DNA from: Arion vulgaris
Taxonomy: Eukaryota > Mollusca > Gastropoda > Stylommatophora > Arionidae
Direction of reading: 5' to 3'
Assembly: GCA_020796225.1 (NCBI GenBank)
Contig: CM036754.1
Coordinates: forward strand, 14,337,867 to 14,401,866
DNA: 64,000 nt
The notes under the pieces were generated by a model. The model was not told the DNA's origin. It did no database searches and saw only the letters and a program-made list of their open reading frames with translations. This document shows positions 1 through 64,000 of this stretch, one piece after another. The position numbers were made by a program, and so were the translations under genes. Position 1 is the first letter of the stretch; each line of letters opens with the position of its first letter.

Positions 1-357
1 TTCTTCTAAGACATTTATTCTCAAAGTTATCTAATTTTCTTTCTAGAGCTTTTGTTGCTTTTCAACTCTCGCATCCATAAGTTAATACTGGAATCACACA
101 AGAGTTAAAGATCTTTAATTTTAAGTGCTTGCTGAGTGAATTGAACTTCCATATATTTGACAATTTGTTAAAAGCACTTGATGCCAATGCGATTCTGTGT
201 GGAATTTCTGGCGCTGTATCCCCGTAGATGTCATCATACTCCCTAGGTATGTAAAACTTTTGACTTTTTCAAGAGTGTAGTTTTTAGTTGAATATTTTCT
301 GGACTGCTGGTAAGGTCAACAATTTTTGTTTTTGTGGTGTTTATTTGGAGACCAAAA
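1..357 (-). mobile_element. LINE fragment, reverse transcriptase C-terminal region
   Basis: On the minus strand GLQINTTKTKIVDLTSSPEN then, in other frames, FTYLG and IPVLTYGCE-type sequence. This is the region after the RT catalytic box of non-LTR elements. Broken by frameshifts and stops. Confidence 0.75.
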
Positions 358-360
358 TAC

Positions 361-712
361 AAAAGTCTTACAAAATACAGAAACAGTGACGATAAACAGC
401 AACGTTTGACCAAAAGGCCTTCATCAATTAAAAGAGGTAGAAACTGGAAATGCACATACACAACAAATATAACTATTAAATCTTACCTACTACGTCACAA
501 CAAATAGTTGCAGCAATATGGCGACGAATATCGAAATAGGGGAAGACTGCAGTAAAACTTGGTAAATAGTGAAACACGTACAAACAAAGTACTATAGTCT
601 TACAAAATACAAAAATTGATAAAGGCCTTTTGGTCGAAACATTGCTGTTTATCGTCACTGTTTCTGTATTTTGTAAGACTATAGTACTTTGTTTGTACGT
701 GTTTCACTGCTT
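361..712. repeat. Inverted-repeat (foldback) element
   Basis: Arm 361-424 is the near-perfect reverse complement of 622-686 (about 59 bp), and an inner pair 574-616 / 670-712 is also inverted. Related arms occur at 32876-34396 and 47480-47585. Lies about 100 bp upstream of TECPR2 exon A. Confidence 0.75.
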
Positions 713-815
713 CTTACTTTGGTAGATATCAGCAAGTTTGAGAGATTTCCTAATGTTCTCATTTGTTGATCAAGCTGACAATATAAATCTCTCTCTCATT
801 GACTGCATTTCTCAG

Positions 816-947
816 CTGCAAAAATTTGAAGTCAAGGACATTCATCATCACTATGTGACATGCTTGGAGTGGAGTACTAATGGGATGAAGTTGTACAGTG
901 GTGACAAGAATGGTGTTGTTGTGACCACAGAGGTGGACTTTTATGAG
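816..947 (+). CDS. TECPR2: TECPR2 exon A (WD40 blade)
   Basis: Acceptor CATTTCTCAG after a CT-rich tract, donor GAG|GTAATC; phase 0 to 0. Encodes residues 1-44 of the visible protein with [15 protein letters not shown], matching a WD40 strand of vertebrate TECPR2. The open frame extends upstream to 738, but the pyrimidine tract and homology favour the start at 816. Confidence 0.9.
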
Positions 948-3900
948 GTAATCTTGGACAGCTATATTTCGTTTAGTTTAGTTTGACTGATCAACATCCT
1001 GGCACATTGGACAAGCCCATATGCTACTCTGTCCCCCAATACAGTAACCATCTCATCTTTGTGTACTCTCATTGTTCACACACTGATGGTTCGTGTAGTA
1101 AAAACACACACGCTCCTTATTGGGCACACATGTGCCCAGTCCTATTCTAGTAACAAAGTCCTTCAAGTGCAGTATAGATGTGCTGTCATCATCATCATGT
1201 GCTGTATGCTCTTCTTCTACATCCACCCGCTATGAATTCAGACGTAGCCATGTCGCTTGGTGTGGGCTTCTGGCTGATTATTTGCGTGAAAGCCTGCTTA
1301 CCGTTTTATTGGTTTCCTCGCCATACAAGCGGGCCTTCTCCTACTTCAGAGGCTGCTGTGTGCTCTCATCTAAAGGGCTGTCATTATACAACTTGAGTAT
1401 GTCCCACATAACCATCTCTCCAACATGCATACCTGCTGTTGCTTGTGATACAAGTGTCTATCTGATCTGTTAGTACAGCCAACACACACTCGCAACATTT
1501 TGCTTGATTGTTGTAAGTAAGCACTGATTTGTCTTGTTCTGAGTTACAAGTTTGAGCTTGTCTGATGCTTGATGTTCTAAGTTACAAGTTTGAGCTTGTC
1601 TGATGCTTGATGTTCTAAGTTACAAATTTGAGCTTGTCTGATGCTTGATGTTCTAAGTTACAAGTTTGAGCTTGTCTGATGCTTGATGTTCTAAGTTACA
1701 AATTTGAGCTTGTCTGATGCTTGATGTTCTAAGTTACAAGTTTGAGCTTGTCTGATTCTTGATGTTCTGAGTTACAAGTTTGAGCTTGTCTGATGCTTGA
1801 TGTTCTAAGTTACAAGTTTGAGCTTGTCTGATGCTTGATGTTCTAAGTTACAAGTTTGAGCTTGTCCAATGCTTGAAATATTCATTCTCTTCCAGGGTCA
1901 GTGCAAGTCCAGTGTGCTGCTAGTAGAACCAACCACAGAGATCATCCAACTGGATTACAAGCACAAGATCCTTCTCATCTCAACCAGGCATCGCAGCTTT
2001 ATAGTCAGGCTGGACCAAAAGTGTCAGATCACCACCATCGGAACACAAGATAGGAAAACGTTAGTCTTTAACATGTTTAGCTATCATTCGTATTGTCTTC
2101 TGTATTGTTTATATTGTAGATTTTTTATGTTGGTAGATTGATCTATTGTTATCACTTGTACAGAAACTGTTTGGGGCAAGCACTGGTTGGTGAGTCAGTT
2201 AAGGAAGCGGGGGCTGGATAATGCAGAATCTTCCTAAATAATATTAGGTAATGCTGGCTGTGATAATATTTAGTCTCTGATATTCTTGTTTACTGTCACT
2301 ACCGGTCATGTCTGCTGTACTTGCAAGCGAGAATAGACATTCATTGCCATGTTTAAGGTTTCCATATGTTCTGTTGCCACCATTCTACTTTTTTATTATT
2401 GGTCTTTTAAAACCACTGTGAGGTTTCATCAGCAGCATAAGTCCGCACTGCATCCAAGGAAACCACTGTGAGGTTTAATCAGCAGCATCATAACTCCATG
2501 CCGCACCCAAGGAAACCACTGTGAGGTTTCATCAGCAGCATCATAAGTCCAGGCCACACCCAAGGAAACATAAGGCAGAGACAACCAATTTCTACATAGT
2601 TTTCATGTGCACTTTGGGGTCTGTCTATCTGTTTCTGTAGCTGTTTGTTTTTTTACTGTGTGGGATAGCTGGCCTCACATCCGACCTCCTTAGTCGTCTT
2701 CTGTCTCTGTTTCTGTAACTGTTTGTTTTCCTACTGTGTGAGATATCTGGTCTCACACCTGACCTCCTTAGTCGTCTTCTATCTCTGTTTCTTTAGCTGT
2801 TTGTTTTCCTATTGTGTGGTCAGCCATTCTATTCTTTGCTACCCTGGAGACCATATGGGGGAACTGTGCAGTTTAACGGCACCAACATATTTCAGTTTCC
2901 AAGACATGATATTGTTTATAAGCCAATGCACTTCAATGTTTAAGTCTTGTAGGATGTCTATATTCTTTCTTCATCTGTGTCCAGGATGTTGTCAGATTTG
3001 TCTGTAACACTTTGTTTGAAAATAATAGATTTTGTTGTGTAATGCTCTTGTGTAAGTGATACTTCTTCTTCTTCGAATGCTCCATATCGATCACTTGCTA
3101 ACCACTCAATGATTTACCTGTGATTCAAGCCTAAGAGCGATTGTAGGTTGTGCCAGTTATGCGCCTACAAGTAGGTCAGCACATTAGATTTCTGCTATGC
3201 TTTTTATTTACTAGGATACCTTCCCTAGGTCCTACATCAGTTGCCTCTTACGACATGCTTTGTAGGTCACAGTGGTGCTATTCTTTGCTTCCTTGGGGCC
3301 CCGGCACCACACAGGCGAAGTTATACTAATAACACTGGAAGATCACAAAACTAGTAGTGTTATATAAGATAGACTTCATAAGTAGAGAAAACATAAGAAG
3401 ACTTTACTCTGATGTTTGTATGTAGAACTTACAGTGAATGTACATAAGACTTGTACTATTGTTGCTCTTAATTGATAGGATCATCATCATTGCACTTCGG
3501 TGAGTAACCATGTGTGCTCCAATCTCTTTCTTACGCAGGAAGATCTCAGTGGCAGAGCACAAACTCCAAAGCACCTGCAAGGGTCCTCGATGTAAGTTAG
3601 AAGATAGTGAAAATATTCTGTAGGAATTGTATTTAAAAAATCTTTCGAATGAATTTTGCCCCGACTGCGGCTTTCCAGCACGTGCTTCTCGATTTTAAAC
3701 CGTCAAGGGCTCTTTTAAATGCTCAACTAGAACACAGGACCTATGTTTTATCGTCCGTCTTCGATAGAACTAGGAACTCGATCTCACCTACACTGAGACT
3801 AGGGTCTCTTAAAAATATTCTGATAACTTCAAGAGAGGGATTGAACCAAGTACCTTTGGAATGAGAGGTGAGAACCTAATCTTTATGTCACAGAGACACT

Positions 3901-6900
3901 AGCTGTCAACATCTTGTCTCTGCTGTCAACATCTACTGTCTGTCAACATCATGTCTCTACTGTCACCATCTTGTCTCTACTGTCAACATCTTGTCTCTAC
4001 TGTCAACATCTTGTCTCTACCCTCACCATCTACTGTCTGTCAACATCTACTGTCTGTCAACATCATGTCTCTGCTGTCAACATCTTGTCTCTACCCTCAC
4101 CATTTACTGTCTGTCAACATCTACTATCTGTCAACATCTTGTCTCTGCCGTCAACATCTACTGTCTGTCAACATCTTGTCTCTACCCTCACCATCTACTG
4201 TCTGTCAACATCATGTCTCTGCTGTCAACATCTACTGTCTGTCAACATCTACTGTCTGTCAACATCATGTCTCTGCTGTCAACATCTTGTCTCTGCTGTC
4301 AACATCTACTGTCTGTCAACATCATGTCTCTGCTGTCAACATCTTGTCTCTACTGTCAACATCTACTGTCTGTCAACATCTTGTCTCTACCGTCAACATC
4401 TACTGTCTCTACTGTCAACATCTACTGTCTGTCAACATCTTATCTCTGCTGTCAACATCTTGTCTCTGCTGTCAACATCTACTGTCTGTCAACATCATGT
4501 CTCTGCTGTCAACATCTTGTCTCTAATGTCAACATCTACTGTCTGTCAACATCTTGTCTCTGCCGTCAACATCTACTGTCTGTCAACATCTTGTCTCTGC
4601 TGTCAACATCTTGTCTCTACCCTCACCATCTACTGTCTGTCAACATCTACTGTCTGTCAACATCATGTCTCTGCTGTCAACATCTTGTCTCTACCCTCAC
4701 CATCTACTGTCTGTCAACATCTTGTCTCTACCCTCACCATCTACTGTCTGTCAACATCTTGTCTCTACCCTCACCATCTACTGTCTGTCATCATCTACTG
4801 TCTCTGCTGCCAACATCTTGTCTCTACCCTCACCATCTACTGTCTGTCAACATCTTGTCTCTGCCGTCAACATCTACTGTCTGTCAACATCATGTCTCTG
4901 CTGTCAACATCTTGTCTCTACCCTCACCATCTACTGTCTGTCAACATCTTGTCTCTACCCTCACCATCTACTGTCTGTCAATATCTTGTCTCTACCCTCA
5001 CCATCTACTGTCTGTCAACATCTACTGTCTCTGCTGCCAACATCTTGTCTCTACCCTCACCATCTACTGTCTGTCAACATCTTGTCTCTACCCTCACCAT
5101 CTACTGTCTGTCAACATCTTGTCTCTACCCTCACCATCTACTGTCTGTCAACATCTACTGTCTGTCAACATCATGTCTCTGCTGTCAACATCTTGTCTCT
5201 ACCCTCACCATCTACTGTCTGTCAACATCTACTGTCTGTCAACATCATGTCTCTGCTGCCAACATCTTGTCTCTGCCCTCGCCATCTACTGTCTGTCAAC
5301 ATCTACTGTCTGTCAACATCATGTCTCTACCCTCACCATCTACTGTCTGTCAACATCTTGTCTCTACCCTCACCATCTACTGTCTGTCAACATCTACTGT
5401 CTGTCAACATCTACTGTCTGTCAACATCATGTCTCTGCTGTCAACATCTTGTCTCTACCCTCACCATCTACTGTCTGTCAACATCTACTGTCTGTCAACA
5501 TCATGTCTCTGCTGTCAACATCTTGTCTCTACCCTCACCATCTACTGTCTGTCAACATCTACTGTCTGTCAACATCATGTCTCTGCTGTCAACATCTTGT
5601 CTCTGCCCTCACCATCTACTGTCTGTCAACATCTACTGTCTGTCAACATCATGTCTCTGCTGTCAACATCTTCTGTCAACATCTTCTGTCAACATCTTGT
5701 CTCTGCTGTCAACATCTTGTCTCTGCTGTCAACATCTTCTGTCTGTCAACATCTACTGTCTGTCAACATCATGTCTCTGCTGTTAACATCTTCTGTCAAC
5801 ATCTTCTGTCAACATCTTGTCTCTGCTGTCGACATCTTGTCTGCCAACTGTCAGCAACTGTCAACATATATGACAATGATTGTATACATGTGTGGATGTG
5901 TCTGTTGAACAATGTACATAGCAGGATCTCATTTGCTCTTGATTCGTTATTAAACTTTTGCCCTATTTCAGATCTGGAATGTTTGGAGCATGTTTTATTC
6001 CTGACATGTGTAAGACTGATGATGCTAAACTTTATACTGCTCGACCTGGCTGTCGTCTATGGCTCTCTGATGTCAAGGGTGTCGTTTTAAATACTCATAT
6101 CTTCTCTGAGCCTCTGTCGTCGGCTGTCCCAGAGATTATGCTTCTCTCAGCAGGAAGATTACAAGTTGGCCAACCAGAGTTTCAGTTTGGAGTCTTGAAA
6201 TGTTTCCGTGGCAGAGAGATTGTTACATGGTCTAGTTGTGCGTTAGTGGTGCTGGACCCAGAGTCTAACAGAGTGGTTGCTCGTCAGAGTCGACTGAGTG
6301 GAATTGTAGATGTTGCTGTTGTTGATGATACTGGAGAGATCTTCTTATTGCGCAGACATGCTGAGGCTAGGGTTGTTAGAATTGCTGCCACATCAGAGTT
6401 GAAAGTTGTCAAAGGTATGTCAATTTACTTAACAAATCTTGCTCGTTATTCTCAATGTTCTTACTGTACGGTCATGTCTAAGTGGTTGCTACTGTATGGT
6501 GATGTTGTCATGTCTAGATAGTTGCTACTGTATGGTGATGTTGTCATGTCTAGGTAGTTGCTACTGTATGACGATGTTGTCATGTCTAGGTAGTTGCTAC
6601 TGTATGGCGATGTTGTCATGTCTAGGTAGTTGCTACTGTATGGCGATGTTGTCATGTCTAGGTAGTTGCTACTGTATGGCGATGTTGTCATGTCTAGGTA
6701 GTTGCTACTGTATGGCGATGTTGTCATGTCTAGGTAGTTGCTACTGTATGACGATGTTGTCATGTCTAGGTAGTTGCTACTGTATGGTGATGCTGTCATG
6801 TCTAGGTAATTGTTGCTGTATGGTGATGTTGTCATGTCTAGGTAGTTGCTACTGTATGGCGATGTTGTCATGTCTAGGTAGTTGCTACTGTATGGCGATG

Positions 6901-9900
6901 TTGTCATGTCTAGGTAGTTGCTACTGTATGGCGATGTTGTCATGTCTAGGTAGTTGCTACTGTATGACGATGTTGTCATGTCTAGGTAGTTGCTACTGTA
7001 TGGTGATGCTGTCATGTCTAGGTAATTGTTGCTGTATGGTGATGTTGTCATGTCTAGGTAGTTGCTACTGTATGGTGATGTTGTCATGTCTAGGTAGTTG
7101 CTACTGTATGGCGATGTTGTCATGTCTAGGTAGTTGCTACTGTATGGCGATGTTGTCATGTCTAGGTAGTTGCTACTGTATGGCGATGTTGTCATGTCTA
7201 GGTAGTTGCTACTGTATGGTGATGCTGTCATGTCTAGGTAATTGTTGCTGTATGGTGATGTTGTCATGTCTAGGTAGTTGCTACTGTATGGTGATGTTGT
7301 CATGTCTAGGTAGTTGCTACTGTATGGCGATGTTGTCATGTCTAGGTAGTTGCTACTGTATGGTGATGTTGTCAGGTCTAGGTAATTGTTGCTACTGTAT
7401 GGTGATGTTGTCATGTCTAGGTAGTTGCTACTGTATGGTGATGTTGTCAGGTCTAGGTAATTGTTGCTACTGTATGGTGATGTTGTCATGTCTAGGTAGT
7501 TGCTACTGTATGGTGATGTTGTCATGTCTAGGTAGTTGCTATTGTATGGTGATGTTGTCATGTCTAGGTAGTTGCTACTGTATGGCGATGTTGTCATGTC
7601 TAGGTAGTTGCTACTGTATGGTGATGCTGTCATGTCTAGGTAATTGTTGCTGTATGGTGATGTTGTCATGTCTAGGTAGTTGCTACTGTATGGTGATGTT
7701 GTCATGTCTAGGTAGTTGCTACTGTATGGTGATGTTGTCATGTCTAGGTAATTGTTGCTGTATGGTGATGTTGTCATGTCTAGGTAGTTGCTACTGTATG
7801 GTGATGTTGTCATGTCTAGGTAGTTGCTACTGTATGGTGATGTTGTCATGTCTAGGTAATTGTTGCTGTATGGTGATGTTGTCATGTCTAGGTGGTTGCT
7901 ACTGTATGGCGATGTTGTCATGTCTAGGTAATTGTTGCTGTATGGTGATGTTGTCATGTCTAGGTAGTTGCTACTGTATGGTGATGTTGTCATGTCTAGG
8001 TAGTTGCTACTGTATGGTGATGTTGTCATGTCTAGGTAATTGTTGCTGTATGGTGATGTTGTCATGTCTAGGTAGTTGCTACTGTATGGTGATGTTGTCA
8101 TGTCTAGGTAGTTGCTACTGTATGGTGATGTTGTCATGTCTAGGTAATTGTTGCTGTATGGTGATGTTGTCATGTCTAGGTAGTTGTCTCAACATTATGT
8201 TAGATACGATTCAAGTTCCTTTTCAATTGCTAGCAACTAGTCTGTCTGTTAATCAAGTGTCAACATCTGTTCTCTCCTAATATTTAGTCTGTCAATTGTC
8301 AATACTTTGTTATTCTGATGTCTGTCGACATCTGCTGTCAACATCTGACTTTCTTGCAAACAGTGCCCCAACTCAAGCGGGCAGAAGCATGGGCAGAGCC
8401 GATGTCATCAATGCAATAAGCTCTCATTTATGTGATAGGGGTTAGTCTCAGACACTGGAACGAGTGCGAGAATTAGGAGTTAAGTTTGGACATGATAAAC
8501 AGTGTTGTCTTCCTATTAGAGAGAGAAGATGTACTATCAACTTCTCATGGGTACGGTGAGCAAATAGACGTTAGAATAGTTGCTGCAGCGGAGGACAGAG
8601 CACAAATGGAAATGCCCAATGTGCCATGACGTCGATTACATAACATAACATCTTGACTGTCTGCTGTCAGCATCTGTCAACATATGTGATAATAATTGTA
8701 CAGGTGTGTGTGTCTGTTGAACAATGTACATAGCAGAATCTCAGTCTAATCTTCTTGTTGTTGTCTTTTAGCTCAAGTGTTGCCAGTCTTACCTCCAGTA
8801 GTAGCAGCAGTAGCAGACAAACCAGAGCAGAAGGATGAGAAAGAGAAAGAAAGTACAGCTCAGTTTTTGTTTAAGAAGTTTACAAATCCATTGAAACATT
8901 TGGAAAAGTCTATTAGAAGTGATAACAAACAGGAACCAGACCTACCTGCAACTGTCAGGTAAGGGCAGCTAACTTAAAGAGGGCTGCATTTATTATACAA
9001 CTATCTCACTTGAGTGGTTACCGTAGCCCAAATTGGGGTGTAAAGAATAGAACCACTGTTACCTGCCACGCATGTCATAAGAGGCGACTAAGGAGGTTGG
9101 GCGTGGAGTTAGCTACCCCACACCGTAAAAACACTACATGGCTACAGCAAGATTTCAGACATCAATCTACCTGTGTATGTTTGTTAACTGCCAGTAATTG
9201 TTGTATAATATGATGATTGTAAGAAAGATTTCAGACATCAATTTACCTGTGTATGTTTGTTAACTGCCAGTAATTGCTGTATAATATGATGATTGTAAGA
9301 AAGATTGCAGAAATCAATCTACCTGTGTATGTTTGTTAACTGCCAGTAATTGTTGTATAATATGATGATTGTAAGAAAGATTGCAGAAATCAATCTACCT
9401 GTGTATGTTTGTTAACTGCCAGTAATTGCTGTATAATATGATTGTAAGAAAGATTGCAGACATTAATTTACATGGTTTTTTTTTTGTTACCTGCCAGTAA
9501 TTGCTGTATAATATGATGTTTGTAAAAAAAATTTCAGACATCAATTTACCTGTGTATGTTTCAGAAACAACACAATCACCTCCCCAGATTTGCCTCCTGT
9601 AGTGAGACTATCATCACCTGAACTAGAAGGTGTAAGGATGTTCACAGGTACAACCATTGACACTGATGCCAACATGGATATAGCTTTAATAGTTGTACCT
9701 GACAAGGAGTCAACACCTGGACTACCTGTACTACCTGTACTGATGTCTGCCAGCTCATCTGATGTTGTAGCAGCCAGTGCTACTACCAGTCCATATGTGC
9801 TTGTGTCCAGCCCGGCAATGTCCTTGTGTCCAGGTTTGTCATTTCTAGTGTAGGTTGTTCTTTTCTTTTTCATATTTACTTGTCATTCTTCCGTCAATCA

Positions 9901-12900
9901 TCCAATCACAGCAACAGTAGAGGTCATTGTGGTCTGCAGTTGTGCGTGTGTCTGTTTTCACTGTTTCTTAAATTGTTGTCATAGATTCCCCTTTCATGAT
10001 AGTGATCTGTAATATTGTATATGTTGATGAGTGATGATCCACCCTACTTTTACCCAGGGGTCAGACTTTATTCCTTTCATTATTTCTTATAATAGCACAG
10101 TGGGCTAGGATCCATTACCAATACTGTTTATGTGCTGATGATGTTGAGCTTCAGAAACAAGGATGTTAGTTTATTCGTTGAGACTATTCTTCATTCTGCA
10201 AGAGCATGTAACACTGACTTTAGTATCACTGAAAAGGATTACAGAACTGTTGTGTGGATGTCACTGCCATTTATGAGCAGCATTTTGCTTGTATCTGTTA
10301 AAGTTTTCATTTCTATTTGAAATGTGTGCATTGCTTGTCTGTATGTATGACATTCTTTATTTCTTCTCAAGCTGGTCTCACAGTATAGATTCCTGCTTCT
10401 CTGTCTCATTTCTACTTGAAAATGTGTGCATTGCTTGTCTGTATGTATGACATTCTTTATTTCTTCTCAAGCTGGTCTCACAGTATAGAGTCCTGTTTCT
10501 GTCTCATTTCTACTTGAAAATGTGTGCATTGCTTGTCTGTATGTATGACATTCCTTCTGTATCTGGTCTCACAGTATAGAGTCCTGCTTCTCTGTCTCAA
10601 ACCATCTCTTTTACTGACCCATCTGTGTACATGTCCACATTAATAGATACGTTGTTACCATTACACAATAAACCCACAGATTTCCCTTTGTATTCGATGA
10701 AACAAAATACGGATCCTTCTATTCATAATTGCAAGCATAGTTCTGTTGTCATTTAGTCATATTTTTTAAATAACATATGATATTAATTAACAAATGTTTC
10801 ACTACTTTCCCAGCTAGCACAGATCAAGTTATAATATAAAAGTAAAATAATAAATAAGATTGATTATAAATAGCACATTGTTCCTACTCTAAATGGAAAC
10901 TCAATGAACCATACCTTCAAGCTTAAATCATGAGGTGACAGATAGATCAAAGAATGTGCTAGAACATGTTACTTGTTTGAAGATGAAGTCTGCGCTTTGT
11001 TCAGTGTAAAAGCAAATGATGGGATTAGTGGCAGTAGAATGGTTACAAAATAAAAACAAGATTGCAATAGAGAGAAGACAATGTTCTCGGAAGTGCTGTG
11101 ACAAACAAAGGAAACATTCTGTTATTCAGAAATGACTTTTCCCCTCTTCTTAGAGTCCTGATTAATTTTAAAGCCAGTGGAGAAGAATGAGGAGCAAGAA
11201 ATGCATAACACAAGCACTGCATAGGACAGCCCTGTTCATAAGTGTGTGTAGGGATCAACACTATACATATTTATGGACGTATCATTGCTGACCACACACA
11301 CACAACTATTTGAAGCAGATCAAAACATAGACTACTTGTATATATAATCTTGCTAGAGAAGATAATAGATTGAGAACAGAAATAATGCATGATTGTACAT
11401 CATGTACCATCCTTGCACTTTGGTGAATAACCATGTGTGTATCAATCTCTTTCTTACACACAGAGATCTCTTGCTTGCGATCACCACACAGACTGATGCA
11501 CCAGATCTCCCCATAAATTTTATTCATGTGGAAATCTGATCCATGCAGCCTTAGAGTTGGTGTGTTTTATGGCACATCTTCAGCACCATTTGGAGCTCTG
11601 GTGCTTATCCTTCGGCGATGTGTCTGATTTCAGCCAGTGTTTACTTGGTTTGCTCTCCGTTCTGTAGCCATCTAGTGTCTTTTATGGTGTTGGGTAGCTA
11701 GCCCTACACCCAACCTCTTTAGTTGCCTCTTACAACATGCATGGCAGGTAACAGTGCTTCTATTCTTTACACCCCAATTTGGGCCCCTGTAACCACTCGG
11801 ACGACACAAAGATCTGAGCGACAGTGCACACACTCCGTTACACAGACGAGTGTCCTCGATGTAATTTTGAAGATGTTGAAAATTGTGTAAAAATATTCAT
11901 TAAAATCTTTTTTTTTAATGAATTTTTGCTGGTTTTGCAGTTGTGTCTTAGAAGAGCTGCAGGTGTGACAATAAGAGACAAAATTAGAGATTAAGAAATC
12001 AGAAGAAGACTTGATGTGAAACTAGTCATGCAATTCATAAAAGAACAACAGAGTAAATGGTTTGCACACCTGACAAGAATGCCCTGGTATCATCTACCAC
12101 AAAGAGCCACACTGAAAAAGTATGAGTACAGAGCAAGAGGAAGACCATGCAAAAGATGGAGTGATGGCATCAAGAACAGCCTTAAGAAAATGAATAACAG
12201 CATTACAAAGAGCATTAAAACAAGCAAACACAAGATCACTACATCCCTCGACACTTCTGTAAAGAAGTTAATGGTGTAAGAGAAGAAGTGGTTTTGCAGC
12301 CTAATCTTATAAACTTTCAACTATCAACGATTTTTTTACATGCTCAACTTAAACATACAGTATAGATTTTATTATCAGTCTCGATAGACTAGAAACTAGA
12401 TATCTACATTGAGATCAGGATCGCTAAGAAATCTCAGTCATCACATGAAATGGACTTTTGGGTCAGAGGTGAGCACTCTCATGCCACAGACACTCTCTCA
12501 TGATCCCACATGAATGTGACCTTTTGGGGTGATAGGTGAGCACTTACTTTCATGCCACAGACTGTCTCTCTCATGATCCCATGGGAATGTAACCTTTTGA
12601 GGTGATAGGTGAGCACCTTATTTCATGCCACAGACTGTCTCTCTCTCATGATCCATGGAATGTAACCTTTTGGGTGATAGGTGAGCACCTTTGCATGCAC
12701 TCAGGCCACACAGACACTCTCTCATGATCCCACATGGGAATGTAACCTTTTGGGTGATAGGTGAGCACCTTACTTTCCCATGCCACAGACTGTCTCTCTC
12801 ACGATCCACATGGGAATGTGACCTTTTGGGGTGATAGCTGAGCACCTTACTTTCATGCCACAGACTGTCTCTCTCTCATGATCCCACATGGGGAATGTAA

Positions 12901-15900
12901 CCTTTTGGGGTGATAGGTGAGCACCTTACTTCATGCCACTCAGGCCACAGACCTCTCTCATGATCCCACATGGGAATGTAACCTTTTGGGTGATAGGTGA
13001 GCACCTTACTCATGCCACATCGCCTCTCTCAATCCACATGGGAATGTACCTTGGTGATAGCGAGACCTTCTTCATGCACAGACTGTCCTCTCTCGATCAT
13101 GGGAATGTAACCTTTGGGGTGATAGCTGAGCACCTTACTTTCATGCCACAGACTGTCTCTCTCTCACGATCCCACATGGGGAATGTAACCTTTTGGGGTG
13201 ATAGGTGAGCACCTTACTTTCATGCCACAGACTGTCTCTCTCTCTCACGATCCCACATGGGGAATGTAACCTTTTGGGGTGATAGCTGAGCACCTTACTT
13301 TCATGCCACAGACTCTCTCTCTCTCACGATCCCACATGGGGAATGTAACCTTTTGGGGTGATAGCTGAGCACCTTACTTTCATGCCACAGACTGTCTCTC
13401 TCTCTCACGATCCCACATGGGGAATGTAACCTTTTGGGGTGATAGGTGAGCACCTTACTTTCATGCCACAGACTGTCTCTCTCTCACGATCCCACATGGG
13501 GAATGTAACCTTTTGGGGTGATAGCTGAGCACCTTACTTTCATGCGTCAGACTCTCTCTCTCTCACGATCCCACATGGGAATGTAACCTTTGGGGTGATA
13601 GCTGAGCACCTTACTTTCATGCCACAGACTCTCTCTCTCTCACGATCCCACATGGGGAATGTAACCTTTTGGGGTGATAGCTGAGCACCTTACTTTCATG
13701 CCACAGACTCTCTCTCTCTCATGATCCCACATGGGGAATGTAACCTTTTGGGGTGATAGCTGAGCACCTTACTTTCATGCCACAGACTGTCTCTCTCTCT
13801 CATGATCCCACATGGGAATGTAACCTTTGGGGTGATAGCTGAGCACCTTACTTTCATGCCACAGACTGTCTCTCTCTCTCATGATCCCACATGGGGAATG
13901 TAACCTTTTGGGGTGATAGCTGAGCACCTTACTTTCATGCCACAGACTGTCTCTCTCTCATGATCCCACATGGGGAATGTAACCTTTTGGGGTGATAGGT
14001 GAGCACCTTACTTGCATGCCACAGACTGTCTCTCTCTCACGATCCCACATGGGGAATGTGACCTTTTGGGGTGATAGCTGAGCACCTTACTTCCATGCCA
14101 CTCAGGCCACAGACTCTCTCTCTCTCACGATCCCACATGGGGAATGTGACCTTTTGGGGTGAGAGGTGAGCACCTTACATTCATGCCACTGAGACTGTCT
14201 CTCTCTCTCTCACATTCTCTCTCATATATATATATATATAATAGAAGCAAAGCAGGATTGATGCAATGAGTTGATTTGTTATAAGTTGTCGCAGAGATGT
14301 GATCAGACAGAAGAAGAGTTATGAATATTTCTCTATTTGTTTGCAGACAGTCAATATGTGCAAATAGAGAGCACGGTCACCAGCAAGAATCCACCGGAGG
14401 AGATGAGCATTGTGTACAGTCACAGGATGAAGAAACATAAGAAGAGAAAGGGAAAAGAAGGTATGACACTGACTTTTTACTGGGACAACAATGGGAAAGA
14501 GAGGTACAAATTTATACAGAGGATGTTAGGAAGGGGAAGAGAGAAGATGTTGTGAGGTGAGACATAGAAGATAATGTAAGGAAGGTGAGAGAAAGATAGA
14601 TGATGTATTAAGGGGAAGAGAAAGATGATTATGTAAGGAAAATAACAGAGAGAGAGAAGATTATGTAAGGAAAATAACAAAGAGAGAGAAGATTATGTAA
14701 GGAAAATCAGAAAGAGAGAGAAGATTATATAGGAAGGTGACTGATATAAGTAAGGTGTGAGAGAGAGAAGATGATGTAAGGAAGGTGACAGAAAGATGAT
14801 AGTATGATATGATCTGTTATTAATATCCTTGTTGACAACTGAAGATACTAATATGTGACAGTTATAGATGACAATAGAGTACTAATATGTGACAGTTATA
14901 AATGACAATAGAGTACTAATATGTGACAGTTATAAATGAGACATTATGTGCCAAACAACTCTCTAACAAAGTATACATATGCCACTAACTGTAAACTTGT
15001 CAATAATTTGTCTGTGCTTGTTGTTTCTAGCATTGTTGTCGTCGTCACAGAACCAAAAGGATGATGATGATAGTATTAGCCACACATCAACATCAAGTCA
15101 ACACTCTGATGATACTACTGTCATATCACAGTCATCTAACAGCAGCAACACACCTATCACAGGTCACAACACACTTCCTTCTTCTTCTGGTCATATACCA
15201 ATAATTGTGGATACCAACTCTCATACAGTCACTTCTGATGCTCTTGTGCATGATGTGACAGACTCATGCACAGAGATCCCAGTATTAGATTCCAACATTC
15301 TGTTTCAGTCACAGACTATAGGGGCTGCTGCTGCTGCATCTGTAGAGAAATCACATCATTCAATAAGTAGTAAAAACAGTTCTACTGATGATGTTAGTAA
15401 CAGTGTGGTCAGTTCCCAGCTGAGTGACAGTTTCAATGTGCCGGTAAATGCAAGCAGCAGCGTCAATAATAGGTGTGATACTGGTTCTCATTCCATTTAT
15501 GAGTCATCACAGACATCTTCAAATTTGAGAGAAAGTATCTTGTCTGAGTGCGATCAACATCTTGAAACCATCAAACAAGTGAAGAAAGTCATCGCTGATG
15601 ACACTACCAAACAGAGACAGTCTAAAGATGTGACTAAAATTGTAGAGAATGCCATAGCCAATCTAGACAAATCCAGAACAAGCACAAGCAACATGGAATC
15701 AGAAGGTACTAAGTCTTCACTACCAGAGCCACAGTCCATACCTACTCTATCCAGACTGACCAGTCAGATGTCAGTCCAGGATATATATGCAGAGATTGAT
15801 GTCATAGAATCAACTGATCCCTTTCACAAAGGTTACAGGAAAGATCAGTCTGCAGATGACTTTTACTCTTTGTTTCTAGATACATCTCCAGAGTCTCCTG

Positions 15901-18900
15901 TATCTGCTGCACAACCTTTAGTACCTGACTCAAACCGCAGTATCCCATCTGAGGCAACGCCGCGCAGCACTGAGATGCAGGATGTTGCTGAACGAAGGCT
16001 AGCCAACACATGGTCTGAGTTCATGGCTCCTGCCAACATCTACAGCCTTGCCCTGTCCAACAACCAGATTTGGTTCACTGATAAAAGTGAGAACATTTAT
16101 TACTCATCTGTGGCAAACTCAAAAGGTATTCAGTGGCGGAAAGCATCTGGTCATGCCAATCAGATTTCTGTCTCTCCATCTGGACACATTGTCTGGCGTC
16201 TACATCGAGGGGTTGTATATGCTGGCACCAAGATAAGTGTTCGACATCCAGAAGGTCTCAAGTGGGTGGAGGCTGTACGAGATGTGGCCATAATTTCTGC
16301 AGACAATGATTGTGCCTGGTAAGCTAGTTATTCTTTTAAGCCAGTCTCATTAACACTCACTGTTACCAACTGTCACCACAGAATGTATGTATGTAAGCAA
16401 ACACTTAATATATATATTTGTATACTGAGAAATTGATCAAATTCTACAATAAAATTAAGCATGTCAGAGAGAGAGACCTACATATGATCCCGTCATAATT
16501 CTTGTAAATAAACCCAATCTTCTCATACTGTCAATGCTTATGTGTGTATCGAGCTACAGCAAACAGAGCTACCAATAACAATGTCACATGATTCCGCTGT
16601 TCTCTCATTGTTTGTTTGTTTAAGTTATGTAGAATATCTTCCTGGTAACATTGTCAACAGATAATAATAAAACTATCAACTGTAATCATGAGAAACATGT
16701 TGGCTGCCATATACTACACTACTCAACTATTCCATTACTGTTCCTCTCACTTCTCCTTGCTCAGGAAAATTTGCTAGTTGTTATATATATAACGGACTTG
16801 ACTTACTTATTCCTCTCCGCTCCTCGTGGAACATAAGGCCTCAAAAGTTGTTTGCCACTTTTCACGGTCTCTGGCTGTTTTTTTTTTTTTATGGCCTCCC
16901 AGGATAGTCAAGCAGCCTTCATTTACTCAAGAAATCTTCATCTCCACGTCTGTTTAGAACGTTCTGTTTTCCTTGTGAGTTACATTCAAGTGTTTGTCTA
17001 GTGACAATCGAATATGTCTACCGCAGCGTAAACCCAACCCATCGCCATTTTCTCATCTTAACCCGGATCATCACAGGTTCCTGTCCTGTTCTTATCCATA
17101 GGTCTCTGTTTGCAGCTCTGTCATACCATCTCAGTTTTAGAATTTGCTGAAGGCATCTGTTGACAAAGGTCTGAATCTTATTTGTATTTAACTTGGAAAT
17201 TGGTATATATGTATATATGGTTTTACCCAACATAGTATTAGAAGCAAGATTAAAATATATACCGCAGCTGTGTGCTATCAACTTTACTATACCAGAGAAT
17301 GCTGGAGAATACTAATGCTGGAGAATAATAGAACAAAATATGTCAAAACTCTCCACCATCCATAAAACTTGACTGCGAAAGATCTTACGAGTGTTCAGGC
17401 CAAGAGCTATCTCTAACCGAGAACTGCTTACACAGTGTTAGCAGGAGAATATGAACACTATCATCCAAAAGAGATGCCGGAGATGATCGGGTATGTGATA
17501 TGCATGCCGACTAACTCTGTCATGAAAACTACACTGAGTTGGACACCAGAGGGTAAACAAAAACATGGGAGACCCAAAATGACCTGGAGGAGAATAGTAG
17601 AACAAGAACCGAAAGAAATTAATCACAGCGGGAACACAGTACAGAGGATGGCTAAGAACATAGAAGAACAGCATGCATTTATTGTTGCCCTAAGCGCCAA
17701 GGACATCACAGACTAGTGAGAGAGAGAGAGAGAGAGAGATATATATATATTGGTTGTAATAGTACTTTACACATACTTGTTCGATTTCTTATTACAAAGA
17801 TAATCTCTAAGTAGATCATCTGTATATGTGCGTGTATGTAAGTGTGTGTTTTCTATGAAAGTTATACCCATACTGTCCAGGTTTCTTATGTACAAAGATA
17901 ATCTCTAAGTAGATCATCTGTATATGTGCGTGTATGTAAGTGTGTGTTTTCTATGAAAGTTATACCCATACTGTCCAGGTTTCTTATGTACAAAGATAAT
18001 CTCTAAGTAGATCATCTGTATATGTGCGTGTATGTAAGTGTGTGTTTTCTATGAAAGTTATACCCATACTGTCCAGGTTTCTTATGTACAAAGATAATCT
18101 CTAAGTAGATCATCTGTATATGTGCGTGTATGTAAGTGTGTGTTTTCTATGAAAGTTATACCCATACTGTCCAGATTTCTTATGTACAAAGATAATCTCT
18201 AAGTAGATCATCTGTATATGTGCGTGTATGTAAGTGTGTGTTTTCTATGAAAGTTATACCCATACTGTCCAGATTTCTTATGTACAAAGATAATCTCTAA
18301 GTAGATCATCTGTATATGTGCGTGTATGTAAGTGTGTGTTTTCTATGAAAGTTATACCCATACTGTCCAGATTTCTTATGTACAAAGATAATCTCTAAGT
18401 AGATCATCTGTATATGTGCGTGTATGTAAGTGTGTGTTTTCTATGAAAGTTATACCCATACTGTCCAGATTTCTTATGTACAAAGATAATCTCTAAGTAG
18501 ATCATGCATGTGTGTGTGTGTGTGGTTTTCCTCAAAGCTATACACATATGGTCCAGGTTTGTGATGTAAAATGAGGATGTCATGATGCAGATAAGGTTGT
18601 CCCTAGAGAGACCTTGCTACAAGTCTTAAGTAGATCATGTATGTGATGTAAAATGAGGATGTCATGATGCAGATAAGGTTGTCCCTAGAGAGACCTTGCT
18701 ACAAGTCTTAAGTAGATCATGTATGTGATGTAAAATGAGGATGTCATGATGCAGATAAGGTTGTCCCTAGAGAGACCTTGCTACAAGTCTTAAGTAGATC
18801 ATGTATGTGATGATGAAATGAGGATGTCATGATGCAGATAAGGTTGTCCCTAGAGAGACCTTGCTACAAGTCTTAAGTAGATCATGTATGTGATGTAAAA

Positions 18901-21900
18901 TGGGGATGTCATGATGCAGATAAGGTTGTCCCTAGAGAGACCTTGCTACAAGTCTTAAGTAGATCATGTATGTGATGTAAAATGAGGATGTCATGATGCA
19001 GATAAGGTTGTCCCTAGAGAGACCTTGCTACAAGTCTTAAGTAGATCATGTATGTGATGTAAAATGGGGATGTCATGATGCAGATAAGGTTGTCCCTAGA
19101 GAGACCTTGCTACAAGTCTTAAGTAGATCATGTATGTGATGTAAAATGAGGATGTCATGATGCAGATAAGGTTGTCCCTAGAGAGACCTTGCTACAAGTC
19201 TTAAGTAGATCATGTATGTGATGTAAAATGGGGATGTCATGATGCAGAGAAGGTTGTCCCTAGAGAGGCCATGCTACAAGTCTAAGTAGATCATGTGTGT
19301 ATGTATGTGTATGTATGTGGTTTCTCTGAAAGTTATATCCATACTGTCCAGGTTTGTGATGTACAATGGTGATGTCATGATGCAGAGAAGATTGTCCCTA
19401 GAGAGGCCATGCTACAAGTCCCAAAAGGTGGAATGTCACTACAAAGTCAAACACATCATTGCACGGTATGGCATTGTCTGGGCCATCACAGACAATCTGG
19501 CATTGCTAGTCAGGACAGGTGTGTCTAATGAGTTACCTGAAGGAAGTGGCTGGGAACAGGATACCAGGTAAGAATGTAGGAGCACACCTGTATAGAATGA
19601 ATGATGACTGATGGGACATTTTGTTTGTAGGTGAGTAGTTTCAAGTTTTTTTGGGTACTCTATGGGTTCGATTCCTGGTCTCTTGACTCTTCACAGTAAC
19701 GAGAGCTGGAGTCTTTTCATATGAGATATCTTATTCATGGCCTATCATGAAATGACAGTGTAACCAATAAACAAGTACTTGAGAGAGCAGATATTCCCAC
19801 CATGTACACTCTCCTCCTCAAGCAGAGATGTTTTCAGTAGCTGGGACACATCTGACACATGGAAGTTAGTCAATTTTTTAAGGATCTCTTTTATAGAGAG
19901 CTGATCTCTGGGAAGAGATGGACTGGGAGACTACAAATGTGATACAGTGTTCAAGATAAATATAACCCGGTCAAGGAAACCAATATGGCATATGTTTATG
20001 AAAATGAGAAGGTTCAGTTATGGAGTAGTGTAGGTCAAGTGAGCCTTTTTGTGATGGTGTAATTATGGTGCAGGAAGGGGCGATGAACCAATGTGATGTA
20101 GGACAAGCTAGTCAGAACCGGTTTAAGTAGTAAATAGATGTAACACAATGAGTACCAGACAACTTTTGATTTGTCAATGGGGATGCTTTTATCTTGAACA
20201 CCCTGTATAAAGATGTCTAGTAAAACCAAGATTTGATAGATCCTGACATAAACACATGGGGGAAACAAGCCCCAACAATCTGGAGAAATGAGGTGTGGAG
20301 TGAACTTTGACATTTTTAGCACAGTCTGATCAAACAAACAGAGGAAACAAGGTTTTACTCCAGGATGTACTGTCACCTTGAGAAACCTGCCTTATTATTT
20401 TATTATGCCCGCCTGCCCAGCGTGTCCGTAGTGCGTTGGACGACGGGTGACAAGCCCCCTTGTGAGTGCGGTTCAAGTCCGCGCTCTGGCAGAAAAGCCA
20501 CAGGTTCTCCAGATTTATGGTGTTCGTGGCACCGAACTGAAGGGTTACGATGTCCATGGCATCGAGCCAAAGAGCTAAAAGCTCAAGTGCTTCTGAATTG
20601 GGAAAACAAACCCATTATTTTATGAGAAATGTAACATTGACTGTCATTCCCTTATTGGACACAACATTAACTACAAAATACCTATTCATCGGCAGCACAG
20701 ATTTCTGATCCCTCAGAGCTGATAAGAGTTATACTATCTACATACATCCAACACTACTATATCACAATGAGTCCTTGGACAATAAACAATATATGGAAGA
20801 ACAACAGTATGGAGATGTAGTTTTACAGAAGAATATGAAGAATCTCATGGGCTATTGAAAGGAGTAATGTAGACTTTACTAAGAGAGGGAGAGTGACATC
20901 AGTGACAAAAAATGAATCTTGTGACCAAAACATCTGAAGAAAATGTATTGGTTGTCTTTTGATTAATGTAATAGAAAGACATGGGTTCAAACATAATAAA
21001 ACAATTGCTGGGATGAGAAAAATAGAAGAATGATGGAGAGAGACAGGGAAGATAATGAGCAGTCTAACAGCATGGCAGGGGACATTGTCAACAACTGAGT
21101 TGATCATCAATGCTAGGGGACAGAAAGCTGTGGAGATTTATGATTGTGAATGCCAGCAGATGTAATGATGATGATGTTGTAATGACAATGATGTATGATG
21201 ATGTTATTGTGATGACAATGATGATCTAATGATGATCTTCTTGGCGTTTGGTTTCGTATGCTCGTTTAAACCATGACATGGGTTGCCTCTATAAAGCTGC
21301 ATGTAAGTTGGAGTTCCTCGAGAGTTCCCCATAGCTTGCTCTTAAGCTTTGTTCATGAGGTTATGTTTCGTTTCGTTGGTGTACGTATGACGGACAGGAC
21401 TGCATGGATGTGCTCTGGGGTCTGTATTTCAGCCTGACATGCACACTGTGCAGTCTGAGCAGGCTTTATTCTTTGCATGTGATGGTTGAGCCTACAGTGA
21501 CCTGTTGTGATGATGATAATGTTGTAATGATGATGATGTTGTTGGTATTGTTGTTGTGCTAGTGTTTTGAAGTTGATAATGTTGTATACTGACAAGTTTA
21601 AGTTGGTGATTTCTCTAACAGGGAGGTACCACCATATTTGTTTTCTTATGTTGGGCTGGACAATGAAAACATTGGATGGGCTATTGATGTGCTTGGACAA
21701 ATCTGGTTCTGTGATGGAGTGACTAGAGAACAACCTTTCGGCAGGAGACTTTGGTGGCAGGTAGGTGACTTAGATGGGTTAGTCTTGTGTGGTTTCACTC
21801 TAGACCTTGTCTAGTTGCATGGGTTAGTCTTTTGTTGGCTTGTTGTAAACATTTTGTGTGTCTATAGCCTGGAGGTAACGTGCTTGTCTTTCATGCCAAT

Positions 21901-24900
21901 AGTATGTGAAGCCATCACAATATTTTTCCAGAGATACCTGATCTCAATGTAGATGAGATGGAGTTCTTAATCGTATCCGAGAATGGATAGTAAAATCTAG
22001 GTCTTGTGTTCACAAGTTGAGCATATGAAAAAACTCTTGGCAGAGAAACCTGGCAGTTGAAACTCGATAAGCAGTAAGCTACAAAATTGCTGCTCGGGCG
22101 AAATTACAAAAATTAAAATAAACATTCTTTGAAGTTTTTGCCATCTTTAAAATGACACCGGGACCATTACCAGTGATATGGAGTTTATGCACGCTGCCAC
22201 TGAGATCTTCCTGTGTAAGAAAGAGATTGGAGCACACATAGTTATTCACCAAAGTGCAATGCTGATGGTGCAATCAATCAATCTTCTTCTTCTTCTGCGA
22301 TCAACTTTTGCTATTTCGACTACTCCGGTATGTGTCATAAACAGGGCGGTGCGCTTGAGGTCTTCACCGGTTCCCCATAGTTTCATAGTTTGTCTTGTAG
22401 TGTTGTTTCTGTTGGCCAGATTTCCAATCTCTCACTACTCAGACTAGGGCAGTCTTGCAGGATGTGCTCTGGGGACTGCTTTGGTGCTCCACAGGTGCAG
22501 GCTGCCGAGTCCCTGAGACCCATTCTGGGGAGGTGTGCTCTGAGACTGCAGTGTCCCGTTCTAAGTCTGAAGACTGTGGTCTGTTCTTTTGTGTTGAGTG
22601 TATTTATACTGTCATGCTCTGGGTTGTATCCTCCATTTGTTCTTCTCCAGATCATTTTCCTGGATTGTTTCAGGAGAGTCTTTGCTTCTGTAAAACTTTG
22701 TGTTGGGTGGTGTTGTCAATACAGAAATGCAGTGTGTGACTAGCAAGAAATCTTGACTATCATTTATTTACCTATATCATACAAGTCTAACCACCACAAC
22801 AAGAAATGATCACTTTGAACCCAGTCTTGGCTGATTCAGTGATGACACTCTGTTGATAGGACAATGACTTGTGACCACAGAATTCTGTCAACCCTTCCCC
22901 CATCCTCCCCAAATCCTTCCCCATTGCAGTAGAATAGTATTAAACTGAAGTGACCCAGGCCATGCTAGATAGCAAACAGACAACACACTACTTAAGACTA
23001 GACTATTGTTGTTCTTGTCGCCTGTATGGTGCTAGGGCTCAAGGAAGCAAAGAATAGTACCACTGCGACTACAAGACATGTAGTAAGAGGTCACTGATGT
23101 AGGACCCAAGGAAACTACCCTAGTAAATAAAAAAGCATCGCAGAAATCGGATATAATGGCCTACTTGTAGGTGCATAACTGGCACAAAATACATTCGCTC
23201 TTAGGTTCAGATCACATACAAATCACACAGAGTAGTTGATATGAAGTGTTTGAAGAAGTTGTTCTTGTTTTTCTAATCTAATAAGACTATCAATATTGTA
23301 TGATTGAATGTTGTTTGTTTCTGATGCTAGACTTGCTTGATTGAATGTTGTTTGTTTCTGATGCTAGACTTGCTTGATTGAATGTTGTTTGTTTCTGATG
23401 CTAGACTTGCTTGATTGAATGTTGTTTGTTTCTGATGCTAGACTTGCTTGATTGAATGTTGTTTGTTTCTGATGCTAGACTTGCTTGATTGAATGTTGTT
23501 TGTTTCTGATGCTAGACTTGCTCTTAAAGTAGAACTTTTCTATTGAATATCTTGTTCATGTCCAGGTACCTCTCAGCGAGTACATCATGTAATATCTTGT
23601 TCATGTCCAGGTACCTCTCAGTGAGTACATCATGTAATATCTTGTTCATGTCCAGGTATCTCTCAGTGAGTACATCATGTAATATCTTGTTCATGTCCAG
23701 GTACCTCTCAGTGAGTACATCATGTAATATCTTGTTCATGTCCAGGTATCTCTCAGTGAGTACATCATGTAATATCTTGTTCATGTCCAGGTACCTCTCA
23801 GTGAGTACATCATGTAATATCTTGTTCATGTCCAGGTATCTCTCAGTGAGTACACCATGTAATATCTTGTTCATGTCCAGGTACCTCTCGCAGTACATCA
23901 TATAATATCTTGTTCATGTCCAGGTACCTCTCAGCGAGTACATCATGTAATATCTTGTTCATGTCCAGGTACCTCTCAGCGAGTACATCATGTAATATCT
24001 TGTTCATGTCCAGGTACCTCTCAGCGAGTACATCATATAATATCTTGTTCATGTCCAGGTACCTCTCAGCGAGTACATCATGTAATATCTTGTTCATGTC
24101 CAGGTATCTCTCAGCGAGTACATCATGTAATATCTTGTTCATGTCCAGGTATCTCTCAGCGAGTACATCATATAATATCTTGTTCATGTCCAGGTACCTC
24201 TCAGCGAGTACATCATGTAATATCTTGTTCATGTCCAGGTATCTCTCAGCGAGTACATCATATAATATCTTGTTCATGTCCAGGTACCTCTCAGTGAGTA
24301 CATCATGTAATATCTTGTTCATGTCCAGGTATCTCTCAGTGAGTACATCATGTAATATCTTGTTCATGTCCAGGTATCTCTCAGTGAGTACATCATATAA
24401 TATCTTGTTCATGTCCAGGTACCTCTCAGTGAGTACATCATGTAATATCTTGTTCATGTCCAGGTATCTCTCAGTGAGTACATCATATAATATCTTGTTC
24501 ATGTCCAGGTATCTCTGAGCGAGTACATCATATAATATCTTGTTCATGTCCAGGTATCTCTCAGCGAGTACATCATGTAATATCTTGTTCATGTCCTGGT
24601 ACCTCTCAGTGAGTACATCATGTAATATCTTGTTCATGTCCAGGTACCTCTCAGCGAGTACATCATGTAATATCTTGTTCATGTCCAGGTACCTCTCAGT
24701 GAGTACATCATGTAATATCTTGTTCATGTCCAGGTACCTCTCAGTGAGTACATCATATAATATCTTGTTCATGTCCAGGTACCTCTCAGCGAGTACATCA
24801 TATAATATCTTGTTCATGTCCAGGTGCCTCTCAGCAAGTACATCATATAATATCTTGTTCATGTCCAGGTACCTCTCAGCGAGTACATCATATAATATCT

Positions 24901-27900
24901 TGTTCATGTCCAGGTACCTCTCAGCGAGTACATCATGTAATATCTTGTTCATGTCCAGGTACCTCTCAGCGAGTACATCATGTAATATCTTATTCATATC
25001 CAGGTGCCTCTCAGCGAGTACATCATATAATATCTTGTTCATGTCCAGGTATCTCTCAGCGAGTACATCATGTAATATCTTGTTCATGTCCAGGTACCTC
25101 TCAGCGAGTACATCATATAATATCTTGTTCATGTCCAGGTGCCTCTCAGCAAGTACATCATATAATATCTTGTTCATGTCCAGGTACCTCTCAGCGAGTA
25201 CATCATATAATATCTTGTTCATGTCCAGGTACCTCTCAGCGAGTACATCATGTAATATCTTGTTCATGTCCAGGTACCTCTCAGCGAGTACATCATGTAA
25301 TATCTTATTCATATCCAGGTGCCTCTCAGCGAGTACATCATATAATATCTTGTTCATGTCCAGGTATCTCTCAGCGAGTACATCATGTAATATCTTGTTC
25401 ATGTCCAGGTACCTCTCAGTGAGTACATCATGTAATATCTTGTTCATGTCCAGGTACCTCTCAGCGAGTACATCATGTAATATCTTGTTCATGTCCAGGT
25501 ACCTCTCAGCGAGTACATCATGTAATATCTTGTTCATGTCCAGGTACCTCTCAGCGAGTACATCATATAATATCTTGTTCATGTCCAGGTACCTCTCAGC
25601 GAGTACATCATGTAATATCTTGTTCATGTCCAGGTACCTCTCAGCGAGTACATCATGTAATATCTTGTTCATGTCCTGGTACCTCTCAGTGAGTAGGTCA
25701 TATAATATCTTGTTCATGTCCAGGTACCTCTCAGCGAGTACATCATGTAATATCTTGTTCATGTCCAGGTACCTCTCAGCAAGTACATCATATAATATCT
25801 TGTTCATGTCCAGGTACCTCTCAGCGAGTACATCATGTAATATCTTGTTCATGTCCAGGTACCTCTCAGTGAGTACATCATATAATATCTTGTTCATGTC
25901 CAGGTACCTCTCAGCGAGTACATCATATAATATCTTGTTCATGTCCAGGTACCTCTCAGCGAGTACATCATGTAATATCTTGTTCATGTCCAGGTACCTC
26001 TCAGCAAGTACATCATATAATATCTTGTTCATGTCCAGGTACCTCTCAGCGAGTACATCATGTAATATCTTGTTCATGTCCAGGTACCTCTCAGCGAGTA
26101 CATCATGTAATATCTTGTTCATGTCCAGGTACCTCTCAGCGAGTACATCATGTAATATCTTGTTCATGTCCAGGTACCTCTCAGCGAGTACATCATGTAA
26201 TATCTTGTTCATGTCCTGGTACCTCTCAGTGAGTAGGTCATATAATATCTTGTTCATGTCCAGGTACCTCTCAGCGAGTACATCATGTAATATCTTGTTC
26301 ATGTCCAGGTACCTCTCAGCGAGTACATCATGCATGATGTAACTACTCTAGACATCATCAGAGGACTTGCTCGAAAGTTTGATCCTACAAAGTTGTCTTC
26401 TATTTTAAGTACTAACAAAGGAGGATTGATTGTGGCTGGATCTCAGGGTGTATGGCTGGCTATAGACTTCCGGAATGTGTTACAGGTGTGTCGAGGAAAT
26501 GTCCAAGGTAAGCAGGAGTTAGTTAGTTTAGTGTTTATCACAATTCATGTTATGATTATCTCAGTTTGTTACAATTTGTTCTACTCTAGGCAGACATAAT
26601 TTTGTTGTAGTTTTTCTTATCCTGCTTTGTCTCACTGCATCTGGGTAAGAAGAGATTTTTGGAACAGGCTCTTTAGGCACTTCATACATGATGTCATTTA
26701 TTGCCTCTCTTATTTCTATGGTCCACCTTTTGCACCATCATTCATTTGCCTTGTATCCACTGTATCTGAATAACATTGCCCTTTGGAGCCCACTGTCTGC
26801 TGGCAATCTGCTTATGGGGCCAAACTATTTAAGTTGTTGTTTCTTGATAAAGTTCAGTACTGATGTTGTACCCACTTTTTCCTGATGTCTTCATTTCTAA
26901 ACCGATCTATTCATGATACTGCCAGCATTCTGTGTAGACACTTCATCTCTGCCGTGACTAGTTTTTTCTATCATTTGATATCAGCTTCCAGGTTTGGCAC
27001 TGATAGCATGTGGGAAGAAAGATTGTGTTGTATAATGCTCTTGTAGTATTCATGGTGACATGTTTACATTTCAAAACTGGCACCATAAGTCCTACGATTT
27101 GATTTGCTTTATTGTATCTATGTTGGATCTATTCTATCTATATCCTCTTCGTGTTCCGATTGACACATAAGACTTCCACAAGACTTCCACTGTTGCCGTT
27201 CTGCTGCCTGTCTACAAACCGTCTTCCACGTCAGGCCACACTCCTTCAACTCTCTCTCCACCGTTCTTCTCCATGTTTCATTTGGACGTCCAGGCCTTCT
27301 CTTCTCATCTGCTGTCCATCTGAGAGCTGTATCTATGTTGGATATTGTTAGTTATTCCTCCATTTGCTGAGAAAATTTTCTCTAGGTATATGTAAAGTCT
27401 TGTAGTAGAAGCAGAAATAATGTTCTTATTTAAACAGAGGTAATTTTGTATTTTTGCTGTTGTTGTGTTTGCAGAGATATTTGCTATTATTGTTTACTTC
27501 ATGTGGGGCTTCTAAAGATGTTTAGTAATTTTGTCTCTGTGATTGTGTGTGTACTGCATGTTAGAGATCATGTAATGTGTGTCATTCAAGTTGGTTATGT
27601 ATATGTGTGCTATAGAGACTGTGTTCATGCTGTGTACTTCTTCTTTAAATGCTCCATATCGACCACTTGTCAACCACTCTGTGTGATTTGTATGTGATCT
27701 GAGCCTAAGAGCGATTGTACGTTGTGCCAGTTATGCACCTGCTAGTAGACCAGCACATCCAGCATTTCTGCGCTGCTTTTTTATTTACTAGGGTAGCATC
27801 CCTAGGACCTACATCAGTCGGCGCTACGATATGCATTGTAGGTCGCAGTGGTACTATTCTTTGCTTCCTATGCGGGCCCCGGCACCACATGGGCGATGCC

Positions 27901-30900
27901 GGGTACAATAAAGACAAACTCAGTTCATCAACTGTAAGCTTCTCTCATTGAAGAACTTAGCATGGTCAAGAATGAATGCTAAAACTCTTCATATAATCAC
28001 TAGTTTCAATGTGGAAACAGTTAAAACACATCTTGCAAATCTGTGCTATCTTCAATGACTTCATGCCTTAAGCATGACACTGTAATATAGTTTTACTGCA
28101 GTCTTCTCTTTTCTTGATAAACATGGCACTGGGAGATTAAATCGAAGGAAAACACTTGTGGACCACCAGCGATAATCTCTTGCTTGTCTGAGCGGTTACC
28201 GGGGCCCAAATTTGGGGTGTAAAGAATAGAATCACTGTTGACAGCCACGTATGTCGTAAGAGGCGAGTAAGGAGGTTTGGCTGAAATTGGATACATGTGT
28301 CCTAAGCGTGTAGGAGTCTATGCGTTTAGGGCTTACCAAACCAATGTGCAACGTATACACGTTCTTGGCAAAGATCAAACATATCACAAAGAGTGATTAA
28401 AATTTGTCATAAAGAACGAACGCGAAGATCTCCTGTTAACAAATGGATTCATGAAGTCAACTCATCTGTCTCTTTCTCTCTCTCTTTCTCTTTGTTGAAA
28501 TAATTAACATAGTTTATGTAAGTTTATTGACTACTAATTGAAAGACTAATGATAGAGGAATAGATTTGGTGTGTCCTGGTCATATCTACAAGAGATGAAA
28601 GATAATGTGTTCGGTCTTGTTACTAGGTTACCACTGGCTGGAGGCACAACCTGCTCAGATGTCACCGTCGTCATCATGGAAGCAAGTCTGTGCTAACATG
28701 TCATATCTTGACTGGGGTAAAGTATATTGTCATTCTCACATGTTTTGTGTGTATACATGTGTCAGTGTGTCATGTTTGTGTACACAGTTGTCAGTCAGTG
28801 TATCATGTTTATGTTTTCTCATTGCCAGGTCTAATCTGGGCTCAACATGTGTCAGTGTGTCATGTTTGTATACACAGTTGTCAGTTAGTGTGTCATGTTT
28901 GTATACACAGTTATCAGTCAGTGTGTCATGTTTATGTTTTCTCTTTGCCAGGTCTAATCTGGGCTCAACATGCTAATGGGGATGTCTTTACATTCAAGCA
29001 CGCTAGATCTGAGGCTACTGTTGTTCCAAACTGCAATGACCTGTGCTGTATCTCAGTCGGTCCTACAGCTACCTGGGCATTGAGCAGTAGTGGGGCTATT
29101 TTTGTGAGGGAGGGCATGGGGCCACAGTATCCACGAGGAACTGGCTGGGTGGAACTGGACATTTCACAACTAGGTGAGGCACATACACACATACATATAT
29201 CTTTGCTGATGTTAATGTCATTTATCCCATTTTTTGTCATATGTTTATTTCTGTTGACATCACCTTCTCTGTACATTTCCTAGTGTTGACAACTAATTGG
29301 TTCGACGTGCAGTGATGATGATCCGACGACTAAACTAAACTAGTGTTGACATCAATTTTCTCTGTACATATCCTAGTGTTGACATCAATTTTCTCTGTGC
29401 ATATTCTAGTGTTGACATCAATTTTCTCTGTACATATCCTAGTGTTGACATCAATTTTCTCTGTACATATCCTAGTGTTGACATCAATTTTCTCTGTGCA
29501 TATTCTAGTGTTGACATCAATTTTCTCTGTGCATATTCTAGTGTTGACATCACCTTCTCTGTGCCTATCCTAATGTTGACATCACCTTCTCTATACATTT
29601 CCTAGTGTTCACATCACTTTCTCTGTACTAAAACATGTTTTTATTCCTATATGTTTGTAATGTCTAGGTGATGCTCATCTAGTTTACATCAGTTGCAACT
29701 CACTATACGTCTGGGCAGTTGAAGCAGAAGGTACTGTCTACCAAAGAATTGGAGCCAAGCCTCCCTCGGAGAACAACTTGAGTCCTGCATGGCTGGCCAT
29801 TGATACATTTGCTGTTGTCGTGTTTACAAAAGTGCACACTGGACCACTCGACTGGATGGTAGGTGTGACAAAATCTACCACATGTCACTTATAGGCTTAC
29901 ACTCTTACTTGACACTTATTCTTGTATCACATGACTGATGTGTTGTTGTCCTTGTATCACATTGTTGATGTAGTACTTTCCTGTTATCTATTTTGTGTTG
30001 AAACATTCTGATCAGAAAGCAAATCATAGCAATAATAACACATCATCATAGACATGTGTTGTGTTGCTAATACTCTTCTATCTGAACATGTTTGCAGGTG
30101 TGGGCCATTGACAACTGCAGGCTGCCCTATGCTAGAATTGGCATCACAGAGAACATGCCCATTGGTCAAGAGTGGGTGAATGTGCCAGGTATTAGAGTCT
30201 GTTTATGATTAGTCTCATGCCCAACTTGATCATATCACTACAATCTATGTTAATATCATTTCTATTGCTCTTTCTCACAGCATCTTTCTGGTTTTTTTGT
30301 TTCTCTATGTGTGTGTCTGTGTTTTTCTTTTTGTATGTTTATCTGTACCACTATATCACTGTACTGCTATACCCTTCCTTAAAACATCAAAATAGAAAGG
30401 CAGTAAAATTCCCAAGTGCAAGTATACCTTACCCACACTATACAAGAACATTTCAAGCCCGCATCGGGCTCACTAGTCATCTACGCACACACAGACAAAC
30501 ATAACGCAACTACATGTCCTTGGATGAAAATTGTGTGGTCATCATCACCTGTGGTGGACGAGCATCATCATCCTTTCCCTTTCTGTCTGTTTTCTGTATC
30601 TCAAATTCTGCATGTTTATTCAAGAATAACCAGTTACTAACCACTGTCTGTGATCTAAGACAATGAGTGTAGTAATTTCATATTATGCTATTAGTTGACA
30701 ATCAAGATCTGAGACAATGAGTGTAGTAACTTTATATTATGCTATTAGTTGACAATCAAGATCTCAGACAATGAGTGTAGTAACTTTATATTATACTATT
30801 AGTTGACAATCAAGATCTGAGACAATGAGTGTAGTAACTTCATATTATGCTGCTAGTTGACAATCAAGATCTGAGACAATGAGTGTAGTAACTTTATATT

Positions 30901-33900
30901 ATGCTGCTAGTTGACAATCAAGATCTGAGACAATGAGTGTAGTAGTAACTTTATATTATGCTACTAGTTGACAATCAAGATCTGAGACAATGAGTGTAGT
31001 AACTTTATATTATGCTACTAGTTGACAAGATCTCAGACAATGAGTGTAGTAACTTTATATTATGCTACTAGTTGACAATCAAGATCTGAGACAATGAGTG
31101 TAGTAGTAACTTTATATTATGCTACTAGTTGACAATCAAGATCTGAGACAATGAGTGTAGTAGTAACTTTATATTATGCTACTAGTTGACAATCAAGATC
31201 TGAGACAATGAGTGTAGTAACTTTATATTATGCTACTAGTTGACAATCAAGATCTGAGACAATGAGTGTAGTAGTAACTTTATATTATGCTGCTAGTTGA
31301 CAATCAAGATCTGAGACAATGAGTGTAGTAACTTTATATTATACTATTAGTTGACAATCAAGATCTCAGACAGTGAGTGTAGTAACTTTATATTATACTA
31401 TTAGTTGACAATCAAGATCTGAGACAATGAGTGTAGTAACTTTATATTATACTATTAGTTGACAATCAAGATGTAATACTTCTCTCTTTCATACCAGAGT
31501 ATATATTTACTCATGGAAAGTTCTCTGTCACAGAAACTTCTAGCAACTCTTGCTTGCTGGGTGTTTCCCCATGATTAATTTGCTTGGCTACCTCTTCTGT
31601 CAGGATTTGTTGGAGTAGAGTACTGACTTATATTGTAGCTAACATGTCCTACTTGAAGGTAGTTCACTATCTACCACCAGTTATTGACTTGCTCAGCTAC
31701 CTCTTCTGTCATGATTTCTTGCTGATCTCAGTGTAGGTGAGATCAAGTTCTAGTCTTATCGGAGATGTGCGACAAAACGTAGGTGCAGTGTTCAAGTTGA
31801 GCATTTAAAAGAACCGTTGGCAGTTCAAAATCGAGTCAAGCAGCTGTAAAACCACTGCCCAGGCAAAATTAATTTGAAAGCTTTAAAAAGTAAAGCTCCT
31901 ACAAAAATATTTTCACCATCTTCTAAATTATATAGGGACCTGCGGCTACAGAGTTCATGCACTGCCGCTGAGATCTTCCTGTGTAAGAAAGAGATTGGAG
32001 CACACATGGTTGGTTACTCACTGAAGTGCAATGATGATGGTCCTATCAATCAATTTTAATTAAATGTGTTAACATTGACAATAGACTGTTGCCATGTGTC
32101 AGATCTGTTAACATTGACAATAGACTGTTGCCATGTGTCAGATCTGTTAACATTGACAATAGACTGTTGCCATGTGTCAGATCTGTTAACATTGACAATA
32201 GACTGTTGCCTTGTGTCAGATCTGTTAACATTGACAATAGACTGTTACCTTGTGTCAGATCTGTTAACATTGACAATAGACTGTTGCCATGTGTCAGATC
32301 TGTTAACATTGACAATAGACTGTTGCCTTGAGTCAGATCTGTTAACATTGACAATAGACTGTTGCCATGTGTCAGATCTGTTAACATTGACAATAGACTG
32401 TTGCCTTGTGTCAGATCTGTTAACACTGACAATAGACTGTTGCCATGTGTCAGATCTGTTAATATTGACAATAGACTGTTGCCATGTGTCAGATCTGTTA
32501 ACACTGACAATAGACTGTTGCCATGTGTCAGATCTGTTAATATTGACAATAGACTGTTGCCTTGTGTCAGATCTGTTAACACTGACAATAGACTGTTGCC
32601 ATGTGTCAGATCTGTTAATATTGACAATAGACTGTTGCCATGTGTCAGAGGCTGTACACAGCATACATGACACAATCTCAGCACTCTTGCTTCTTGCAGG
32701 TATACAAGCAATGGACCTGGCACTAACAAGTACAGGTGTTTGGGCTCTCACACCCAATGGTGAGATCTTCTTCCGCTATGGCATCACTAGAGATAGACCC
32801 TGTGGTAACTACTGGAAGAAAATACCTGGCATTTTTATGAAGATATCAGGTATGTATCTTATGGAATGTCATAGTAATGGCAAAATACATACAAACAAAG
32901 TACTGTAGTTTTACAAAGTACAAAAATAATATTGAACATCGGGCATATCCTTTACAGGACGTAGCCATCAACCACAGTAAACAAGTCGTTGATTTTCTAG
33001 GCACCACTTATACATTCAGTAGTTTGCCATTGCTTTCTGAAGGTGAGGTCTATTTTTACCTTACGTAAAAATCCTACAGAAACGAATGTGCTTCCAAACT
33101 TGCCCACCGTGTGGTTTGAACCAGGTGCGCTTGGGTTTGTGATCGAGCTCACTACCGCTTGAGCTACAGACGCTCACAATAACAACATACAGCTACATTT
33201 GAACTAAAATGCCTTTATCAAACAAAGTATACAACCGAAGTGAAGAAATTCAGACTTCTTATACAGCAAATATAACATATACAATTTATCACCCTTTTCC
33301 TGCTGACTATTGACTGGATAATGAGATCAACAACAGCCAGGGGGAGAAATGGATTATAGTGGACCATGCTGAGTCAATTTGAAGATTTAGATTTTGCAGA
33401 TGATCTAGCACTCCTCTCTCACAGCCATCAACGGATGCAAGAGAAAACAACTAATCTGAAAACAATCTCACAACAACTGGGTCTGACTATTCATGGGGAA
33501 AAACAAAGATAATGAGATTAAATGCTAATTCCAGAGACCCAATCATATTGAGAGGAGCACCATTAAAGGAGGTGGACACATTTATATATCTGTGAAGTGT
33601 TATCAACATTCAAGGTGGCACCGATGAAGATTTTAGAGTTATAATACAAAAGGCAAGATCAGCATTTGCCATTCTGAAGAACATATGGAGTTCAAGAATG
33701 ATCAGGAATAAAACTAAGATAATGATATTTAACTCAAATGTCAAGGATGTCCTTCTATATGGAGCGGAGGCATGGAGAACAACTAAGGGGAACACCAAAA
33801 AGTTGCAGACATTCATCAATAGATACCTGTCCAGGATACTCCATCTGCGATGGTATGACAGGACAACAAATAGGGAACTGTGGGATAGAGCGTGACAATG

Positions 33901-35866
33901 GCAGGTGGAACAAGAGATAAGGAGCAGAAGGTGGCGATGGATAGGACATACACTGAGGAAACACCCTAACAGCATCACGAGACAGGCTCTCCGATGGAAC
34001 CCCAGGGCAATAGAGGTAAGGAAGAACAGAAACACCTGAAGGTGGGAGCTGGAAACGGAATGTAAGAAAATGGGGATAGAGTGGAGAGATCTGGAAAAGA
34101 TGGCCTTGGATAGGCGGGCTTGGAAGGCCTTGGTTGCGGACTTGGAAGGCCTTGGTTGCGGACTTATGCTTCCCTAGGGGCGAAGGGTGAGGAATAACAT
34201 ATACAATTAGACAATAAATTGTATATGTTCTATCTGCTGTATAAGAAGTGAATGTCTTCACTTCTGTTGTATACTTTGCTTGATAAAGGTCTTTCGGTTG
34301 AAACATCGCTGTACGTTGGTTTTGTACTTTGTAAAACTACAGTACTTTGTTTTATGTGTTTTGCAATTGCTATATAGTTTTACTGCAGTCTTCCTTAATA
34401 TCGATGTCATAGCAACAGATTTGTATGTGAATTTTGCTGCAAATTCATGAAGAATTGATAAATGCTACTGAAATCAAGGAGGCAATCTGTTCCCTGATAA
34501 TCAATACGCTAGCAGACAATGTCTACATTACTGAAGAAATGCTCAAAGAAGCTGACACGAATTTTGACAAATGAAGTTGTTAGTATTAACTTTGGAGAGA
34601 GTAGTAACATATCTTCTTCTTTGTGTTATTTTGTTATTTATCTTCTTTACGACCAAATTTAATCACTCTTTGTGATATGTTTGATTTTGCCAAGAACGTG
34701 TATACGTTGCACATTGGTTTGGTAGACCCCTAAACGTATAGACTTCTACATGTTTAGGACATGTACATCCGACTTCAGCTAAACCTCCTTAGTCGCCACT
34801 TACGACATGCATGGCAGGTAACAGTGGTTCTATTCTTTACATCCCAAATTTTGGCCCCGGTAACCACTCGGGCGAGTAGTAACATATTTTGTAAGGTTAA
34901 CTTGAGAGAGAGAGAGAGAGAGAGTAGTGACATATTGAGAGATAGAAGATAATTCAAGCGATGATGTTGTTGTTTATACAGATGTGTCTGTACATCGTGG
35001 TGAGAAGTCAGGCTGGGGTTCCTTGGCTAGTGTGTATGGTAGGGTTGTTGCAGAGCGAAATAGAGCATACAGGACAACTACATCCAGTATGAGGATGAAA
35101 GTTAAGGCTGTTATTGTTGCCTTCCATTGGCTCTCTGGGACTCTTTACCGGGGCTGTTGTTGTTTCTCACTCTCAGTCAATGCTTCAGAAGATCCAGTAT
35201 GCGGTATGAGTGGATGTCGTCTATAGAGGTTTCCAACTCCAGAGACTCATGTGAATCTACTGTCCTGGTCTTGTGGGTGTTCGTGCCAACAAGAGAGTAG
35301 ACATGCTTACATCAAAAGCATCATTTGCTGGGGAGCTTAGGATGGATAAGTGGGAATGTTCTTTGGTCTCTTAGCAACCTACTGTTGGATGGGGACACTA
35401 ACATTGACGTTGAATCAATCCATCGATTTAGGGAGTTTGGAATTACACGTTGTACAAGTAGAGATGGATGCTTGGGGGGCAGAGAGAGAAGTGTGTTTAA
35501 CCAGCGAGCCATAGGAACCATTAGTATGCATATTGCCTTCAACATCTGTTGGGGCAGACCGAGCACCTAAGGGTCTGCCCGGAGTGCTGTTTTGTGAGTT
35601 CAGTAACCAACCAATTGACATATTTGATTAGGTTTAACTTGAAAGAGAGAGTGAGTAGTGACATGTTTTGTTGACATTGATTGACAATCTGCTCCTCAGC
35701 ATCAGCCAATGATGAACTGTGGGGTATCAATACAGAGGGTCAACTCATGCAGTGTAGTGTCCGACACTTGACCAGGCAACAAGACCAGATTTCAGATCAA
35801 TATGTAGCAGCTGGCACTAGTCTCAACAGATCCATCTCTGAGGATGTAGACTGGGAGATTGTCTGA
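816..35866 (+). CDS. TECPR2: TECPR2 (tectonin beta-propeller repeat protein 2), 16 exons, 5' partial
   Basis: Spliced CDS: 816-947, 1896-2059, 5972-6414, 8772-8958, 9565-9833, 14347-14460, 15031-16318, 19352-19567, 21622-21760, 26309-26507, 28627-28716, 28952-29173, 29668-29858, 30098-30188, 32700-32849, 35700-35866. The sum is 4062 nt, 1353 codons plus TGA, with all junction phases consistent. Layout: remaining WD40 blades (residues about 1-250), a charged and Ser/Thr-rich disordered middle (250-760) with a Lys-rich patch near 430, then TECPR repeats with recurring W-A-I/L motifs (760-1330), and a C-terminal DWEIV like the vertebrate LC3-interacting motif. Human TECPR2 has 1411 residues, of which roughly the first 160 correspond to exons left of this window. 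Known role of the family: cytosolic scaffold binding ATG8 proteins and supporting COPII export and autophagosome-lysosome traffic. Assignment rests on collinear similarity over the whole length. Confidence 0.95.
1120..1470 (-). repeat. Dispersed repeat of unknown class
   Basis: Segment around CGCTATGAATTCAGACGTAG (1226-1320) recurs at 37545-37660. The open frame across it has no recognisable protein. Probably a TE remnant. Confidence 0.4.
1528..1868. repeat. 38-bp tandem repeat, about 9 copies
   Basis: Unit contains GTTCTAAGTTACAAGTTTGA and GCTTGTCTGATGCTTGAT. The array ends 27 bp before the exon B start, so it abuts the acceptor polypyrimidine tract. Confidence 0.95.
1896..2059 (+). CDS. 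TECPR2: TECPR2 exon B (WD40 blade)
   Basis: Acceptor CTCTTCCAG|GGTCAG, donor AAAAC|GTTAGT (phase 2). Encodes residues 45-99 including [15 protein letters not shown] and IGTQDRK, the conserved segment before the FGACFIP motif. The last codon (Thr) is completed by the A that opens exon C. Confidence 0.93.
2405..2575. repeat. About 53-bp tandem repeat, 3 copies
   Basis: Unit AAACCACTGTGAGGTTTCAT followed by CAGCAGCATCATAAGTCC. Intronic. Confidence 0.85.
2620..2800. repeat. About 82-bp tandem duplication
   Basis: Two full and one partial copies sharing GACCTCCTTAGTCGTCTTCT and TGTTTCTGTAGCTGTTTG. The core resembles the reverse complement of SINE family A2. Confidence 0.75.
3062..3317 (-). mobile_element. 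SINE family B copy
   Basis: 3' tail at the left (CTTCTTCTTC), body with GAGCGATTGTAGGTTGTGCC and TACTAGGATACC, head with GGGGCCCCGGCACCAC at the right. Other copies: 23018-23257, 27638-27897, 53050-53279. Confidence 0.8.
3471..3905 (-). mobile_element. SINE family C copy, near full length
   Basis: Tail (GATAGGATCATCATCATTGC) at left; tRNA-like head at right, where the minus strand carries GGTTCAATCCC, a good box B. Other copies: 11395-12480 (interrupted), 21886-22277, 31700-32055, 52586-53480 (interrupted). Confidence 0.8.
3906..5860. repeat. 17-20 bp tandem array, about 1.95 kb
   Basis: Two interspersed unit types, CAACATCTTGTCTCTGCTGT and CAACATCTACTGTCTGT, with CCTCACCATC variants. All + frames are open for long distances because the units lack stops. 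Not coding: it lies between exons B and C, whose phases join without it. Confidence 0.95.
5861..5945 (+). repeat. Intron-end segment shared with 8655-8760
   Basis: GTCAACATATATGACAATGA through GTTGAACAATGTACATAGCA is about 85% identical to 8670-8755. Each copy lies just upstream of an exon acceptor (exons C and D). Confidence 0.85.
5972..6414 (+). CDS. TECPR2: TECPR2 exon C (end of WD40 propeller)
   Basis: Acceptor CCTATTTCAG|ATCTGG, donor AAAG|GTATGT; phase 2 to 1. Encodes residues 99-247 with [11 protein letters not shown] and [16 protein letters not shown], the most recognisable N-terminal block of TECPR2. It closes the propeller with [15 protein letters not shown]. Confidence 0.95.
6465..8190. 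repeat. 36-bp tandem array, about 47 copies
   Basis: Unit TGTCTAGGTAGTTGCTACTG plus TATGGCGATGTTGTCA; variants with AATTGTTGCTG, two 39-bp units near 7370-7470. Period divisible by 3 leaves 613- and 570-codon frames open on both strands, giving a 12-residue repeat. Intronic, starts 50 nt after the exon C donor. Confidence 0.97.
8191..8660. other. Intron sequence without recognised feature
   Basis: Between the 36-bp array and the duplicated intron-end segment. Degenerate GTCTGTCAACATC units persist at 8320-8345, hinting that the array upstream of exon C once extended or was copied here. Confidence 0.5.
8772..8958 (+). CDS. TECPR2: TECPR2 exon D (linker)
   Basis: Acceptor TGTCTTTTAG|CTCAAG, donor TGTCAG|GTAAGG; phase 1 to 2. 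Encodes residues 247-309, a Val/Ala/Pro start followed by a Lys/Glu-rich stretch and [18 protein letters not shown]. This linker is poorly conserved; assignment depends on phase and splice-site fit. Confidence 0.85.
9009..9150 (+). mobile_element. SINE family A2, 5' part
   Basis: TTGAGTGGTTACCGTAGCCC head, GTAAAGAATAGAACCACTGT, then GCGTGGAGTTAGCTACCCCA. The last block distinguishes A2 from family A. Confidence 0.7.
9151..9564. repeat. 76-bp tandem repeat, 5-6 copies
   Basis: Unit begins GATTTCAGACATCAATCTAC and includes GTTAACTGCCAGTAATTG. The final unit terminates in TGTGTATGTTTCAG, the exon E acceptor, so the functional splice site lies in the array. Confidence 0.93.
9565..9833 (+). CDS. 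TECPR2: TECPR2 exon E (disordered linker)
   Basis: Acceptor TATGTTTCAG|AAACAA, donor GTCCAG|GTTTGT; phase 2 to 1. Encodes residues 309-399, low-complexity Ser/Thr/Pro/Val. The acceptor lies inside the last unit of a 76-bp tandem array. Confidence 0.82.
9834..10310. other. Intron sequence without recognised feature
   Basis: No exon, RNA gene or known repeat seen. Confidence 0.5.
10311..10600. repeat. 98-bp tandem repeat, 3 copies
   Basis: Unit with GTGTGCATTGCTTGTCTGTA and CAGTATAGAGTCCTGCTTCT. Confidence 0.9.
10601..11390. other. AT-rich intron sequence, nothing recognised
   Basis: No convincing repeat or reading frame. Confidence 0.5.
11479..11817 (-). mobile_element. SINE family A2 inserted in SINE C
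   Basis: Head at the right (minus strand GAGTGGTTACAGGGGCCC); contains the A2 block TTGGGTAGCTAGCCCTACAC. Flanks CACAGAGATCT / CACAAAGATCT look like a target duplication. Confidence 0.65.
11941..12288 (+). mobile_element. 5'-truncated LINE tail inserted in SINE C, 11-bp TSD
   Basis: Encodes [20 protein letters not shown] and [18 protein letters not shown], the WFGH-RM and GRPRKRW tail of LINE polyproteins. TGGTTTTGCAG at 11930-11940 and 12289-12299 is the target duplication; the element ends AGAGAAGAAG. Confidence 0.85.
12480..14218. repeat. 75-78 bp tandem array, about 23 copies, derived from a SINE head
   Basis: Unit: GGAATGTAACCTTTTGGGGT, GATAGGTGAGCACCTTACTT, CATGCCACAGACTGTCTC. The first unit is the tRNA-like head of the adjacent SINE C (compare 3840-3905: ACCTTTGGAATGAGAGGTGA). 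Around 12950-13095 many scattered single-base gaps occur. Confidence 0.9.
14224..14242. repeat. (TA)n microsatellite
   Basis: TATATATATATATATA following a CT-rich tract. Confidence 0.9.
14347..14460 (+). CDS. TECPR2: TECPR2 exon F (basic patch)
   Basis: Acceptor TTTGTTTGCAG|ACAGTC, donor AAGAAG|GTATGA; phase 1 to 1. Encodes residues 399-437 ending in [11 protein letters not shown], which corresponds in position and composition to the poly-lysine patch in the middle of vertebrate TECPR2. Confidence 0.88.
14480..14820. repeat. AG-rich imperfect repeats
   Basis: Recurring GAGAAGATTATGTAAGGAAA and GGTGAGAGAAAGATAGATGA, 20 nt after the exon F donor. Confidence 0.75.
14845..14945. repeat. 36-bp tandem repeat, 3 copies
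   Basis: ACTAATATGTGACAGTTATA units shortly before exon G. Confidence 0.85.
15031..16318 (+). CDS. TECPR2: TECPR2 exon G (long disordered exon and first TECPR repeats)
   Basis: Acceptor TTGTTTCTAG|CATTGT, donor GCCTG|GTAAGC; phase 1 to 2. Encodes residues 437-866. About 300 residues are Ser/Thr/Asp-rich and disordered. Then [11 protein letters not shown] and [18 protein letters not shown] open the C-terminal tectonin propeller, followed by [13 protein letters not shown]. At 1288 nt it is the largest coding exon of this gene seen here and is free of inserted repeats. Confidence 0.95.
16785..16885 (-). mobile_element. LINE 3' coding tail
   Basis: Minus strand reads [20 protein letters not shown], the terminal motif (D-W-E-LCSTRSEE) of many LINE ORF2 proteins. 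Confidence 0.65.
17012..17281 (-). mobile_element. LINE fragment (post-RT region)
   Basis: Minus strand: [18 protein letters not shown], then [12 protein letters not shown] and WRWVGFTLR. Same family as 33287-34193. Confidence 0.8.
17282..17720 (+). mobile_element. LINE fragment (post-RT region to end)
   Basis: Frames give [19 protein letters not shown], then [37 protein letters not shown]. Lies back to back with the preceding minus-strand fragment; ends at a (GA)n tract. Confidence 0.8.
17780..18510. repeat. 98-bp tandem array with 7 copies of the exon H acceptor region
   Basis: Unit contains CCCATACTGTCCAG followed by GTTTCTTATGTACAAAGA (three copies) or ATTTCTTATG (four). AG positions end at 17880, 17978, 18076, 18174, 18272, 18370, 18468. 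The genuine acceptor at 19351 is TCCATACTGTCCAG|GTTTGTGATGTACAATG. Confidence 0.93.
18541..19290. repeat. 82-bp tandem array, 9 copies of the 5' part of exon H
   Basis: Unit: TGATGTAAAATGAGGATGTC, ATGATGCAGATAAGGTTGTC, CCTAGAGAGACCTTGCTACA, AGTC. Exon H has TACAATGGTGATGTC in place of TAAAATGAGGATGTC, so the copies carry a stop. The last copy (19215-19285) is closest to the exon (AGAGAAGG, GAGGCCATGC). The first copy keeps an acceptor (AG 18555-18556). Confidence 0.93.
19352..19567 (+). CDS. TECPR2: TECPR2 exon H (TECPR repeat)
   Basis: Acceptor ATACTGTCCAG|GTTTGT, donor ATACCAG|GTAAGA; phase 2 to 2. Encodes residues 866-938 with [15 protein letters not shown] and [19 protein letters not shown], a canonical TECPR unit. 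The acceptor and first ~65 bases are repeated many times upstream (17793-19290). Confidence 0.95.
19800..19990 (+). mobile_element. LINE tail fragment
   Basis: Frames give [20 protein letters not shown] and [11 protein letters not shown], matching the LRWLGH-RM-DGRIPKDLLYGEL-GR tail of LINE elements; stops present. Confidence 0.65.
20036..20400 (-). repeat. Possible DNA-transposon or TE remnant
   Basis: A 113-codon minus-strand frame with no recognised domain. Contains TTTATACAGGGTGTTCAAGA on the minus strand, a sequence style seen at transposon termini. Class unknown. Confidence 0.3.
20405..20625 (+). mobile_element. tRNA-derived SINE (family G)
   Basis: tRNA-like head with box B GCGGTTCAAGTCCGCGC and a stem CCCGCCTGCC; then GCACCGAACTGAAGG and GCATCGAGCCAAAGAGC. 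Single copy seen. Confidence 0.6.
20640..21110. other. Intron sequence, nothing recognised
   Basis: No splice-supported exon or known repeat. Confidence 0.45.
21228..21545 (-). mobile_element. LINE 3' end, Cys/His domain
   Basis: Minus strand [33 protein letters not shown], then [18 protein letters not shown] in another frame: the C-terminal domain after RNase H. Confidence 0.8.
21622..21760 (+). CDS. TECPR2: TECPR2 exon I (TECPR repeat)
   Basis: Acceptor TTCTCTAACAG|GGAGGT, donor TGGCAG|GTAGGT; phase 2 to 0. Encodes residues 938-984 with [19 protein letters not shown] and ends RRLWWQ, matching the conserved HWWQV junction of vertebrate TECPR2. Confidence 0.94.
21886..22277 (+). mobile_element. 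SINE family C copy
   Basis: TCTCAATGTAGATGAGATGG, GTTGAGCATATGAAAAAACT, ending GAGATTGGAGCACACATAGT and CAATCAATCAATC. Adjoins the next LINE. Confidence 0.75.
22262..22735 (-). mobile_element. LINE 3' end, Cys/His domain, (GAA)n tail
   Basis: Minus strand [40 protein letters not shown], then [19 protein letters not shown], and a 3' tail of GAAGAAGAAGA. Truncated at the 5' end. Confidence 0.85.
23018..23257 (+). mobile_element. SINE family B copy with 10-bp TSD
   Basis: Bounded by GTTGTTCTTG at 23008-23017 and 23258-23267. Head CGCCTGTATGGTGCTAGG, body GCCTACTTGTAGGTGCATAA, tail TTTGAAGAA. Confidence 0.85.
23296..23522. repeat. 37-bp tandem repeat, 6 copies
   Basis: GATTGAATGTTGTTTGTTTC plus TGATGCTAGACTTGCTT, directly left of the 45-bp array. 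Confidence 0.93.
23545..26332. repeat. 45-bp tandem array: 62 copies of the exon J splice junction
   Basis: Each unit is TAATATCTTGTTCATGTCCAG (intron end) plus GTACCTCTCAGCGAGTACATCATG (first 24 exon bases, in this evidence split by type): acceptor CAG, then VPLSEYIM, then TAA. First unit AG at 23564-23565, last (true exon) at 26307-26308: 61 steps of 45 bp less one 2-bp deletion near 23890. Variants: GCGAG/GTGAG/GCAAG, TGTAAT/TATAAT, CCAGG/CCTGG. Confidence 0.97.
26309..26507 (+). CDS. TECPR2: TECPR2 exon J (TECPR region)
   Basis: Acceptor TTCATGTCCAG|GTACCT, donor GTCCAAG|GTAAGC; phase 0 to 1. Encodes residues 985-1051: [17 protein letters not shown] then [24 protein letters not shown] follows the WWQ of exon I, as in vertebrates. 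The exon start is the last of 62 tandem copies of the same junction; only this copy continues into coding sequence. Confidence 0.93.
26650..26895 (-). mobile_element. LINE tail fragment
   Basis: Minus strand reads [20 protein letters not shown] with stops, the same tail as at 51865-52210 and 11941-12288. Confidence 0.65.
27105..27345 (-). mobile_element. LINE tail fragment
   Basis: Minus strand reads [22 protein letters not shown], the GRP-TW-R tail; similar to 56290-56390. Confidence 0.65.
27638..27897 (-). mobile_element. SINE family B copy
   Basis: Tail CTTCTTCTTTAAATGC at left, GAGCGATTGTACGTTGTGCC in the body, head CCCGGCACCACATGGGCG at right. Confidence 0.8.
27898..28190. other. Intron sequence with a partial foldback-family segment
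   Basis: 28088-28110 (TAGTTTTACTGCAGTCTTC) matches the end of the inverted-repeat family at 34375-34396; the rest is unrecognised. Confidence 0.4.
28192..28428 (+). mobile_element. SINE family A, full length
   Basis: TCTGAGCGGTTACCGGGGCC head; GTAAGAGGCGAGTAAGGAGG; CCAATGTGCAACGTATACAC; AAGAGTGATTAAAATTTGTC; 3' end AACGAACGCGAAGA. Confidence 0.85.
28627..28716 (+). CDS. TECPR2: TECPR2 exon K
   Basis: Acceptor TGTTACTAG|GTTACC, donor GACTGGG|GTAAAG; phase 1 to 1. Encodes residues 1051-1081 ([18 protein letters not shown]). The small size and phase fit between J and L support it. The donor has G at position -1 and A at +4, an acceptable site. Confidence 0.85.
28750..28950. repeat. Short tandem repeats with a duplicated exon L acceptor
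   Basis: GTGTCATGTTTGTATACACA units. 28806-28849 repeats TGTTTATGTTTTCTC-TTGCCAG|GTCTAATCTGGGCTCAACATG-type junction sequence (given in parts: intron end, then 21 exon bases) found at 28929-28972. Confidence 0.9.
28952..29173 (+). CDS. TECPR2: TECPR2 exon L (TECPR repeat)
   Basis: Acceptor TCTTTGCCAG|GTCTAA, donor CAACTAG|GTGAGG; phase 1 to 1. Encodes residues 1081-1155 with [32 protein letters not shown] and [14 protein letters not shown] second copy of the acceptor lies 123 bp upstream (AG at 28827-28828). Confidence 0.94.
29275..29625. repeat. 33-bp tandem repeat, 8-9 copies
   Basis: TAGTGTTGACATCAATTTTC plus TCTGTACATATCC, between exons L and M. Confidence 0.93.
29668..29858 (+). CDS. 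TECPR2: TECPR2 exon M (TECPR repeat)
   Basis: Acceptor GTAATGTCTAG|GTGATG, donor TGGATG|GTAGGT; phase 1 to 0. Encodes residues 1155-1218 with [15 protein letters not shown] and [10 protein letters not shown], aligned with the vertebrate repeat that ends in PAWIMIEPP. Confidence 0.93.
30098..30188 (+). CDS. TECPR2: TECPR2 exon N (TECPR repeat)
   Basis: Acceptor CATGTTTGCAG|GTGTGG, donor GTGCCAG|GTATTA; phase 0 to 1. Encodes residues 1219-1249: [20 protein letters not shown] then PIGQEW. Confidence 0.93.
30650..31475. repeat. 54-57 bp tandem array, 15 copies
   Basis: GATCTGAGACAATGAGTGTA, GTAACTTTATATTATGCTAC, TAGTTGACAATCAA; some units carry an extra GTA. Confidence 0.95.
31700..32055 (+). 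mobile_element. SINE family C copy
   Basis: ATCTCAGTGTAGGTGAGATC, TTCAAGTTGAGCATTTAAAA, ending GAAAGAGATTGGAGCACACA and CCTATCAATCAAT. The 39-bp array starts immediately after its tail. Confidence 0.8.
32066..32655. repeat. 39-bp tandem array, 15 copies
   Basis: GTTAACATTGACAATAGACT plus GTTGCCATGTGTCAGATCT. Period divisible by 3, so several frames stay open; lies 45 bp before exon O. Confidence 0.95.
32700..32849 (+). CDS. TECPR2: TECPR2 exon O (TECPR repeat)
   Basis: Acceptor GCTTCTTGCAG|GTATAC, donor ATATCAG|GTATGT; phase 1 to 1. Encodes residues 1249-1299 with [20 protein letters not shown] and GNYWKKIPG, nearly identical in pattern to the vertebrate YWKKIPG block. Confidence 0.95.
32940..33180 (-). 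mobile_element. tRNA-derived SINE (family D)
   Basis: Minus strand head GTCTGTAGCTCAAGCGGTAG (box A) and GGTTCAAACCAC (box B). Second copy at 48105-48345. Confidence 0.75.
33287..34193 (+). mobile_element. LINE insertion, RT to post-RT region, 15-bp TSD
   Basis: Target duplication ATAACATATACAATT at 33272-33286 and 34194-34208. Encodes [20 protein letters not shown] (RT catalytic FADD box), [20 protein letters not shown], then [32 protein letters not shown] and [14 protein letters not shown]. 5'-truncated; several stops and frameshifts, so inactive. Confidence 0.92.
34613..34873 (-). mobile_element. SINE family A, full length, 14-bp TSD
   Basis: GAGTAGTAACATAT at 34599-34612 and 34874-34887 brackets the element. 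Minus strand: head CCCGAGTGGTTACCGGGGCC, 3' end CACAAAGAAG. Gives the exact family A boundaries (261 bp). Confidence 0.92.
34950..35605 (+). mobile_element. LINE RNase H domain and C-terminus
   Basis: [20 protein letters not shown] opens an RNase H fold (usual motif YTDGS), followed by [13 protein letters not shown] (active-site E replaced). Then, after a frameshift, [20 protein letters not shown] and [14 protein letters not shown]. Decayed; ends just before TECPR2 exon P. Confidence 0.82.
35700..35866 (+). CDS. TECPR2: TECPR2 terminal exon P with stop and putative LIR
   Basis: Acceptor CTGCTCCTCAG|CATCAG, phase 1; stop TGA at 35864-35866. Encodes residues 1299-1353, [17 protein letters not shown] through DVDWEIV-stop. 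W-E-I-V with a preceding acidic residue fits the [WFY]xx[LIV] LC3-interacting motif, found at the same terminal position in vertebrate TECPR2 (WEVI). Confidence 0.95.
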
Positions 35867-36143
35867 TATTCTTGTTCATATCTGAGAGAGACTGATGGGA
35901 GACAGAAGGGAGAGAGTGCGAAAGAGAAAAAGAGAGACAAAGAGAGATGTGGGAGAGAAAGATAGAGAGTATATGACATTGTAGTCATATTTGAGAGAGA
36001 GACGAGAGAGAGTATCTGACATTGTATGTATTTATGTATGTTGTAGTAGTGATGATTATGTTCATCAAGATGTTACAATATTTGACCATTTGGTCATTTT
36101 GTTACCAACTTTAGGCACAAAAATCCAGTCCATGTCTTGGGCA

Positions 36144-36149
36144 AATAAA
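36144..36149 (+). promoter_or_regulatory. Candidate TECPR2 poly(A) signal
   Basis: AATAAA about 280 nt after the TECPR2 stop codon, the first canonical hexamer noticed downstream. It would give a short 3' UTR of AG-rich sequence. Not confirmed by any cleavage evidence. Confidence 0.45.
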
Positions 36150-36334
36150 CAAATAGTAAACATTAATCAACAGTTTTTAGCTCTGTATGGCTACTTTTAT
36201 TCAGTGTACAAGTAATTTTATGTAGTATTCAGGTACTGATGTACAGCGCTGTGTAATTGTTTACTGTGTTCAGATGTCCTTTGCACAGTGCTGTGTAATT
36301 CTCTGCAGTATATATATATAAAGAATCACCAACA

Positions 36335-36640
36335 TCAGCATAAGAAAGAAAGTTGGCACAAAACCTTGCTTGAATTACATAGAGAAACAAAGAATGAAGT
36401 GGTTTGGCCACTTAATAAGAGTGCATCCAAACTCCACAGTATACAGTCTTCTACAACAGAACATCGGAAAGAAGGCAAGAGGAAGACCACGGAAAGGATG
36501 GTTAGATGGTGTAGCAGAATCCTGTGAAAGAGCAAAATAACAATCACACAAGCCACCAGAACAGTGCAAGACAAAAACAGAAAACCACGACACTTGGCAA
36601 CAACCCGGTAGCAGTGTGACGACAAAAGAAGAAGAAGAAG
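36335..36640 (+). mobile_element. LINE tail fragment
   Basis: CLNYIEKQRMKWFGHLIRVH then KKARGRPRKGWLDGVAESCE, ending GAAGAAGAAGAAGA. Confidence 0.75.
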
Positions 36641-37410
36641 ATATATATATATGTGTGTGTTAGTCAAAGTAATTTGGACACACCATCTGTGCTGGTAATG
36701 CTGACACGACAAGGTGATATGTCACTGACATAAGTAATTTCCCTTAGGTCTTGTATGTCTATGACAGAGAGACATTCTTGAGGTCTATCTTCCTGTCCTG
36801 TTTTCTATTGTCAAGTTTCTAGTTTCACAGACTTTGCTTCTGTGTACAACTTTAAGACTGTCCAAGAATAAATTCTCAGTGACTGCCTGTTGCACAAACT
36901 CTCAGTGATCTCATAGACATTGCTCCTGTAACTAGTGATCTCACAGATGTTAACTCTGTGAGACCAACCATATATTGAGAGATTCTCTTTGAAATGTTAT
37001 CTTTAATTAGAGAAATATGAGTCTGTGTCCAAGATATACATGTACTTATTTATGTATGAATATTTGTAATCAAGATTCACTGAGCACACTCTGTAATAAT
37101 AATAATAATGATGATGTTATTGATGATGTTGTTGACGATGGTGACTACTTTCTTATTGTGATATCAGCTGTGAGGGAATAAGTACAGATTTGTCAATAAT
37201 ATTTCTGCAACGTGACATCAAGTTTGTCAAAAAAGAAAACACAACAATATGAACATTGAACACCAACATCAGGAATGAGCAACTATTCTTGTTTCAAGGA
37301 GCAGATGTAGAATTATGCAGTTGGTCATTGGTTTCAAGTTGTACAAAACAGCAACATTTCATGCTAAACATGGTACAACCATATTTCATTATAACATATA
37401 TTTTAGTTAC
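36641..37410. other. Intergenic sequence with (AAT/GAT)n runs
   Basis: A trinucleotide tract AATAATAATAATGATGATG at 37096; otherwise nothing recognised. Confidence 0.45.
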
Positions 37411-37515
37411 CTACACAACCAATGTGCAACGTATACACGTTCTTGGCAAAGATCAAACATATCACAAAGAGTGATTAAAATTGGTCGTAAAGAACGAACG
37501 CAAAGAAGAAGATTA
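37411..37515 (+). mobile_element. SINE family A, 3' part only
   Basis: CCAATGTGCAACGTATACAC to AACGAACGCAAAGAAGAAGA. The 5' half is missing; 37545-37660 beyond it is the repeat shared with 1226-1320. Confidence 0.8.
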
Positions 37516-37689
37516 TAACATATCTTATCGTTATCTTGTATTCGTCCGCTATGAATTCAGGTGTAGTATGGCACTTCTGACTGATTTTTTCGTGAAGGTC
37601 TACTTTCTTTATTATCAGCTCACCATACAGGCTTGCCGTCTCTGTCTTCAGATGTATTATAACATAGCTGATTTGAAAACTAAATTACA

Positions 37690-38140
37690 AATAATATGAA
37701 CACATTATCATGTCACGGAGATGACACTTCATCTATTATGACAGTATTTCAATATAAGAAGAACAACTAAAATGAGAAATATTGATCGGTACAGTTTGGT
37801 ATCAATAAGAAGATTGATCTTGTGTCTCTTCATACTTGATAATCAGCTCTACTATGTGACATATTGAGATGATTTGAACAAGTTTTTCAAATAAGTATTG
37901 GTATTTGTGTTTTGTGACTTGACAGAATTCATTCTGGAGTTAATATTTTCACAAACATAAATGCTTTCAAAAAGTTTCATGTTTAGGTGCCATATCTCCA
38001 ACCTTATTATACTTGTCGGCTCAAATATGGCGCTAGCAAAATTCTGTCCAAGAATTGTCCTTGGCTTTCATTTTCAAGTTAGTCTTCTCTTGTCAGTTAA
38101 CAGTCTCCATTTGCAGTGATAATGTGACTGTGTTCACATC
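37690..38140. other. Intergenic sequence, nothing recognised
   Basis: AT-rich, no supported feature. Confidence 0.45.
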
Positions 38141-38149
38141 GACATCAAA

Positions 38150-38440
38150 TCATCACCATCAAGTAGCTTGTCCCTTCCTGAACTTGGCTCCCATGACAGC
38201 AGTCCTGAAAAACTCTCTGTTCTGTGCAAGTTGGCAAGGCTCAGCAAGATATTCTCAGATCATCAATGACATCTTGCACCCATCATCTTCTAGGTCTTCC
38301 TCTTGTTCTTCTTCTAGGCACCTTTCCTGCCAAAATTATTTTCTCTAGGCACTCTTGTCGTTTAATGTGCTTGAAATATTTAATTTCCTTGTTTTTATGC
38401 TTTGTGATAGCCAACTCTCTTTAATATCAAACCGTTGCAG
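38150..38440 (-). mobile_element. LINE tail fragment
   Basis: Minus strand IKYFKHIKRQECLEKIILAG then RRRTRGRPRRWVQDVIDD, matching the HI-R-LEK-IL-GK---RGRPR-W tail of LINE proteins. Confidence 0.78.
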
Positions 38441-39190
38441 TACAGAAGCATTTGTTCTTTTCTCAGTCAATGATATTCTAAGAATCTAATAGAGATGTAA
38501 ATATCTTTACACTGATCTCCTGTTGTAGAAAATCTTCAAATCTCACATTCAATTCATCTCTTAAATCTATCAAATCATCATCATCATCAACATACCGGCT
38601 AATGTCTGTGTGTGTGTGTGTGTTACTCTTGACTTGTTAATGTAGACAAAAATGATACACCTTTTCCAGCAGACTTACCTACAGTCATAGCATATTTTCA
38701 AATGACTTTATATGTTCATGTATCTCATGAACCATTGATCATATGTTTGTCTATTGATATGTATTTGTACAGCAATCTAATATAACAAAGTACAGGTTAT
38801 GACACAGTGTAGCTTCTTGCATATGTATGCAGCTTGTTGGAAGAACATTTTCAGATGTTTAGTTTTGTTATTTTTTCTTATTTAAAGAGCTCTTCCAAAA
38901 CTTTTATTTCAAATAAATGTGATGTTGCTGCGATTACTTGTTTCTTGTTGTTTTTTATATATTGAATGTAACAATAAAATATTTTCTATGTCTGATTATG
39001 TTGAACATTGAGTACCTTTGGTTGATTGAACAGAAGCGCACCGCAAGTCAAATCTGAGCTTCTTACCTGAAGTTGCTTACCCTAAATTTACAACAATCGC
39101 ATCAATTCTGCAATCTTGTTCTTGATCTAATCCCCCAAGGGAATACTATTCTTTATTTATAGTTTGAAATCTTGTTGTCTGTGTCAGTCA
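38441..39190. other. AT-rich intergenic sequence, nothing recognised
   Basis: Contains a short (TG)n run near 38608; no gene support. Confidence 0.45.
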
Positions 39191-39194
39191 GTTT

Positions 39195-40015
39195 CAGTTT
39201 GGAATATCTTCATTGCACTCGGACATGTCCATAGGTGCTCCGATCTCCTTCGCAATATCTCCAACAGCGTCCAGCGACTGACCGTACCAGTTTTATTTTG
39301 ATTGATGAGCCGACTCGTATACCTGTTGTACGTTCTTTTCTTGCCACACCAATCTTCAAACCCAGTTCTCGAATCTAGTAGTTGACGTGGATTGGTTTAG
39401 ATGAAGGTTAGTATATACTTTCAATGCCAGTATCTTTTGGCACCTCTTTCTGATGGAGGTAGGTCTCCATAATTTTCTTACAAATCCCATGCCAGAGAGC
39501 TGCTGCATTTATAGTGATGGTGGCAGTTCACTCTTCTATTCTGAAGTAAGCTTTGTTGTGATTCTCTTGCAACCTTGAGTCATGCCACAGATGGAAGGGC
39601 TGATGTACTAACAGATACGTCTAGAGCATGCCACAGATGGAAGTGTTGGTGCTCCTAACAGATACGTCTTGATGGAAGGGTTGATGTGCTCCAAACAGAC
39701 AGAGTCCAAAAGCACGAAAATAAACAGGAAGGCGAAACTCGGAGCCCTGTGAACGAGTCAAGCTACGTGTCATGGCAGTCCCGAGGTACGGTAAATGTGA
39801 TGGCAAATATGAGCGTGGCGAGCACAAAATTTCAGTTGCGTTTCTAGCGCCGATTGAAACGACCCTATGGAATATCTGTGCGCAGCCCCAACCAGTGTTT
39901 CCGGAGACAGGAAAATGACAGGGAGTAAAATCCTTGCAAATTGCCAAGTAACGACACTCCCCCTCCTCCCTCTCGAAGTGGCTGAGAATACTCCTACTCA
40001 GGAACAAACTCACCG
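39195..40015. other. Left flank of the 42-bp array, less AT-rich, unidentified
   Basis: 39215-39300 faintly resembles a SINE C tail on the minus strand. 39590-39700 has a short duplication (CAGATACGTCT). A 130-codon minus-strand frame at 39621-40013 has no recognisable domain and is not called a gene. Confidence 0.4.
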
Positions 40016-40019
40016 TGGA

Positions 40020-43000
40020 TAGAAAAGTATGGCCGATAATATGAAAAGCTTGACTAGTAAAAAGAAAAGTATGGCCGATAATATGAAAAGCTTGACTAGT
40101 AAAAAGAAAAGTATGGCCGATAATATGAAAAGCTTGACTAGTAAAAAGAAAAGTATGGCGATAAATAGAAAAGCTTGACTAGTAAAAAGAAAGTATGCCA
40201 TTATGAAAACTTGACTAGTAAAAAAGAAAAGTATGGCCGATAATATGAAAAGCTTGACTAGTAAAAAGAAAAGTATGGCATAATATGAAAAGCTTGACTA
40301 GTAAAAGAAAAGTATGGATAATATGAAAAGCTTGACTAGTAAAAAGAAAAGTATGGCCGATAATATGAAAAGCTTGACTAGTAAAAAGAAAAGTATGGCC
40401 GATAATATGAAAAGCTTGACTAGTAAAAAGAAAAGTATGGCCGATAATATGAAAAGCTTGACTAGTAAAAAAGAAAAGTATGGCCGATAATATGAAAGCT
40501 TGACTAGTAAAAAAGAAAAGTATGGCCGATAATATGAAAGCTTGACTAGTAAAAAGAAAAGTATGGCCGATAATATGAAAAGCTTGACTAGTAAAAAGAA
40601 AAGTATGGCGATAATATGAAAAGCTTGACTAGTAAAAAAAAAGTATGGCCGATAATATGAAAAGCTTGACTAGTAAAAAAGAAAAGTATGGCCGATAATA
40701 TGAAAGGCTTGACTAGTAAAAAGAAAAGTATGGCGATAATATGAAAAGCTTGACTAGTAAAAAGAAAAGTATGGCCGATAATATGAAAAGCTTGACTAGT
40801 AAAAAGAAAAGTATGGCCGATAATATGAAAAGCTTGACTAGTAAAAAGAAAAGTATGGCCGATAATATGAAAAGCTTGACTAGTAAAAAAGAAAAGTATG
40901 GCCGATAATATGAAAAGCTTGACTAGTAAAAAAAGAAAAGTATGGCCGATAATATGAAAAGCTTGACTAGTAAAAAGAAAAGTATGCCGATAATATGAAA
41001 AGCTTGACTAGTAAAAAGAAAAGTATGGCCGATAATATGAAAAGCTTGACTAGTAAAAAGAAAAGTATGGCCGATAATATGAAAAGCTTGACTAGTAAAA
41101 AGAAAAGTATGGCCGATAATATGAAAAGCTTGACTAGTAAAAAGAAAAGTATGGCCGATAATATGAAAAGCTTGACTAGTAAAAAGAAAAGTATGGCCGA
41201 TAATATGAAAAGCTTGACTAGTAAAAAAAGAAAAGTATGGCCGATAATATGAAAAGCTTGACTAGTAAAAAGAAAAGTATGGCCGATAATATGAAAAGCT
41301 TGACTAGTAAAAAAGAAAAGTATGGCCGATAATATGACTGCTAGTAAAAGAAAGTATCGATAATATGAAACATAGTAAAGAAAGTATGGCCGATAATATG
41401 AAAAGCTTGACTAGTAAAAAGAAAAGTATGGCCGATAATATGAAAAGCTTGACTAGTAAAAAGAAAAGTATGGCCGATAATATGAAAAGCTTGACTAGTA
41501 AAAAAGAAAAGTATGGCCGATAATATGAAAGCTTGACTAGTAAAAAGAAAAGTATGGCCGATAATATGAAAAGCTTGACTAGTAAAAAGAAAAGTATGGC
41601 CGATAATATGAAAAGCTTGACTAGTAAAAAGAAAAGTATGGCCGATAATATGAAAAGCTTGACTAGTAAAAAAGAAAAGTATGGCCGATAATATGAAAGC
41701 TTGACTAGTAAAAAGAAAAGTATGGCCGATAATATGAAAAGCTTGACTAGTAAAAAGAAAAGTATGGCGATAATATGAAAAGCTTGACTAGTAAAAAGAA
41801 AAGTATGGCCGATAATATGAAAAGCTTGACTAGTAAAAAAGAAAAGTATGGCCGATAATATGAAAGCTTGACTAGTAAAAAAAAGTATGGCCGATAATAT
41901 GAAAAGCTTGACTAGTAAAAAAGAAAAGTATGGCCGATAATATGAAAGCTTGACTAGTAAAAAGAAAAGTATGGCCGATAATATGAAAAGCTTGACTAGT
42001 AAAAAGAAAAGTATGGCCGATAATATGAAAAGCTTGACTAGTAAAAAAAAAGTATGGCCGATAATATGAAAAGCTTGACTAGTAAAAAAGAAAAGTATGG
42101 CCGATAATATGAAAGCTTGACTAGTAAAAAGAAAAGTATGGCCGATAATATGAAAAGCTTGACTAGTAAAAAAGAAAAGTATGGCCGATAATATGAAAAG
42201 CTTGACTAGTAAAAAGAAAAGTATGGCCGATAATATGAAAAGCTTGACTAGTAAAAAGAAAAGTATGGCCGATAATATGAAAAGCTTGACTAGTAAAAAG
42301 AAAAGTATGGCCGATAATATGAAAAGCTTGACTAGTAAAAAGAAAAGTATGGCCGATAATATGAAAAGCTTGACTAGTAAAAAGAAAAGTATGGCCGATA
42401 ATATGAAAAGCTTGACTAGTAAAAAAGAAAAGTATGGCCGATAATATGAAAGGCTTGACTAGTAAAAAGAAAAGTATGGCCGATAATATGAAAAGCTTGA
42501 CTAGTAAAAAGAAAAGTATGGCCGATAATATGAAAAGCTTGACTAGTAAAAAGAAAAGTATGGCCGATAATATGAAAAGCTTGACTAGTAAAAAGAAAAG
42601 TATGGCCGATAATATGAAAAGCTTGACTAGTAAAAAGAAAAGTATGGCCGATAATATGAAAAGCTTGACTAGTAAAAAGAAAAGTATGGCCGATAATATG
42701 AAAAGCTTGACTAGTAAAAAAGAAAAGTATGGCCGATAATATGAAAAGCTTGACTAGTAAAAAAGAAAAGTATGGCCGATAATATGAAAGCTTGACTAGT
42801 AAAAAAGAAAAGTATGGCCGATAATATGAAAGCTTGACTAGTAAAAAGAAAAGTATGGCCGATAATATGAAAAGCTTGACTAGTAAAAAGAAAAGTATGG
42901 CCGATAATATGAAAAGCTTGACTAGTAAAAAGAAAAGTATGGCCGATAATATGAAAAGCTTGACTAGTAAAAAGAAAAGTATGGCCGATAATATGAAAAG

Positions 43001-46000
43001 CTTGACTAGTAAAAAGAAAAGTATGGCCGATAATATGAAAAGCTTGACTAGTAAAAAGAAAAGTATGGCTTTGCGATAAAAGAAAGAGCTTGACTAGTAA
43101 AAGAAAAGTATGGCTGATAATATGAAAAGCTTGACTAGTAAAAAGAAAAGTATGGCCGATAATATGAAAAGCTTGACTAGTAAAAAGAAAAGTATGGCCG
43201 ATAATATGAAAAGCTTGACTAGTAAAAAAGAAAAGTATGACCGATAATATGAAAAGCTTGACTAGTAAAAAAAAGTATGGCGATAATATGAAAAGCTTGA
43301 CTAGTAAAAAGAAAAGTATGGCCGATAATATGAAAAGCTTGACTAGTAAAAAAAGAAAAGTATGGCCGATAATATGAAAAGCTTGACTAGTAAAAAGAAA
43401 AGTATGACTGATAATATGAAAAGCTTGACTAGTAAAAAAAGAAAAGTATGGCCGATAATATGAAAAGCTTGACTAGTAAAAAGAAAAGTATGGCCGATAA
43501 TATGAAAAGCTTACTAGTAAAAAGAAAAGTATGGCCGATAATATGAAAAGCTTGACTAGTAAAAAAGAAAAGTATGGCCGATAATATGAAAAGCTTGACT
43601 AGTAAAAAGAAAAGTATGGCCGATAATATGAAAAGCTTGACTAGTAAAAAGAAAAGTATGGCCGATAATATGAAAAGCTTGACTAGTAAAAAGAAAAGTA
43701 TGGCCGATAATATGAAAAGCTTGACTAGTAAAAAGAAAAGTATGGCGATAATATGAAAAGCTTGACTAGTAAAAAGAAAAGTATGGCCGATAATATGAAA
43801 AGCTTGACTAGTAAAAAAGAAAAGTATGGCCGATAATATGAAAAGCTTGACTAGTAAAAGAAAAGTATGGCGATAATATGAAAAGCTTGACTAGTAAAAA
43901 GAAAAGTATGGCCGATAATATGAAAAGCTTGACTAGTAAAAAGAAAAGTATGGCCGATAATATGAAAAGCTTGACTAGTAAAAAAGAAAAGTATGGCCGA
44001 TAATATGAAGGCTTGACTAGTAAAAAAGAAAAGTATGGCCGATAATATGAAGGCTTGACTAGTAAAAAGAAAAGTATGGCCGATAATATGAAAAGCTTGA
44101 CTAGTAAAAAGAAAAGTATGGCCGATAATATGAAAAGCTTGACTAGTAAAAAGAAAAGTATGGCCGATAATATGAAAAGCTTGACTAGTAAAAAGAAAAG
44201 TATGGCCGATAATATGAAAAGCTTGACTAGTAAAAAAGAAAAGTATGGCCGATAATATGAAAAGCTTGACTAGTAAAAAGAAAAGTATGGCCGATAATAT
44301 GAAAAGCTTGACTAGTAAAAAAGAAAAGTATGGCCGATAATATGAAAAGCTTGACTAGTAAAAAGAAAAGTATGGCGATAATATGAAAAGCTGATAGTAA
44401 AAAGAAAGTATCCGATAATATGAAAAGCTGACTAGTAAAAAGAAAAGTATGGCCGATAATATGAAAAGCTTGACTAGTAAAAAAGAAAAGTATGGCCGAT
44501 AATATGAAAGCTTGACTAGTAAAAAAAAAGTATGGCTGATAATATGAAAGCTTGACTAGTAAAAAGAAAAGTATGGCCGATAATATGAAAAGCTTGACTA
44601 GTAAAAAGAAAAGTATGGCCGATAATATGAAAAGCTTGACTAGTAAAAAGAAAAGTATGGCCGATAATATGAAAAGCTTGACTAGTAAAAAGAAAAGTAT
44701 GGCGATAATATGAAAAGCTTGACTAGTAAAAAGAAAAGTATGGCCGATAATATGAAAAGCTTGACTAGTAAAAAGAAAAGTATGGCCGATAATATGAAAA
44801 GCTTGACTAGTAAAAAAGAAAAGTATGGCCGATAATATGAAGGCTTGACTAGTAAAAAAGAAAAGTATGGCCGATAATATGAAAGGCTTGACTAGTAAAA
44901 AGAAAAGTATGGCCGATAATATGAAAAGCTTGACTAGTAAAAAAGAAAAGTATGGCCGATAATATGACAAGCTTGACTAGTAAAAAAGAAAAGTATGGCC
45001 GATAATATGAAAAGCTTGACTAGTAAAAAGAAAAGTATGGCCGATAATATGAAAAGCTTGACTAGTAAAAAGAAAAGTATGGCCGATAATATGAAAAGCT
45101 TGACTAGTAAAAAAGAAAAGTATGGACGATAATATGAAAAGCTTGACTAGTAAAAAAGAAAAGTATGGCCAATAATATGAAGGCTTGACTAGTAAAAAAG
45201 AAAAGTATGGCCGATAATATGAAAGGCTTGACTAGTAAAAAGAAAAGTATGGCCGATAATATGAAAAGCTTGACTAGTAAAAAAGAAAAGTATGGACGAT
45301 AATATGAAAAGCTTGACTAGTAAAAAAGAAAAGTATGGCCGATAATATGAAACGCTTGACTAGTAAAAAAGAAAAGTATGGCCGATAAAATGAAAAGCTT
45401 GACTAGTAAAAAGAAAAGTATGGCCGATAATATGAAAAGCTTGACTAGTAAAAAGAAAAGTATGGCCGATAATATGAAAAGCTTGACTAGTAAAAAGAAA
45501 AGTATGGCCGATAATATGAAAAGCTTGACTAGTAAAAAGAAAAGTATGGCCGATAATATGAAAAGCTTGACTAGTAAAAAGAAAAGTATGGCGATAATAT
45601 GAAAAGCTTGACTAGTAAAAAGAAAAGTATGGCCGATAATATGAAAAGCTTGACTAGTAAAAAGAAAAGTATGGCCGATAATATGAAAAGCTTGACTAGT
45701 AAAAAAAGAAAAGTATGGCCGATAATATGAAAAGCTTGACTAGTAAAAAGAAAAGTATGGCCGATAATATGAAAAGCTTGACTAGTAAAAAGAAAAGTAT
45801 GGCCGATAATATGAAAAGCTTGACTAGTAAAAAAGAAAAGTATGGCCGATAATATGAAGGCTTGACTAGTAAAAAAGAAAAGTATGGCCGATAATATGAA
45901 AGCTTGACTAGTAAAAACGAAAAGTATGGCTGATAATATGAAGGCTTGACTAGTAAAAAAGAAAAGTATGGCCGATAATATGAAGGCTTGACTAGTAAAA

Positions 46001-46489
46001 AGAAAAGTATGGCCGATAATATGAAAAGCTTGACTAGTAAAATAGAAAAGTATGGCCGATAATATGAAAAGTATGGCCGATAATATGAAAAGTATGGCCG
46101 ATAATATGAAAAGCTTGACTAGTAAAATAGAAAAGTATGGCCGATAATATGAAAAGTATGGCCGATAATATGAAAAGTATGGCCGATAATATGAAAAGCT
46201 TGACTAGTAAAAAAGAAAAGTATGGCCGATAATATGAAGGCTTGACTAGTAAAAAAGAAAAGTATGGCCGATAATATGAAAAGTATGGCCGATAATATGA
46301 AAAGCTTGACTAGTAAAAAAGAAAAGTATGGCCGATAATATGAAAAGTATGGCCGATAATATGAAAAGCTTGACTAGTAAAAAAGAAAAGTATGGCCGAT
46401 AATATGAAAAGTATGGCCGATAATATGAAAAGTATGGCCGATAATATGAAAAGTATGGCCGATAATATGAAAAGCTTGACTAGTAAAAA
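40020..46489. repeat. 42-bp satellite-like array, about 6.5 kb, roughly 150 units
   Basis: Unit is two 21-mers: AAAAGTATGGCCGATAATATG and AAAAGCTTGACTAGTAAAAAG (each written to 20-21 bases), containing HindIII and SpeI sites. A-run length varies by one or two bases, so frames open and close repeatedly. From 46040 to 46480 the first 21-mer is repeated two to four times between single copies of the second. Confidence 0.97.
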
Positions 46490-47040
46490 CCCAATCATTG
46501 GCTAAAGGAAATACTTTTCGGACGCCGATCATCCTGCACAGATGACGTCCAAACACTATGGCTCAGATCACATAAAGGCTAAGCATACCGCCAACATATG
46601 ACCGTTTGTTTGACAAAGCAATACAAAAAGGTGATACTTCCTGTGACTAGCCCTAGAAGGGTCGAGATCGTTCGAGTCTTTACCGGAGCGACCTCACCCA
46701 GTCAGCGCATGTAAGCGAATGCTCTTTGGCGTAGATATAAGCCCAAATTTACGGTAATAAAAGATCATTAAAGAGCGGTTATCTTATGGAACGACCTCAC
46801 CAAAGACAGGAAAGCCGTTAGAGAATTCACTGTTATGCCTTCACTAAAACTAACTCTGTCCGAGAAAGAGTTACAATAGGTCTCCTGCAACGATCACTCT
46901 TGAAGGATCTAATCTTCAAGTACCTCGGAAGTCGGCGAGGCTGTCCATATGGTTGAGGGTTGCCTGTAAAAGGGTAATATAGACCCACGCAAAAATCAGT
47001 CAGAAGCGCAATACCAGACGCCATGACTTTCCGCCTGAAT
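46490..47040. mobile_element. Right flank of the array: possible SINE-like element
   Basis: GATCGTTCGAGTC (46673) is box-B-like, and ACCTCGGAAGTCGG plus CACGCAAAAATCAGT match the 3' half of the SINE at 63239-63577. Composition differs from surroundings. Confidence 0.4.
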
Positions 47041-47090
47041 TAACAGCAGGCGTACGCAAGAGAGAGATAGAGAGTGAGAGATAGAGAGAG

Positions 47091-47245
47091 AATATAGACA
47101 AATAGAATAGACTATGGAAGGCAACACTCCAGAACATACTATACAACAGATTCTAGTCTATTGAATAGAGACAAATAAAATAGACTATGGAAGGCAACAT
47201 TCCAGGACATACTACACAACAGATTCTTGTCTATTGAATAGAGAC
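47091..47245. repeat. 72-bp tandem duplication
   Basis: Two copies of GACTATGGAAGGCAACAYTC / ACAACAGATTCTTGTCTATT. Confidence 0.85.
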
Positions 47246-47279
47246 AAATAGTAGTTGTTTAAAAGCAAGGGGAAACTTT

Positions 47280-47880
47280 ATTGCATTGAGTAAGATATGG
47301 AGATCAAGGGAGATCAAAACATACACAAAGCTGAGAATATTTCAATCAAATGTGAAGTCAGTGCTGCTCTATAGCTTGGAAACATGGAAGACAACAAAAG
47401 AAACCATCAGAAAACTACAGACCTTCATAAATGGATATTTACGTAGAATAGAAGGACGGAGATGGTATGATAAGATTACAATATAGATGAGACTGCAGTT
47501 AAACTATTTGATTGGCGAAACACGTAATTACAAAGTACTGTAGTTTTACAAATTACAAAAACAATGACAATATTATAAGATTACGTATGATAAGATTACG
47601 AACTCGGAACTCGGAGAGGGACCTAAGCAGATACCAGTGGAGAAAGAGCTACGGAAGAGACACTGTCGTTGGATAGGACATACATTGAGAAGACCGACCG
47701 GAAGCATTGCAAGACAGACATTGTTTTGGAACCCACAGGGAAAGAGGAGAGATGGAGGCTGATATTAAAAGGATAGGTAAAACATGGAAAGAATTGGAAG
47801 AGATGGCAAGAGAGAGGAAGAGCTGAAAGAAGTTTGTTGAAGACCTGTGCTCCGTTGGGAGTTGAAAGATGAAGTAGAAG
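47280..47880 (+). mobile_element. LINE post-RT fragment, interrupted
   Basis: [40 protein letters not shown], then after a 106-bp insertion [20 protein letters not shown] and RQTLFWNPQGKRR. Same family as 33287-34193. Confidence 0.85.
47480..47585. mobile_element. Solo arm of the inverted-repeat family, 14-bp TSD
   Basis: TATGATAAGATTAC at 47466-47479 and 47586-47599 flanks GACTGCAGTTAAACTAT ... AAAGTACTGTAGTTTTACAA. Shows the arm can move alone. Confidence 0.8.
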
Positions 47881-48104
47881 TAGTTGTTTAGTGTTACATA
47901 CAATACTGATATATTGACAGATAATATTGAATCTTAATCTCAAAAAACAAACAGGAAACAATACGAAGGTCACGTGATGTTTTACAAAAGAATATGAGGA
48001 ATCCCATAAACTGCTAGAAGAACTATTGTAGATGCCATGAGCGAAGAGCCTTCTGACAAACATTAGAAGGAAGCAGCCATTGTGTTTTGGATCATGTAAT
48101 GCAA

Positions 48105-48345
48105 AGTGACCGTCTGTAGCTTAAGCGGTAGTGAGCTCGATCACAAACCAAGCGTACCTGGTTCAAACTCCGCGACAGGCAGTTTGAAAGCAAATTCGTA
48201 TCTGTGGGATTTTTACGCAACGTAAAAATATACCCCACCGTTCAGAAATCAATTGCAAACTATTTAATGTATAAGGTGGGGGTGGGGGAGGGGTATGAAA
48301 ATCACAAATTCGATTGATGGTTACGTCCTGTAAAGGACATGCCAC
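48105..48345 (+). mobile_element. tRNA-derived SINE (family D)
   Basis: GTCTGTAGCTTAAGCGGTAG (box A) and CTGGTTCAAACTCC (box B), then TTTTTACGCAACGTAAAAAT; 3' part TTACGTCCTGTAAAGGACAT. Confidence 0.8.
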
Positions 48346-49042
48346 GATTTAAAATACAAAGACATGGATTAGAACATATTCTGATAACGGGAAAAGTTGA
48401 TGTGAAGAGACATTGAAATCAACAACGAGAAAAGATACAGACAACATGGCATGCATTGGCGCGTACATATACTAAAGCAAGGTGGGGACAAGTTATTGTT
48501 GATAAGAGACATCAACTGCACAAGAATACTAATGGCGTTAAGAGCACGAGAATCAAACGTGGCATGTCGTAGATGGATCAGGCTGAGAGAACACATAGCC
48601 ATGTGACCACAGTTGCGACTCATCGAAAGGGGAAGAATGGATCCCAGTAGATTTTAGCACGACCAACTACTGCAACGTTATCATTACTCTTGGAAAATAA
48701 TGTAGAGATTGGGGCAACATGACTGAACTCAGTTAAGTATTGTATTTGATAGAAGATAATGCAAGTGATAATGATATTGTTGTTTATACCGATGTGTCTG
48801 TGCATCGTGGCGAGAAGTCAGGCTGGGGTCTCTTGACTAACTCGCATGGTGGTTTGTTGCAGAGCAAAACGGAAGATACACAGCAACTACTTCCAGTATG
48901 AGGATAGAGGCCGGCCATTACTGCTGTCCCCCATTGGCTCTCTGTGACCGTTTACTGGGGCCATTGTTGTTCTGTCTCTCAGTTAATGTTTTGGAAGTTC
49001 CAGAATGGCTGTCGTCTATAGAGATTTCTAATTGTGAGGTAT

Positions 49043-49930
49043 TCTTCTTCTTCAGCGATCTCTGGTCATGCGCTTCATTTACTGTGGACCACAAACTGGG
49101 CGGTCAGCTTCAGGTCTGTCAGGTTTCCTTCTTCAGCGATCTCTGGTCATGCGCTTAGTTTACTGTGGACCACAAACTGGGCAGTCGGCTTCAGGTCTGT
49201 CAGGTTTCCTTCTTCAGCGATCTCTGGTCATGCGCTTCATTTACTGTGCGACCACAAACTGGGCAGTCAGCTTCAGGTCTGTCAGGTTTCCTTCTTCAGC
49301 GATCTCTGGTCATGCGCTTCATTTACTGTGGACCACAAACTGGGCAGTCAGCTTCAGGTCTGTCAGGTTTCCTTCTTCAGCGATCTCTGGTCATGCGCTT
49401 CATTTACTGTGGATCACAAACTGGGCAGTCAGCTTCAGGTCTGTCAGGTTTCCTTCTTCAGCGATCTCTGGTCATGCGCTTCATTTACTGTGGACCACAA
49501 ACTGGGCGGTCAGCTTCAGGTCTGTCAGGTTTCCTTCTTCAGCGATCTCTGGTCATGCGCTTAATTTACTGTGGACCACAAACTGGGCGGTCGGCTTCAG
49601 GTCTGTCAGGTTTCCCAAAGCTTAGTTTTCAGGTCGACTGGGTGTGGCCACATGTTGCTTCTCAGCTCACACAGGAGAGGACAGTCTTGCAGGGTATGCT
49701 CTGGTGTCTGTTCCGTCTGCTGACACTGGCAGAGAGCTGTTTGACTTATTCCTAGTCTATATAAGTGTTTGTTGAGTCTGCAGTGTCCTGTGCGTAGTCG
49801 AAATATAATGACCTGGTTTGTTCTGCTTAGGTCTTTGAGGGAGTCTTTTCCATAATCATATCCAGTGCTTGTCTTCCAGTCTACTGCAGATTTTCTCTGT
49901 ATGAGGGTTTTTGAGGTATTTTGTGAGAAC
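49043..49930 (-). mobile_element. LINE 3' end inserted in the LINE above, 15-bp TSD
   Basis: CTAATTGTGAGGTAT at 49028-49042 and 49931-49945. Minus strand: [55 protein letters not shown], then the 81-bp repeats and a GAAGAAGA 3' end. Confidence 0.92.
49048..49617. repeat. 81-bp tandem repeat of a LINE 3' end, 7 copies
   Basis: TTCTTCAGCGATCTCTGGTC, ACTGTGGACCACAAACTGGG, CAGCTTCAGGTCTGTCAGGT. Period 81 keeps three + frames open; no protein is implied. Confidence 0.93.
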
Positions 49931-50289
49931 CTAATTGTGAGGTATGAGTGGATCTACTGTCCTGGCATGCATGCGTTTGCACCAACGAGAGAGTAGAAAG
50001 CATCGATTGTTGGGGATTTTAGGATGGATTATGGGGATGTTCTTTGGTCTCTTGGCGACCTACTGTTGGATGAGGACACTAAAATTAACGTTGAATCAAT
50101 CCAGCGATTTAGGGAGTTTGGAAATTACATATTGTACAAGTAGATATGGGTGCTTGAGGAAGAGAGAGAGAGAGAGAGTGTCAAAGGAAACATCCAGCGA
50201 GCCACAGTAACCATTAGTGTGCATATCCTTCGATATCTGTTAGTGGAGACTGAGCATCTATGGTTCTGCCCGAAAATGACTTTTTGATA

Positions 50290-51860
50290 AAACATTGTAA
50301 TTGACCGTTGCTAACTAGCTATGGTTTAAACATTTATAAAAAGTTAATATTTCTGTACATAGAACCCACAATTGAAATCTGATCTCCATATCCACGCGGT
50401 AAATTACCAATTGAAATAAATCAATTTTGCCCCTCCCTCCCCCACACACCTTTCTTCCTTTAGAAACCAATGATAGCATGGAAGGGTATCAACAACTGAG
50501 TTGCTAGATTCATGTTCGCCAACGCCAGTAGACACGGCACTGGTGATAACACAGCTGCTGCTAAATGTCATTATAAATTCTGATTACAAATTATTGACCA
50601 CAAGGTATGCTAAATTCAACAATTGGAAAGAGTGTGTACCATTCAGTATGACGTTTGTTTAGTAGATGTTCGAAAACGGTCTGGTATAATGAAAAAAAAG
50701 GACTAGCGGATTATTCAAAGAACCATCGTCATCAATCAATCAAAGAACCGCATCTAGCCGCAGAAAATGTAATCTTCAATTCAAGTCAAAGTTAAGTGGA
50801 GCTATATATTTGAGATCACAGGAAAACCAATAATACGTATGTGTATATGTGAATGATTGAAGCTGTTGCTAAAGTAAATCACAATATAGTCCGTTTAGAA
50901 GGGTAGGGAGTAGGTTGACTGAGATAGAATTAGATAACGGTCATTATTTTCCATGTTCATTTATTGATTATTGTATTTGAAAGTAGCATGAAATCGCAGT
51001 AACATCCCTTTGGATAGTAAATTCAATATGGCGGAAACGCATATTGTGAGCAAATTTCTGGTAAATTAAACAAGGTAAATGTAGTACTAGTGCAGGTCTG
51101 CAATTATTCACGTTATCTTCACGAATAAGCAATTATAAAACGTTAGGACAATTAATTTTGCTGCGCTTTAATTTATAAAACTAAGAATCTATATATCTAG
51201 TGATGCCTATTCGATGCGACGTCTTACTTCAGGCCAAGACCAAGATTTCCGTTTGACGTATGAACTATGATTGTTATAAAATGCCACAATATCAGAACCC
51301 GCAAGCTACATTACTACTCTACTTACCAAGTTACTAAACTCTTACAGTTATTTTCTGTATTTAAATAATGTTACATGTTGGACTAATTTATCCCAGTTTT
51401 TTTGTTGTTCTGCCATGTTTACAACACACGACACGTTTCGTTAACCGTTACGTTAAGTTTTAACAGTACACTCGAGTCAACTGAGTAGTTTGTCACACAG
51501 TTGAGTATCATTACATAGTACTATCAGTATAGCATGAGTATCAGTATCGTATCAGTGAAATCAGTGTAGTGTAACTTAGTGTAAGTGTAGATTTGGTCAG
51601 TAAACACTTAGTAAGTAAGTAACTTACTAACAATTTACACAGGACACACACTGTTAAACTTACACTATCACCAGTTTAGTAGTTTTAGTACTAAAGTAAA
51701 ATAAAGTACTTTAAGTTAACAATTTTCCAACTTACCTCTACCTTATTACAAAAAAATTATTTTGATTATACATTTATAATTAAATAATACAGCACAATGA
51801 CTCGGGGGTCATTTAATTTGTTTCTTGATGTTCAGTACTTATGTTATACCCACTTTTTTC
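50290..51860. other. AT-rich intergenic sequence, nothing recognised
   Basis: About 1.6 kb with degenerate AGTATCAGTATC and AGTAAGTAAGT runs at 51510-51640. No exon, RNA gene or TE recognised. Confidence 0.5.
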
Positions 51861-51864
51861 CTGG

Positions 51865-52210
51865 TGTCTTCGTTTCTAAACCAGGAGTATCAAGAAGAGA
51901 CCAGTTTAGAAATGAAAATGACAGGTAAAAAGTGGGTACAACTTCAGTACTGAACTTCATCAAGGAGCAACAAATTAAATGGTTCGGCCGCATAAACAGA
52001 TTACCACCAGATAACCACCAGATAGAGTGCATCAAAGAGCAATGTTACTCCGATACAGTGAACACAAAGCAAAAGGCAGTCAATGCAAAAGGTGAACCTC
52101 AGAGATAACATAGACGATGAAAAACACTGTTTATGAATACAAAAGCCCGTTCTAGAAATCTCTTCTTACCCTGACGCTATGAGGCAAAACAGGATTAGAG
52201 AAAAGAAAGT
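51865..52210 (+). mobile_element. LINE tail fragment
   Basis: VLNFIKEQQIKWFGRINRLP then DNHQIECIKEQ; with stops. Confidence 0.72.
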
Positions 52211-52342
52211 AAGAAAGAAATGTCTGGATGAATCCAATTCGCACACATAATTCATGGTCTGAAGAAATTCCTTTTAACAGCTTGTTATTTAGTTATCCTA
52301 TCTAAACTATCATATTTTTTAAAGAATTTCTAATAGACAGCG

Positions 52343-53078
52343 GCTAACACAAGCTATGAGCAGATATTTCAAGAAAGTAGAGTTGTCATGTTGAATAAAG
52401 ACCACATGACCAGCAGTTTGATATCTGTATACATAGCAGGCAGCTCTGATGCTCAGTTATGAAATATCTCATAACTAATTAATTACATCCTCTCAAATAA
52501 ACACGATGAGCAAACCATACCGCGATTTAAGTAGTGTTTGTTGCACATAAAAGGATGGCTTCTGCAAACCTAGAGCAGGGAATTGTTGATTGATAGGATC
52601 ATCATAATTGCACTTTGGAGAATAATCATGTGTGCTTTGATCTCTTTCTTGCACAAATTTATCTCAACAGCCGCCATGTTGTGCCGGGCCTGCAAGGGAA
52701 GCAAAGAATAGCTAACACAAGCTATGAGCAGATATTTCAAGAAAGTAGAGTTGTCATGTTGAATAAAGACCACATGACCAGCAGTTTGATATCTGTATAC
52801 ATAGCAGGCAGCTCTGATGCTCAGTTATGAAATATCTCATAACTAATTAATTACATCCTCTCAAATAAACACGATGAGCAAACCATACCGCGATTTAAGT
52901 AGTGTTTGTTGCACATAAAAGGATGGCTTCTGCAAACCTAGAGCAGGGAATTGTTGATTGATAGGATCATCATAATTGCACTTTGGAGAATAATCATGTG
53001 TGCTTTGATCTCTTTCTTGCACAAATTTATCTCAACAGCCGCCATGTTGTGCCGGGCCTGCAAGGGAAGCAAAGAATA
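52343..53078. repeat. 368-bp perfect tandem duplication
   Basis: 52343-52710 and 52711-53078 appear identical on reading base by base. Each copy starts GCTAACACAAGCTATGAGCA and ends GGGAAGCAAAGAATA. Confidence 0.95.
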
Positions 53079-53480
53079 GCAAAACTGCGACCTACAAGGC
53101 GACTGTGGTAGGGACCTAGGGAAGCTACGCTAGTAATTAAAAAGCGTAGCAGAAATTGGATATGCTGGCCTACTTGTAGGCGTATAACTGGCACAACGTA
53201 CGATCGCTCTGTCTCAGATCACATACAAATCACAAAGATTGGTTAACAAGTGGTCAATATGGAGTGTTCAAAGAAGAAGATCTCAGCAGCAATGTGCGAA
53301 CTCCATGGAACCAGCGAGAGTACATGATATAATTTTGCAGATGGTAACAATTTTATGTTGCTCAGATAGCAACTTTTATGCCTACTCTTCTAGATTTTCA
53401 ATTGCCAAGAGTTCTTTTACGTGCTCAACTTGTGAATCTATCTACATACATGTATAATACATCTACTGAACATCTATTTC
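52590..53480 (-). mobile_element. SINE family C copy, duplicated tail and nested SINE B
   Basis: SINE C tail at 52590-52672 and again 52958-53040 (because of the 368-bp duplication); its body resumes at 53283-53480 (TTCTTTTACGTGCTCAACTT). Confidence 0.7.
53050..53279 (+). mobile_element. SINE family B inserted in SINE C
   Basis: GCCGGGCCTGCAAGGGAAGC head, GCCTACTTGTAGGCGTATAA body, tail TTCAAAGAAGAAG. Flanks ATCTCAACAGC / ATCTCAGCAGC resemble a target duplication. Confidence 0.75.
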
Positions 53481-53661
53481 AGGCAAACGTTCACATTGTT
53501 GAGAAATGTGACAGTGAGTATATCATCATGGACTTGTCAGGTTATGTTGCTATGCCAAGATCAACCATATTTTCTTCATTGTGTTCATGAAAGACTAATC
53601 AATGCACAGAATTTGATTTCTCAAACATTTTTATCAACAAGTTTCTAAACAAAGCCACACG

Positions 53662-53991
53662 ATGTACAACTGGAATGCCCACATGAGGGGGGCAGGGTTT
53701 CCAGTACAGCCCCAGCAAATGATGCCAATGTCTGGGCCACATATGGCTCAGATGCCTTACCATCCTCCACCACCTCAATGGTTTCAGCATCAACAAAACA
53801 TGATGATGGCATCAGGCTGGCCACCAGCAGGTCAGCCTCACATGTATGCACAACATGGACTGATGTCTGGGGGCATGCCCATGCCTGTCTCAACAATGAT
53901 GGGAGGATTGGGTCCAGCACCCCCTTCTCAACCACCGCCTCCATTGCCTGCTGAACCACCACCAACTTCACCCAATACAGTGAAAGTTCTG
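53662..53991 (+). CDS. YLPM1: YLPM1-like exon 1
   Basis: ATG at 53662, donor GTTCTG|GTAAGT, phase 0, 110 codons. Rich in Pro, Met, Gln and His; contains PPPPQWFQHQQ and LGPAPPSQPPPPLPAEPPP. The 5' UTR limit and promoter cannot be located; sequence just upstream is partly SINE-derived. Confidence 0.85.
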
Positions 53992-56900
53992 GTAAGTTTA
54001 AACTCTTTTGTCATACACGTAAGATTTGTCCTCTTCAACACTAAACAATGCTAGCAAGTAAACATTGTTGAGATACAAATTATCCTCTTCAGCACTAAAC
54101 AATGCTAGCAAGTAAACATTGTTGAGATACAATTTGTCCTCTTCAACACTAAACAATGCTAGCAAGTAAACATTGTTGAGATAAAAATTTTCCTCTTCAA
54201 CACTAAACAATGCTAGCAAGTAAACATTGTTGAGATAAAAATTGGTTCTGAAAGGATGTTTGTTTGCACACAGTTGTTGTATAATCATCTGTCAGTCATA
54301 TATTTGTTTACACACAGTTGTTGTATATCATCTTATTATCTTGTCTGTTGACATCAATCATGTGCTTACTGTAATCATCTTTGGATATCCTGTATTGCCC
54401 TACAGCCGCCACCACCACCACCATCATCATCCAAAGATACCTCACCTCAACAGTCAGAGAAGAAAACCAGCAAGTGGGATCAGCCAAACAAGATACCAAC
54501 AAGTGTAAGAATTGAAATGTTGTAGTGCTAGTGTAAGAATTGAAATGTTGTAGTAATAGGGTAAGAATTAAAATGTCGTAGTAATAGTGTAAGAATTGAA
54601 CTGTTGTAGTAATAGTGTAAGAATTGAAATGTTGTAGTAATAGTGTAAGAATTGAAATGTTGTAGTAATAGTGTAAGAATTGAAATGTTGTAGTAATAGT
54701 GTAAGAATTGAAATGTTGTAGTAATAGTGTAAGAATTGAAATGTTGTAGTAATAGTGTAAGAATTGAAATGTTGTAGTAATAGTGTAAGAATTGAAATGT
54801 TGTAGTATTAGGGTAAGAATTGAAATGTTGTAGTAATAGGGTAAGAATTGAAATGTTGTAGTCGCCGAGTGGTTACCAGGGCCCAAATTTAGGGTGTAAA
54901 GAATAGAACCACTGTTACCTGCCACGCATGTCGTAAGAGGCGACTAAGAAGGTTTGGCTGAAATCGGATGCACATGAAACGTGTAGACGTCTATGCATTT
55001 AGGGGCCTACCACACCAATGTGCAACATATACACATTCTTGGCAAAATCAAACATATCACAAAGAGTGATTAAAATTGGTCATAAAGAACAAACACAAAG
55101 AAGTAGAAGAAATATTGTAGTGCTAGCATAGAATTGAAATGTTGTAGTGCTAGCGTAAGAATTGAAATGTTGTAGTGCTAGCATAAGAATTGAAATGTTG
55201 TAGTGCTAGCGTAAGAATTGAAATATTGTAGTAATAGTGTAAGAATTGAAATGTTGTAGTGCTAGCGTAAGAATTGAAATGTTGTAGTGCTAGCGTAAGA
55301 ATTGAAATATTGTAGTAATAGTGTAAGAATTGAAATGTTGTAGTAATAGTGTAAGAATTGAAATGTTGTAGTGCTAGCGTAAGAATTGAAATGTTGTAGT
55401 GCTAGCGTAAGAATTGAAATGTTGTAGTAATAGTGTAAGAATTGAAATGTTGTAGTAATAGTGTAAGAATTGAAATGTTGTAGTACTAGCGTAAGAATTG
55501 AAATGTTGTAGTAATAGTGTAAGAATTGAAATGTTGTAGTAATAGTGTAAGAATTGAAATGTTGTAGTGCTAGCGTAAGAATTGAAATGTTGTAGTGCTA
55601 GCGTAAGAATTGAAATGTTGTAGTGCTAGTGTAAGAATTGATATATTTCATTGTCAACTGCCAAGGATGGACATTTAGTACAAACAGGGGACACAAAAAT
55701 AGTAACAGAAGGCTTGTGTTGTTCTTGCCATGTTGTGCAGTCAATATACGGAATGCTGCTATGCCTGAGAATTAGCTCTATAACTATTTGCTACCAGTCC
55801 AGAAACATGGCAAGGATCGTACGTAGATTGCTCAGCAGATAGCGTATATTCATTTTGTAAAATGTAGATTGCTACAAAATGAAATCTTAGAGGAAGTTCA
55901 AGATTTTCTATATCTGGGAAGCACAATATTGCAGGACAGTAATTCAGAAAAAGATATCATTGGAAAAAATCAAGAAAGCAAGTCAAACTTTTACCCTGCT
56001 CAACAAAATCTGGAAAGCTAGAGGATTAAATCTGAAAACAAAACTTCAGATATATAGAAGTAGTGTCCTGAGTGTTATTATAAAGTAATGAGTGCCGGAA
56101 AATGATCCACAACATCATATACAAGTTGGAGACATTCCAAAATGTTTAAGAAGAATCCTGCACATTTTCTGACCAATACGATAGCAAATGAAGAGCTTTT
56201 AAAACAAACTGCATCACTGGAACAATCATTAAAAGACAAAGATGGAGAGGGATTGAGCATGTATGTTGTATGCCAGTAAGGACATCAGCTAGAACAGCTG
56301 TCTGATGGACAGTGAATGGGAAAAGAAGTTCTGGGCATCCAAATGAAACATGGAAAAGAACTGTGAGAGCTGAAAGGTTGTGACCTGACAAGTGAAAAAA
56401 TCAGTTGATAGGCGGCAGAATGGCAACTGTGGTAATCTCTTGTGCAAGCCTTATGTGTCAAATATGATATGTAGTGGATATAGATATATATATATATGTA
56501 TATGTATATATATATAGATAGATGGTTGCTTATCAAATGTTCATATCTCTGCAGTTTCTTTCCTTCTATACTTTAGTTTTTGGTATCAACAACTTGCAGC
56601 ACATGTGTAGTTGGTTATAATTCCTAATTGAAACACACACATACTACTACCATCAGATGTTGACATTTGTATGTTTATATTTATGATGACAAATATGTAA
56701 CTTTTTTTTATTTATGAAGTCAGCAGAAAGTGCAGTCACTTCTAATCAGCCCAGACCACCTAATAGTTCAGCACCTGTCCAACCTAAACCTCCTCAAAGT
56801 CCATTGTCCGTCCAGACTAGACCTCAGCAAAGTTCAACTCCAGTTCAAGTTAAATCAGCTGAGAGTCCAGCTGCAGGTCAAGTTAATCTTTCTCATGGAC

Positions 56901-59900
56901 CACCGGCAGGTCAAGTTAATCCTACTAAAGCTCCAGCTCCAAGTCAAGTTCATCTGGAACCATCAACAGATCAAGTTAATTCTGGACAACCAACAGCTCA
57001 AGTTAGTCCTGGACTACCAACTGGTCAAGTTAATTCTGGACCACCAACAGGTCAGGTTAATCCTTCTCATGGACCACTTACAGGTCAATATAATAATACT
57101 CGATTTCCAGAAACAGATCAAGTGAATCCTTCACAAGGTTTGCATGCAAGTCATTTTAATATTTTTCATGGACCACCTATGGGTCAAGGAAATACTTTCC
57201 ATGAACCACCTATGGGTCAAGGGAATACTTTCCATGGACCACCTATGGGTGGTCAAGGGAATACTTTCCACGGACCACCTACGGGTCAAGGGAATACTTA
57301 CCATGGACCACCTACGGGTCAAGGGAATACTTACCATGGACCACCTACAGGTCAAATCAATCCTTTCCATGGACCACCTATGGGTCAAGGGAATACTTTC
57401 TATGGGCATCCTTCACATCAAGGGAATACTTTGTATGAACCACCTATGGATCAAGTTAGCCCTTCTCAAGGTCCACCTGCAGGTCAAGTTAATAATGTCC
57501 AAGGTTTAGTTCCAAATCATGGTAATCCTTCAGAAAGTCCGGCAGCAGGTCAGCCCATACTTGCTGATGGTCAAACAACTCCCAACCTGATGAAAGTCAC
57601 TCATGGAACATCGCTAGGGAATGCACAGATTCCCTCAGTTGTTTCTGCATCAGATCAGTCTGCACACACAGGGACAACAGTAACAGGTATGTGCTAGTCT
57701 TGTCTAGCCTTACAGCAGATACATCAAATATGATCAGATTCCATCTACTACATGTTCTTCATGATTACATCAACCATTATTGCTTCAGTTCTCTACCACA
57801 GACTGGACATTCATTCATTATCTGAAAATTTGTTTTATAAACACATTTATTTAGCAATATAAACCTAGGTCATAAATGATAATTTTTGTTCCTGTTTGCT
57901 CGTTAGCAGAAAAAGAAATAACCTATAACTGTTTTTTGCATGAAGGTTTTCTTTCTTTATCACCAGTGTTGCTTGTTATTCAGGCGAGCCTTGCTCTGAC
58001 TTCTGTGTTTCAAGTATTTGACCTTTAGATATTTATCTATTCAGTTTGACATACATATTACTACATGCATGACATATTACATTTTCGGTTTAATATGTTG
58101 TTGATAGTTGTAACTTTAATGTTAGTTGCCATGTATCAGAAATGTTTGTATGGTCGACACTAGATCACATAATAACATGAAGATGTCTACCCTATACTGG
58201 TCTAAATGTACTGCTTCCTCACAGCAGGCAGACATACTGACCTGTACGGTATCTCATCTTTAGATCCTTTGTTGATGGCTGAACTGGAGAAAGTCAATGT
58301 TGAGGAGGCATTGTTTCTGGAACAATTCAAGCAGTGGAAACAACAATATGATGACTGGCGGGAGCAAAATCAGAGTATGTATATATATTGATATGTTGTC
58401 TGGTTTCATTGTTGAGTCTTGTTAGGCAGTCTGCACTCAGAGCAAGAGAGATGTGAGTCTTATTAAACAGTCTCCAGAGCGAGAGAGAATGTGAGTCTTG
58501 TTAAACAGTCTCCACTCCGAGCGAGAGAGAGATATGTAAGTTTTATTAAAGTCTCCACTCAGAGCGAGAGAATGTGAGTCTGTTGTAGACTCCCCCTGTT
58601 GTATGTTGACTACCCTGTTGTAGATCACAGCCCCCATATTTTGTTTTGATTTTGTAGAGGGTGTTTAATTGTATCCTTTACTTTATGTCCACAGATCATC
58701 CTAACAAAGAACAGTTCCAACAGTATCTGGAGCAGTGGAAAACTTATGAACAACAAATGGAAGTTCGTCGTCAAGGTATTCAAACACAGAAACAGAAGGT
58801 TGAAGAAAAACTAAGCCAGATGTCAACACCAGAAATTTCAAAGTTGGGGGAACACAGGCAGATTGGAGACATGACTAACAGGTCATGGGACACGGATAGC
58901 AACCATGCTGATGTTAGAGAGCACAACAATGTACAATTTCAGCAACAAATTGCTGGACATTCTGATGCAAGCTTTCCATACAGATATCCAAGCACTGGAG
59001 TGGTAGAACCACCAGGGAGTGCCAACCAGTTTTCTGGGACAGCTGGACAGCAGCCTAAAGATGTCCATGTTCTGCATAAGGATGGAGAGGATGATAAAGG
59101 GGAGGAAGATATGAATCTAGATGAGGATGAGGAAAGTGGAGGTATCATAGAAAGTGGACAGCATGTTGGTGGAAATGCTTGGCAAGGGAAAGTGATGACA
59201 GATTCATACAAACATCAATCAGCAGGTGATTGGAACTTGAGGAAGCAGAAACAGGAGGATCAGAGTCACCATACTCAGTGGTCATCAGTTCAGGGAGGAG
59301 ACAATCTTGCAGGAACGGAAAATGCAGAGCCTGCAAGAGATTGGAGCAGTCAGAGAGGAGGCAGTCAGAGGGGGATTCAACGGCCTGTCGTTTCTAGAGG
59401 AAGGGGTCACGGGAACAGCGGTGTCACCTCTGGGTTGATGAGACCCAGTTTTGACAATGATGAGACAGATATTGACACTGACTTTAGAGTTGCAAAGTCT
59501 GCTGATGTTGCAGTGTTTGTGGGAGATGATAATGATGAGTGTGGTGATGATGAACATTATGGAGAGTTTAATTATGGTATATCTGGTGTGGACAACTTTC
59601 AAAATACAAGTCGTCAGGAGAGTTTTGCTGCAGGAAGGGGACAGTTGCCTACTGGAAGAGAAAGTGACTTTCCTCGAGGCAGGGGTGAGGAATTTCTAAG
59701 AGGCAGAGGTGGGGAATTTCTGAGAGGCAGAGTGGGGATTTTTAAGAAGCGGAGGTGGAGAATTTCCAAAAGGCAGCGGTGGTGAATTTATGAGAGGCAG
59801 AGGTGGTGATTTTTTAAGAGGCAGAGGTGGGGAATTTCTAACAGACAGGGCGAGTGAATTTTTAGGAGGCAGGGGTGGTGAGTTTATGAGAGGCAGGGGT

Positions 59901-62065
59901 GGTGAGGTTATGAGAGGCAGGGGTGGTGAGTTTATGAGAGGCAGGGGTGGTGAGTTTATGAGAGGCAGGGGTGGTGAGTTTATGAGAGGCAGGGGTGGTG
60001 AGTTTATGATGGACAGGGATGGTGAATTTCAAGTGGATATTGATGATTTTCACAGAGCCAGAGGAGGTATCTTCCAGAGAGGTAGGGGAGGAGTCTGGGA
60101 AAGGGGAAGAGGACGTGGCCATCAGTTTCCTAACAGTAGCGATTTTCCTAGTGAGGATGCAGAAGTGATTCATTCTTTGGACTCTGAGGATTGTGAAGGC
60201 ATTGGAGGGGCCTCAAGAGGCAGAGGACGACTGCCCTCACTTTTGGGATTTGAATTCAAGGACACAGTGAGGCATAGGTTTTCAGACTTTGAGCCTGCAA
60301 GGGCAGAACAAGATCCTGACTATGAAGACAGAGTTGATAGTCAGGCAGAGGTCATAGAAAGACAGCGATACTATTTGGATGATGATGATGATGAACAAGA
60401 TGGTCGTTTATCGTTTCCTCCCATAGGAAGAGGTGGTATGGGTAGAGGAGGAGAGGATCATGGCCATGGAAGAACTGGCTTGAGAAATACTGCAGGATTT
60501 AGAAATGAATATCCAGAGAGAGATAATCAAAGGGAGTTGGGGTCAGCTCAGAGGGTTCAAGGGGGCATGACTTTGAGAGGAGGTTTAGAGCGGTTACCTC
60601 AGACAGGCAGGGGAGCTGGTAGGAGAGAGTATGAGATGGCTAATGTGTTCAAGAAGTCGGGGGAGTCATTCCATTTGAGAGACAATTACGTTGGTGACAT
60701 GAGATCACAAGAAGTGGATCCTGAGGTATCAGCGAACGAGTTAATGTGGGATGACGAGCCAGAAGAAAGTTTGCTACAACATTATGACCGTCCTCGTAAC
60801 CAACTGGTAAGTTATCAGATGTGTTCATCAAAGTGTGTGTGGGGGTGTGTATGGCTGGGAGATGATGTGGTCAGTGAGAGAGTGGTCATTTAGTATGTTG
60901 CTCATAGACTGTTTGTGGTCATTGAGAGAGTATGTGGTCATTTAGTGTGCTACTGATAGTGTGTGTGGTCAGTGATAGTGTGTGTGGTCATTTAGTTTGC
61001 TGATGGTAGTGTGTGGTCAGTATGCTGCTGGTAGTGTGTGTAGTCAGAGAGAGTGTGTGGTCAGTATGCCGCTAGTAGAATGTGTGATCATTTAGTGTGC
61101 TACTGGTAGTGTGTGGTCAGTATGCCACTAGTTAGAATGTGTGATCATTTAGGGAGTGGTCAGTGAGTGATTATTTCTCTCTCTCTGTCATGATCACCGC
61201 TTAGACTAATGTACCAGATTTCCCCATAGATTCTGCTATTGTTTTTAGGAACTCCGTCCCTCCGTACAGCTTCTCATTTAGAACGGTATTTTCTGGCCAG
61301 TTTTCATTTCTCAGGCCTGTTCACAGTGGGCAGTCTTGAAGTAGGTGCTTTGCCGTCACGTCTATCTTCTCGCAGTGGCACAGGCTATTTCTGCCAATTT
61401 TAAATTTGTAATAAAGGTGGGACCGAAGTTTGTTATGGCCAGTACGGAGGCGGAATATGACAACTTGTTTGCTACGTGATAGACCATAGTACCCATCTTT
61501 GGCGTTGTGTTGAGGGTGGTCTTGCAACCACTTCTCTCTATATCGTCATCATATGGTTGTTTTAGCCTCCTCGTAGTTGATTTCGAAATCAGTCTGCGGC
61601 AGTCGCCTCCTGCCTTTGCTAGCTTGTCTGCCTCTTCGTTTCCGCTTATGTTGCAGTGTATGTTTTGTGCTTATATTGGTTGTGTGATGAGATCTAAGAC
61701 CTTAGTTGTATGATGATATCTAATACCTTGGTTGTATCATGAGATCTAAGACCTTGGTTGTATGATGAGATCTAAGACCTTAGTTGTATGATGAGATCTA
61801 AGACCTTGGTTGTATGATGATATCTAAGACCTTGGTTGTATACGATATCTAAGACCTTAGTTGTATGATGAGATCTAAGACTTTGGTTGTATGATGTATT
61901 GAGATAGATCTAAGACCGTGGCTGTATGTTTTATTCACACAGATCGGGGACAACACTACAGGTAATGACCAGTTTGCTAACAGAGGTCGAGGTCGAAGGA
62001 TACCAGATGAAGATGAGCCTGAAGTCAAGAAGGTCAGGTTGTCACGGGAGACAGATGAGAGCAGA
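53662..62065 (+). CDS. YLPM1: YLPM1/ZAP3-like protein, 3' partial, one frameshift
   Basis: Visible CDS exons: 53662-53991, 54406-54504, 56720-57686, 58225-58374, 58695-60806, 61943-62065. Start ATG at 53662 has an in-frame TGA at 53614 and no ATG between, and MYNW resembles the vertebrate N-terminus (MYPNW). Order: Pro/Met/Gly-rich start; SKWDQP-containing polyproline exon; Gly-Pro-Gln repeats; the conserved motif FKQWKQQYDDW followed by EQFQQYLEQWKTYEQQM, the hallmark block of YLPM1; acidic and RGG regions; a basic motif EPEVKKVRLSRETD. The C-terminal P-loop kinase-like domain of the family is not in the window. Known family role: nuclear, RNA- and PP1-associated protein linked to telomerase regulation. 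Exon 5 is out of frame by two missing bases near 59730-59745. Confidence 0.86.
54029..54245. repeat. 54-bp tandem repeat, 4 copies
   Basis: TCCTCTTCAACACTAAACAA plus TGCTAGCAAGTAAACATTGT, starting 37 nt after the YLPM1 exon 1 donor. Confidence 0.93.
54406..54504 (+). CDS. YLPM1: YLPM1-like exon 2
   Basis: Acceptor TTGCCCTACAG|CCGCCA, donor ACAAGT|GTAAGA, phase 0 to 0, 33 codons. PPPPPPSSSKDTS then KKTSKWDQPNKIPTS. The donor is immediately the first unit of a 28-bp array. Confidence 0.85.
54505..55645. repeat. 28-bp tandem array seeded at the YLPM1 exon 2 donor
   Basis: Unit GTAAGAATTGAAATGTTGTA plus GTAATAGT or GTGCTAGT. The first unit is the first 28 nt of the intron. About 31 units, split by a SINE (54863-55112). 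Confidence 0.95.
54863..55112 (+). mobile_element. SINE family A inserted in the 28-bp array
   Basis: CGCCGAGTGGTTACCAGGGC head to AAAGAAGTAGAAGAAA tail. Flanked by GTTGTAGT / ATTGTAGT, which is also array sequence. Confidence 0.88.
55855..56400 (+). mobile_element. LINE RT/post-RT fragment
   Basis: EEVQDFLYLGSTILQDSNSE, then frames with TLLNKIWKARGLNLKTK and TSARTAV / GHPNETWKRTVRAE. Heavily decayed. Confidence 0.8.
56480..56522. repeat. (TA)n / TATATG microsatellite
   Basis: ATATATATATATATGTATAT. Confidence 0.9.
56720..57686 (+). CDS. YLPM1: YLPM1-like exon 3 (Gly-Pro-Gln repeat exon)
   Basis: Acceptor after a T-rich tract, TTTATGAAG|TCAGCA; donor AACAG|GTATGT; phase 0 to 1. About 322 residues, strongly biased to Pro, Gln, Gly, Asn and Val. 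Two repeat types: GQVNPS/GPPTGQVN (57000-57100) and FHGPPMGQGNT (57160-57430). The AAG acceptor is weaker than CAG, but the two CAGs just after it would break the frame. Confidence 0.83.
57687..58224. other. YLPM1 intron, nothing recognised
   Basis: Unique-looking AT-rich intron sequence. Confidence 0.5.
58225..58374 (+). CDS. YLPM1: YLPM1-like exon 4 (Trp/Gln motif, first half)
   Basis: Tandem acceptor CACAGCAG allows a start at 58225 or 58228, both in frame (one alanine difference). Donor AATCAGA|GTATGT, phase 1. Encodes LMAELEKVNVEEALFLEQF then KQWKQQYDDWREQNQ, aligned with the vertebrate EWEREFQLWEEQL block. Confidence 0.9.
58410..58600. repeat. About 46-bp imperfect tandem repeat, 4 copies
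   Basis: GTGAGTCTTGTTAAACAGTC and GAGCGAGAGAGA units. Confidence 0.85.
58695..60806 (+). CDS. YLPM1: YLPM1-like exon 5 (second motif half, acidic and RGG regions; frameshift)
   Basis: Acceptor TATGTCCACAG|ATCATC, donor CAACTG|GTAAGT. Opens with NHPNKEQFQQYLEQW, joining the motif of exon 4 exactly. Then acidic (DDKGEEDMNLDEDEESGG), then RGG: at least ten tandem FMRGRGGE/FLRGRGGE octads (59670-60010). The first frame ends at TGA 59783; the second resumes before 59790 and runs to the donor. Relative to neighbouring octads one G (near 59730) and one T (near 59742) are missing, which explains the shift. Total length mod 3 also demands two missing bases. Confidence 0.88.
60830..61165. repeat. Imperfect repeats of GTGTGTGGTCAGT type
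   Basis: Recurring TGTGTGGTCATTTAGTGTGC and TACTGGTAGTGTG. Confidence 0.75.
61190..61690 (-). mobile_element. LINE RNase H C-terminus and Cys/His domain
   Basis: Minus strand SGNEEADKLAKAGGDCRRL (end of RNase H), VVIFRLRTGHNKLRSHLYYK, SLCHCEKIDVTAKHLLQDCP. Confidence 0.85.
61685..61925. repeat. 26-bp tandem repeat, 9 copies
   Basis: TGATGAGATCTAAGACCTTA plus GTTGTA; ends 18 nt before exon 6. Confidence 0.92.
61943..62065 (+). CDS. YLPM1: YLPM1-like exon 6
   Basis: Acceptor TTATTCACACAG|ATCGGG, donor AGCAGA|GTAAGT, phase 0 to 0, 41 codons: NRGRGRRIPDEDEPEVKK then VRLSRETDESR. Basic-acidic nuclear type sequence. No further exon was recognised to the right edge. Confidence 0.78.
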
Positions 62066-62925
62066 GTAAGTCTTTTTAGTTGATTGTCTACAGATGTGTT
62101 CTGTAACTGAGGAACAATACAAATGTCAGACACACTACGGCATCAAATTAAAAACATTTTATATCAAAAATGTTGTGTAAAAATGTTATTGATTGACATT
62201 GAGTTTGATCTGAATACAACATATAATATATGAACTGTTATTTATGAACTAAATAAAGTAGCTTTTCTTATCTATAATATTGTTGCTACAACATTGGCGC
62301 TAGTACCATTCTCTACTATTCCTCTAGCTACTTGGGCAAGTTTGTATTCTTTCCTAACTTTTGACAACAATATACCTATTCACTTTGCATTTTTGACAAC
62401 AATATACCTATTCACTTTGTATTTTGACAACAATATACCTATTTTCTTTGTATTAAAAAAAATGATTTGTTAAAACTTCAAATCGTACGATGTTGACATA
62501 TTTTACCACACACACACACTCACACACTTCTCTATTTTCTGTAGATTGACTTGTCAATCATCCGACTTCCCAGATTTGATCAAATACTGTTTCCAAATCT
62601 ACCAAACAGTTAGTGTGGATGCTTTTTTCTTCTCTTGGAAGATGTCTTCAATTTTCTGAGCCGTAAAAGTGATCTGGTTTTGCAGTGTAGCTGTAGGTTC
62701 TGACTCCAATTTGATGTCAGTCTAAACCACCAGGTTTTTACTTCCAGGTGTCACACCTGTCTGATTATCATATCTTTTTTTGTCACACTGTTACCAGGTT
62801 GTTGCCTTGTGTCATGGTTTTCTGTTTTTGTTTCGTACTGCTCTAGTGGCTTGGGTGATAGTTATTTTTGCTTTTTGACAGGATTCTGCTATGTCATCTA
62901 TCCATCTTTTTCTCTGTATATGGTG
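62066..62925. other. YLPM1 intron, small repeats only
   Basis: Three copies of TTTGACAACAATATACCTAT at 62360-62440 and a (CA)n run near 62510. No exon recognised. Confidence 0.5.
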
Positions 62926-62929
62926 GAGT

Positions 62930-63765
62930 TCTGGTTGATCAGGGTACATGTTGATTCATTTTGTGAAAATGTAGAGATACATCTTCAAGACTTCTTCAAT
63001 GATTACTGGAACCACACATACACTACACGCACAAACACGCACTACACACGCACCAGCTTCTGGTTGGTCAGGGTACATGTTGATTCATTTTGTGAAAATG
63101 TAGAGATACATCTTCAAGACTTCTTCAATGATTACTGAAACCACACATACACTACACACACAAACACGCACTACACACGCACCAGCTTCTGGTTGGTCAG
63201 GGTACATGTTGATTCATTTTGTGAAAATGTAGAGATACGTCGGGGGACTGCCTAGAGTAGTTGATAGTAGCTTGGCCTGCTAGCTGTGAGACGCCTCATA
63301 GCTTGGGTTCGAACCTACTGTCCGGCATTTGTTCGAGTTTCCTGGTCTTACTCAGGACGATAACGTGAGTACCTCTGAAGTCGGAGAAAATCTGCCTGTA
63401 TGGCGAGGAATACTAATTACGAGTACATTGAGCACACGGCTGCCAGTGTAAAGTAATTTACAATGTGCACGCTTCTGCCATTGTAAGAAATTGGAAAACG
63501 GATTTTCACGCAAAAATCAGTTTCAGAGATGAAACTCGTCTGAGTTGAAAGCGACGAAAGAAAAAAAAAAAAAAAAAGTAGAGATACATCTTCAAGACTT
63601 CTTCAATGATTACTGGAACCACACATACACTACATACACAAACACGCACTACACACGCACCAGCTTCTGGTTGGTCAGGGTACATGTTGATTCATTTTGT
63701 GAAAATGTAGAGATACATCTTCAAGACTTCTTCAATGATTACTGAAACCACACATACACTACACA
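62930..63765. repeat. 129-bp tandem repeat, 4 copies plus partial, interrupted by a SINE
   Basis: Unit with GGGTACATGTTGATTCATTT, GAGATACATCTTCAAGACTT and CACTACACACGCACCAGCTT. Confidence 0.93.
63239..63577 (+). mobile_element. tRNA-derived SINE (family E), poly(A) tail, 10-bp TSD
   Basis: GTAGAGATAC at 63229-63238 and 63578-63587. tRNA-like head with GTAGCTTGGCCTGCTAGCTG (box A region) and TGGGTTCGAACCTAC (box B); CACGCAAAAATCAGTTTCAG near the end; 17-A tail. Unlike families A and B the tail is pure A. Confidence 0.92.
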
Positions 63766-63777
63766 CAGACTAGACAC

Positions 63778-64000
63778 ATTTGATGAAATAAAATATCTTC
63801 TAAAATAAGTGAAGACTGTTTCAATTCGAATCTAGAAATCCTCAATTTGTACATGGTCGTTTTTCTTTCCTCAGACCATTTATTCATTAATATTTTTTAA
63901 TGGTACCCCATGGAAGAGAAGGGATGTTGCAAATATTGTTTGCACAGCACTGTATACGTAGTACTATTGTTGTTATGTTGATGTATAAGTTAGCACAGAA
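63778..64000. other. Intron sequence to the window edge, nothing recognised
   Basis: AT-rich; no splice-supported exon. Confidence 0.45.

Follow-up and report, generated by a model that had tools for sequence, protein, structure and literature searches.

Several described systems come close to the array studied here. In intron 7 of the human factor VII gene (F7), variable 37-bp repeats carry donor sites of which normally only the exon-proximal one is used (PMC6627357). As at the locus described here, near-identical repeats start from an exon border and each contains a copy of the splice site, but in F7 the donor is repeated and its use is demonstrated, whereas here the acceptor is present 62 times and its use is predicted (PMC6627357). 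In a potato RdRp gene, a duplication across an acceptor resulted in two copies which are both spliced, with a new intron between them (PMC4974935). Its duplicated segment crosses the 3' boundary and copies the polypyrimidine tract, the AG and the exon start, as does the unit of our array; there are two copies there, in contrast to 62 copies and no known new intron here (PMC4974935).

Acceptor choice has mostly been studied with few competing sites. In the TECPR2-like gene analyzed in this study, up to 61 near-identical competitors with 45-nt spacing precede a constitutive-looking exon and are told apart from the real acceptor by context alone, and milder cases were found at two other exons.

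Gene model and anatomy of the exon J array

The window, i.e. the whole stretch of 64,000 nt of DNA that was analyzed, contains the TECPR2-like gene, of which the following exons are relevant here (in sequence motifs, a slash marks the splice junction):

19352..19567, + strand, exon Hp of the TECPR2-like gene model
21622..21760, + strand, exon I, ends LWWQ, donor CAG/GTAGGT
26309..26507, + strand, exon J, 199 nt, begins GTACCTCTC (VPLSEYIM), donor AAG/GTAAGC
28952..29173, + strand, exon K, preceded by an intron of 235 nt

Exons Hp, I, J, J2, K, L, L2, M and N (19352-35866) form one 487-codon open frame with consistent phases and a terminal stop. Exons J2 and L2 were added to the first model by comparison with human TECPR2; the upstream exons a to h were placed by eye and are provisional. 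The early joined protein, without exons J2 and L2, matched Pfam PF06462 (E 2.2e-30) and PF19193 (E 1.7e-27). Tectonin / Hyd_WA repeats are present in the C-terminal part of the protein, and the single distinct match among PDB sequences was tectonin 2. In an alignment to a human TECPR2 sequence, which is taken as a lead, 149 of 449 aligned residues were identical, with a local score of 592 compared to a best score of 57 in 100 shuffles. The human stretch WWQ/VSITDYVV aligns across the I/J junction without a gap. The open frame across nine exons, the Pfam matches and the gap-free human stretch support the placement of the exon J start, and with it the original prediction that the array unit represents the acceptor junction at exon J in a TECPR2-like gene.

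Several other features of the window were recorded. Reverse-transcriptase-like fragments at 33360-33920 are presumably a LINE remnant. A 42-bp array of about 154 copies (40021-46453) lies between two genes, and a 368-bp segment occurs twice in tandem at 52343-53080 with 100% matches (TRF). The second gene, on the + strand at 53617-62070, encodes a proline-rich and RGG-rich protein; near 59700 two overlapping long frames disagree, and an intron or indel may be located there.

The intron between exons I and J contains two tandem arrays:

23301..23522, + strand, array of a 37-bp unit in 6 copies, unit end TTTCTGATGCTAG
23545..26332, + strand, array of 62 units, each composed of 21 nt of intron end and 24 nt of exon J start

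For the larger array, the TRF call (23546-26332, period 45, 62.0 copies, 95% matches) and our unit scans agreed. The 62 units are arranged head to tail, 61 of them with 45 bp and one, unit 8 starting at 23860, with 43 bp. The intron part of the unit is TAATATCTTGTTCATGTCCAG and the exon part GTAyCTCTCAGyGAGTACATCATr. The predicted array, its composition of 21 nt of intron end and 24 coding nt from the beginning of exon J, and its single 43-bp unit were all confirmed. The unit acceptors span 23566 to 26309, which agrees with the expected arithmetic (61 x 45 - 2 = 26309 - 23566), and only the last unit continues into exon J, as had been stated. The first unit begins with GAATATC, not with TAATATC as originally read.

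Two further claims of the original prediction held in part. It had assumed 61 decoy acceptors of the same sequence; AG/GT is intact at constant spacing in 59 of the 62 units, and thus in 58 of the 61 decoys, while three units starting at 24578, 25658 and 26198 carry TCCTGG. It had also assumed that all decoys run straight into a stop. Reading from each acceptor, this applies to 58 of the 61 decoys, which stop after exactly 8 codons; two decoys (acceptors 25679 and 26219) stop after 5 codons, and in the 43-bp unit the frame from acceptor 23881 stays open for 138 codons. Since every one of the 61 decoys runs into a stop in the exon frame, the array was rejected as coding sequence.

Seventeen sequence types were distinguished among the units, and units 28-34 are exactly repeated as units 35-41. 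Apart from this 7-unit repeat, the mean difference between units was flat against lag, giving no higher-order period in the array. The unit types and the exact repeat show that the array has followed its own course. Allowing up to 4 mismatches, no 21-mer resembling the unit was found elsewhere in the window on either strand. The array is far beyond chance; its copy number, read from one haplotype, could be an assembly error. Among the 61 full-length units, 4 of 21 columns were variable in the intron part and 9 of 24 in the exon part (Fisher p 0.20), which is no sign of selection for or against the decoys. Selection maintaining or purging decoys was rejected for want of support.

A GGTACC palindrome spans most acceptors of the array at 23545-26332, and adjacent copies of AGGUACCU are able to pair. 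This pairing potential did not result in folds better than shuffles: three 135-nt segments gave z values of -0.85, -1.36 and -0.57. Masking of the decoys by RNA structure was rejected on the basis of these ordinary folds.

Duplicated exon starts and tandem arrays in the gene

The first 80 nt of each exon were compared with the preceding intron and the last 80 nt with the following intron. The TECPR2 set comprised 15 introns, the L-M intron being replaced by L-L2 and L2-M, and scores were judged against 60 Markov shuffles. Exon starts were found to be duplicated in 3 of the 18 modelled introns, corresponding to 3 of 15 in TECPR2. These were the starts of exon Hp (score 59, best shuffle 13.5), exon J (24, best shuffle 13.5) and exon K (21, best shuffle 10.5). 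None of the 15 TECPR2 introns contained a duplicated exon end. In the 3 introns of the second gene no exon start was duplicated, and one exon end gave a weak match (13.5, best shuffle 12.0). Only 1 of 39 control comparisons exceeded its own shuffles, namely that of the Hp start with the intron downstream of it (17.5, best shuffle 14.5); this match at 21207-21234 lies beside a GATGAT-rich repeat. The duplications at Hp and K comprise the following elements:

17768..18505, + strand, 98-bp array of 7.5 copies, containing a copy of the Hp acceptor tail and about 25 nt of exon-like sequence
18506..19305, + strand, extra Hp acceptor copy CCAG/GTTTGTG (exon-like from 18558) leading into an 82-bp array of 9.1 copies
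28812..28849, + strand, single decoy consisting of the exon K acceptor and the first 21 exon nt (21/21)

The 82-bp array is built from the Hp exon start, its best copy being identical to the first 69 nt of Hp at 65 of 69 positions. By eye, eight CCAG acceptor copies were counted upstream of exon Hp, seven in the 98-bp array and one at 18554-18557; the seven are followed by GT in three cases and by AT in four. At exon K, the acceptor together with the exon start occurs twice within 28812-28972, and the joint lies in a shared ACATG. The exon J array is thus not alone, with milder versions in the same gene at Hp and K.

Positions of tandem arrays relative to splice sites were derived from hand-picked TRF arrays with a minimum period of 25 and a minimum of 2.5 copies, after merging of overlapping rows and exclusion of arrays that were coding, intergenic or located beyond the last modelled exon of the second gene. 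In TECPR2, 7 of 18 intron arrays have their end no more than 60 nt from an acceptor (p 0.00025 against an expectation of 1.77, post hoc), and 1 of 18 has its start equally close to a donor (expectation 1.76). Leaving out the three exon-start arrays, 4 of 15 remained near an acceptor (1.32 expected, p 0.025, post hoc), and 2 of these 15 were within 20 nt (p 0.07). Of the 5 arrays of the second gene, 1 adjoins an acceptor and 2 adjoin a donor (p 0.029 for the donors) by the same 60-nt limit. Pooling both genes resulted in 8 of 23 near acceptors (p 0.00025) and 3 of 23 near donors (p 0.33), again post hoc. Arrays therefore adjoin acceptors more often than expected by chance in TECPR2 only, in a test made after the pattern had been noticed. 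A general avoidance of donors was rejected in view of the second gene, in which donor-proximal arrays outnumber acceptor-proximal ones. An acceptor-like motif shared by all intronic TECPR2 arrays was rejected as well, as no more than 2 of the 18 outscored shuffled units at the 0.05 level. The top-scoring acceptor lay on the + strand in 15 of 18 arrays (Wilcoxon p 0.011), a bias explained by T-rich sense strands.

Individual arrays showed further details. The 36-bp array at 6471-8186 (47.5 copies), whose unit contains TCTAG/GTAGTT, starts 56 nt past the exon c donor. The last copy of the 76-bp array at 9149-9564 enters the exon e acceptor, and the array ends 3 nt before the exon. In the second gene, 26/35-bp arrays at 61676-61945 reach an exon start.

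Acceptor choice at exon J

The array is probably a near-neutral minisatellite that arose by duplication across a 3' splice site and is tolerated by means of exon definition and NMD. In this scenario, the 3' splice junction of exon J would have been duplicated in tandem, so that an additional copy of intron end and exon start came to lie upstream of the genuine one. Further expansion to 62 copies may then have occurred by slippage or unequal exchange. The spliceosome would commit to the last acceptor, which is nearest to the strong exon J donor, by exon definition across 199 nt. Use of a decoy would lead to an in-frame stop in exon J with several introns downstream, and the product would be removed by NMD. 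Transcripts with a stop ahead of further introns are expected to be subject to this pathway.

Depending on the acceptor, exon J would have a length of 199 nt for the last site, 244, 289 and 334 nt for the next ones, and 2942 nt for the first. Exons of up to 300 nt would be formed by 2 of the 61 decoys and exons of up to 500 nt by 6; all decoys beyond the nearest two would need exons of 334 to 2942 nt. The exon J donor AAG/GTAAGC scored near the top of the intronic GTs on a small position weight matrix (PWM). The last site is presumably favored by exon definition because the flanking introns are long (I-J 4548 nt, J-J2 2119 nt) and this donor is strong. The F7 repeats, with their exon-proximal donor use, provide a mirror-image precedent (PMC6627357). 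According to PMC9225289, long flanking introns favor the splice-site pairs that are closest across the exon; the general bias towards upstream 3' splice sites becomes weaker under exon definition but does not flip. Since this bias is only weakened, use of the last site is not guaranteed. Some decoy use at exon J is likely, because the nearest decoy (acceptor 26264, exon of 244 nt) retains its AG and matches the real acceptor locally. The potato RdRp duplication, which led to use of both acceptors (PMC4974935), also speaks against the explanation set out above.

The original prediction offered the alternatives that the last acceptor is always chosen or that decoys yield truncated products. This was a fair framing, to which a third possible outcome can be added, namely that decoys are spliced to first and then removed in a second splicing step. 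In such a recursive or dual-specific ladder, joining of exon I to a decoy would recreate a CAG/GTAyCT donor, which would jump onward until exon J is reached. We regard this as possible in principle, not favored and on the whole unlikely. Exon I ends in TGGCAG, so that joining to a decoy would give CAG/GTATCT (13 of 61 full units) or CAG/GTACCT, and AG/GT is present in nearly all units (59 of 62). On the donor PWM, which is tiny as it is based on 14 donors of this gene and includes the exon L donor at an earlier placement, CAG/GTATCT scored 6.72 (top 1.9% of intronic GTs), within the range of 0.09 to 11.25 of the real donors left out in turn. In contrast, most units carry GTACCT with a score of 3.51, a value equaled by 10.3% of intronic GTs, and the alternative exonic donor CA/GTGAGT is poor (-0.79). 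The consensus of recursive ratchet donors is GTRAGT; no strong donor directly behind the acceptor was found in the array units, whose donor half lacks G at +5. Drosophila ratchet points share with our units the juxtaposition of acceptor and donor, (PMC8605326), but here the donor half, GTACCT or GTATCT, is weak. Processing of UBC via a tandem array of AGGT sites lends the ladder some plausibility (PMC10809524), and the potato RdRp gene likewise shows that sites of this type can be used (PMC4974935). The UBC array and ours both lie inside a gene and have AG/GT at a fixed interval; in UBC, however, the units encode protein, intron length is a multiple of unit length, and dual-specific use is demonstrated (PMC10809524). 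Our array is not coding in frame, has units with stops and sets no intron length, the 4548-nt intron I-J starting from an ordinary donor outside the array. Quite unlikely is the more far-reaching idea that a ladder of 59 steps removes the 2.7 kb in whole 45-nt units with no trace in the mRNA, and that 3' junctions (Hp, J, K) seed tandem duplications by which many full-strength acceptors could be gained without loss of the message.

It also appears rather improbable that the array acts as a splicing attenuator, in which decoys compete, some transcripts end early and are degraded, and array length sets the output of the gene. Intact AG/GT and the stop after exactly 8 codons, each in 58 of 61 decoys, would fit this function. 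Furthermore, the exon J acceptor was the best of 15 on a PWM derived from the 14 other acceptors of the gene, and 3.0% of 1855 intronic AGs scored as well, which is about the array copy number. The uniform stop is not separate evidence for regulation, however, because one ancestral joint fixes it in nearly all copies, and a tidy 8-codon stop is absent from the duplications near exons Hp and K. The very occurrence of these junction duplications favors mutation and tolerance over a special attenuator at exon J, and most likely the array is tolerated rather than regulatory.

A fault of the gene model or assembly, in which exon J is not joined to exon I, the gene is a pseudogene copy or the array length is an assembly product, is highly improbable: an assembler could make the exact 7-unit repeat, but the 487-codon frame across nine exons with consistent phases, the 17 unit types and the Pfam matches argue against it.

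Comparison with described boundary repeats

As a putative near-neutral minisatellite, the array provides a natural test of splice-site choice among near-identical sites, setting exon definition against upstream preference. It also suggests that exon starts can be copied into introns unharmed, which may be an early step to new introns or alternative exon starts. Introns arising from tandem arrays are the subject of Zhuo et al. (2007). Among the matches listed in the open-licence literature, no natural acceptor-junction array of this size was found.

In duplicated human genes, minisatellites located at exon-intron boundaries are known that can alter splicing (PMC2812944). These internal repeats have units of about 30 bp, present 4 times on average, compared to 62 repeats of 45 bp at an acceptor junction here (PMC2812944). 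Our tandem array likewise overlaps an exon-intron boundary. It is a variant of the junction-spanning minisatellites.
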